Under the pieces are notes generated by a model, which had not been told where the DNA came from, did not search any database, and saw nothing but the letters and a program-made list of their open reading frames with translations. The translations under genes and the position numbers were made by a program. DNA of 39,493 nt from Clostridia bacterium (GTDB lineage Bacteria > Bacillota > Clostridia > Christensenellales > Aristaeellaceae), in NCBI GenBank assembly GCA_017448975.1, contig JAFSKN010000008.1:1-39493 (forward strand), read 5' to 3'. Below are positions 1 through 39,493 of this stretch, piece by piece. The stretch's first letter is position 1, and each line of letters begins with the position of its first letter.

Positions 1-122
1 GTAATTACGAAGCAGCAGGCGGCGTTTGCTTGACAAATCCATACATGCATCTTCGCCTGGAGCGGGGTCAAGGGGGATCATCCCCCTTGTGGGGTGCGGG
101 GCAAAGCCCCGCCGGTCTCCTT
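1..122. repeat. Right end of composite palindromic element, copy 1 (cut by window edge)
   Basis: This is the right-hand part of the same element found at 1199-1611 and 32343-32762. Two hairpins are clear: CAAGGGGGAT/ATCCCCCTTG at 69-89 and GCGGGGC-AAA-GCCCCGC at 96-112. The stretch before them (around 10-60) aligns loosely with the spacer that precedes the same hairpins in the copy at 1199-1611. The first stem differs in sequence from the other copies but still pairs perfectly. The left part of this copy lies outside the window. Confidence 0.75.
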
Positions 123-176
123 TGTAACTTAAAGTGTTCTTGAATTCTTCTCTTACTGACCAAAACGGGGTTTCAG

Positions 177-205
177 TTGCGCGGCAGGCGGCGCGGTGAT
201 ACAAT
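177..205 (+). promoter_or_regulatory. Candidate SigA promoter of the DMT transporter
   Basis: TTGCGC (177-182), a 17-bp spacer and TACAAT (200-205) lie about 55 bp upstream of the start codon at 262. The -10 box is 5/6 and the -35 box only 3/6 to consensus, so this is a plausible but not strong call. Confidence 0.4.
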
Positions 206-261
206 AGGACGCGCGGAAAGGCGATTTTGTTTCCGCATAGTGGAAGCACGGAGGGAAAACC

Positions 262-1143
262 ATGGATTGGCTCAGCGTGATTTTGATTGCGGGTATCGTG
301 CTGCTGTACAGCTTTCAAACCCTGTTTTGCACCCTGTATAATCAACGGTATCCCGGCAATGCGGCGTGGGCCGCGCCGGTGTTCTGCATTCTGGAATCGG
401 CGTTCATCACCCTGATCACCTGGGCGCTGAACGGGTTCCGCTTCCATGCCAGCCCGCCCACGCTGCTCTTTGGCTGCCTGAACGCCCTGGTGCTGCTGGG
501 CTACAACAGCAGCCTGATGGCGGCGGGCAAGCGGGGTTCCTACGCCTTTTTCAATATGGCCCTGCTCTACGGGGCCATCCTGGTGCCCATGGCGTACAGC
601 GCCATTTTCCTTCATGAGGGCACAACCAACCTGCAATGGGTGGGCGTGGGGCTCATGCTGATCGCTTTCCTGCTCATGAACTGGGAAGGAAAAACGGAGA
701 AAACCGCCAAGCGGGGGTTTTATCTTTTCTGCGCCCTGCTGTTTCTGTGCAACGGACTGTACAGCGTGTTCCTGAAAATGCAGTCCGTGGCCTGCGAAAA
801 CGAGAGCTCCGAAATGATCATGCTCACCTTCGGTTTAATGGGACTTGCCGCGCTGATCCAACTGGCGATTGCGCAAAAGGGCAATACCCTGCAAGCCTTT
901 CGCCAGAACAAGCGCAGCCTGCCGCCCCTGATCGCCTGCCTGCTCAGCGCCGGACTGGCCGTCAACGGCCTGGTGGCGGTGATTCCCCGGGTCAATTCCG
1001 TGGTGCTCTACACGGTGGAAAACGGCGGGGTGCTGCTGCTTTCCTTCCTGTACGCCGTGACGCTGTTCCACGAAAAACCCGCCCTCAAAAAGGTGGCGGG
1101 CGTGGTGATCGCGGTGGTCAGTATTACGCTGTTGAGCCTGTAA
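262..1143 (+). CDS. DMT/EamA-like membrane transporter
   Basis: A 293-residue integral membrane protein with about ten hydrophobic segments and very short loops. This length and the two-times-five helix arrangement are usual for the drug/metabolite transporter (DMT, EamA-like) superfamily. The charged stretch near residues 140-150 (EGKTEKTAKRG) separates the two halves. These proteins export small metabolites or drugs across the cytoplasmic membrane; nothing here identifies the substrate. The ATG is preceded by GGAGGG six bases upstream, which supports this start. The gene stands alone between two copies of the palindromic element, and its 3' end faces the SPFH gene on the other strand. Confidence 0.8.
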   Translation: MDWLSVILIAGIVLLYSFQTLFCTLYNQRYPGNAAWAAPVFCILESAFITLITWALNGFRFHASPPTLLFGCLNALVLLGYNSSLMAAGKRGSYAFFNMALLYGAILVPMAYSAIFLHEGTTNLQWVGVGLMLIAFLLMNWEGKTEKTAKRGFYLFCALLFLCNGLYSVFLKMQSVACENESSEMIMLTFGLMGLAALIQLAIAQKGNTLQAFRQNKRSLPPLIACLLSAGLAVNGLVAVIPRVNSVVLYTVENGGVLLLSFLYAVTLFHEKPALKKVAGVVIAVVSITLLSL

Positions 1144-1198
1144 GGTCAGGGGGTGTGCATGGATTATGAACCGGGATTTGATGAAGAAAGGGGATCCC

Positions 1199-1611
1199 CT
1201 GGGGCCTCCGCGGCCCCAGACCCCGCGGCAAGGGATTTCATCCCTTGCATCCCAATAGGCGAAATTACAAGCTGGGAAGAACCAAACAGCTTTCGCCTGT
1301 TGCGTTGGAGATACGATAGTTAGGGGCTTCTGGCCCAAGAAAGCCGGGATAATCCCAGGGGAAAGCGAGCTTTCCCTATGGGATTATTCCCCGGCTTTCC
1401 CCGGATGCAAAGCATCCGGGCTGGCCGCTTTCAGCGGCCGGGCCAGAAGCATAACGACGATGAGTTGAACAATTCTTTCCAAGCAGCAGCGGTTATTTGC
1501 TTTCTTTCCGCGTCAGGCAGTATCCGCAAGTGTGGGTCCAGGGGCGTCACGCCCCTGGTGGGGTGCGGGGCAAAGCCCCGCCGTCTCCTTTTCGTCAAAT
1601 CCCAATTTGAC
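1199..1611. repeat. Composite palindromic intergenic element, copy 2 (complete)
   Basis: This element fills most of the 540-bp gap between the convergent DMT and SPFH genes. From left to right it holds hairpins at 1199-1219 (CTGGGGCC/GGCCCCAG) and 1229-1247 (CAAGGGAT/ATCCCTTG), a spacer, a cloverleaf at 1326-1450, a spacer, hairpins at 1538-1558 (CCAGGGGCG/CGCCCCTGG) and 1565-1581 (GCGGGGC/GCCCCGC), and a terminal palindrome at 1594-1611 (GTCAAAT/ATTTGAC). The same order of parts recurs at 32343-32762. No transposase or conserved reading frame is present, so it resembles a large REP/MITE-type element or a structured RNA rather than a gene. Confidence 0.85.
1326..1450. other. Three-hairpin cloverleaf within the composite element (copy 2)
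   Basis: An 11-bp outer stem (GCTTCTGGCCC at 1326-1336, GGGCCAGAAGC at 1440-1450) closes three hairpins. Hairpin I (1339-1399) is a long interrupted stem of roughly 26 bp. Hairpin II (1401-1419) is CCGGATGC/GCATCCGG. Hairpin III (1423-1439) is GGCCGC/GCGGCC. The matching structure at 32471-32598 keeps the outer stem exactly and replaces hairpin III by GGCGGC/GCCGCC, a compensated change. It may act as a DNA cruciform, a transcript-end structure or an RNA; the sequence alone cannot decide. Confidence 0.75.
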
Positions 1612-1639
1612 GCCGGAACTGAACAATACCCCACAGCAA

Positions 1640-1668
1640 AGAGCGCCGGAAATCGCTTCCGGCGCTCT
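1640..1668 (-). terminator. Likely terminator of the SPFH operon
   Basis: A perfect 12-bp stem (AGAGCGCCGGAA/TTCCGGCGCTCT) with a 5-nt loop begins 15 bp beyond the SPFH stop codon. On the minus strand it is followed by only a short T tract (TTTGCTG), so termination may be inefficient or factor-assisted. Confidence 0.55.
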
Positions 1669-1683
1669 GATCGTATGGAATGA

Positions 1684-2682
1684 TTAAGCCTGCTTCGCGC
1701 CGCACTCGGGGCAGAATTTGGCGGCGCGGGGGATGCGGCTGCCGCATTCGGAGCAGAACTTGGTTTCGCCCGCGGGCGCGGCGGCCTGCTGGGGCGCAGC
1801 GTGCTGGGCGGGGGCGGCGGCAGCCTGGGGATTGAAGGCGCCCTGCATGGTCTGGGCCATCATGGCGCCCATGCCCATGGTAGCGCCAAGGCCCGCCATG
1901 CCGTTGGGATTGTTGGCGGCGTCCCGAATGGCTTCGGCGGCCTGGAATTGGGTGTATTTGTTCAGGTCGCCCACCACGCCCATGGAGGTGCGCCGGTCCA
2001 TGGCCTTTTCCACTTCGTCGGGCAGGGAAATATTTTCGATCACGAAGGTTTCCAGCTTGAGGCCCAGGTTGGCGATGCGGGAGGACAGGGTCTGCAGGGC
2101 GTACTGGCCCAGCTCGTCATAGTTGGCGGCAAGGTCCAGAGCGGGGATCTTGCTCTGGGCGATGGCGTCGCTGAGGCCGGAAACCAGGGTGCGCTTGATC
2201 TGGCCGGTGACGCCCTCCACGCTCATATAGGCGTTGGTGCCGAAGGCTTCCTTCAGGAAAGCCACGGGATCGGACACCCGGAAGGAATAGATGCCGTGGG
2301 CGCGCAGGCGCACCATGCCGAATTCAGCGTCCCGCATCATGACGGGATTGCTGGTGCCCCACTTCTGGTCCAGGAACTGCTTGGTGTTCACGAAGTACAC
2401 TTCGGCCTTGAAGGGGGAGTTGAAGCCGTATTTCCAGGATTTAAGGGCGGTGAGGATGGGCATGTTCTGGGTTTTCAGCTCGTACCGGCCGGGGCCGAAT
2501 ACGTCGGCCAATTCGCCCTCGTTCACCATGATGGCTACCTGGCTTTCGCGCACGGTCAGCTGCGCGCCGTTCATGATTTCCTTGCCGTTGCGGTCATAGC
2601 GGAAAACCATGGTATCGCTGGAATCGTCCTTCCATTCGATCACGTCCACAAGCTGACTGGTAAACACATCAAAAAGTCCCAT
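1684..2682 (-). CDS. SPFH-domain protein with C-terminal zinc ribbon (YdjI-like)
   Basis: A 332-residue protein. Residues about 10-235 form an SPFH/Band 7-type domain of the kind annotated as virion core protein or YdjI-like in Bacillus. A low-complexity Ala/Gln/Pro linker follows (about 265-305). The protein ends in a zinc ribbon with CSECG and CPECG knuckles spaced like a rubredoxin-type metal site. SPFH proteins oligomerise at membranes and act as scaffolds; this subfamily lacks an obvious transmembrane helix and its exact role is unknown. AAGGAGG precedes the ATG. It is the second gene after a receiver-like protein, 15 bp apart, so the two are probably co-transcribed from the promoter at 3551-3579. 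Confidence 0.85.
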   Translation of the reverse strand: MGLFDVFTSQLVDVIEWKDDSSDTMVFRYDRNGKEIMNGAQLTVRESQVAIMVNEGELADVFGPGRYELKTQNMPILTALKSWKYGFNSPFKAEVYFVNTKQFLDQKWGTSNPVMMRDAEFGMVRLRAHGIYSFRVSDPVAFLKEAFGTNAYMSVEGVTGQIKRTLVSGLSDAIAQSKIPALDLAANYDELGQYALQTLSSRIANLGLKLETFVIENISLPDEVEKAMDRRTSMGVVGDLNKYTQFQAAEAIRDAANNPNGMAGLGATMGMGAMMAQTMQGAFNPQAAAAPAQHAAPQQAAAPAGETKFCSECGSRIPRAAKFCPECGAKQA

Positions 2683-2697
2683 GTTGATTCCTCCTTA

Positions 2698-3510
2698 TCA
2701 TGCTTCCTGCGCGTCGCGCAGCAAATCTTTCACGCTGGTCAGCCAGGCGGACTCGGTGACCATCATATCCAAGTCTAAATAATCCTTGATTTTCTGGATG
2801 CTGTCCTGAATGTGCGCGTCGGTGCGGCGGCCCAGATCCTCCGGCGTTTCGGGCTTCTGGCCGTGCATGGGCATACACACGATGCGGATATGCCGGGGGG
2901 TGAGCACCGCCACGGCGTAATAAATCCCTTCCACGTAGCGGCCAAAGAAATTATTGCGCAGGGCGCTTTCCAGCCGCTGCTGGGCGTGGCCCCGATGCTC
3001 GGCCAGGTAGGCGTCGCCCTGGGGCATGTCGATTTCGTACAGAACGCAGGGCTCGTCCACGCTCACGTGGGAGCGAACCAGCTTCAATTCCCGCTGCAGG
3101 CTGTCCCAATCCCGCACCTTGCCGGCCAGCAGATCGTGAATCAATTCATCCCGCTGGATGGTGAGCATGGCCTCTTCATCATAGTATTCATCGGCATAAT
3201 CGGCGTGCAGACGGTCCAGCACGGCCACGGTTTGGCGCAGGGCGGTCTGCTGCTCGGCGCAGTCTAAGCAGACCTGGAAAATGGGCAGGCTGGGGCGTCC
3301 GTAGCGCAGGAATTTGGTCAGCGGCATGCCGTCAACGTCAAAAAAACGATAACCCACCGCGTCAATGGCCTTGCTGTTGAGCAAATCGATGGCTTCCTGG
3401 GGAGAGGACGCCATGTAGGGCGCGCGGCAGTTCAGGTTTTGCCAGGGAATCTGATCGCGGAACAGCGTGAGCAGATCGTCCCGGTCTGTTACCAGCAGCA
3501 GTTTGTACAT
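2698..3510 (-). CDS. Receiver-like regulatory protein without DNA-binding domain
   Basis: A 270-residue cytoplasmic protein. Residues 1-120 resemble a response-regulator receiver domain of the YesN/AraC-type family: a hydrophobic start (YKLLLVTDRDD) and a later FDVDGMPL segment that resembles the usual MPxMDG loop. The strand that should carry the phospho-accepting Asp reads AIDAVGYRF, so phosphorylation is doubtful. The middle region (HDLLAGK, about 145) resembles the linker of YesN-like regulators, but the protein ends before any helix-turn-helix. The start is set by GGAGG upstream of the ATG at 3510; a longer frame would run through the promoter and is rejected. It precedes the SPFH gene and may regulate it or act with it. 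Function is otherwise unknown. Confidence 0.65.
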   Translation of the reverse strand: MYKLLLVTDRDDLLTLFRDQIPWQNLNCRAPYMASSPQEAIDLLNSKAIDAVGYRFFDVDGMPLTKFLRYGRPSLPIFQVCLDCAEQQTALRQTVAVLDRLHADYADEYYDEEAMLTIQRDELIHDLLAGKVRDWDSLQRELKLVRSHVSVDEPCVLYEIDMPQGDAYLAEHRGHAQQRLESALRNNFFGRYVEGIYYAVAVLTPRHIRIVCMPMHGQKPETPEDLGRRTDAHIQDSIQKIKDYLDLDMMVTESAWLTSVKDLLRDAQEA

Positions 3511-3550
3511 AGTGCCTCCATCCTTGTTCAGATTCTGACTTACCTTTCCG

Positions 3551-3579
3551 ATTATAGCATAAAGCCCCCCCTCTGACAA
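3551..3579 (-). promoter_or_regulatory. SigA promoter of the receiver-like/SPFH operon
   Basis: Read on the minus strand: TTGTCA, exactly 17 bp, TATAAT. The predicted transcript begins about 34 bases before the ATG at 3510. The -10 box is perfect and the -35 box is 5/6. Confidence 0.8.
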
Positions 3580-3584
3580 TCATT

Positions 3585-3626
3585 TTTTGCGGAAAATGGG
3601 AGGCTTTTGCGGGGAAAATGGCAGGA
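3585..3626. repeat. Short tandem repeat upstream of promoter
   Basis: Two adjacent units of 20 and 22 bp share TTTTGCGG, AAAATGG and AGG. They lie directly upstream (minus-strand sense) of the -35 box at 3574-3579 and could be an upstream element or a duplicated protein site. No function can be assigned. Confidence 0.5.
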
Positions 3627-3640
3627 TTTGACGGAAGAAA

Positions 3641-3705
3641 AGTGTTGAGAGTTGAGATTTATATTGTGATACATTCTATGATCTCAACTCTCAACTCTTA
3701 ACTCT
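3641..3705. repeat. Heptamer-array inverted repeat, copy A
   Basis: The arm GTTGAGAGTTGAGAT (3644-3658) pairs perfectly with 3681-3695 across a 22-nt AT-rich loop. The arms are built from a GTTGAGA-type heptamer. It begins just beyond the stop codon of the DUF1846 gene and could act as its transcript-end hairpin. Related copies lie at 34647-34756 and 35227-35351. Confidence 0.8.
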
Positions 3706-3711
3706 GCATCC

Positions 3712-5193
3712 TCACGGATGATAGAGCTTCTGCGTCTGATAGTGTGGGTCGCAGGTCAGATTGATTTTCAGGCGGCGGAAAATATTTTCATCCACGGGGG
3801 AGAGGATCACGGTGGAATGGGCCTCGCATCCCGCTAATTTTTTCAGCTGGCTCATCACGTTGGCGGCGGCGGGGTCCGTGGCGGCGCAGATGGAGAGGGC
3901 CAGCAGAATTTCATCGGAATGCAGCCGGGGGTTGCGATTGCCCAGATAATCGCATTTCAGGGTTTGGATGGGCTCGATCACCGAGGGCGAAATGAGGTGC
4001 GCCTTTTTTTCGATGCCGCCCAGAGCCTTTGCCGCGTTCAGCACCGCGGCGGCGGCGGGGCCCATCAAATCGCTGGTTTTGCCGGTGATGATCTGGCCGT
4101 CGGCCAATTGAATGGCCAGGGCGGGCGCGCCGGTTTCATTGGCACGGCGGCGGGCGGCGGCGATGGCGGGGCGTTCGTCGTCGGTCAGGCCCATTTTCCG
4201 CATCAGCAGCTCTAATTTCTGCACCTCGGCGGCCTCCGCCTTGCCCTGGCGCAGGCCGCACTGGGCGGCGTAATACCGTCGAATGATCTCCTGCCGGGCA
4301 GCGGCGCGGCAGGCGTCGTCGTCGATGATGCAGTTGCCCACCATGTTCACGCCCATGTCCGTGGGGGATTTATAGGGCGACTGGCCGTAAATGTATTCAA
4401 ACAGGGCGCTGAGCACCGGGAAAATTTCCACGTCGCGGTTATAATTCACCGTGGTGACGCCGTAGGCTTCCAGATGGAAGGGGTCGATCATGTTCACGTC
4501 GTCCAGGTCGGCGGTGGCGGCCTCGTAGGCCACGTTGACCGGGTGGGTCAGCGGCAGGTTCCAGATGGGGAAAGTTTCAAACTTGGCGTAGCCCGCGTTC
4601 ACGCCCCGCTGGTGCTCCTGATACAGCTGGCTCAGGCACGTGGCCATTTTGCCGCTGCCGGGACCGGGCGCCGTCACCAGCACCAGGGGCCGGGAGGTTT
4701 CCACGTATTCGTTGCGGCCGAAGCCTTCGTCGCTGACGATATGCTTTACGCTGTAGGGGTAGCCCTCGATGGGAAAATGGCGGTACACCTTCACGCCGAG
4801 GTTTTCCAAAAGCTGCTTGAAATGCACCGCGGCCCGCTGCTCCTGCCAGCGGGTCATGACCACGCTGCCCACATACAGGCCGATGCCCCGGAAGGAATCG
4901 ATCAGACGCAGCACGTCCGCGTCGTAGGTGATGCCCAGATCCCCCCGCACCTTGTTTTTTTCGATATCGTCGGCATTGATGGCAATCACCAGCTCCGCCT
5001 GATCCTTCAAATTCAGCAGCATGGACATTTTGCTGTCCGGCCGGAAGCCCGGAAGCACCCGGGACGCATGGTAATCGTCAAACAGCTTGCCGCCCAATTC
5101 CAGGTACAGCTTGCCCCCGAATTCATCGATCCTCTCCCGGATATGCTGCGACTGCATGGCCGTGTATTTGTCATGATCAAAACCGATGCGCAT
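3712..5193 (-). CDS. DUF1846 family protein
   Basis: A 493-residue soluble protein that matches the DUF1846 family along its whole length, including the N-terminal RIGFDHDKY segment and the internal VTAPGPGSGKM loop near residue 190, which resembles a nucleotide-binding P-loop. Family members are about 495-500 residues, are widespread in Firmicutes, and have solved structures but no firmly assigned function. I chose the ATG at 5193 because GGGGG lies 9 bases before it and the family starts here; an upstream ATG adds a basic, non-homologous tail. The gene has its own candidate promoter and is separated from the polymer locus by about 100 bp. Confidence 0.85.
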   Translation of the reverse strand: MRIGFDHDKYTAMQSQHIRERIDEFGGKLYLELGGKLFDDYHASRVLPGFRPDSKMSMLLNLKDQAELVIAINADDIEKNKVRGDLGITYDADVLRLIDSFRGIGLYVGSVVMTRWQEQRAAVHFKQLLENLGVKVYRHFPIEGYPYSVKHIVSDEGFGRNEYVETSRPLVLVTAPGPGSGKMATCLSQLYQEHQRGVNAGYAKFETFPIWNLPLTHPVNVAYEAATADLDDVNMIDPFHLEAYGVTTVNYNRDVEIFPVLSALFEYIYGQSPYKSPTDMGVNMVGNCIIDDDACRAAARQEIIRRYYAAQCGLRQGKAEAAEVQKLELLMRKMGLTDDERPAIAAARRRANETGAPALAIQLADGQIITGKTSDLMGPAAAAVLNAAKALGGIEKKAHLISPSVIEPIQTLKCDYLGNRNPRLHSDEILLALSICAATDPAAANVMSQLKKLAGCEAHSTVILSPVDENIFRRLKINLTCDPHYQTQKLYHP

Positions 5194-5234
5194 GAATGAT
5201 CGCCCCCTTCGACATTTTTTGCCCATACCCGCAT

Positions 5235-5263
5235 ATTATAGCACGACAGGGAGCGGGGAACAA
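5235..5263 (-). promoter_or_regulatory. Candidate SigA promoter of the DUF1846 gene
   Basis: Minus-strand TTGTTC, 17 bp, TATAAT. The -10 box is perfect and the -35 box weak (3/6). It sits about 42 bp before the start codon, in the gap that follows the last gene of the polymer locus. Confidence 0.5.
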
Positions 5264-5294
5264 GCGGGCAGGGAATGATTTGATCAATACGGAT

Positions 5295-6443
5295 TCAGGT
5301 TTTTATATGCAATTTTTTCAGGACGTCGGACCGTTCTTTGCTGCGATGCAGATCATCGAACAGTTTGGAGCCTCGTTTCGCCGCAATTCCCTGCCGGAAG
5401 TATCGCCCGATCTGATAAACCCAGCAGAGAGGCCGCAGCCATCTATGGTTCCTGTAAATTTCCCAGTGATCTTCCCCTCTCACTTGCAAATAGCGAATGA
5501 TTCCCATTCTTCTGAAAGCCGAGGTAACCGCTTCAACGCCTCTTCCCGCGCCTAACTTATTGCCAAAATTCCCGGTTGAAAGCAGCATATCCATTAATCG
5601 CATGCATAAACTGTCGTCCGCTTCACGGCACCAGGTGATCCGCTCGCTCAAGCCCAGGAAGATTTGGCACATACGCGTAGCATTGATAGCAAGCGTTTGC
5701 AGATTCAGTGTCTCGGCGAGTTTCTTGAATTTTTCTTCCCATTCCTTATCATCCAGCACTTTGTCCACATACATCATCCAGTCGATCATTTGCCGAAGCC
5801 CCATCCCGCTTTTCAGGTGACTCCGCATATGAACAAGCAGGATCAGACCGTTCAGCACGGGATCGAACATCGGAAATGATGCGCCATTGATCTCCTTCGT
5901 TTGGATTTGAGAAAATCCATTTGCGATGTACGGTTCAATATTGATGTCCCGGTAACTGAAATGGTGATGAAGCTCATATATGATGCCTTGTTTAGCGAAA
6001 GCAGTCGTCCGATTATAAATCGTTTCTTCCGACTCCATAACAGCATACCCGCTGTTCTTCATTAATTCTTCCGCGGAATCAAAGAATTTTTGCGGCACGA
6101 TAATATCAACATCCCCCATCGTTCTCAGGGAGGGCCACGGATAATAGATGGCGGCCGCGGAACCTTTTAATATGGCGGAGGGAATGCCGTGCGCTGCCAG
6201 AAGCTGAACCAATTCCTGCTGTGCCTGAAGAACTCTCTCACAAAAAATGACGATCTGATACCATTTCGATTTCCACTCCGACGGAACTTCTTTTATATAC
6301 TTGCTGCTGATCAGCCCGAGAACCGCCTGATCCTGAGCCGTCTGAAACACCTCGTCCCAATCGACGCTGTCCGGCAATTCAGCGTCAATGTTAAACAGCG
6401 ACTCTCTGATCAAACGAAGAAGAATCTGTTCTGATGAATTCAT
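5295..6443 (-). CDS. Uncharacterised nucleotidyltransferase family protein (NTP_transf_5-like)
   Basis: A 382-residue protein of the family called uncharacterised nucleotidyltransferase (Pfam NTP_transf_5). The signature is visible: KGS at 93-95, the YPWPSLR segment, and a DVD metal-binding pair at 111-113 followed by hydrophobic IIVP. Such proteins are frequent in capsule and exopolysaccharide loci, but their substrate is not known. GGAGG precedes the ATG. It is the last gene of the long minus-strand polymer locus, 59 bp after the flippase gene. No clear terminator follows it. Confidence 0.8.
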   Translation of the reverse strand: MNSSEQILLRLIRESLFNIDAELPDSVDWDEVFQTAQDQAVLGLISSKYIKEVPSEWKSKWYQIVIFCERVLQAQQELVQLLAAHGIPSAILKGSAAAIYYPWPSLRTMGDVDIIVPQKFFDSAEELMKNSGYAVMESEETIYNRTTAFAKQGIIYELHHHFSYRDINIEPYIANGFSQIQTKEINGASFPMFDPVLNGLILLVHMRSHLKSGMGLRQMIDWMMYVDKVLDDKEWEEKFKKLAETLNLQTLAINATRMCQIFLGLSERITWCREADDSLCMRLMDMLLSTGNFGNKLGAGRGVEAVTSAFRRMGIIRYLQVRGEDHWEIYRNHRWLRPLCWVYQIGRYFRQGIAAKRGSKLFDDLHRSKERSDVLKKLHIKT

Positions 6444-6502
6444 AATACTCCTCCAATGCTGGTTTCTTTTCGATGAATCGTTTCTTCTGGTGATGCTGCA
6501 TT

Positions 6503-7954
6503 TTACAATAACAATCGGCTGTTTTTTTTGTTTTTGATAAACTGCAGCATTTTTGTTTTATTTCTATATCCGAAATACAATATCATGATTGTATAAACCG
6601 CAACAATGCAGTATCTGAGCGCTGATATTCCATAGAGATAATTCATGATCCCCGATACTGCCAATGTGAGGCCCAAAATCATCAGTATAAATTTGATATC
6701 GTACACGAAGTCCATTTTCAAGCGCTTAACAAGGAAGAAATGCAAAATAAACAGCACGATATACCCTGCGAGCGTCGTATAAGCAGCGATAACGTAACTG
6801 TATTCAGGCGGCCACAGTGGGATGATCAGGATGTTCAGCAAAATGTTAATCGCTGTCGCGATCATTGTTGCAAATGATACCCCCAAAGTCTTCTTTTCAT
6901 AGAATTCGATGTTCACATACATCGTATAGATAAATTGAAACACACAGCTTGCAATCAGGGGCGGAAGGCACCATACGGCGCGCATGTATTTGCTGCTTCC
7001 CAGGATCAGAATGATTTCCGGCACCAATAGCATAACGCCAAGCATCAATGTAAAGAAAACAGCGATGTATTTCCTGGAAGCATTTCTGATTGTTTCATAA
7101 TTCTTATTATGCAGACTCTCCAATAACCACGGAGCCCACGCTTTATTCATAGAATCGAATAAGACGGTAACTACATGATAGGCGGTATAGGCAATGCTGT
7201 ACACTGCTGTATATTCCTCGCCGCAAAACTTTGTGATGATGATTTTATCCGATGCGGCAAGCAAATACAGTGATAAAACGTGAGGAACCAGCGGCAGCAT
7301 AAGAATACTTGCATACTTCCAGTATTGAATTTTTATCCGTTTTCCTCTGCAGGCCAACAATACAAATATTACGAAGCCAATGATGATCTGGGGGAGATAA
7401 TACCCTATGATTCGGCCGCCCAATCGATCCTGCATGATAAAGACCAGCAGCAAGGATAACCCGATTCCGGATACCGCCATCAGTCCTGTCATTGCAACAA
7501 AGGACTTGTACTTATAAAACGCACGATTCTTTGTGATGAGCATGAAATAGGCGGGAGCAGAAAACAGATAGAGAAACATAATGTGGATATACTTTGCTTC
7601 TGTCTCAAACAGATTGGAAAAAAAAGGCATGAAGATACATACAAAAATGTATAGCAACAGTGTCCATAACGTTGACATTGAGAGAATAGACCATATATAA
7701 GAATCGATATCCTCTTCCAATTCAAGTTTTGAACGTATAATGGATTGAGAAAGATCCATAGACGTTACAACGAACAGGATACTCACCCAGGAAGAAAAAT
7801 TGCTGAAGCCGCCGAGCTCTTCCTTCGACATGAGCCTTGAAAAAATCGGCGTCGAAAGAAAGGCCATTCCCTTGAACAGGAAATTGCAAATCGTATACCA
7901 TAGCCCGGCTTTGACAGCAACAGCCCCCGTTTCGATGGATCTATCGTCTGACAT
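6503..7954 (-). CDS. Wzx-like polysaccharide flippase (MOP superfamily)
   Basis: A 483-residue polytopic membrane protein with about 12-14 hydrophobic helices, typical of oligosaccharide flippases of the MATE/MOP superfamily. The N-terminal segment (GLWYTICNFLFKGMAFLSTPIFSR, two separate hydrophobic runs) and the later KAWAPW segment are characteristic. It should move the lipid-linked repeat unit from the inner to the outer face of the membrane. The start at 7954 follows AAGGG and overlaps the polymerase gene by 14 bp, which suggests translational coupling. A longer frame starting at 8011 would overlap that gene further and has no ribosome site. Base composition is visibly AT-richer than the flanking housekeeping genes. 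Confidence 0.88.
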   Translation of the reverse strand: MSDDRSIETGAVAVKAGLWYTICNFLFKGMAFLSTPIFSRLMSKEELGGFSNFSSWVSILFVVTSMDLSQSIIRSKLELEEDIDSYIWSILSMSTLWTLLLYIFVCIFMPFFSNLFETEAKYIHIMFLYLFSAPAYFMLITKNRAFYKYKSFVAMTGLMAVSGIGLSLLLVFIMQDRLGGRIIGYYLPQIIIGFVIFVLLACRGKRIKIQYWKYASILMLPLVPHVLSLYLLAASDKIIITKFCGEEYTAVYSIAYTAYHVVTVLFDSMNKAWAPWLLESLHNKNYETIRNASRKYIAVFFTLMLGVMLLVPEIILILGSSKYMRAVWCLPPLIASCVFQFIYTMYVNIEFYEKKTLGVSFATMIATAINILLNILIIPLWPPEYSYVIAAYTTLAGYIVLFILHFFLVKRLKMDFVYDIKFILMILGLTLAVSGIMNYLYGISALRYCIVAVYTIMILYFGYRNKTKMLQFIKNKKNSRLLL

Positions 7955-9224
7955 AATGTTTAATCCCTTCCATATTGATCGGCTGCGTTTGCAAACAGCT
8001 CTTTTTTTCATAATACATGGACATTCCTATTCCCAGGCATACCCAATAAGTGGGAGTGGACCAATAAGATAAGGATATAAACAAACAGCAGCTTGAACAA
8101 AACATGGGAATAAAAACATCTCTCCATGCTGTATCAGATGAGAAAATGATTTTTATGGATTTATACATGAAAAAGGCAAAAAGAGCAAATCCCGGCAATA
8201 CGCCATAATCAATTAAAAACTCTAAAAGAATATTGTGAGGATATCCGGCGGATATATAAGCCGTAATAATATGGCTGGCGCCTTTTGCGCCATAGCCCAG
8301 AGGATTGTTTTTAATCATCTCGATTGCCGCTTGCCATATCTCAAATCGCCCATTATCATCCGCCAATGACCCATCCTGCATTTTTTTTAGAAATCTGGAA
8401 GAAATGCCGAGATTGCTAAGAAGCTCCGAAATCCCATTCATAATATGATCATAATAGTAAATCAATACAGCCGTAACCGCTATGATCGCAAAAAGGTATA
8501 TAATGCCGCTTTTTGAATTTTTTAGCGTTAAAGAGATATAGACAATAATGAGCAAAGCGATAAAAACCATTTGCCCTCTGGAACCATAGGAAAAGATGAG
8601 AAAAATACAGATAACAGCGCTTATGATATCCGATAGTTTTTTTTCCTGCAAAGCGAAATATAAAAACACGAGCGCAAAGGGAAGCACGTTATAACCAAAC
8701 GAAACGCTATAAGTCCCCTGCGTAGCGCCCTTTGCACCCCATAATATCCAGTATCCACGCCGCGTGGCCTGAAGAACATCATAATAAAAGCTCGGCATTG
8801 CAACCCATCCGGAAATGCGCAGATTTCTTTTGATTCTCTCTGGTGAGTCCATGATTCTAATAAACAAATAGGCATATATTCCACGATATGGAGTCAGCAC
8901 ATGGTCCCATACGCCAAAATCCGCCCGTGTATAGTAAGGCAAATATTCCGGATGAATAATTAATGATACTAAGAAGAACAGAAGGACTGCGGCATACATT
9001 GCGAAAAAATCAACTTTAAAATATTTTTCATAATCCATAAGACCGCACAAAAATAGAAAAGCATATGGAATAAAGATGGCTACAGCATATGCAAGGGAAT
9101 TTCTCCCCAAAACAGTATAAGTAACCGCCCTGATCGTTGCGTTTGCGAAATAAAGAATAAAAGCACAATCTGCAAGCGTATTTGTGGAAATCTCTGTGCT
9201 TCTTTCATCTTTTAAATATTTCAT
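7941..9224 (-). CDS. Wzy/O-antigen ligase-like polymerase
   Basis: A 427-residue membrane protein with about 11-12 hydrophobic segments and one large extracytoplasmic loop. That loop carries the Wzy_C hallmark: GRFEIWQAAIEMI, then NPLGYGAKG and later GYPHNILLEFLIDYG. This pattern marks O-antigen ligases and polymerases that join lipid-linked repeat units outside the membrane. The ATG at 9224 follows GAAAGG by 13 bases; a TTG 21 bp earlier is the alternative start. The gene overlaps the flippase gene downstream. It is AT-rich, as polymerase genes in such loci often are. Confidence 0.85.
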   Translation of the reverse strand: MKYLKDERSTEISTNTLADCAFILYFANATIRAVTYTVLGRNSLAYAVAIFIPYAFLFLCGLMDYEKYFKVDFFAMYAAVLLFFLVSLIIHPEYLPYYTRADFGVWDHVLTPYRGIYAYLFIRIMDSPERIKRNLRISGWVAMPSFYYDVLQATRRGYWILWGAKGATQGTYSVSFGYNVLPFALVFLYFALQEKKLSDIISAVICIFLIFSYGSRGQMVFIALLIIVYISLTLKNSKSGIIYLFAIIAVTAVLIYYYDHIMNGISELLSNLGISSRFLKKMQDGSLADDNGRFEIWQAAIEMIKNNPLGYGAKGASHIITAYISAGYPHNILLEFLIDYGVLPGFALFAFFMYKSIKIIFSSDTAWRDVFIPMFCSSCCLFISLSYWSTPTYWVCLGIGMSMYYEKKSCLQTQPINMEGIKHYVRR

Positions 9225-9282
9225 CTGATGATAAGCGCCTTTCAAAGCATAAGCATCGTAATTGGAGGGCGGCTAAACCAGT

Positions 9283-10458
9283 TTAGACCATCAGCTCCAT
9301 ATCAGCCATCAATGCTTCAACTTCTTCCTTGATGCCGTGCTTGTAAATAATCTGCGGGCCGATAAACTGCGTCATGCCGTTGCCTTCCACAACAACCCAG
9401 CCCTGCTCCGTAAAGGCCACATCCCAGCCGATACATTTGACGCGGGGAATCAATTCGGCCATTTCACAGCACATCGCCTTCATTTTATCCCACAGGGGGA
9501 AAACATAGCCCTTGAACGTGACGCCGGAATCCGGATGCCGGACATATTCCGTAGTAAGCTCATCATATCCGTGGGTTGTTATTGTGCCTGTTTCCACATC
9601 GATGCCGGCCAGAATGCCTCCGGCGCCGCCGTTGTCGACAAAAGAACCGTTTCGGCCCACTTTCAGGAAGGTATAAGGAATCACGATGCCGTGCTTCGTT
9701 TTCATCGTGATGCATCTGATCGTGTTGACGCTGGACGCGTTTAACGCGGCCATGACATCGCTCTGAATGATCCGCTCTTCCAAAAGCTGTTCGCCCTGGC
9801 TGATCATATTATGGAACAGCGCGTTCAAGTCGCTTTTCGTAGAATCTACCAGTTCAACGCTTTTCCCCATGCCTCCAAATACGCCTTTTCTTACAAACAC
9901 AGGCGTCGTTTTGCAAAAAGCGAGAAATTTGTCCAGGTCGCGCGGATTTTTGATGCCGATGGCAGCCCTTTGATAGTATTTTTTGAATTTATTGTATGTT
10001 TTCGCCTTATTGTTAAACAACTGAGCCGCCTTTAAATCATTCATGGAAAAAATTTTGATATATCTGTCCAGATCAGAGATCCATTTCTTTTTTTCTTCGG
10101 GACCCAGCTGATCGAATCCAAAGCAAAGATACTCATCCGGTTGGAAACCATAGGCCAGCTTGCAAAACAGCATATCTGTCCTGATGGCATTTTTATTATC
10201 GCTGTTTTTATACCGTTCCGCTCTCTCCAAAACCTGATCGGCCAGCTTGCAGCTATACGAAAGACCAACCCAGTTCCGCTTCAGATAATCATTGACGATT
10301 TCTGCTTTGGCCGCGTCGCTCGCTTCGCCGCGCTTAATGTCCGCTTCGGGAATGAAGTAGGAAACGGTCCGCCTGATTCTGACTTTTGATATCAAGCTGG
10401 TCATGACCCGTACATTCGGAACGCAGCTCACGATTTTGTCAATTGTTGCCGACTTCAT
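9283..10458 (-). CDS. Sugar-transfer-associated ATP-grasp protein, paralogue 1
   Basis: A 391-residue soluble protein of the ATPgrasp_ST family. Visible features are FVRKG at 188-192 (putative ATP-contact Lys191), the glycine-rich GGMGKS loop at 195-200, EER at 227-229, SSVNTIR at 242-248, FVDNGGAGG at 273-281, GWDVAFT at 344-350, and VEGN at 357-360 (likely metal ligands). ATP-grasp enzymes join a carboxylate to an amine or thiol through an acyl phosphate. The substrates of this family are not established, but members cluster with sugar transferases. The start overlaps the preceding gene by ATGA, with AGGAG 8 bases upstream. It is a clear paralogue of the proteins at 10455-11636 and 13874-15112. 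Confidence 0.85.
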   Translation of the reverse strand: MKSATIDKIVSCVPNVRVMTSLISKVRIRRTVSYFIPEADIKRGEASDAAKAEIVNDYLKRNWVGLSYSCKLADQVLERAERYKNSDNKNAIRTDMLFCKLAYGFQPDEYLCFGFDQLGPEEKKKWISDLDRYIKIFSMNDLKAAQLFNNKAKTYNKFKKYYQRAAIGIKNPRDLDKFLAFCKTTPVFVRKGVFGGMGKSVELVDSTKSDLNALFHNMISQGEQLLEERIIQSDVMAALNASSVNTIRCITMKTKHGIVIPYTFLKVGRNGSFVDNGGAGGILAGIDVETGTITTHGYDELTTEYVRHPDSGVTFKGYVFPLWDKMKAMCCEMAELIPRVKCIGWDVAFTEQGWVVVEGNGMTQFIGPQIIYKHGIKEEVEALMADMELMV

Positions 10459-11636
10459 ACTTCCATCTCCTTGAGCAATTGTTTCATCGTCTGCTGCAGT
10501 CCGCCTAAAATCATCTGCTGCGCTATGATATGCGGGCTGTCATTCCCCTCGACCATGACCCATCCGTTTTCCGTATGGGCAAAATCCCAGCCGACAAAGT
10601 TGATCTTTTCCGATTGATTCGCCGCTTCTTCGCTCAGCGCCTGCAGCTTGTCCCATTCCGGCAGCTGGGCTCCCTTGAAAACTGTGCCGGTGTCAGGATG
10701 CGCGGGGCAGATAAGGCCCTTTTCGTCATAGCCGTCCGTTTTGAGCTTCCCCGTGGCATAATCGATGCACGCGATGAGGCCGCCGTTTCCGCTGTTGTCA
10801 ACGAAAGCGCCCTTGCGTCCCATTCGCAGGATACAGTAGGGAACCACGATTCCTTTCTTCGTTTTCACGGTGATGACGCGAACCGTATTCACGCTTGTCT
10901 CGTTGAACGCTGAAAGCGCGTTGCTTTGCCGTATGCGCTCTTCCAGTACATGGATGCCCTTATGAATACAGGCGTTGAAGAACGCGCGTTCATCTCCCAT
11001 CTCGGCTCTTTTTACCAGGCTGACGCCTTTACCGAGGGAATCCAGGGCATTTTTCAGCACGAATTCCTCGTGCGTACTGACGAACTGATGAAAACGGCCG
11101 AAATCCTGCGGTGTTCTGATAGCGATTACATTTCTGTGGAAGTATTTTTTATACTTTGCATACGTCTTGCTCTTGTCGATGAAGATATTCGCGGCGAGAA
11201 TATCGTTCATTTTATAGCGATAGATGCGCCGCTGCTGGTCGGATACATAGGATTTCCTTTCCTCCATCCCCCGCCTCTCCAAAGAGAAAGCAGCGTATTC
11301 CCCCGGCAAAAAACCGTATGCGATCCGGCAAAAGCGCATATCGGTGCGAATTGCGTCAAGTTCATCCGCGCTCAGGGATTGATAGCGAACGCACGTTTTA
11401 ACAGCTTCCTCTAATTCATCCTCGGTTTTTGAGAGAAAGGCGCCAAGCTTACCCTGATATTTGGAAAGAATCGTTTCTTTATTGTGAAGGCTTTCTTCCC
11501 CATACCGAACATCTTCCTCGGGGATCAGCGTAGCCAGCACGGCCTTTTCCATTTTGTCGGAGATAAGCTTTCTTACAAAAGGAACATCCGGAAGCTGATT
11601 CCTGACAAAGTATCTCAGTCTAGCATATTTTCTCAT
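10455..11636 (-). CDS. Sugar-transfer-associated ATP-grasp protein, paralogue 2
   Basis: A 393-residue ATPgrasp_ST protein that shares most landmarks with its neighbour at 9283-10458. These are an N-terminal helical domain with TDMRFCRIAYGFLPGEY, then FVLKNA, a glycine loop containing LGKGVSLV, SVNTVRVIT, FVDNSGNGG, GWDFAHTENGW and VEGND. The start at 11636 is chosen because GGAGGGG lies 4 bases before it. A longer frame would run back through the SDR gene and is rejected. It overlaps the SDR gene by 17 bp and the next ATP-grasp gene by 4 bp. Role by family and context: an amide- or ester-forming ligase acting on a surface-polymer intermediate; the specific reaction is unknown. Confidence 0.85.
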   Translation of the reverse strand: MRKYARLRYFVRNQLPDVPFVRKLISDKMEKAVLATLIPEEDVRYGEESLHNKETILSKYQGKLGAFLSKTEDELEEAVKTCVRYQSLSADELDAIRTDMRFCRIAYGFLPGEYAAFSLERRGMEERKSYVSDQQRRIYRYKMNDILAANIFIDKSKTYAKYKKYFHRNVIAIRTPQDFGRFHQFVSTHEEFVLKNALDSLGKGVSLVKRAEMGDERAFFNACIHKGIHVLEERIRQSNALSAFNETSVNTVRVITVKTKKGIVVPYCILRMGRKGAFVDNSGNGGLIACIDYATGKLKTDGYDEKGLICPAHPDTGTVFKGAQLPEWDKLQALSEEAANQSEKINFVGWDFAHTENGWVMVEGNDSPHIIAQQMILGGLQQTMKQLLKEMEV

Positions 11637-12525
11637 AAATCCCCTCCACCATCCGATCCATATCCATGGATGGTTTCCAGCCCGTATCCGTCGTAAACCG
11701 GGTGCTGTCCATACCCGACCAAAGCTCCGTATCATCTTCAGTCAGTTCGATCCGCACTTCCTGGCCGTGCTTTTTTGCGATACGCGCAACGGTATTCGCC
11801 ACTTCCATCAGCGAATAGCGCATTCTGTTGGGCCCCACGTTGTATAGCGGTTTCCATGCGCCGTCACGCGCCAACAGCGCGGCAATCGCCCGGGCGACAT
11901 CCGATTGATCGATGTAGGAGAAGGTCTGCTTTCCGCCTTTCAGGCTTAAAACGCCTTTCTCCTTGGCGTCTTTGCAAAGTCTCGGGATCAGATTTTGGCT
12001 CTGCATGACGTAATCCAGCCGCAAAACCGTGTATTCAAAGCCCGGCGCGCCTATGAACCGGCTCTCCAGAAGCTTTTCGCCCGCGTATTTCGCCATGGCG
12101 TAGATGGATTCGGGAGACGGCGGAAGCGCCTCGGCGCGCCATTCCGGCGTTTTTCCGTATACGGATTGACTTGAAAGATAAACGATCCTGGGAACCTTCC
12201 TGTCGTACAAACGCTGATAGGTCTTCCGCGCGTAATCCAGGCTGTCGGCAATCTCCGCGCTGGGCCTGTTGCCGCGCGCGAAAGCCATATGGATCGCCGC
12301 CGATATCTTCAGCCCATCCCAATCCCCGGAAAAAAAATCCGTCTGATCCATCACGACGATGCCATCGCGCTCCGGGATATGCTCTCGCTCAAGCATGTCA
12401 TAAGCCATTTGCTTATCAAGCGATACGCACACGATCCGTCCCTGCCCCCGGCTGACCAGTTCTTTGACGAGAGCGCCGCCAAGACGGCCGTCAGCGCCGG
12501 TAATCAATACATACCCGTCATTCAT
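11620..12525 (-). CDS. NAD-dependent epimerase/dehydratase (extended SDR)
   Basis: A 301-residue extended short-chain dehydrogenase/reductase. GADGRLG at residues 10-16 is the GxxGxxG dinucleotide site, SSQSVYG carries the catalytic Ser region, and YAMAK is the YxxxK catalytic pair. Such enzymes epimerise, dehydrate or reduce nucleotide sugars. The substrate cannot be read from the sequence. The start overlaps the stop of the preceding ATP-grasp gene by ATGA with only a weak ribosome site, so translation is probably coupled. Its place between ATP-grasp ligases suggests that it prepares a sugar or sugar acid used by them. Confidence 0.85.
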   Translation of the reverse strand: MNDGYVLITGADGRLGGALVKELVSRGQGRIVCVSLDKQMAYDMLEREHIPERDGIVVMDQTDFFSGDWDGLKISAAIHMAFARGNRPSAEIADSLDYARKTYQRLYDRKVPRIVYLSSQSVYGKTPEWRAEALPPSPESIYAMAKYAGEKLLESRFIGAPGFEYTVLRLDYVMQSQNLIPRLCKDAKEKGVLSLKGGKQTFSYIDQSDVARAIAALLARDGAWKPLYNVGPNRMRYSLMEVANTVARIAKKHGQEVRIELTEDDTELWSGMDSTRFTTDTGWKPSMDMDRMVEGIYEKIC

Positions 12526-13820
12526 AGATCGTAATCAATCCTTTCCCTCAGGTCGTTGATATCATGCCCGGGCAGGAAAATATTCCTGTTTTCGTCATCC
12601 ACGACCCTGAACAGCGAATGCATCTTCTGGATCCTTTCAAACAGCTGCTCCTTGTTGTCCGCCATGATGTGGATTCTGGAAACCAGCTGAAGCAGCGTTC
12701 CCGCGGTATGCTCCCTGACGCGCGTTCCGGGCGCGTAGCTCTTGCCGACCTTGATGACCCAGGGATAAGAATTGAGGGCTTCCAGATTCAGATACCTGTC
12801 GCACAGCATACCGGGTATGCCGATCACGTTCCAGGTGGCATACCACCTTTTGAACCGGGCATCGAATTTCTGGAATCGGCCCATGCTGCCCGTCAGGCAA
12901 TAATAGGCCAGATGCTCAAGGGTGTTGTAATCATTTTCAACTTCAAGGATCTCATAGGTCTTGCATCCGTTCAGGCGCATTCCGGCTTCATAGAAATACA
13001 CCTTGCCATCGTGCACAACCGCCTGCATGAACAAAGAACCGTTCTTTACGCCGATTCCTTTCAGCATATTGATGACCTTGTCGTTGACGGTTTCGTAATA
13101 CAGCTCCGTATACCGCGAGGGATAGACATACATATCCGGCACCTTCATGACGCCTTTTTGCGACTCGTTGAAATACCTGTCGTGAATGGCCGCCAGCTGA
13201 ATATCCCCGTCCTGGGCAATATAGGTTACGTTGATCTCGTCATAGGGCAGATAGGCTTCCACGATCGCTCTTCCGGAATGAGAGGCGTTCCTGGCGGATT
13301 GAAGGCCGGCTTTCAGTTCCGATGCGTTCCTGCATACCACAAGCCCTCTGCTGGAACTGTTGTCAACGGGCTTGACAAGCACAGGATATTCGATGGAAGC
13401 ATCGTCGCAATCCTGCTCTGAGCTGATTTCATACAGACGCGGAACAGGCACGCCGTAGGCCATGCATGTCCGCTTGAAGAATTCCTTGTCCGCGGACATC
13501 CTGACTTGTTCCTTGGTAAAAGGCGAATAGGCGCCGATCTTTTCGGCGACGTCTGCGGCGATAGGCAGCACCCGATCCACAAACTGCGTGATCACGCCGC
13601 TGTAATTCTCCCGCCTGCAGAGCTCCGCGATAGCGTCAACGTTGAAAGCATCGACCTCGAAAGCCTCGTCCGCTATGCGTTTAATGAACGTATCCTTGTT
13701 GTAATCCGTCACGCCCAAGAGGGCGCCATTCCTGTGACAGATGTCCACCAGACCCGCGGCGGTTTGCACACCGCCAATGAGCAAAAGCTTCTTTCCTTGA
13801 ATATTGGGATTCTGATTCAT
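12522..13820 (-). CDS. ATP-grasp ligase (carboxylate-amine ligase type)
   Basis: A 432-residue ATP-grasp protein of the CarB/PurK/D-Ala ligase type, distinct from the three ATPgrasp_ST paralogues. The N-terminal pre-ATP-grasp domain begins LLLIGGVQTAAG. The ATP-binding region has YPVLVKPVDNSSSRGL, IVEAYL follows, and EAGMRLNG provides the likely metal-binding Glu and Asn. The family makes amide bonds from a carboxylate, ATP and an amine; the substrate is unknown. ATG at 13820 and GTG at 13823 are both possible, with GGAG 7-10 bases upstream. Its stop overlaps the SDR start, so it probably works with that enzyme. Confidence 0.85.
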   Translation of the reverse strand: MNQNPNIQGKKLLLIGGVQTAAGLVDICHRNGALLGVTDYNKDTFIKRIADEAFEVDAFNVDAIAELCRRENYSGVITQFVDRVLPIAADVAEKIGAYSPFTKEQVRMSADKEFFKRTCMAYGVPVPRLYEISSEQDCDDASIEYPVLVKPVDNSSSRGLVVCRNASELKAGLQSARNASHSGRAIVEAYLPYDEINVTYIAQDGDIQLAAIHDRYFNESQKGVMKVPDMYVYPSRYTELYYETVNDKVINMLKGIGVKNGSLFMQAVVHDGKVYFYEAGMRLNGCKTYEILEVENDYNTLEHLAYYCLTGSMGRFQKFDARFKRWYATWNVIGIPGMLCDRYLNLEALNSYPWVIKVGKSYAPGTRVREHTAGTLLQLVSRIHIMADNKEQLFERIQKMHSLFRVVDDENRNIFLPGHDINDLRERIDYDL

Positions 13821-13873
13821 CACTTCACATCTCCTTCATGTTTATTTATCCATCCGGATCATCTTAAGGACGA

Positions 13874-15112
13874 TCAGCGCATATCATAGGGGCATATCAG
13901 GTCCATAGATTTCATAATAGATCTCAGCTCTTCTTTAACACCCTGCTGCTTACACGCCTGAAAAACATATTCACCCGATGGGTTAATTTCAACAATGACC
14001 CATCCATTGTCCGTATATGCCAGGTCAAAGCTTTTGTATTTCATCTCACGAAACAGTAAGGATGCATCCTGCGTGATCTCCAACGCCTTTTTCCAATCCG
14101 GCAGAACAAACCCGTCATATTGAACCCCTGAATCAGGATGCGTGATGTATTTATTGCCAAATTCATCTACCCCGTCAGAAACAATCTTTCCCTGCTTCAC
14201 GTCAACCAAAGCAAGGATGCCGCCTGACCCGCCATTATCAACAAACGAGCCTGCTCTTCCTGTTCTCATGAAGCCATGCGCCAGGTTTACTCCTTCCCGT
14301 GTAAGATAGGAGGCGATTCTGACCGTATTGACAGAGGATGCGTTAAAACAGTTCATCTTTTCGCTCTGCACAATGAATTCCTCTACTAACGTTTTTCCAT
14401 GACGCAAAATATTCAGAAAATCGCTTCTGTGATCATCCGTCGCTGTTTCAAGCCATACGCCTTTTCCCATCGATGCATTTACGATTTTTACAACATAGGT
14501 CGGATGTGCGGAAACAAAATCCAGGTATTTCCTGTAATCGCTTTTTCTTTCTAAGGATACAGCGTCTCTTTTATACCATTGCTTAAAAAAGTCATATACT
14601 TTTCCCTTGTCAGCAAAAACCGACTGTGTGAAATCATTCATCGATTGCTTTGTGCATTTTCTCTCTGTTTCAGAAACGAATAATCGCATACCTTTCTCGG
14701 CCAAATGGAAATAGGCGTATTCTTTTGGGAGAAATCCATACGCGAAAAACGCGTACTCCATATCCAGATGAAGCAGTGCTGATCCATCCATATTGTACCG
14801 TCTATCCCGAATGACGGCCTGAATCAGTCTGCTGCATTTTTCGGCCTGCTTCGGGTGCTTTCGTTTATGCGCTTCTATTTTTTCCGCTCTGCATTCAGGA
14901 TTTGCTTCGCATTTCTCCAATTGCTCAGCGGGCAATAAAAATTTTGTTGCCTGGTCAATATATTTCTTTGTAAGGTATTTCTTCGCGGAATAAGGAAAAT
15001 GGAACAGCGCGTTTCTAAAAGCGGCTTTGGAAATCCGCTTTATTTGTCTTAAGGCATTTTTCCTGGTAAGTTCAGGGCTTTTTCGCTGGCTGTTCGGATT
15101 TGCATATGCCAT
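13874..15112 (-). CDS. Sugar-transfer-associated ATP-grasp protein, paralogue 3
   Basis: A 412-residue ATPgrasp_ST protein with a basic N-terminus. It carries LDMEYAFFAYGFLPKEY, YVVKIV, a glycine loop (SMGKGVWLE), SVNTVRIAS, FVDNGGSGG and FDLAYTDNGW. The final metal-site region differs from the other two paralogues: VEINPSG instead of VEGN, closer to classical ATP-grasp enzymes. GAGG lies 8 bases before the ATG at 15112; a TTG further upstream is rejected. It is more diverged than the adjacent pair at 9283-11636, so it likely has a different acceptor or donor. It follows the aminotransferase-like gene by 53 bp. Confidence 0.83.
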   Translation of the reverse strand: MAYANPNSQRKSPELTRKNALRQIKRISKAAFRNALFHFPYSAKKYLTKKYIDQATKFLLPAEQLEKCEANPECRAEKIEAHKRKHPKQAEKCSRLIQAVIRDRRYNMDGSALLHLDMEYAFFAYGFLPKEYAYFHLAEKGMRLFVSETERKCTKQSMNDFTQSVFADKGKVYDFFKQWYKRDAVSLERKSDYRKYLDFVSAHPTYVVKIVNASMGKGVWLETATDDHRSDFLNILRHGKTLVEEFIVQSEKMNCFNASSVNTVRIASYLTREGVNLAHGFMRTGRAGSFVDNGGSGGILALVDVKQGKIVSDGVDEFGNKYITHPDSGVQYDGFVLPDWKKALEITQDASLLFREMKYKSFDLAYTDNGWVIVEINPSGEYVFQACKQQGVKEELRSIMKSMDLICPYDMR

Positions 15113-15165
15113 GATGAATACCTCTTTCACTGATGCGTCAGACAAATGCTCTCATCGATATTGCA

Positions 15166-16143
15166 TCAAGAGCATTGGCTTTTGATGATATCAGCCATCT
15201 CCTCCATCTCCTGCTCGGTATATCTATGATCTACCGGAAGGGGCAGCAGCCAGCTGCTTAACCATGCTTCCATGGAATTTTCAGGCACCTCGTCAAAAAG
15301 ATACTTCCACCATTGGGGAACATAAATTTTCCTTCCCACAACTTTGCTTCTTAACGCGGCATCTTTGATTACAAGGGGATAAACAAAAGGAGCGAATCCC
15401 TCCATAGGGATCTTTAATTGATTCATATCTCTGAATTTTTCAATGAGCACCCTATAATTATTGTCGCGGCGCTTTGCCAGGTCATCATAATTCACGGATT
15501 TTAACATTTTCCTGGTCAGAATTGACATCCTCTTAATTCCATCCGCCAGGCAGACTTTGCTGTCAAGATTGTCATGGTAAGCGGCGTTGGTTCCCAATTC
15601 GATGCTCTTAAAGAGGAAACTTGCCCGATCCCAGGAAACATCCTGCGGATAATCCTCAGACACCTCTCTGCCGCCGCTCCACACCAAATATCCGCCATCC
15701 ACAAGGCCGACAAATTTCCTTGGCGAATAGACGTTCATACAGTTGCCGTCAAGGATAGGCGCGGCATAGAAAGCCTGGGTATTATCAAAGATTACGTTTT
15801 TGTATTTTTTCGCGATTTTTTCGATCTTGCCGTCAGAGAATACGCCAAAATAGTGAACGTATAAGACCCAGGCGTTCTCTTCAATTGCTTCAAGTGCTGG
15901 CTCCAAATGCTCATCTAAACAATAGAATTGAAACGATATGCCGGCGTTTTCCAATGCCTCTCGCACGACGGAGCAATTGTAATACGGAATATACAGCTTT
16001 GAGGGCTGAACCGTTTTGACCGCGGCCACAATGGAAGCTCTTCCGCTGTTGAACCGCGCCACCTTTGCCTGTTTGTATCGGTCAAACAGTTCGTTCCCAT
16101 CATTTAATTCAAGCGGCAAATACCCGCCAAATTCGCTTGTCAT
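15166..16143 (-). CDS. DegT-fold PLP-dependent aminotransferase-like protein
   Basis: A 325-residue protein with the fold pattern of DegT/DnrJ/EryC1 sugar aminotransferases but shorter than the usual 370-390 residues. FNSGRAS near residue 33, IFDNTQAF (Asp expected to contact the pyridine nitrogen) and SPRKFVGLVDGG (Lys in the position of the PLP lysine) are visible. The conserved C-terminal part is reduced. It could make an amino sugar or be a non-canonical homologue. GGAGG lies 7 bases before the ATG, which overlaps the phosphoglycosyl transferase stop by 4 bp. Family is inferred from motifs only; confidence in catalytic activity is moderate. Confidence 0.65.
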   Translation of the reverse strand: MTSEFGGYLPLELNDGNELFDRYKQAKVARFNSGRASIVAAVKTVQPSKLYIPYYNCSVVREALENAGISFQFYCLDEHLEPALEAIEENAWVLYVHYFGVFSDGKIEKIAKKYKNVIFDNTQAFYAAPILDGNCMNVYSPRKFVGLVDGGYLVWSGGREVSEDYPQDVSWDRASFLFKSIELGTNAAYHDNLDSKVCLADGIKRMSILTRKMLKSVNYDDLAKRRDNNYRVLIEKFRDMNQLKIPMEGFAPFVYPLVIKDAALRSKVVGRKIYVPQWWKYLFDEVPENSMEAWLSSWLLPLPVDHRYTEQEMEEMADIIKSQCS

Positions 16144-16937
16144 TGCGTATCCTCCAGATGATATACTTCTTTGGCCTCTCTCAAACTGATTGCATGGCCT
16201 TCATCATCATAGCCGATAAAATAGCTGAGCCCACCGGCGTGATTTGCGCGATTTTTCATGTTGAATGTCAGCTTAAACAGTTTAATCAGCATCATGATAT
16301 CCGTCTTGAAGCTGATATTTTCCACATACCAAATGTCATTTTCAAATTTCCAGTAATAATTATTCAGCTTGCTTCCTTCCGGAACGGTGTACGGACATTC
16401 GAGCCCGGGCTTTACCGCATGCCGCATCTTATGGCGTTCGCTCATTCTCTCTACAAAAAACTCCGGCAGTGGCCTTGGGCCGATGAGACTCATATCGCCC
16501 TTTAAAACGGACCATAGATTCAGCAATTCGTCCAGAGAGTATTTTCGCATGAATTTGCCGAATTTTGTCACTCGCTCACTTGCCGGAAGCAGCTTGCCGT
16601 CCGCATCCTTGTTGTTGTTCATGTTTCTGAACTTGATCATTGTAAAAGGTTTTCCGTCTTTGCCGATCCTTGTCTGCTTATAAAATATGGGGCTTCCGAC
16701 GTCAAAGAAGGTACATATTCCAAATATGATGTTGAATGGAAGAAGAATAACAAATGCAGGGAAACTGATGAAAAGGTCTAAGCACCGCTTGATGCATTTT
16801 GCGTATAAATTGCTTCTTGGAACGGCCTTTTTATCGGCCGCGTTTGTCTTTTCCAAATTGCGGTTCTTCAGGAAGGAAGCATATCGCTCCTCCTCTTTTG
16901 AAACCAAATTTTTATTCCCTACCGTTGCGTTCTCCAT
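16140..16937 (-). CDS. Initiating phosphoglycosyl transferase (stand-alone catalytic domain)
   Basis: A 265-residue bacterial sugar transferase. A basic N-terminus leads to one membrane segment (about 50-75), then the catalytic region with KFRNMNNNKD, SLDELLNLWSVLKGDMSLIGPRPL split across the usual motif, and PGLECPYTV. This family transfers a sugar-1-phosphate from a nucleotide sugar to undecaprenyl phosphate and so begins repeat-unit assembly on the cytoplasmic face. It lacks the four-helix N-terminal half of WbaP-type enzymes; that half appears instead fused to the ketoisomerase at 19050-20180. GGAG lies 7 bases before the ATG. Confidence 0.9.
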   Translation of the reverse strand: MENATVGNKNLVSKEEERYASFLKNRNLEKTNAADKKAVPRSNLYAKCIKRCLDLFISFPAFVILLPFNIIFGICTFFDVGSPIFYKQTRIGKDGKPFTMIKFRNMNNNKDADGKLLPASERVTKFGKFMRKYSLDELLNLWSVLKGDMSLIGPRPLPEFFVERMSERHKMRHAVKPGLECPYTVPEGSKLNNYYWKFENDIWYVENISFKTDIMMLIKLFKLTFNMKNRANHAGGLSYFIGYDDEGHAISLREAKEVYHLEDTQ

Positions 16938-16952
16938 TCAAATTCTCCGTTC

Positions 16953-17918
16953 TTAAAGCTTTTTCCTGAATGTATACTTCAAACTGCGCTCACAGCCTAC
17001 GCTCTCTTTGAAATTGCACAGCCCGTAGTTTGGCACGCTGTCTTCCGTGGATATGGCCTTGTCCAGAATCTTGTATCCCATTTTTCCGTAATACCTGATC
17101 GTATACCAAGTGAGCAGATTCATTCCGTTACAATCCATGTAATCCGGATGTGTTCCGGTATAGATGCCTTGAACGATCCTGTCGTTGATTCGATACAGCA
17201 CTTCGGCAACGATGTTTTTATTTCCCTGCTTTACGATGAATGCGTCATGCTCAACCAGCTTCAAGGTTTCCATCAATTGCTCGTAACTCAGCTTCACAGG
17301 AAAACCTTTTGATTCATGGCCGATCTGAATCGTTTGATACGCTTCTTTGTAGTCTTCTTCCGTTTCACATTTCACGATTTCAAGCCCGGATCTTTCAGCT
17401 TTTCTTAACCCCTTCCGCCCTTTCTGCGTGATCAGCTGTTCATAGGCTTCTTCATCCACATTCAGCTTTTCAAGGTTTAAAGCGTAATTGATATCCACGT
17501 TCTCAACGGCATAGCTGTTTCGATAGAAGCTGTTCACCCATCCGCTGAGAAGATGTTCGTCATAAAAGAGGGGGGGGAAGATAAACCGAATACTCTCTGC
17601 GTTTTCGCCTTTGCAGTATTCCTCGAAAACCGTCAAGGCCGCGTCTATCGTCTCCTGCTTCGATTCATTGATAATGGCGACCGGATAAGAGTAGGGGGCT
17701 GAAAAAGGAATTCTCATTTCCTTTCCAATTCTTCCCGCAATCAATCCATACCTTGCGGAATTCTCGCGCGTTAGAATCAGATAATGGACATCGTCCGCTT
17801 TATGCTCATTCAGCTTTGTAAATCTTGGCTCGTTAAAGAACACACGTCTGTCCGGAACGATCGCTTCATATTCGTTCGCGCTTACTCTTTTGACATGCCA
17901 GAGGGACTTTTCCTCCAT
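16953..17918 (-). CDS. FemAB/GNAT-like acyl or aminoacyl transferase
   Basis: A 321-residue protein with a double-GNAT layout like FemAB and its acetyltransferase relatives. The stretch GRKGLRKAERSGLEI near residue 180 matches the conserved segment between the two GNAT halves in these proteins, and the later VQGIYTGTHPDYMDCNGMN is also typical. Members move acyl or aminoacyl groups onto amino sugars or peptidoglycan peptides. Beside an FdtA/FdtB pair it may take the place of the usual FdtC-type N-acyltransferase, but this is inference. GGAGG precedes the ATG at 17918; the longer frame is rejected. Confidence 0.72.
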   Translation of the reverse strand: MEEKSLWHVKRVSANEYEAIVPDRRVFFNEPRFTKLNEHKADDVHYLILTRENSARYGLIAGRIGKEMRIPFSAPYSYPVAIINESKQETIDAALTVFEEYCKGENAESIRFIFPPLFYDEHLLSGWVNSFYRNSYAVENVDINYALNLEKLNVDEEAYEQLITQKGRKGLRKAERSGLEIVKCETEEDYKEAYQTIQIGHESKGFPVKLSYEQLMETLKLVEHDAFIVKQGNKNIVAEVLYRINDRIVQGIYTGTHPDYMDCNGMNLLTWYTIRYYGKMGYKILDKAISTEDSVPNYGLCNFKESVGCERSLKYTFRKKL

Positions 17919-17947
17919 GATACCACCTCCGCCATAAGGGACCTCAC

Positions 17948-19042
17948 TCAAAATTCATTGATGCTGTCGATGACGTACTGTATCTCTTCGTCAGTTATTC
18001 CGTAATACATCGGAATGCTCAGCTCCGTAGAACTGATCTCCTCCGCGATCGGATAGTCTCCTTTCACGAACCCCAGATTCTGATAGCATTCCTGCAGATG
18101 CATCGGAATTGGATAGTGTTTGTTTGTGAGAATGCCCTTATCGTTCAGGTGCTTCTCCAGCCTATCCCGTTCCTGGCATCGCACGCCGAAAATATGCCAT
18201 ACGGGAACGCAATGCTCATTGACCGTCGGCAGCACCACTTTCGGATTCTGAATCTGCGTCAAATACCGATCCGCAATTCGTCTTCTTTCCTTGTTCATGC
18301 GTTCCAAATGCGGCAGCTTGGCGGCCAAAAAAGCCGCCTGCAGTTCATCAAGCCTGCTGTTGTTGCCTTGGTAGATATGGTGATACTTGTAATCAGAGCC
18401 ATAATTGCCAAGGGCCCTTATCTTCGCCGCAAGCTCTTCATTATTCGTAATAACCGCGCCGCCATCCCCCAAAGCCCCAAGGTTTTTACCGGGATAAAAG
18501 CTGAAACCGGCCGCGTCGCCGAATGTTCCGACTTTCTGGCCCTTATAGGTCGCGCCGTGAGCCTGCGCACAATCCTCAATAACGCGCAAGCCATATTGCC
18601 TGGCGATCTTCATGATGGCGTCTATCTCACAAGCCTGTCCGTAAAGATGAACCGGTATGATGGCTTTTGTCCTGCTTGTGATCTTTTCTTCGATTCTTTG
18701 CGGATCGATGTTGAAAGTCTCGAGCTTTGGTTCAGCAAACACCGGTTTTGCACCAACGTACGTGACAGCGAGCGCTGTTGCAATAAAGGTGTTGGACGGA
18801 ACGATCACTTCATCCCCTTCACCAATCCCCAGCGCTTTCAGGCACAGCGTCAGCGCGTCCAAACCATTCCCTACGCCTACGCAGTATTTTGCCCCGCAAT
18901 ACGCGGCGAAAGCTCTTTCAAACGCCTCATCTTCAACGCCTTCGATATACCAGGACCGAGAAAAAACCCGGTCAAACGCGCCTCTCAAATCATCATTCAA
19001 TTCTTTTTCCATTGGCAAAAAAGTAATAAACGGTATTTTCAT
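17948..19042 (-). CDS. fdtB: DegT family sugar 3-aminotransferase (FdtB/QdtB-like)
   Basis: A 364-residue PLP-dependent aminotransferase of the DegT/DnrJ/EryC1/StrS family, of full expected length. [15 protein letters not shown] (Asp contacting PLP) and [15 protein letters not shown] (Schiff-base Lys) are present. Together with the FdtA domain upstream it most likely converts a dTDP-3-keto-6-deoxyhexose into dTDP-3-amino-3,6-dideoxyhexose (Fuc3N or Qui3N); which one depends on the partner ketoisomerase. The start at 19042 lies 7 bp after the preceding stop, with GGAGG 12 bases upstream. A longer frame reading back through the FdtA gene is rejected. Confidence 0.83.
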
Positions 19043-19049
19043 GCGTTTT

Positions 19050-20180
19050 CTATGCCTCCGCGCTCTCTCTGTATTTCTTGCTGTATGCAATGAATTCATC
19101 GTAATTTCTGATATATTCCTGCGCGTCATAGTATTCAGACGCCAGCACACAGAGTATAGAACCGCTTTGCTTCCAAACCATTTCCCTCCAAAGGCCAGGC
19201 ATAATGAGCAAGCCCTTTCCGGGTTTATCCAAGGTGACCGTTGTCTTTTGCTCGCCGTCATCCAGGAGAATATCGATAACGCCGTAGGGACAGTAAAGGA
19301 GCTGGCAATTCAGCTTGTGGGCGTGAAAGCCGCGATGAAGGGCCGCTTGTGTTTCTGTAATCCAATAAACTCTTCGGATTTGAAACGGAACGTCTCGTTT
19401 TCCTTCCAGAAAGAACAGTGATCCAAACTTTGGATCCTCATACTGTTTCATCGTTACATCGATCACCCGGTAATGAAAATCGACCAGATCCAGATTGATT
19501 TTCATCTCTTTACACGCGTTCGACAGGTATTCCGGCACCATTTGATGATTCAGCCCATAGATGTATATTTTATCAATTTCCTTCCAACAGATGACAGAAG
19601 CCGCTTCCTTCACATCCTGCACAACCGGAATCCCATTTATCTCCGTTTTATCGTTCTTTTCAAGAAAATACAGATATTGGACATGATAATTCAACCCTTG
19701 CAGGCTTTTTATGCCTTCATCGACAAACCGGTCTGTTGTCATCAGCAAAACCGAAGGTTTCCCCGGCTTCCGACGGCATTTGGCAAGAATATATCTCCAT
19801 GCTGTTCTGAATAATACAATGAGCCCAAAATATATTCCATAAGACGTTATGACCGCTACGCGAGAGTAATCAGCGCTCGTTTTTGTCAGGAATAAATACA
19901 GGCCCAATATGAACAGACAGATCAGCGTATGTCTTGCTGATTCAAAAAGCTCTCTGCGTTTTCTCCAGCGAAGTGCAAGGCTGAGCGTATTGAACACCAA
20001 AGTAACGATGATATCGATAACGATCATGATCGACACGACAGAATAGTTAAACCTTCTGTGGCTTAATTCCAGATAGATAGAATAAGCCAAATAGCTTGAA
20101 AGTATGATACATGCTAAGTCCAACAGCAAAAAGCTTAAATATTTCAGGTGACCATAGCGCAGCGCCGAAGGCATTCGCAT
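19050..20180 (-). CDS. Fusion of WbaP-type membrane/Rossmann module with FdtA sugar ketoisomerase
   Basis: A 376-residue two-part protein. Residues about 10-130 contain four hydrophobic helices and about 140-240 a Rossmann-like domain. This layout matches the N-terminal half of WbaP/WcaJ-type polyprenyl glycosylphosphotransferases. The catalytic transferase domain is absent. Instead residues about 245-365 form an FdtA/QdtA cupin, with the conserved RGFHAHK near 285 and the expected hydrophobic strands and GLWREM segment. FdtA isomerises dTDP-4-keto-6-deoxyglucose to a 3-keto sugar for the aminotransferase next door. AGGAGG is 7 bases before the ATG at 20180. The fusion would hold the sugar-nucleotide enzyme at the membrane. 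Confidence 0.8.
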
Positions 20181-20323
20181 AATCATACCTCCTATGATAA
20201 AAGGATGGCGTGAGGCTCTTGAGCGTAAAAATGAACGAAAATCTTCCTGAGATCGCAGTAAGGAACGTTCGTGTTTCTTGTGACGAATGAGCCGAATTTT
20301 GTCTTATATGATCGCGTCCTCCT

Positions 20324-23300
20324 TTACTCATGATCCGTCGTTACAGGCTGTCTGTCCATGTCGTATTGGCTGGTGATGACCAGTTTGCCGTCCGCCGTAT
20401 AGTAGCCGTTCCAGCCCGCAATGCCCTGGCTGTTGTTGGTCAGTTTGTTATACCGGTCCAGATACCGTTCGGAAATCAGCCTTCCCTCGCCGTCATAACC
20501 GCGTTCCACGCTGGAATATCCCTCCGAGCAGACCGCCGCGGCATGGTAGCTGTCATAGTAGCCTTCCCAGGTCACGTTTCCGTTTTCATCCGTTTCGTAT
20601 TCCAGAATGGCGTAACCGTCCGCCGTGGTCACCGCGGCGCCGTTTTCGTTCAGGAAGGTCACTTCATGAATCCTTGTCACCGGATAGTACAGGGTGCTGA
20701 TGCCCCATGCACCGTTTTGAGCGGCGCAGAAAGTGCCGTTCGGATCCAGATAGTAGCAGAAGTATTTTTCCACCCACTGGGAGTTGCTCAGGTCATAATC
20801 GTACAGCTTGGAGGCATAACCGTCTTTGGTGACTGCCGGATTGCCGTTTTCATCCAGCCAGGTTTCTTTTTCCAACTTGGCAAAAGCTGAATAATCGCTG
20901 CGAACGCCGTAAACGCCGTCCACGGCCGTGGGGTTTCCGTCGGCGTCGAAGTACAGCTCCAGTGAAATCTGCCCACGGCTGGTGTATTCCCTGGTTACCA
21001 TGCTGCAGCCCTCGGGGCCGATGGCCGCGTTGTCCTGCGCGTCCATATAGCGGATGACAATGGGCTGGTCGTAACGGTTGAATGTCTGGACGGTATAGAT
21101 GAGGGAATCCTCCGGCAGCGTTTCATCGATGATCTGCATTACGTAGGTCTGATCCCCTTCGTTTTCGGCAATCAGGGTACGCCTGCTGTAGCCGTCTATG
21201 ACCATGGGCTGGCCGTAGATGTCCAGGTAGTATTCTTCCTCCACAAGTCCGCTTTCCGAATAGGAAATGTAGTGGGCGGCGTAGCCTTTCTGGCCGGGCG
21301 CGAACCTGTCATACTCATCGAAGAATTCTTCGCTGATAAGCCTGCTGCTGTCATCGTAATCCATGATAGCGTAGGCGTACTGCGCCCCTTCGGGAATGAC
21401 GCCAAGGGCATTGGTATCCAGATATCTTTCGGATGTGAGGTTGCCAAGGCTGTCGTAGGTATAGATCGCCATGGCATAGTTCATGGTCGTGTCCGTCAGG
21501 TTGCCGTCGATATCGTAGTAGGCTTCTTCCGTCACGTTGCCCAAGCTGTTATAGGCAGTGGTTTTCTTGGCATACCTCCGCAGATTGGCGGTGAGATTGC
21601 CGGCCCGGTCATAATAGCTGACGGACGTTTCACGGCCGGCCAGGTCGTAGGTGTAGCGGATTTCCGCATAGTCGTTTGCGTAGGATATCGGATTGCCTGC
21701 CGTGTCAAAGTATTTTACGGAAAGGATGCGGCCGTCCGGATCCACGGTGCGCCTCAGGGAAGAATAACGGCCGGTGGTGTGGATCGCGGGCTGGCCCTGG
21801 GCATTGATCAGCTTTTCCTCAATGCAGTTATTCCTGGCGTCATACTGGTACAGGATCTCGCAATAGCCGTTCTGGCACCAGGTGAGCGCGCCTTTCGTGT
21901 TATAGTAGGATTTACGGATCAGATTGTCGCTGTTATCGTAGACATAGCCGACGGCGCTGTAGCCGCTGGTTAAGGTTTTGGGCTGTCCTTCCACGTCCAG
22001 GTACTGCTGCCTAACCAGGCGATGACGGTCATCCCAGGTGTTGCGCATGGTGGCAAAACCGTCGGAACACGGGACGGGCGAATCCTCGCTGTCCAGGTAG
22101 GTTTCCGTCAGGACATTCCCGTTTTTATCCACGGTTCGCAGGATGGCGGAATACCCGGCGCTGATATAGGTGCGCTCGAATTTTTCATCCAGATAAATGA
22201 TGCTTCTGACATACAGGTTTTCGTCGTAGAGGTACTGTACGGCGGCGTAGCCGTCCTTGAACAGCGTGGGCTGTCCGAACGTATCCACGTAGGTGGTGCG
22301 CCATACCTTTCCCTGATCGCTGTATTCATAGCGGATCCCGGAATAACCCGCGGAAATCATGACGTTCAGGCCGTTGACGCCCAGGTAGTCTTCGCTGATC
22401 CTGCGGTCCTGCGCGTCATAGGAGAACGTGATGGTGGCGTATCCGAACTGCGTTTCCACCGGCTGCATGCCGGCGTTCAGGTTTTCCACGCGGATCAGGT
22501 TGCCGCGGGCGTCGTAGAACCTTCGGTAAGCCACTGCCCGCTGTGTCAGCGATGCGATGCGCTCATTTTCGTCCAGGTACTGTTCCAGGATCACGTGGTT
22601 ATGCTGGTCATATTCACGCTGCCATACGCTGAAGCCTTCCGGCAGCAGAACCAGATCGTCTTTTTCATCCAGATAACGAACCTGCAGGGTGTTCCCCGCG
22701 TTGTCGTAGATCCGAACGATGGCTGAATAGCCTTGCCGCACCATGACGCGTTCCATATTTTCGTCCAGGTAGCTTTCTTTTGTCTTGCGTCCCCGGGCGT
22801 CGTATTCATATTCGGCGGCGGCGTAGCCATCCTCGACCATTACAATGTCGCCGTCAAAATACCAGATGGAACGGATGCAGTTGCCCGCCGCGTCATATTC
22901 GTAGGTGATGCGGTTATAGCCTTCCGGCATAATGGTGGACTCGCCTTCAAAGTAGAACCAGGCTTCCTCTGTGCACAGGCCGTTGGCGTCCCGCTGGTAG
23001 GTTTTATAGCTGTACCGGCCGGCTTGCAGGATATACTGGCCGTCGTCTCCGAAATAAGCCTCGCTGGTCAGGAAACCCATGGGATTCCAGGTCTGTACCT
23101 TGCGGGCATAGCCCAGGGCCTGGACGATCAGATTGCCCATGCCGTCCGAATATTCTTCGGTGAGCATGTGGCCGGCATCGTCGTAGGTGCAGGTTTTCAG
23201 GGCATACCCCTTGGAAGACACAACGGGCGTCCTGTCCAGGCCGAAATACGCTTCTCTTAAAATGTCGCCATGGCCGTCGTATTCATACTCCACGGAGGCG

Positions 23301-26203
23301 TAATCACCCCGAAGCATATAAAACGCTCCGGTTTCATCATAATAGCTCTCGCTGATCAGACGGTTTTCCAGGTCATATACACGTCTGATCTCCGCGGCGC
23401 CGGCGCTGATATTGGTGATCCGGCCGTCCATGCCGTAATAGACCTCGCGGACCAGATTGCCGCGCAGGTCGTACTCACGGATGAAAGAGGCGTATCCGTC
23501 CGGGCATTCCGCCGGGCTGCCATTCACGTCCAGGTACGCTTCGGACAGCATGTGGCCTTCCGTGTCCCAGGTGAAGACGGCCTGATGATAGCCGTCCGGG
23601 ATGGCGGTGGGCTGTCCGTCCGAGCCAAAGTAGCTTTCGCTGAGAATGTTGCGGGCGTGATCATAAACCGTTTCTTTGCTGGCAAAGCCAAAGACGGTGT
23701 CCGCCGGCAGCCGATCCGTACCCAGGTAAGTCAGGGTTTCTTTGTTGTTTTCGTCGTCGTAAGCCGTCGTGATCACCGCGTAGCGATCGCGGTTTTCGAT
23801 CAGGCTGCCGTCCGCGTTGTAGTATGCTTCTTCCAGCACTCTGCCCTGGACATCGACCTTTCTTTCAAACCAGGCATAACCGACGAAAGGCGGCGAGACG
23901 GGCTGCCCCTCCTCGTCAAAATACGCGCGGCGCAGCAGGTTTCCGGCGGCATCGTACTTTAATTCATAGGAGGCGTAGCCCGAGGAAAGCAGCACGGGCC
24001 TGCCGTCGGTATTCAGGTATTCCACCTTCGTGGTGACGCCAAGCAGCGGGTCATAGGATAACCGCCTGGCGGAATATCCGCCGCTGACCAGGATCGGATT
24101 CAGGTCGCTGCCGTAATTCGCTTCATAAATGATATGATGCTGCTGGTCATATTCCCGAACGACTTTTGCCCGGCCTGACACAAGGGTGGGCGCGTCCTCC
24201 GCGTTGAAATAATTGGTGACGGTTCTGTTTCCGTTGTTGTCGTATTCATAGGTGACGGAGGCATAGCCCGCCGCCTGCGTCAGCGCGGAACCGTCGGCGC
24301 CGTAGTACTTTTCCCCCGTAAGATGCTTGGAATAGTCGTAAGTATGCACCTGTACCGCGCCCTGGCCGCCCGCCGCGATCAGATTGCCGTCGGTGCCGAA
24401 GGTGGCTTGCCAGAGCAGGCTGCCGTCCCGGTTGTATTCACGCAGCAGGGTGGCAATGCCCTGGTAGTCCCTGGACGGGTTGCCGTCTTTGCCAAAATAC
24501 CGGACCGACGTCTGCAAAAGATCCCCGTTATAGCTGTATACCACCCGATGCGCGTTGTTCGTCACGTTGGTGTCTTTTTCCCCGTCGGCTGTGAAGAAAG
24601 CTTCTTCCAGCAGCAGGTTTTGCTTCGGGCCGCCGTATACCATGCTTCGCGCGTACGCGCCGTTGGTGGACTCACAGGGAGCGCCGTTCTCGTCGTAATA
24701 TGCCTCATGAATAGCGTTCTCACCGACGCTGGTGCCGGCATACGTATATGTAACGGAGGCATACTGCGTTTCTTCGTTCCGCACAGGCTGCCATGTGTCG
24801 CTCATGTATATTGTACGGGCTACCTGGTTGTATTCGTTGTATTCATTTACGCGGCCCGCATATCCGGCTTTGACCTGGATCAGCTCCAGATCCGTGCCGA
24901 AAAACCGTTCCTGTTCAATCGCCGTAGGGTCGACGATCCACCGCTCGTAGTTGCTTTTATTATATCCGCGATTTTCGTGATACAAATAGTCATGACGGGC
25001 ATATCCCTGATTGAACATGGTATACTCGTCCAGGATATCGTAATACGTGATGCGGTAATCGAAGTCCGCGCCGCCGTATTCCCTTTCTTCCATGGAAATG
25101 CCGCTGGAGAGCATGGTGCGGTTCCCGTCCGCGCCGAAGTAACGAATGAAATGGATTCGGTCCGATGCCTCATAGTACTCGTACGTCAGCTTGGCATACC
25201 CGCCGATCATCTTGACGAGCTCGCCGTCCTTGCCAAAATAATCCGTTTCCACCACGCGGTCCCGTTCGTCGTAAGTATTCAGCAAAGAAGCATAGCCCCT
25301 GCTTGAGATGATTGGCTGGTTCTCCGTATCGAAATAATCCACCCGCGTCAGGTTGCCCCTTGCGTCATAGGTATTGATCATGAAATGCCATTGATCCGAA
25401 CCTAAGGATTTTGAGCCGTCCAGCGTGAATATTTCCGCGGACAGCAGCCTCCAGCTTCTGGTAACGCCGCCGTTCGTATCGTCGCCGCGTTTGCCGGAAT
25501 CCATCTCCAGGCCCAGATAATTGCTTTCAATCTCTGGGTTCTGGGGCTTGCTGCTTATTTCCGTATAAACAAGGATGACTGTGGCGCCGCCTTCCGCGCC
25601 AATCAGGGGCGAGCCGTCGGCATCCAGGTATCGTTTGACGATGGTTTTTGTGTTGGCGCCGCGGTCGATGTCAACGTCATACAGAATCTGGGCATAGCCC
25701 CCGGTCGGCTTGGTCAGGGCGCCATTGGCGTCAAAATATTCGCTGGAAAGGATCTGGTCACCCTCCCATGCGTCCCGGCGATAGCTGTAGCTGCCGGGGA
25801 TCTGTGCTCTGCTGCCGTCCGGCGCGTAGCGGTCTTCGGTCAGCACATAGCTTGTTCCGTCCTTCTGACGGCGGTATGTATACTCCGACCGGGCATATCC
25901 GCCGTCCGCGACGACAGGCTCGCCGTTCAGGCCGAAAAATGCTTCCGTGAGCAGATTGCCGTACGCATCCCAGGTATACCGGGCCTGGGCAAATCCCCGG
26001 CTGTTCAGGGCAGGCTCGCCGTTCGGTCCATGGGCTGTTTCACTGATCAGGTTGCCCTGTTCATCCCAAACGCAGTCTGTCTCCGTGAATACCGGGATAG
26101 ACAGCGCCTGATTGCTTTGCGCGTTTACGGTGGGAATGGCAGATGCCAGAATAATCACAATAAAGATAATTAACAAACTTTTCCGAATAAATCCATGCTT
26201 CAT
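20324..26203 (-). CDS. Giant secreted YD-like repeat protein
   Basis: A 1,959-residue secreted protein. The N-terminus (MKHGFIRKSLLIIFIVIILA, then SAIPTVNAQ) is a clear Sec signal peptide with an AxA-like cleavage site. The rest is a run of about 56 repeats of roughly 32-35 residues with the pattern YD..GN...E.YF..DG.P.....GYA....Y.YD. It resembles RHS/YD repeats and choline-binding-type aromatic repeats but carries no RHS core, toxin domain, sortase signal or membrane anchor. A long beta-solenoid or fibre is the natural prediction; ligand unknown. GGAG is 7 bases before the ATG at 26203, 4 bp after the kinase stop, so it belongs to the polymer operon. The upstream 49-codon extension is rejected because it overlaps the kinase gene. 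Confidence 0.88.
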   Translation of the reverse strand: MKHGFIRKSLLIIFIVIILASAIPTVNAQSNQALSIPVFTETDCVWDEQGNLISETAHGPNGEPALNSRGFAQARYTWDAYGNLLTEAFFGLNGEPVVADGGYARSEYTYRRQKDGTSYVLTEDRYAPDGSRAQIPGSYSYRRDAWEGDQILSSEYFDANGALTKPTGGYAQILYDVDIDRGANTKTIVKRYLDADGSPLIGAEGGATVILVYTEISSKPQNPEIESNYLGLEMDSGKRGDDTNGGVTRSWRLLSAEIFTLDGSKSLGSDQWHFMINTYDARGNLTRVDYFDTENQPIISSRGYASLLNTYDERDRVVETDYFGKDGELVKMIGGYAKLTYEYYEASDRIHFIRYFGADGNRTMLSSGISMEEREYGGADFDYRITYYDILDEYTMFNQGYARHDYLYHENRGYNKSNYERWIVDPTAIEQERFFGTDLELIQVKAGYAGRVNEYNEYNQVARTIYMSDTWQPVRNEETQYASVTYTYAGTSVGENAIHEAYYDENGAPCESTNGAYARSMVYGGPKQNLLLEEAFFTADGEKDTNVTNNAHRVVYSYNGDLLQTSVRYFGKDGNPSRDYQGIATLLREYNRDGSLLWQATFGTDGNLIAAGGQGAVQVHTYDYSKHLTGEKYYGADGSALTQAAGYASVTYEYDNNGNRTVTNYFNAEDAPTLVSGRAKVVREYDQQHHIIYEANYGSDLNPILVSGGYSARRLSYDPLLGVTTKVEYLNTDGRPVLLSSGYASYELKYDAAGNLLRRAYFDEEGQPVSPPFVGYAWFERKVDVQGRVLEEAYYNADGSLIENRDRYAVITTAYDDENNKETLTYLGTDRLPADTVFGFASKETVYDHARNILSESYFGSDGQPTAIPDGYHQAVFTWDTEGHMLSEAYLDVNGSPAECPDGYASFIREYDLRGNLVREVYYGMDGRITNISAGAAEIRRVYDLENRLISESYYDETGAFYMLRGDYASVEYEYDGHGDILREAYFGLDRTPVVSSKGYALKTCTYDDAGHMLTEEYSDGMGNLIVQALGYARKVQTWNPMGFLTSEAYFGDDGQYILQAGRYSYKTYQRDANGLCTEEAWFYFEGESTIMPEGYNRITYEYDAAGNCIRSIWYFDGDIVMVEDGYAAAEYEYDARGRKTKESYLDENMERVMVRQGYSAIVRIYDNAGNTLQVRYLDEKDDLVLLPEGFSVWQREYDQHNHVILEQYLDENERIASLTQRAVAYRRFYDARGNLIRVENLNAGMQPVETQFGYATITFSYDAQDRRISEDYLGVNGLNVMISAGYSGIRYEYSDQGKVWRTTYVDTFGQPTLFKDGYAAVQYLYDENLYVRSIIYLDEKFERTYISAGYSAILRTVDKNGNVLTETYLDSEDSPVPCSDGFATMRNTWDDRHRLVRQQYLDVEGQPKTLTSGYSAVGYVYDNSDNLIRKSYYNTKGALTWCQNGYCEILYQYDARNNCIEEKLINAQGQPAIHTTGRYSSLRRTVDPDGRILSVKYFDTAGNPISYANDYAEIRYTYDLAGRETSVSYYDRAGNLTANLRRYAKKTTAYNSLGNVTEEAYYDIDGNLTDTTMNYAMAIYTYDSLGNLTSERYLDTNALGVIPEGAQYAYAIMDYDDSSRLISEEFFDEYDRFAPGQKGYAAHYISYSESGLVEEEYYLDIYGQPMVIDGYSRRTLIAENEGDQTYVMQIIDETLPEDSLIYTVQTFNRYDQPIVIRYMDAQDNAAIGPEGCSMVTREYTSRGQISLELYFDADGNPTAVDGVYGVRSDYSAFAKLEKETWLDENGNPAVTKDGYASKLYDYDLSNSQWVEKYFCYYLDPNGTFCAAQNGAWGISTLYYPVTRIHEVTFLNENGAAVTTADGYAILEYETDENGNVTWEGYYDSYHAAAVCSEGYSSVERGYDGEGRLISERYLDRYNKLTNNSQGIAGWNGYYTADGKLVITSQYDMDRQPVTTDHE

Positions 26204-26207
26204 AATA

Positions 26208-27656
26208 TTACTCCTGGTTTGACGTTTCGCTGCGATTGACAAACTTTTTTTGGGATGCTTTGTCTCGCGCATCGTATTTGGAATAATAGTTTTTATAGTA
26301 TCGGCTGTTTCCGGTGTGTTCCGCGTTTTGCCCGAAATATACGAAGCCAAGCAAATTCAGTTTGCTCATTTCCGCCTGGAGCAGCGCTTTGCGGATTTCC
26401 CTGTGATCCGAATATCGCTGGCGGACCATAAAAATGCCGCCGGCGACGATGGGAGAAAGATCAAAAGCATCACCGACAATATTCACAGGCGGCACATCGA
26501 TCAGCACCATGTCGTATGCCTGTTCCAGCTTCGGCAGAAGTTCACGGATCGCGGCCGAATTCAATAATTCTGTGGGGTTCGGAAAAACGGACCCGGCGGG
26601 CAGCACATCCATGTTGCTCAGGCTCGTTTTGATCAGGGTGCTTTCCCAGGCGCATTTTCCGAGGATAACGTCGGAAAGACCCGGAATTCGTTCGTCATAC
26701 TTGAAGATTTCGCCTTGGCAGGCGCGCCGCATATCGGCGTCCACCAGCAGCACACTCCGCCCACTCAGGGCAAATGAAACGGCCAAATTGGCGGAGACAG
26801 TGGATTTTCCTTCGCCGGATATGGCGCTGGTGATAATGACGCTGTGCTTATCCTGACCGGCCAGGGTGCTCAGCGTGTTCATCCGCAGTTTGGCGTACGC
26901 TTCCAGCACATCCAGGGGGCTGTTTTTATTCAGAAGGAATTTTTGAGGATCCTTGCTGTCCTTCTTTTCGTACCGGATAGAAGCGAGGATGGGGAGCGTG
27001 TACTGCGAGGTCAGTTCTTTGGTATCCCGAACCTTGCGGTACATCAGGAAAGCCAGCAGCAGCAGCATGGCGGCGCCCGCGGCGCCGGCCATCGCGCCGG
27101 TCAGGGATTTTTTCATAGGGGAGCTGTAATCAGGTACAGTGGGAACGGTGGCTTTGTCGATGATCTCAATACTGCCCGCGCTCACCACGCGTTTGATTTC
27201 ATTCGGCGCAATGTCCATGACGGCGTTGCAGATGTCCGCGGCGAGCTGCGGATCGACAGCGGTACAGCTGACGGTGAACACACCGGTTTGAGCAATCGAC
27301 CCCATAGACAGGGTGGTGGCGATATAATCGGGCGTAATGGAAGGATAATCCTCAGTAAGCCGCTCCGCCACCACGTCCAGCACCTTGTTGCTCTGGATGA
27401 CCACCATATACGTATCCAGGAGCTGCACGGCGCTGTTCAGATCCGAAGTGCTGGTATAGCCGTAATTGATCACATTCGGATTCCCGTTGTATATATACAT
27501 CGTGCCAGAGGCCGTGTAGGTTACGACTTTGTTTTTTGTGGCGTTATAGTACATATATCCAAAGCCGACGACCGCGCACAGCAAAATCAGCCAGCAGTAC
27601 TTCAAAAAAAACTTGATTAGTTTGATCAAGTCGATGGCAGAATTCCTTTTGCCCAT
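26208..27656 (-). CDS. Wzz-type chain-length domain fused to tyrosine autokinase
   Basis: A 482-residue polysaccharide co-polymerase with bacterial tyrosine kinase activity predicted. TM1 lies at about 18-38 and TM2 at 185-206, enclosing an extracytoplasmic Wzz domain. The kinase half has Walker A SAISGEGKST (277-286), Walker A' VLLVDADMR (302-310), Walker B VLIDVPP, and a C-terminal tyrosine cluster (RYYKNYYSKYD) for autophosphorylation. It should control chain length and export of the polymer. Many Firmicutes split these halves into two proteins; here they are one. It is the first gene after the consensus promoter at 27791-27819. The Shine-Dalgarno (AGGGGG) is 13 bases away and weak. Confidence 0.9.
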   Translation of the reverse strand: MGKRNSAIDLIKLIKFFLKYCWLILLCAVVGFGYMYYNATKNKVVTYTASGTMYIYNGNPNVINYGYTSTSDLNSAVQLLDTYMVVIQSNKVLDVVAERLTEDYPSITPDYIATTLSMGSIAQTGVFTVSCTAVDPQLAADICNAVMDIAPNEIKRVVSAGSIEIIDKATVPTVPDYSSPMKKSLTGAMAGAAGAAMLLLLAFLMYRKVRDTKELTSQYTLPILASIRYEKKDSKDPQKFLLNKNSPLDVLEAYAKLRMNTLSTLAGQDKHSVIITSAISGEGKSTVSANLAVSFALSGRSVLLVDADMRRACQGEIFKYDERIPGLSDVILGKCAWESTLIKTSLSNMDVLPAGSVFPNPTELLNSAAIRELLPKLEQAYDMVLIDVPPVNIVGDAFDLSPIVAGGIFMVRQRYSDHREIRKALLQAEMSKLNLLGFVYFGQNAEHTGNSRYYKNYYSKYDARDKASQKKFVNRSETSNQE

Positions 27657-27790
27657 AGTCAGCGCTCATCCCCCTGCTTTCCGTTTGGCTTTCTAAATCC
27701 CTTTGGAACGCTGACCGGTCCACTGTATTCTGTCCGACTTTGTTCGCTGCTTCTTACCGGACCTGTGGGCAGGAAAAGACATTCCTATTT

Positions 27791-27819
27791 ATTATACGAA
27801 AAAACAGCCGACATGTCAA
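27791..27819 (-). promoter_or_regulatory. Perfect-consensus SigA promoter of the polymer locus
   Basis: Minus-strand TTGACA, exactly 17 bp, TATAAT: both boxes fully match consensus. The predicted 5' leader is about 128 bases before the kinase ATG at 27656. An 8-bp palindrome, GACATGTC (27810-27817), overlaps the -35 box and could be part of a repressor site. A promoter this strong usually needs control by repression or attenuation. Confidence 0.9.
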
Positions 27820-27832
27820 ACCAATCGTGACA

Positions 27833-27847
27833 GAAAATGACATTTTC
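27833..27847. promoter_or_regulatory. Candidate operator palindrome upstream of polymer promoter
   Basis: GAAAATG-A-CATTTTC is a perfect 7-bp inverted repeat 13 bp upstream of the -35 box. Its position fits an activator or repressor site, but a short AT-rich palindrome can arise by chance. No regulator gene is adjacent. Confidence 0.35.
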
Positions 27848-27939
27848 ACTTTTTTTCGGATGGCTCCTGGAAACGAAATAGAGGGTGCAGCCTCCGCGCG
27901 GGCCGCGGCATCGGGCGATCATACGGGTCGATCCATGCA

Positions 27940-29952
27940 TCAGTTCATAGCGATTTCATCCAGCGCCCGGCTGAACGCGGCCTGGGCGCTGTGTTTTACC
28001 TGCGCCCATTCTTCCTCGCAGCCGGGGGAACGCAGCCACTTCAGGCAATTGGAGGTTTCCTCCAGCATTTGCACGTCCGCGCCCAGGGCCATGCCGGGGA
28101 TCAGGGTATCCCCGTGCTGGCGGGTGCCCAGGAAATCGCCGGGGCCGCGCAGCTCCAAATCTTTCTGGGCGATCTTGAAGCCGTCGCCCGTTTCGCACAG
28201 GGTTTTTAACCGTTCGTTGGGCGCGGCCATGAGGAAGCACCAGCTTTCTTCCGCCCCGCGCCCTACCCGGCCCCGAAGCTGGTGCAGCTGGGAAAGGCCG
28301 AACCGGTCGGCGTTTTCGATCACCATCACCGTGGCGGATGGGACGTTGACGCCCACCTCGATCACGGTGGTGGACACCAGCACGTCCAATTCTCCCTGGG
28401 CAAAGCGGCGGATGGTTTCTTCCTTTTCGGCGGCGTCCTGCTCCCCGAAGGTGAGGCCCAAACGCAAATCGGACAGGGGGCCGGTGCACAGCTCCGCGTA
28501 GGTTTCCTGGGCGCTGCGGGCGTCGATCTGCTCGCTTTCCTCCACCAAGGGGCACACGATGTAGGTCTGCCGCCCTTTTGCCGCTTCTTTTTTGATGAAA
28601 TCGTACAGCCCTTCCCGCTTTTCCTCCGGTACCAGGCGGGTTTTCACCGGCGTGCGGCCCGGCGGCAGCTCGTCCACCACCGATAAATCCAAATCGCCGT
28701 AGAGCACCAGGGCCAGCGTGCGGGGAATGGGCGTGGCGGACATGACCAGCTCGTTGGGCGAATTATCGCTTTCCGCCGCTTTTTTGCTCAAAAGGCGGCG
28801 CTGGCGCACGCCGAAGCGGTGCTGCTCGTCCGTGACCACCAGCCCCAAATTTTTATATGCCACCCCTTCGGAAATCAGGGCGTGGGTGCCGATCACCGCC
28901 TGCCACTGGCCGGAAGCGATGCTTTCCAGCGCTTCCCGCCGTTCCTTTGCTTTCATGCCGCCCAGCAGCAGGCCGCAGGAAATGCCCAGCGGTTCCAGCA
29001 TCTTTTTTGCGCTTTCCAAGTGCTGCCGGGCCAGGATTTCCGTGGGGGCCATCAGGGCGCACTGATACCCGGCCCGGGCCGTCAGCGCCATGGCCCCGAA
29101 GGCCAGGGCCGTTTTGCCGCAGCCCACGTCCCCCTGGATCATGCGGCCCATGGCGGAGGGGGCGGCCAAATCGGCGGCGATTTCCCTGAGCACCCGGTTT
29201 TGCGCGCCCGTGGGCGGGAAGGGCAGGGAAGCCCAGTAAGCGTCCACAGCCTTTTCCGGTACGTCGATCACGATGCCCTTGGCCCGCTCTCCCCGCAGGG
29301 AAGCGGCGGCGGCCTGATACAGCAGCATCCCTTCAAAGGACACCCGGCGCAGGGCAATGGCTAAATTCTCTTTGGTTTCCGGGAAGTGAGCCTGCCGCAG
29401 GGCGAAGTTGCGTTCGCACAGGCGGTATTTGATCCGAAGGATATCCGGCAGGGTTTCGGGGCAGCAGTCCTCCAACTGGGTCAGGGCCTGCCGCATCATG
29501 TCCCGCATGGCCTTGGGCGGGATGCCGGGCAGCGCCCGGTACACGGGCAAAATGCCCCGTTCCCTGACGATCACGGGGCTGACCATGCGCACGCGGCCCT
29601 GCTTGTCCCGATCCACCCTGCCGTACAGGGTCAGGAGCGCGTCCGGCTTGATCTGGGTTTGCAGCCAGGGCTGATTGAACCAGACGATGGGCAGGCCGCC
29701 TGTTTCGTCGCACAGGCGCAGGGTGACGGAGGTGAGCCCGCGAAAGCGGCTCAGGCGCGGCGCTGCCTTGGGATAGCCGGAAACGCAGAGCTCCATACCG
29801 GGGGCCGCTTCGGCAAGGGGCGTGACAGTGGATGTATCCTGGTAGCGCACCGGCAGGGTCAGCAAAAGATCGGTCAGGGTGCGGATGCCCGCCGTCTTCA
29901 AGGTTTCCAGCCGGGCCTTGCCGATGCCCTTTAATTCCTCCAGCGTCCTCAT
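27940..29952 (-). CDS. recG: ATP-dependent DNA helicase RecG
   Basis: A 670-residue protein of normal RecG length. The N-terminal wedge/OB domain (about 50-140) is followed by helicase motifs: Walker A QGDVGCGKT near residue 280 (usual GDVGSGKT, Cys for Ser), DEQHRFG (motif II), MSATPIPRT (motif III), and later STTVIEVGVNVP, QLHQLRGRVGR and the C-terminal TRQHG region. RecG remodels stalled replication forks and branch-migrates Holliday junctions. The start at 29952 overlaps the CotH-family stop by ATGA. There is no strong ribosome site, so translation is probably coupled. A longer in-frame extension lies inside the CotH gene and is rejected. Confidence 0.95.
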   Translation of the reverse strand: MRTLEELKGIGKARLETLKTAGIRTLTDLLLTLPVRYQDTSTVTPLAEAAPGMELCVSGYPKAAPRLSRFRGLTSVTLRLCDETGGLPIVWFNQPWLQTQIKPDALLTLYGRVDRDKQGRVRMVSPVIVRERGILPVYRALPGIPPKAMRDMMRQALTQLEDCCPETLPDILRIKYRLCERNFALRQAHFPETKENLAIALRRVSFEGMLLYQAAAASLRGERAKGIVIDVPEKAVDAYWASLPFPPTGAQNRVLREIAADLAAPSAMGRMIQGDVGCGKTALAFGAMALTARAGYQCALMAPTEILARQHLESAKKMLEPLGISCGLLLGGMKAKERREALESIASGQWQAVIGTHALISEGVAYKNLGLVVTDEQHRFGVRQRRLLSKKAAESDNSPNELVMSATPIPRTLALVLYGDLDLSVVDELPPGRTPVKTRLVPEEKREGLYDFIKKEAAKGRQTYIVCPLVEESEQIDARSAQETYAELCTGPLSDLRLGLTFGEQDAAEKEETIRRFAQGELDVLVSTTVIEVGVNVPSATVMVIENADRFGLSQLHQLRGRVGRGAEESWCFLMAAPNERLKTLCETGDGFKIAQKDLELRGPGDFLGTRQHGDTLIPGMALGADVQMLEETSNCLKWLRSPGCEEEWAQVKHSAQAAFSRALDEIAMN

Positions 29953-31919
29953 TTTAAGATGTTCAGCCCTTCCAGCAATCGCTGTGTTTCCCCGAAATAC
30001 TGTTCCACTTCCGCGTCGGTCAGCTTCATGTGCTTTTGCAGCATGCCCACGATCTTGACGGGCCGCATGCGGGCGTAGTATTTCACCGCGTCCACGTTCT
30101 GCCGCCAGGCTTTCAGGGTAAAATGGGGCCAGCGCTCCAAATGCCGGGGCAGCAGGGTTTCCAGCGTTTCTTCCCAGGGCGCGAAATGGGCTTCGACATA
30201 GGGCCACTGGAAGGAAAGCTCCAGCACTTTCGCGAACCGTTTCAGGAACGCCGCTTTCATTTCCGGCACGTTCAAAAGCGCCGCCAATGGTTCATGGCGG
30301 AAGCCCTGCACCTTGTCGTTCACCTTTTTGATGTAGTAATTCATGGGCCCCGATTCCATGGACAGGAAGCCCGCCTCCACGTCGAACAGCAGGTATTTCC
30401 ATTTGCCTCCCGGCACCCGGTACACCCGCACGTTGGTAAAATCGTTGTTGCCGATGATGATTTCAAAGGCCGTGTGGGTGAACAGGCTGTCGACGTCCAG
30501 CCGGTCTAACACGTATTGCAGATTTTCCGGCACGTTCAGGTCTTTGGTTTTGCAGAAGTCGCACAGAGCCAGCCAATCCTCGTTGCTGCCGTTCTGCAAA
30601 AATTCGTCCCGTCCCGTGCGGGCCAGGATGTCGATGCTGTCAATGTCCTTTTCGTCGGTGACGCCCTCCCACTGGGCCACGAAATACTTGTTGATCTTCT
30701 CCCTTAAATTGTAATGCCCCCAATACTGGCCGTTGATGTACACTTCGATGGCTAAGGCGTCCTGATAAATGATGCTCAGAGGTTCAGCCAGGGAAGAAAT
30801 CACCGGGTCCCGCAGGCGGGTGGAAAAGGCGTCCGAATTGGCGGAACGCAGCAGCAGGGATTTGTAGCTGTCATAGTCCCGGTTGGGGAAGGGATTGAAA
30901 GAAAACCGTTCAGGCCCGTACGCCTTGCGGGCGTAGATGGCGATAGATTTCTGGGCGTTCTGCCGGGCAGAATGGCCCGCCGCCGTGAAGGTGCCCATCT
31001 GGTTGATTTCGCCCGTGCCGTTTGCGTCAAAATATTCGATATTGACGGGGTATTCCCATTCCCGTTCGTAATTGGGGAAGCTTTCATTGTTTCCCTTCAC
31101 CAGCGCGCCGGTCTTTTTATCGAACAGGTATTTTTCATCGGTGATCAGGGAAATCACCGGCACGGGCTGGGAAAGGCCGATGAAATAGGAAGCCGAAACC
31201 GTGGGGGAGGGCACCTGGTCGCTTTCAAAGGCCCGCACCCGCAGCACGGCGGTTTTTGAGAAAGTAAGCCCCTCCGCCGGGAACACCTTGGATTTTTCCG
31301 TAGGCGTGGAGCCGTCCAGGGTATAGCGCACTTTGGATGCGGATTGCACCGTCACGGTCACGGGGCCGCCGTAAAAGCCCCCGGCGGTCAGGATCACCGG
31401 CGCGTCCGTTTGAGAAGCATAGCCCGTTTTGGGGTTCTTTTTGCCCGGCGTGGCTTCCGCAAAATACAGGTATTCATTACCGCCCTCCGGCAGGCCCCAG
31501 GATACGTTGCCGTACTGGGCGGGGATGTCGAGAGAAGCCGCCTTGGTCACGCCGTCCGGCTCCGTCAGGATCAGCCTGTCCCCGGAAGCGGAGATTTTGA
31601 AGTTGGCGTAATAAACCCCGTTTTTCCCGGCGCTCATGTCCTCTCCCGTGCAGTAAACCAGGATGTACGCCCCCGCTTTTACGGTGGTTTTGGCCGGGAA
31701 GGCCCATTTGGTGGGATTCTTTTTGCTGTCGGAAAGATAATAACCGCTGAGATCCACGGCTTTTTTGCCGGTGTTGCGGATCTCCACCCAGTCGTAGGCT
31801 TCCCCGTTGGTATAGACGCCGTTGGAGGCCATGACCTCGCTGAACACGATATCCGCGCTGGCGGAAACCGCGATCAGGCAGAACAGCAGGGACAAAAAGC
31901 ATAAAACCTTGATGCGCAT
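29949..31919 (-). CDS. Secreted CotH-kinase family protein with lamin-tail and chitobiase-like domains
   Basis: A 656-residue exported protein. The first about 22 residues form a signal peptide (hydrophobic LCFLSLLFCLIAVSASA). Then comes a lamin-tail domain (about 22-130, with DWVEIRNTG and DLSGYYLSD), a chitobiase/beta-hexosaminidase C-terminal-like beta domain (about 175-250, VRYTLDGSTPT), and a CotH kinase-like domain (about 270-560) with VYINGQYWGHYNLRE and the later KWKYLLFDVEAGF. CotH proteins in Bacillus phosphorylate spore-coat proteins; secreted relatives like this one are common in Clostridia, with unknown targets. GGAG lies 6 bases before the ATG at 31919. It is co-transcribed with a small upstream gene and recG. 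Confidence 0.88.
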   Translation of the reverse strand: MRIKVLCFLSLLFCLIAVSASADIVFSEVMASNGVYTNGEAYDWVEIRNTGKKAVDLSGYYLSDSKKNPTKWAFPAKTTVKAGAYILVYCTGEDMSAGKNGVYYANFKISASGDRLILTEPDGVTKAASLDIPAQYGNVSWGLPEGGNEYLYFAEATPGKKNPKTGYASQTDAPVILTAGGFYGGPVTVTVQSASKVRYTLDGSTPTEKSKVFPAEGLTFSKTAVLRVRAFESDQVPSPTVSASYFIGLSQPVPVISLITDEKYLFDKKTGALVKGNNESFPNYEREWEYPVNIEYFDANGTGEINQMGTFTAAGHSARQNAQKSIAIYARKAYGPERFSFNPFPNRDYDSYKSLLLRSANSDAFSTRLRDPVISSLAEPLSIIYQDALAIEVYINGQYWGHYNLREKINKYFVAQWEGVTDEKDIDSIDILARTGRDEFLQNGSNEDWLALCDFCKTKDLNVPENLQYVLDRLDVDSLFTHTAFEIIIGNNDFTNVRVYRVPGGKWKYLLFDVEAGFLSMESGPMNYYIKKVNDKVQGFRHEPLAALLNVPEMKAAFLKRFAKVLELSFQWPYVEAHFAPWEETLETLLPRHLERWPHFTLKAWRQNVDAVKYYARMRPVKIVGMLQKHMKLTDAEVEQYFGETQRLLEGLNILK

Positions 31920-31932
31920 ATTTTTCTCCAAC

Positions 31933-32214
31933 TTACAGAATGCCCGGCTGCTTCCGCTTCTGGTCCGGGTCGATAAATTCCACTTCCATGCGGTCGAAGG
32001 GCACGTCCTCCACGAAGTGCTCCTTCAAAAACCGGGCCTGGGAAAACTGCTCCCAATCCCGTTCGTGGCGGGGCAGCACCAGGGGCCTGCCCATGTCCAA
32101 CGCATGGCAGGCCTGGGCAAGCGCTTCCTGCCAGTCCGACCGGGCGCACGCAACGGTCACGTCCTTTTCGATGCGGTTCTTTTTCACCAGCCTGACCCAA
32201 ATCCCGGCAGCCAT
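31933..32214 (-). CDS. Small conserved-looking hypothetical protein
   Basis: A 93-residue soluble protein with no signal peptide or membrane helix. The composition is mixed, with a short helical middle (DWQEALAQACHALDMGRP) and a basic C-terminus. I do not recognise the family. The ATG at 32214 follows GAGG by 11 bases; a GTG 12 bp earlier would have no spacing. It lies 13 bp before the CotH gene and directly after a good promoter, so it is the first gene of the CotH-recG operon. Reality of the gene is supported by that position rather than by homology. Confidence 0.65.
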   Translation of the reverse strand: MAAGIWVRLVKKNRIEKDVTVACARSDWQEALAQACHALDMGRPLVLPRHERDWEQFSQARFLKEHFVEDVPFDRMEVEFIDPDQKRKQPGIL

Positions 32215-32246
32215 CGGAAGGAACACCTCGCTTTTTTGTTTCCTCT

Positions 32247-32275
32247 ATTATGGCATAGTTGCGCCCGGATTGCAA
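32247..32275 (-). promoter_or_regulatory. SigA promoter of the small protein-CotH-recG operon
   Basis: Minus-strand TTGCAA, 17 bp, CATAAT (4/6 and 5/6). It sits 33 bp upstream of the start at 32214 and just outside the composite palindromic element. Confidence 0.6.
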
Positions 32276-32342
32276 GCACGAGGAAAAATGTAAAAAACAT
32301 GACCTGCATATGAATGAAAAATAGGATTTGGTGTGGGAGACG

Positions 32343-32762
32343 TTGGGGGCTCTCCGCCCCCAAACCCCTGACCAAAGGCCTTCGGCCTCTGGACACCAAC
32401 AGGCGAAAAGGCTTGAATGAAACAAGCAGACAACTTCTGCCTGCCGCGCTGGGGTTTACGAAAGTTTGAAGCTTCTGGCCCACAGAAAGCCGGGAAAATC
32501 CCAAGGGGAAAGCTCGCTTTCCCCTAAGGGATTATTCCCCGGCTTTCCCCGGATGCGCAGCATCCGGATTGGCGGCTTTCAGCCGCCGGGCCAGAAGCAG
32601 AACGGATGGAAGCTTTGCTTTTCTTTCCAAGCAACAGCGGGAAGCCAGTTCTTTCAACGTATCAAATAATTTCCGCAGGAGTGGGTCCAGGGCGGTCACC
32701 GCCCTGGTGGGGTGCGGGGCAAAGCCCCGCTGGTTTCCCCATCCCCGTCAAATCCCAATTTG
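32343..32762. repeat. Composite palindromic intergenic element, copy 3 (complete)
   Basis: This fills most of the 612-bp gap between two divergent genes. It repeats the order of parts in copy 2: hairpins at 32343-32363 (TTGGGGGC/GCCCCCAA) and about 32372-32392, a cloverleaf at 32471-32598, then hairpins at 32687-32707 (CCAGGGCGG/CCGCCCTGG) and 32714-32730 (GCGGGGC/GCCCCGC), and the terminal palindrome from 32747. Spacers are diverged but alignable, for example TTCTTTCCAAGCA. The terminal palindrome is broken here: its right arm runs into TTGTAA, the -35 box of the next gene. Confidence 0.85.
32471..32598. other. Three-hairpin cloverleaf within the composite element (copy 3)
   Basis: The outer stem GCTTCTGGCCC/GGGCCAGAAGC is identical to copy 2. 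Hairpin I is a long stem with one extra mismatch. Hairpin II is CCGGATGC/GCATCCGG with a changed loop. Hairpin III is GGCGGC/GCCGCC, in which a C:G pair of copy 2 has become G:C. Structure is thus better kept than sequence. Confidence 0.75.
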
Positions 32763-32788
32763 TAATTCATGCGGACTTGTGATAAAAT
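32760..32788 (+). promoter_or_regulatory. SigA promoter of the SH3/C39-like gene
   Basis: TTGTAA (32760-32765), 17 bp, TAAAAT (32783-32788), 38 bp before the GTG start. The -35 box begins within the right end of the composite element, so the element appears to have contributed part of this promoter. Confidence 0.6.
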
Positions 32789-32826
32789 GGGGTGCGGTGA
32801 CACCAAAGCAAGTAAGGGGAATGAAC

Positions 32827-34653
32827 GTGAAACACGGCAAGCGGCTATTATTTTTCGCGGTGATGGTTTTTCTGCTCTGCGCGCTCTGCGCGGCCCTGGG
32901 CGAAACGGCCCGGGTGGTCACGCCGGGCGGCGCGCTGAACATCCGGAAAAAGGCGGACGAAAAATCCACCCCCTTGGAATCCGTGCCCAATAAAACCCTG
33001 GTGGAGGTGAAGGAAGCCGGGGAAGTATGGAGCCGGATCGTCTATAAGAAAAAGACGGGCTATGTGAAAACACAGTTTTTGAAGCTGCCCTCCAACCTGC
33101 CGGGGCAGACGGTATATTTGGACGGCGGCTCGGCCCTGCTGCGCGCAGAACCGGAGGAGGCCGCGGCCATCTTAGGCCCCATTTCCTGCGCAAGCCCGGT
33201 GGAAGTGCTTTCCGTGGCAGGAGACTGGGCAAAGGCCCTGGTGGACGGAAGGGAAGGCTGGGTGGAAGTAAGCCACTTTACCTTCCAGTACCAGGAACCC
33301 ACCGGAATCCAGGACTGGATGACGGAAGCGGGCACGGTGACCGCCCCCTGCGAGCTGACGACCGCCTCCGGCAATGAGGGGAAAACGGTCGCGGCCCTGG
33401 CCGCCGGAACCGCCGTGACCGTGACGATGATCGAAAACGATCGGTGTCTGGTGCTGGCCGAGGAAGGCTGCGGCTGGGCGGATATATCCAAAATCGCCCT
33501 GACCGGCCCCGCCGAGGGGGAAACCGTGATCCCCGCGGAAGCCGCCGCGGCGGCGGAAAAGGCCCTGAAAAAGCAGTTCAAGGCCTTTGGAAAAACAAAC
33601 CTGTACAGCGCCGTGGAGGCGGAGGGGAACACCTGGCGGTGCTGCTTTTTTAACGGGAAAGACCAGTATGCGTACGGGGCGCTGGTGGACGCGGAAGGGG
33701 CCAAGGTGCTGCTGACGCGGGATTACACCGGCTTCGCCGTGCCGCCCAAGGCTTCCGCCGCCCTGCCCGAAGGAGAAATGACCGTGACCCTCAGCGCCGA
33801 AACCTTGGCGGTGGGGGAGGTGCTGGACATTACCGTGGCCGCCTGGGAGAACTGCCAGACCCGGTACGCCCTGGCACTGAACGGAAAAACGCTCGCTGAA
33901 AGTGAAAAGGGAGATCATTTCGCCGCCGCGTACCGGCCCCGGGAGGCGGGGGAATATGTACTCACCGTCACCGTGACCGATACAAACGGCCTGACCCGCA
34001 CACAGGAAGCCGCCTTTACCGTGGACGGCAGCCTGCCGCCGCAGGCCGGGCTTGCCGACATTTACAGCCAGAAGGACGGCTGGTGGAAGGATAAAAAATA
34101 CCGCCACAGCAATTTGGGCAAGTCGGGCTGCGCCATTTTCACCCTGTCCCACGCGCTGCAGCGCATGGGGCACACGGAGGACGCGGTGCTGCCGGAAAAT
34201 TTGGCTGTCAAGTACGCCAATTGCCTGATCCCCGAGGAGGGCACCAGCAACGAACTGCTCATCAACACCGCCGCCAAGCACTTTGGTTTTACCACCCGGG
34301 GGAAGCTGTACGACGATAAAAACCAAATTTTGCAATTGCTGGACGAAGGGGCGTATTTCAGCTTTTCCATCGCCCGTGGGCACATTGCTCTGGTGTGCGG
34401 CAGGAACGAGGACGGCACCATGATCCGGGTGGTGGATTCCGCGCCCAGCGCCACCTTTGAACGCATCAACGGCGCGGCACCCGCTTACCAGACCCGCAGC
34501 GGGGCCTACCGGGCCGCCCTGTCCCCGGACGATCTGCCCGGCGCGCGCTGGTATTTTGAAACCGACGAATACGGCGGCCTGGAGTACTGGCTGCCCATCG
34601 ACTACGTGGCTAAGCGCGGAGTGAGGCTGATTCAGCCGACAAATGCAGAGTGA
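32827..34653 (+). CDS. Secreted SH3-domain protein with C39-like peptidase domain
   Basis: A 608-residue exported protein. A signal peptide (KRLLFFAVMVFLLCALCAAL) precedes a bacterial SH3 domain (about 25-80, LNIRKKADEKSTPLESV) and one or two further SH3-like segments to about 200. A linker and an Ig-like region (about 300-390) follow. The C-terminal part resembles C39/papain-like domains, with SGCAIFTLSHAL (catalytic Cys), GHIALVCG (His) and VVDSAP (Asp). It probably binds the cell wall and cleaves a peptide substrate. Start choice: AAGGGGA directly abuts the ATG at 32821 but is 6 bases before the GTG at 32827, so the GTG is preferred. A longer frame through the palindromic element is rejected. 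Confidence 0.82.
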   Translation: MKHGKRLLFFAVMVFLLCALCAALGETARVVTPGGALNIRKKADEKSTPLESVPNKTLVEVKEAGEVWSRIVYKKKTGYVKTQFLKLPSNLPGQTVYLDGGSALLRAEPEEAAAILGPISCASPVEVLSVAGDWAKALVDGREGWVEVSHFTFQYQEPTGIQDWMTEAGTVTAPCELTTASGNEGKTVAALAAGTAVTVTMIENDRCLVLAEEGCGWADISKIALTGPAEGETVIPAEAAAAAEKALKKQFKAFGKTNLYSAVEAEGNTWRCCFFNGKDQYAYGALVDAEGAKVLLTRDYTGFAVPPKASAALPEGEMTVTLSAETLAVGEVLDITVAAWENCQTRYALALNGKTLAESEKGDHFAAAYRPREAGEYVLTVTVTDTNGLTRTQEAAFTVDGSLPPQAGLADIYSQKDGWWKDKKYRHSNLGKSGCAIFTLSHALQRMGHTEDAVLPENLAVKYANCLIPEEGTSNELLINTAAKHFGFTTRGKLYDDKNQILQLLDEGAYFSFSIARGHIALVCGRNEDGTMIRVVDSAPSATFERINGAAPAYQTRSGAYRAALSPDDLPGARWYFETDEYGGLEYWLPIDYVAKRGVRLIQPTNAE

Positions 34654-34756
34654 AGAGTTGAGAGTGGAGAGTTGAGATTTACATAGCGAATATGTTCAGA
34701 AGCCTAATGGAAAGACTATCTATGATCTCAACTCTCAACTCCCAACTCTCAACTCT
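34647..34756. repeat. Heptamer-array inverted repeat, copy B
   Basis: GAGTGAAGAGTTGAGAGTG and related heptamers on the left pair with ATCTCAACTCTCAACTC on the right across a loop of about 46 nt. The left arm supplies the TGA stop codon of the SH3/C39-like gene. The right arm ends shortly before the ribosome site of the phosphatase gene. Its loop shares TATGATCTC with copy A. Confidence 0.8.
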
Positions 34757-34778
34757 GCTCGAAGGGAGATCGATTGCA

Positions 34779-35249
34779 ATGCTTCGAGTCCTTATGGTTT
34801 GCCTGGGCAATATCTGCCGCAGCCCCATGGCGGAATTCATTTTTCGGGATATGGCGGAAAAGCGGGGCCTGGGCGGGGAATTCTTCATCGCTTCCGCCGC
34901 CACCAGCGACGAGGAATACGGCAATCCCGTGTACCCGCCCGCTCAACGGAAGCTCCATTCCTTAGGCATCGATTGCCGGGGCAAACGCGCCCGGAAGATG
35001 ACCAAAGCGGATTACGACGAATATGACCTTCTGATAGGCATGGAAAACCGCAATTTATCCAACATGCGCCGCATCTGCGGGGGCGACCCCAAGGGCAAAA
35101 TCCATCTGCTGCTGGAGCACAGCCCTCGCCCTCGGGACATTGCCGATCCCTGGTATACCGGGGATTTCGACACGGCCTGCGACGATATTGTGGAGGGCTG
35201 CGGACAGTGGCTGGACAAACTTCAACGAGAGTTAAGAGTGAAGAGTTGA
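34779..35249 (+). CDS. Low-molecular-weight protein tyrosine phosphatase
   Basis: A 156-residue cytoplasmic phosphatase. CLGNICRSP near the N-terminus is the Cx5RS phosphate loop and DPWYTGDF carries the general-acid Asp. In many Gram-positive polymer systems such enzymes dephosphorylate the tyrosine autokinase; here that partner would be the product of the gene at 26208-27656, about 7 kb away, so the pairing is inference. AAGGGAG lies 10 bases before the ATG. The last residues (RELRVKS) and the stop codon are encoded by heptamer repeat C, so the C-terminal tail was probably altered by the repeat. Confidence 0.92.
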   Translation: MLRVLMVCLGNICRSPMAEFIFRDMAEKRGLGGEFFIASAATSDEEYGNPVYPPAQRKLHSLGIDCRGKRARKMTKADYDEYDLLIGMENRNLSNMRRICGGDPKGKIHLLLEHSPRPRDIADPWYTGDFDTACDDIVEGCGQWLDKLQRELRVKS

Positions 35250-35351
35250 GAGTTGAGATGATATAGCGTTTATCACCAGAGAACCCCATTTGATTGACTA
35301 TATAAATCTCAACTCTCCACTCTCAACTCTCCACTCTCAACTCTCCACTCT
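35227..35351. repeat. Heptamer-array inverted repeat, copy C
   Basis: The left arm (GAGAGTTAAGAGTGAAGAG and on) and a longer right array of CAACTCT/CCACTCT heptamers enclose a loop of about 45 nt. It fills the gap between the convergent phosphatase and sigF genes, ending 4 bp before the sigF stop. The right arm has more units than copies A and B, which suggests unit gain by slippage. Confidence 0.8.
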
Positions 35352-35354
35352 ATC

Positions 35355-36032
35355 TTAAAATGTCCTTTCCCTTCCCCTTTCCTGCTCCATCCACGCCTGC
35401 TGAAAGTGGGCGCGGGCGCGTTTTTCCCGGCGGGAAAAGCTGGACTGGGTGATTTGCAGGGCCTGGGCCAGCTCGGTCTGGGTGCGGCCCAGCAGAAAGC
35501 GCTGGCGGATGAGCCAGCTTTCTTCTCCCGGCAGGCGGGAAAGGATATCCCGGATGCAGAAGCGCAGCAGCCAGGCGTCCCCGCCGGGATCGGGGAGGGA
35601 CGAAAGCAAAAGGCCGGTTTCATCGTAGACCGGGCCTTTTTCCATTTCCAGCAGAAGGGCCAGCTCCTCCGGGGGCAGGCCCGCTTTTTCGGCGGTTTCC
35701 TTTGCGGATGGCATGCGGCCAAACTGCCGAAGCTGCTGCTCCTGATAATCCCGGGCACGCTTGAGCTTATTCCGGGTGCGCCAGCCCATGTCCCGGCAGG
35801 CGCTCCGCCGCATTTCGCCTAAGATCACCGGCACGGCGTAGGTGGAAAAGGCGAAGCCCGCGTCCTCCTGATACCGGCGGATGGCGGAAACCAGCCCCAC
35901 ACAGCCCTGCTGAAAGGCGTCCTCCGGGCTTTGAAAGCGGCGGCTCAGGGCCTGCACCAGGGGCATATGCCGCCGCACCAGGGCCGCTAAGGCGTCCGGG
36001 TCTCCCGCCTGCGCCAAGGCGTACAGGCTCAT
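35355..36032 (-). CDS. sigF: RNA polymerase sporulation sigma factor SigF
   Basis: A 225-residue sigma-70 family factor lacking region 1. Region 2 is clear (GCVGLVSAIRRY, FSTYAVPVILGEMRR). Region 3 follows, and region 4 has LPGEESWLIRQRFLLGRTQTELAQ split by the helix-turn-helix, then ITQSSFSRREKRA. The FSTYAVP..LGEMRR stretch is typical of the SigF/SigG/SigB group. Its position directly after spoIIAA and spoIIAB identifies it as SigF, the first forespore-specific sigma factor. It is a little shorter than Bacillus SigF (about 255). It starts 1 bp after the spoIIAB stop. Its 3' end abuts heptamer repeat C. Confidence 0.88.
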   Translation of the reverse strand: MSLYALAQAGDPDALAALVRRHMPLVQALSRRFQSPEDAFQQGCVGLVSAIRRYQEDAGFAFSTYAVPVILGEMRRSACRDMGWRTRNKLKRARDYQEQQLRQFGRMPSAKETAEKAGLPPEELALLLEMEKGPVYDETGLLLSSLPDPGGDAWLLRFCIRDILSRLPGEESWLIRQRFLLGRTQTELAQALQITQSSFSRREKRARAHFQQAWMEQERGRERTF

Positions 36033-36033
36033 G

Positions 36034-36468
36034 TCAGCCCTCCCGCAGGCGCTTGAGCATGCGCACGGTGGTGCCTTCGCCGAGCTTCGATTCCACCGTC
36101 ACCTTGTCCATGAAGGTCTGCATCACGGAAAAGCCCATGCCGGAGCGCTCCTTTTCCGGCTGGGTGGTGAAAAAGGGCTGCATGGCCCGGTGGATGTCGT
36201 CAATGCCCTTTCCTTTGTCCATGATTTCCAGGGCCAGCATCCCGTCGTCCCGCAGGGCGGCGGTGACGGTCACGGTGCCGCCGGCTGCGTCGGCGTAGCC
36301 GTGCACGATGGCGTTGGTCACGGCCTCGCTGACGGCGGTTTTGATGTCGGCAAGCACGTCCAAGGTGGGGTCCAGCTGCACGGCGAAGGCGCTGACGGCC
36401 ACCCGGGCAAAGCCCTCGTTTTCCGGCACGCCCATAAATTCCAGCTTCATTTCGTTGATGATCTGCAT
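36034..36468 (-). CDS. spoIIAB: Anti-sigma F factor SpoIIAB (serine kinase)
   Basis: A 144-residue GHKL-fold protein, the normal length for SpoIIAB. The N box EAVTNAIVHGY, the G1 box DKGKGI and the G2 box GMGFSVM are present. SpoIIAB binds and holds SigF inactive and phosphorylates SpoIIAA on serine. GGGAG lies 9 bases before the ATG at 36468; longer frames that run into spoIIAA are rejected. The gene is 14 bp after spoIIAA and 1 bp before sigF. Confidence 0.93.
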   Translation of the reverse strand: MQIINEMKLEFMGVPENEGFARVAVSAFAVQLDPTLDVLADIKTAVSEAVTNAIVHGYADAAGGTVTVTAALRDDGMLALEIMDKGKGIDDIHRAMQPFFTTQPEKERSGMGFSVMQTFMDKVTVESKLGEGTTVRMLKRLREG

Positions 36469-36482
36469 GTGCTTTATCTCCC

Positions 36483-36782
36483 TTACATAATTTGAATGAC
36501 CTGATCCATGCCGGACAAAAGAAACACTTTTTTCACCTGGGGATTCATGTTTTTCACCGCCACCTTCCCGCCCCGCTGGGCAAGGGTGCGGTAGCGCCCC
36601 AGAATCACGCCGATGCCCGAGGAATCCATAAAGGCCATATCCTGTAAATCCATTACCAGCTTTTTCACCCCCGGATCGGAAATCAGCCCGTCCAATTCCC
36701 GCCGGATAGGCTGGGCGCTGCAATGATCCAGTTCCCCGGCAATACGCACCGTCACGGTATCCCGCCGCCGTTCAAAGTCCAT
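36483..36782 (-). CDS. spoIIAA: Anti-anti-sigma factor SpoIIAA
   Basis: A 99-residue STAS-domain protein. MDSSGIGVILGRY contains the serine that SpoIIAB phosphorylates and that SpoIIE dephosphorylates; the unphosphorylated form frees SigF. GGAGG is 8 bases before the ATG at 36782. It is the first gene of the spoIIA operon. Its length is slightly less than in Bacillus (117). Confidence 0.92.
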   Translation of the reverse strand: MDFERRRDTVTVRIAGELDHCSAQPIRRELDGLISDPGVKKLVMDLQDMAFMDSSGIGVILGRYRTLAQRGGKVAVKNMNPQVKKVFLLSGMDQVIQIM

Positions 36783-36816
36783 GTTCCATCCCTCCTGAAA
36801 GTACATGGGTGGAATC

Positions 36817-36842
36817 ATTCTGGCCCTTCCCCTTGGTATCCT
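36817..36842 (-). promoter_or_regulatory. Candidate SigH-type promoter of the spoIIA operon
   Basis: On the minus strand AGGATAC and GAAT are separated by 15 bp, close to the SigH pattern (AGGAWWW, 14-15 bp, GAAT). It lies about 35 bp upstream of the spoIIAA start. Known spoIIA operons use SigH, so the place fits, but the match is incomplete. Confidence 0.4.
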
Positions 36843-36899
36843 GCCGCGAAAAATGGGTGTTTATGCGGTCCGGGGGAAAAACGTTCGACAATATTTTCA

Positions 36900-36936
36900 A
36901 ACAAAAATGGCTGCCTCACAAATTGTGAAACAGCCA
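36900..36936 (-). terminator. Rho-independent terminator after the UMF1-type transporter
   Basis: Minus-strand hairpin with TGGCTG/CAGCCA and TCACAA/TTGTGA stems separated by a small internal loop, followed by TTTTTGTTT. It would end transcripts of the transporter gene before spoIIA. Confidence 0.75.
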
Positions 36937-36966
36937 ACCCTTATATGCGGCTTTCTTGGAAGGGGG

Positions 36967-37013
36967 TCTGGGGGAAACCATTCTTTGGCCACCAAAGAAT
37001 GGTTTCCCCCAGA
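36967..37013. repeat. Perfect 22-bp hairpin downstream of the transporter gene
   Basis: Two perfect 22-base arms beginning TCTGGGGGAAACC surround a 3-nt loop, 11 bp beyond the transporter stop codon. A T tract occurs before, not after, the hairpin on the minus strand, so it is not a standard terminator. Similar GGGGGTCTGGGGGAAA-type hairpins are common between genes in Clostridia. Confidence 0.7.
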
Positions 37014-37024
37014 AAAAATTTGGT

Positions 37025-38572
37025 TTATGCTTTGCTTCCGCTTTCCAGGGCGTCAAGCTCTTTCTTCCCGGCGGTCATGATGACGAGGCCCACCAGGAAC
37101 AGGGCGATCAGGGCCAGCACGCCGAAGGAGGAACGGCCCGTCCAGGCGCCGATGGTGGAATACAGCACCGGGCCTAAAACGGAGGCGAACTTGCCGAAGA
37201 TATCGAAGAAGCCGAAGAACTCGTTGCTGCGCTCCTTGGGAATCAGCTTGCCGAAGTAGCTGCGGCTGACGGCCTGGATGCCGCCCTGCACGGTGCCGAC
37301 CAACGTCGCCATGGCCCAGAACAGGATGGTGGAGAAGGAAACGGCGCTTTGGAATTTCTGGATGGTTCCGGCGTTATTGCCCAGGAACTGGGTGAAGGTG
37401 AGCAGCACCCGGTCCACTTCGGGATTTTCCTGCTGTTCTTTGGTCAGCTTGATGAATTCCGCGTTCAGCTTTTCCTGGGCGTCCTTATCGGTAAAGTATT
37501 TGGCCCCGGCGTCCCGCAGGGCGATGGCGTTTTCGTCGGTGAGGTCGGCCAGCTGCTCGGTGTAGTCCGCTTTCAGCGCCGTTTCATAGGCTTCCTGGTG
37601 GGGTTCCAGGGAGAAGCCCATGTAGAAGCCCACGCAGCAGATGAAGGTATACACGATGATGGCCCCCACCAGGGCTTTGCGGGCGGTGATCTTGGCCGCT
37701 AAATTGGCGAACAGGATGGAACAGGGCATGGCCACGATCTGGGTCACCAGCAGGGCTAAGATCATGCCGACAGAGCCAAGCCCCAGCACCGTGCCGTAGG
37801 CGGTGGAAATGCTGATGATGGTGCCCACGCCGTCGATGTAGAAGAAGTAAGCCAGCACAAAGAGGAACAGGCCCTTCTGCTTGAAAATATCCTTGGCGGT
37901 GTGGCCGATGTTGCGGAAAATCTGGCTGACGGAATTGTCCGCCGTGCGCTCGATGTAGTGGGTCTGCTCCACGTTTTTGAGGAAGGGCAGGGAGAACACC
38001 AGCCACCACACGCTAACGATCAAAATGGAGAAGATTTGGGCGATGGGATTGGAATAGCCGAGGATCAGCAGCACGGCGATGGAGATGACGAAGGGAATGG
38101 TGCTGCCGCCGATATAGCCCATGGCGTAGCCCCAGGAGGAAACCTTATCCATGCGCTCATCGGTGGTTACGTCGGTGAGGAAGGAATCATAGAACAGGCA
38201 GCTTCCCGAGAAGCCGATGCGGCTGAAAATATAGCCCACCAGCATGAGCTGCCAGCTGTGCATCACCAGCGCGATGAAAAAGGTGGCAACCACGCCCATG
38301 AGCATGAACACCGTGAACAGCTTCTTTTTCATGCCCTTGAAGTCCGCCACCGCGCCCAGCAGCGGGGCCAGCACGGCCACAAGGAACGTGGCGATGGACG
38401 TGCCGTAGCCCCACCAGATGTCCCCCGCGTCCCCCGCGATGGAAACGAAAATGGTGGGGAAGATGGCCGCCATGATGTTGGTGGCGTAAATGGAGTTGGC
38501 CCAGTCGTACATGATCCAGCTCCATTCTTTTTTCGTAAACCGTTTTTGCTTGATAGATTCCTTCTTAGACAT
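37025..38572 (-). CDS. UMF1/Atg22-like MFS transporter
   Basis: A 515-residue membrane protein with 12 predicted helices. MYDWANSIYATNI near the N-terminus is the mark of the UMF1 (Atg22-like) major facilitator group, and ADFKGMKKK matches the loop between helices 2 and 3. Substrates of bacterial members are not established. A hydrophilic insert of about 85 residues (roughly 330-415, rich in Glu, Asp, Lys and Ala) lies between two helices in the second half. AGGAGG is 7 bases before the ATG. It follows the small membrane protein gene by 28 bp, so both may share a transcript. Confidence 0.88.
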   Translation of the reverse strand: MSKKESIKQKRFTKKEWSWIMYDWANSIYATNIMAAIFPTIFVSIAGDAGDIWWGYGTSIATFLVAVLAPLLGAVADFKGMKKKLFTVFMLMGVVATFFIALVMHSWQLMLVGYIFSRIGFSGSCLFYDSFLTDVTTDERMDKVSSWGYAMGYIGGSTIPFVISIAVLLILGYSNPIAQIFSILIVSVWWLVFSLPFLKNVEQTHYIERTADNSVSQIFRNIGHTAKDIFKQKGLFLFVLAYFFYIDGVGTIISISTAYGTVLGLGSVGMILALLVTQIVAMPCSILFANLAAKITARKALVGAIIVYTFICCVGFYMGFSLEPHQEAYETALKADYTEQLADLTDENAIALRDAGAKYFTDKDAQEKLNAEFIKLTKEQQENPEVDRVLLTFTQFLGNNAGTIQKFQSAVSFSTILFWAMATLVGTVQGGIQAVSRSYFGKLIPKERSNEFFGFFDIFGKFASVLGPVLYSTIGAWTGRSSFGVLALIALFLVGLVIMTAGKKELDALESGSKA

Positions 38573-38600
38573 ATAGCGACCTCCTCATATACTTGGGATT

Positions 38601-39203
38601 TCAGCATTTAGATGCAATTTGTTTTTTTGATTGGGGTGTATCTTTAGTATTTTCCTGCGGACAGTTTTGTTCTTGATTCTTTTGGGCAGCTTTATGATTT
38701 GTGATGATTTCTTTTGCCTTCTTGCGCGTCTGAAAAATATTAGTCAAAATCACAGCCATAAAGATAAAATATGTTGCATATGCGGTACCCATTAAAATCC
38801 AAGCGATGAAATCCGTTATTAGATAACCCATCAAATAAGCAATCAGATAATCGAGGACGGGGAGAAATAAGAAAAACATAAATCCCGTTCCATAAGGTAA
38901 AAATAAATTGTTACGATTGCCATGACAAAAATGATTCCAATCATCTGGTTTTTCAAGATTTAATAGATATTCTGTCGCTCTTCCTATGGAAAAAAGATTA
39001 AATGCATAGAATAATCCGATTACATAAGTTCCAATTGGCAAGAATACATTTAGGATAGCAATAATGACCATTTTATCAGGGGATGTAAGGCTGATCGCGG
39101 CAGAAAAGATAGCATAGTAGGACATAATAAAAGTAATGGTCTGGTACAATCGGTCAAAGCATTTCTCTGCAATTTCATTTATTTCTTTCCATTTTTCTGG
39201 CAT
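38601..39203 (-). CDS. Small membrane protein of unknown function
   Basis: A 200-residue protein with about four hydrophobic helices (roughly 20-40, 46-70, 105-125 and 130-155) and a polar, Lys/Gln-rich C-terminal tail that should face the cytoplasm. I do not recognise the family. GAGG is 8 bases before the ATG at 39203; a GTG 9 bp upstream is too close to the ribosome site. The DNA is much richer in A and T than the adjoining genes, which suggests recent acquisition. No clear promoter is visible in the AT-rich 218 bp upstream. Confidence 0.7.
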   Translation of the reverse strand: MPEKWKEINEIAEKCFDRLYQTITFIMSYYAIFSAAISLTSPDKMVIIAILNVFLPIGTYVIGLFYAFNLFSIGRATEYLLNLEKPDDWNHFCHGNRNNLFLPYGTGFMFFLFLPVLDYLIAYLMGYLITDFIAWILMGTAYATYFIFMAVILTNIFQTRKKAKEIITNHKAAQKNQEQNCPQENTKDTPQSKKQIASKC

Positions 39204-39421
39204 TGTTTTCACCTCGTATTAAAGTAAATGTTAATCCCCAAACCCTGTATGAGTCAGCCTTTTGTTTTTCATTATGATCTAAGATGAATCACTGAAGATA
39301 AACATTAAAAAGAATCTGATACAGACATAATATTGGAGCCTTTCCAGTTAAATTATAACACAGATAAAGGGAAAAAGGAAGAGCATTTTGAGAAAAGGTC
39401 ACAGCTCACACTGAAAATCGG

Positions 39422-39493
39422 TCAGGCTTCATTCACCAGCTTGCCGGTCATGTATTCCGGAACCAGGGCGAACACCAGGGTATGGGGGCCGGA
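39422..39493 (-). CDS. C-terminal end of an unidentified gene (cut by window edge)
   Basis: The last 23 codons and TGA stop of a minus-strand gene that begins beyond the window. The visible end is hydrophobic then polar (HTLVFALVPEYMTGKLVNEA). GC-rich codon use matches the housekeeping genes here, which supports a real gene. It is too short to identify. Confidence 0.5.
   Translation of the reverse strand, partial: SGPHTLVFALVPEYMTGKLVNEA

Follow-up and report, generated by a model that had tools for sequence, protein, structure and literature searches.

A Wzx/Wzy polymer locus from Clostridia with ATP-grasp ligases and no recognisable glycosyltransferase

Surface-polymer loci are usually interpreted via their glycosyltransferases (GTs), which raises the question of how a Wzx/Wzy locus would assemble its repeat unit when none can be recognised in it. 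At least one GT in the locus is a usual, if not strictly defining, feature of the Wzx/Wzy pathway, and the operon described here offers none. The window, a stretch of 39,493 bases that makes up a whole contig, carries a polymer operon of 15 proteins that runs from 27656 to 5295 on the minus strand, with intergenic gaps of -212 to 137 bases. Every protein named by the first-pass annotation (Wzx, Wzy, a phosphoglycosyl transferase (PGT), aminotransferases, an SDR, FdtA, FemAB and ATP-grasp proteins) is encoded where that annotation placed it, with Pfam agreeing for most, and the operon extends beyond the range it covered, its first two genes encoding a predicted Wzz/BY-kinase (26208-27656) and, at 20324-26350, a repeat protein of 2008 aa. 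Upstream of the Wzz/BY-kinase gene, at 27819-27791, lies a 12/12 match to the sigma-70 consensus, the only perfect match in a scan that returned 9 sites against 6.5 expected. The operon's proteins, with functions predicted by homology, are:

26208..27656, minus strand: Wzz/BY-kinase, chain-length regulator with a tyrosine-kinase-type domain, operon gene 1 (Pfam AAA_31, 5e-14)
20324..26350, minus strand: 2008-aa secreted RHS/YD-like repeat protein (Pfam RHS_repeat, 4e-9); real start probably near 26203
19050..20186, minus strand: N-terminal (CoA_binding_3) half of a large PGT fused to an FdtA-type dTDP-sugar 3,4-ketoisomerase (Pfam)
17948..19261, minus strand: DegT/DnrJ/EryC1 sugar aminotransferase (Pfam DegT PF01041, 3e-121); real start probably near 19045
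16953..17951, minus strand: FemAB/GNAT-like N-acyl- or aminoacyl-transferase (Pfam FemAB PF02388, 8e-7)
16140..16937, minus strand: initiating phosphoglycosyl transferase, small PGT (Pfam Bac_transf PF02397, 3e-50)
15166..16143, minus strand: divergent DegT-like aminotransferase-fold protein (profile and BLASTP)
13874..15145, minus strand: ATPgrasp_ST (AGST) ligase, paralogue C (PF14397, 3e-38; clade C 100/99)
12522..13823, minus strand: ATP-grasp_4 / D-Ala-D-Ala-ligase-like protein (PF13535, 3e-10; PF07478, 1e-8)
11620..12525, minus strand: NAD-dependent epimerase/dehydratase, SDR (PF01370, 1e-20)
10455..11735, minus strand: ATPgrasp_ST ligase, paralogue B (PF14397, 2e-42; clade B 99/98); real start probably near 11633
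9283..10458, minus strand: ATPgrasp_ST ligase, paralogue A (PF14397, 7e-44)
7941..9245, minus strand: Wzy polymerase (Wzy_C PF04932, 9e-20)
6503..8011, minus strand: Wzx flippase (PF01943, 1e-17)
5295..6443, minus strand: NTP_transf_5 nucleotidyltransferase-like protein (NTP5), final operon gene (PF14907, 3e-39)

The lack of a GT, as first annotated, is borne out by both kinds of search: Pfam placed none of the 15 operon proteins in a glycosyltransferase family even with E as high as 0.1, and home-made GT2 and GT4 profiles, which are blind to other GT classes, found no match in the 39,493-base window. The count of four ATP-grasp proteins (9283, 10455, 12522 and 13874) likewise stands, with three assigned to PF14397 at 150.5, 145.8 and 132 bits against a curated cut-off of 31.4, and 12522, which scores 18.6 and is rejected as a member of that family, assigned as ATP-grasp_4/Ddl-like. 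The latter forms an adjacent pair with SDR 11620, and the same pair recurs in loci L019, L025, L026, L032 and L049. Iyer et al. reportedly predicted in 2009 that PF14397 ATPgrasp_ST proteins are polysaccharide-linked ligases. The predicted structure of AGST 9283 (pLDDT 93.5) has RimK, ArgX, PsnB and Ddl as its best PDB folds, with a TM to RimK of about 0.45 by query and 0.59 by target, and residues K151, K191, D346, E358 and N360, which we take to be catalytic-type lysines and acidic/Asn metal ligands, are invariant across 28 relatives. AGST 9283 is thus modelled with high confidence as an ATP-grasp amide-ligase fold, and its activity is predicted.

The remaining enzymes point to an amino sugar as the primer, in agreement with the earlier proposal. 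The fusion protein (FdtA PF05523, 1e-38; CoA_binding_3, 1e-7) aligns with positions 1-223 of 445 of TIGR03025, and it and DegT in the operon, with RmlA (468 bits) and RmlB (466 bits, both above cut-off) on contig C5 of the same genome, would supply one nucleotide sugar. These four functions (RmlA, RmlB, 3,4-ketoisomerase and transaminase) constitute a putative pathway to a dTDP-3-amino-3,6-dideoxyhexose, the sugar itself being a prediction. By homology, the PGT at 16140-16937 would load a sugar-1-phosphate on undecaprenyl phosphate, and Wzx and Wzy would act as flippase and polymerase. The nearest PDB sequence to the FemAB-like protein is an aminoacyl-tRNA-dependent peptide synthase, a weak match at E 0.05.

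The layout recurs. Homology searches from the window's ATPgrasp_ST and Wzy proteins yielded six more PGT, flippase and Wzy loci without GT2 or GT4 (L025, L027, L030, L032, L039 and L060), and a Pfam scan of 32 otherwise unlabelled proteins of these six loci placed none in a GT family. Relatives of the window Wzy that are 33-43% identical occur in L025, L027, L030, L031, L032 and L039, with one more in L060; seven of the eight loci with this Wzy type are GT-free, the exception being L031 with one GT4. L026, L028 and L029 share the PGT, AGST and Wzx core, have a different Wzy and hold exactly one GT2 each; these loci and L031 show that the GT-free layout is not strict. Because GTs are also present in control locus L069 (PGT and AGST with two GT4) and in G527, where a PGT relative is surrounded by six GT2 genes, the presence of a PGT or an AGST does not mark a unit as GT-free. 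At 1e-20, the window Wzy profile matches 9 of 391 genomes of the class, the window's own included; among the distant matches retrieved, G628 (L047) has GT2 and GT4, L048 GT4 and L050 GT2, and L049, on a 6.7-kb contig, has no PGT or GT there. The flippase call in four of the seven GT-free loci (L025, L027, L039 and L060) rests on a home-made profile: these proteins match a version built without their own type at 1e-14 to 1e-17, the three examined have no Pfam match up to E 1, and hhalign of L025-type flippases to the window's Wzx group is not significant (E 0.06).

At the places where one would expect GTs, the sibling loci have genes for producing acids or amino acids, among them PrpD, C-C lyase, fumarase and SbnB/OCD-like. 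L027 shares the window's sugar module (repeat protein, CoA-FdtA fusion, DegT, FemAB and a PGT 76% identical to the window's) and has, in place of the window's ligase part, PrpD, 2-hydroxyacid dehydrogenase, ATP-grasp, C-C lyase, fumarase and one AGST. Adjoining its Wzx, on the opposite strand, is a YfhO gene (PF09586), which we take to be GT-C-like. L030 contains RmlA-RmlB-DegT-RmlC, and L039 and L060 each hold an SbnB/OCD-like gene. The contig of L060 ends at the left side of the locus.

To place the window against ordinary loci, 20 of the 31 non-window matches of the PGT profile, which mostly finds ordinary PGTs, served as a control; four others (L044, L045, L046 and L048) were retrieved separately and seven were left out. 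GT2 or GT4 was found in 19 of the 20 control neighbourhoods (same class, 11.7-19.9 kb), and the one without, L075, has no flippase match. Among the separately retrieved loci, L044 and L048 have a GT, and L045 (on a 6.3-kb contig) and L046 have none. A Fisher test comparing GT-free counts in loci with PGT, Wzx and AGST (7/10) and with PGT and Wzx without AGST (0/8) gave p 0.004, which carries no weight because the sampling is biased: L008 and L053 of the eight were chosen for holding GTs, L031 and L051 were omitted, and the 13 seeds of the flippase profile, which had been assigned by visual inspection or similarity, included several proteins of loci in the comparison.

We consider it fairly probable that the locus makes, by the Wzx/Wzy route, a polymer that needs no GT, each repeat holding a single N-acylated amino sugar and non-sugar residues attached through amides. 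The dTDP-3-amino-3,6-dideoxyhexose would come from FdtA and DegT acting with the RmlA and RmlB encoded on contig C5, and the PGT would place it, as a sugar-1-phosphate, onto undecaprenyl phosphate. Acylation of the sugar's amine may follow in at least one step: the FemAB-like protein, together with the ATP-grasp ligases, would attach amino or hydroxy acids as amides, with perhaps one residue from each of the paralogues A, B and C, and B drawing its building block from the ATP-grasp_4/SDR pair. After Wzx had flipped the unit across, Wzy would form the sole glycosidic bond, linking sugar C1 with a hydroxyl on the preceding unit (sugar or amide-linked hydroxy acid), and Wzz/BY-kinase would set chain length. 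Gene content, the lack of a recognisable operon GT, the 9283 fold with its catalytic-type residues and the recurrence of the layout are observed in sequence or model; the substrates, the step order, the kinds of bond and the lack of any contribution in trans are inferred. The original idea of a repeat unit partly built by ligases is supported at gene level, by the failure to find a hidden GT in the operon, the modelled amide-ligase fold of 9283 and the six further loci. Its proposal of sugar acids among the joined units finds no support: Pfam detects no UDP-sugar dehydrogenase among the operon's proteins, and the siblings carry organic-acid and amino-acid genes.

Several other readings bear on the same evidence. 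Included in the explanation above is a narrower form, which we hold doubtful by itself, in which a one-amino-sugar polymer has a purely glycosidic backbone and the ATP-grasp enzymes add side chains only. It rests on the same gene evidence, nothing decisive stands against it, the number of AGST ranges from 1 to 3 within the window's Wzy type, as side chains would vary, and PMC3210612 describes a Microbulbifer polymer, GalNAcA6(D-Ala), that has one sugar and D-Ala attached to it as an amide. It is unlikely that GTs encoded elsewhere, for instance in the GT-rich C71 cluster, finish the repeat in trans and the ATP-grasp enzymes only decorate. The host genome, 85% complete, has 12 PF00535 and 10 PF00534 matches elsewhere, some clustered on PGT-free contigs, with GT clusters on C71, C61, C30 and C53; because PF02397 finds no PGT on C71, C61 or C53, the GTs there may use the PGT of another contig, and three related loci retain one GT2. 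However, this reading requires that own GTs be lost in seven loci of seven genomes, the whole 28-kb L027 contig is without a GT2/GT4 match, and the GTs neighbouring L025 and L039 are part of distinct units that have a PGT and a flippase themselves, a third GT match on those contigs (C26:129669) being far off.

It is distinctly improbable that the "Wzy" is instead a ligase or oligosaccharyltransferase moving a single sugar-peptide unit to protein or cell wall with no polymer formed. PF04932 is named O-antigen ligase and also covers ligases and oligosaccharyltransferases, and the large secreted repeat protein could be an acceptor, but the operon begins, as polymer loci do, with a predicted Wzz/BY-kinase (putative Wzz domain at Pfam 8e-5 and 23.3 bits, slightly below the cut-off of 25.5), and CpsB/Wzz/CpsD-like genes (CpsB identified by eye) precede L025, L032 and L039. 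Least probable by far is a GT fold hidden in an operon protein, of which the Pfam scan of the 15 proteins gave no sign. Protein 15166, with no Pfam match and a single-sequence model of pLDDT 35, and the uncharacterised NTP_transf_5 leave some room for it; yet 15166 aligns to the DegT profile (hhalign E 1e-4, probability 58%) and, by BLASTP (E 5e-11), to L048:2792-3934, a protein in a similar locus with weak, below-cut-off WecE-type matches, NTP5 matches PF14907, and AGST 9283 is modelled with an amide-ligase fold. A hidden GT was rejected on these grounds. Nothing useful came from comparing 15166, NTP5 or the AGST profile with PDB sequences.

Compared with known systems, the window resembles the BY-kinase type of Wzx/Wzy capsule/EPS pathway in combining PGT, Wzx, Wzy and a putative Wzz/BY-kinase within one operon, but differs in having no recognisable GT and, in its place, ATP-grasp ligases (in siblings, acid/amino-acid cassettes). 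From the PF14397 family it has three members, with catalytic-type residues invariant. The C-terminal TupA-like ATP-grasp amidoligase of Campylobacter jejuni Cj1438 also makes an amide in a capsule; in contrast to the window's ligases, it is of the TupA-like family (PMC11800379), targets the C6-carboxylate of glucuronic acid and is fused to a GT2 domain. Teichuronopeptide/TupA (PMC8153356) and poly-gamma-glutamate CapA systems likewise place amide-linked amino acids in a polymer. A poly-gamma-glutamate (CapBCA) identity was rejected for the window because Pfam matches neither PGA_cap (CapA) nor a Mur ligase (CapB-type) among the 15 operon proteins; PGA_cap (CapA-like) genes do occur in L025, L027 and L014. 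Close to the chemistry proposed here are polymers described in PMC3210612: some incorporate a hydroxy acid into the chain, either malic acid that is amide-linked and O-glycosylated or a linkage through 2-hydroxyglutaric acid, and the GalNAcA6(D-Ala) homopolymer has a single sugar in each repeat. These come from Gram-negative marine bacteria, and the likeness is one of chemistry. A literature search on ATP-grasp enzymes in polysaccharide loci found no earlier report of a multi-ligase operon without a sugar transferase.

More tentatively, and with rather less confidence than in the repeat unit itself, the window and its siblings may represent a GT-free polymer class in which each repeat has a single lipid-linked amino sugar that ATP-grasp ligases extend with amide-linked amino or hydroxy acids and that Wzy joins via an acyl hydroxyl into an alternating sugar-amide chain, the loci varying by exchange of acid/amino-acid cassettes rather than GTs. 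If so, a class of coats made largely from amides would have been overlooked or misread by glycan-typing schemes. The GT-free Wzx/Wzy layout recurs in several Clostridia, the uncharacterised ATPgrasp_ST family would gain a testable role, and the acid- and amino-acid-making genes are suggested as a source of coat diversity.

The large repeat protein at 20324 has a 32-residue period, its autocorrelation peaking at lags of 32 and 64, and a homologue (6.5e-75) lies upstream of sibling locus L055.

Contig C14 (39,493 bases), which the window spans entirely, belongs to a draft genome of 3.08 Mb in 80 contigs that is 85.4% complete, and it carries a single unit of 15 minus-strand genes running from 27656 to 5295. 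Intergenic gaps within the operon range from -212 to 137 bases, the larger overlaps probably reflecting start-codon choices, and a sigma-70 consensus match (12/12) lies ahead of it at 27819-27791. The first-pass annotation, which had set the range at 5295..20180, left out the first two genes; its gene list is otherwise correct for the operon, including a flippase (Wzx), a polymerase (Wzy) and an initiating phosphoglycosyl transferase (PGT) without a recognisable glycosyltransferase (GT).

Genes of the operon at 27656 to 5295
Genes 1-5, minus strand: Wzz/BY-kinase; 2008-aa secreted repeat protein; CoA_binding_3-FdtA fusion; DegT aminotransferase; FemAB/GNAT-like protein
Genes 6-10, minus strand: small PGT; DegT-like protein; ATPgrasp_ST; ATP-grasp_4; SDR (epimerase/dehydratase)
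Genes 11-15, minus strand: ATPgrasp_ST; ATPgrasp_ST; Wzy; Wzx; NTP_transf_5

A check for hidden GTs had been called for at that stage, and all 15 operon proteins proved free of matches to Pfam GT families up to E 0.1. Among the best 25 NCBIfam matches listed for 10 operon proteins, nothing was GT-like, PGT-type families excepted, two of which have 'glycosyltransferase' in their names. Home-made profiles, seeded with seven GT2 and six GT4 domains from this genome, iterated once and covering these two classes only, had no match anywhere on the window contig; 12 flanking ORFs likewise gave no GT match in Pfam, two of them having no match at all. The sole operon protein without a Pfam match, 15166 (the DegT-like protein), aligns to the DegT profile (E 1e-4, probability 58%) and to a protein at L048:2792-3934 (E 5e-11), whose own WecE-type matches are weak and below cut-off.

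The predicted structure of the ATPgrasp_ST (AGST) protein 9283 (pLDDT 93.5, pTM 0.90) gave 507 fold matches at E up to 0.001, the best solved folds being RimK (TM about 0.45 by query and 0.59 by target; 12% identity), ArgX, PsnB, LysX and D-Ala ligases, with further ATP-grasp enzymes, among them GAR synthetase and biotin carboxylase, ranking lower. Residues K151, K191, G198, Q232, N245, R248, G268, N276, G291, P309, D346, E358 and N360 are invariant in 28 relatives. The two remaining AGSTs of the window share 41% and 34% identity with 9283. The tree resolves three old paralogue groups, A (9283; support 88/79), B (10455; 99/98) and C (13874; 100/99), and every group has orthologous members elsewhere. 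Of the loci that the tree includes, only the window and the related loci L025, L026 and L032 hold B, always with an adjoining ATP-grasp_4-SDR pair; L019 and L049 have the pair but not B. A further AGST gene, at L005:7999-9060 (G000 C1:138013-138777), has no polymer genes around it. This type was viewed in three neighbourhoods (its own, L022 and L023) and has a match at E < 1e-40 in 19 of the 22 further genus/family genomes listed; a housekeeping role is possible.

A survey of ATPgrasp_ST neighbourhoods, also proposed earlier, and a search by Wzy uncovered six loci with PGT, flippase and Wzy and without GT2/GT4. Five (L025, L027, L030, L032, L039) are among 17 loci returned by a three-ligase pattern scan of one genome per species (84,980 species); the sixth, L060, cut on the left by its contig end, came from the genome of L029 via the Wzy profile. 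The same core carries exactly one GT2 in L026, L028 and L029; GTs are present in L036, L037 and L040; L031, on a 12-kb contig, has a GT4 and no PGT; L038 is a partial locus (PGT, PrpD, ATP-grasp, AGST) free of GT2/GT4; and a full polymer locus was not seen in L033, L034, L035 or L041. These relatives are labelled Lachnospiraceae and Clostridiales, and L026 Oscillospiraceae. Pfam placed none of 32 unlabelled proteins of the six loci (L025 5, L027 8, L030 10, L032 4, L039 4, L060 1; mostly without leader or outer flanking genes) in a GT family.

Eight loci carry the window Wzy type (window, L025, L027, L030, L031, L032, L039, L060), seven of them without GT2/GT4 and L031 with its GT4; identity is 33-43% for the relatives in L025, L027, L030, L031, L032 and L039. 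The one-GT2 loci have different Wzys, none matching this type (that of L026 carries PF04932), and at 1e-20 no window-type match was found in the L026 and L028 genomes. At that threshold the profile matched 9 of 391 class genomes, the eight besides the window's own being distant, and the window-type system is rare. The flippases of L030 and L032 match the window Wzx at 1e-161 (50% identity) and 3e-200 (63% identity), whereas those of L025, L027, L039 and L060 are of a different type, without Pfam matches up to E 1 (L039, up to 0.01). A home-made flippase profile that excludes their own type does match the latter (1e-14 to 1e-17, versus E 5 to 9 for two control proteins), but direct hhalign of L025-type flippases against the window Wzx group was not significant, and we therefore only infer their function. 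Three of them (L025:13794-15314, L027:13641-15203, L060:7838-9382) share 58-62% mutual identity.

Directly past the L027 flippase lies an opposite-strand YfhO gene (PF09586, 2e-75), which we take to encode a GT-C-like protein of lipoteichoic-acid glycosylation; the L027 contig (27,950 bases), on which GT2/GT4 had no match, is thus free of these classes and not of every possible GT. No GT2/GT4 was found in the 33.9 of 40.2 kb covered of the L032 contig, where CpsB/Wzz/CpsD-like and leader genes lie upstream; the upstream part of L030 holds RmlA, RmlB, DegT and RmlC. Whole-genome scans placed GTs, among the matches listed, on the L025 and L039 contigs. In both cases the neighbouring stretches assign them to a second unit that carries separate leader genes and a PGT, plus Wzx and Wzy beside L025 (L051) or Wzx beside L039 (L053). 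L051/L025 and L053/L039 are tandem polymer loci, one with GTs and one without, with a comparable set of three leader genes in front of each. In 20 control PGT neighbourhoods of the same class (11.7 to 19.9 kb), 19 contain at least one GT2/GT4, a figure that describes PGT neighbourhoods generally, since flippases were found in only four; the exception, L075, has no flippase match, and L069 combines an AGST with two GT4.

The closest sibling of the operon, L027/L055, shares the repeat protein, CoA-FdtA fusion, DegT, FemAB and PGT (76% identical), followed by PrpD, a protein of unknown family, 2-hydroxyacid dehydrogenase, ATP-grasp, C-C bond lyase, fumarase, one AGST, CapA, Wzy and flippase. L030 has PrpD, Ldh_2, ATP-grasp, C-C lyase, both fumarase parts and three AGSTs, and an SbnB/OCD-like gene occurs in L039 and L060. 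In such sibling cassettes, therefore, acid or amino-acid supply genes sit where GTs are expected. The acid cassettes of L027 (4161-5069) and L030 (3066-3959) also encode an approximately 300-aa protein that matches nothing in Pfam or NCBIfam up to E 0.01. L014, from another genome and without GT2/GT4, has a Mur ligase, CapA, an alanine-dehydrogenase-like gene, LicD and two AGSTs; LicC-like, PglF-like dehydratase and DegT genes accompany them.

RmlA (468 bits) and RmlB (466 bits) are neighbours on contig C5 of the window genome and yield dTDP-4-keto-6-deoxyglucose, from which the operon's FdtA and DegT would make a 3-amino sugar, as in Fdt/Qdt systems. We infer that the PGT would load this sugar, that the FemAB-like and ATP-grasp enzymes would acylate its amine with an amide-linked chain, and that Wzx would then flip the unit for Wzy to join through a hydroxyl, Wzz/BY-kinase fixing chain length. 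Alternatively, GTs may be exchanged between loci: the genome has other GT clusters on C71, C61, C30 and C53 and three further PGTs (C30, C59, C64), and C71 combines GTs with a flippase-like gene (by eye) and no PGT match. The ligase-built, amide-linked repeat unit first proposed draws partial support, from an operon without a recognised GT, the predicted amide-ligase-like fold of 9283 and the GT2/GT4-free relatives. We read the operon as a modified form of the Wzx/Wzy pathway; the stronger reading, a GT-free alternating-chain polymer, is possible but less likely than not. These estimates are left unchanged by the YfhO gene and the flippase uncertainty, which concern four relatives and not the window. 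Chemistry of the proposed kind exists elsewhere: PMC3210612 describes polymers with amide-linked malic acid that is O-glycosylated, with a 2-hydroxyglutaric acid linkage or with N-acylated Qui3N and Qui4N, as well as a single-sugar polymer with amide-linked D-Ala, and PMC11800379 reports an ATP-grasp amidoligase active in the C. jejuni capsule.

The secreted repeat protein (20324-26350), near the operon head, has a YD/RHS-like period of 32 residues, and its relatives at L055:3017-6631 (1204 aa) and L024:14915-16381 (488 aa) both adjoin polymer genes. An NTP_transf_5 relative (L024:13761-14909; E about 1e-63) adjoins the latter repeat gene close to two ATP-grasp_4-like genes; this locus, from the same family, contains GTs. 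The fusion at 19050-20186 joins the N-terminal half of a large PGT to an FdtA ketoisomerase, the PGT catalytic half being a separate gene; a similar protein lies at L055:7392-8546 (3e-140). Outside the operon, a sigma factor and anti-sigma-type kinase pair (35355-36723) resembles sporulation SigF/SpoIIAB, and a low-molecular-weight tyrosine phosphatase (34692-35249) might be a partner of the BY-kinase.
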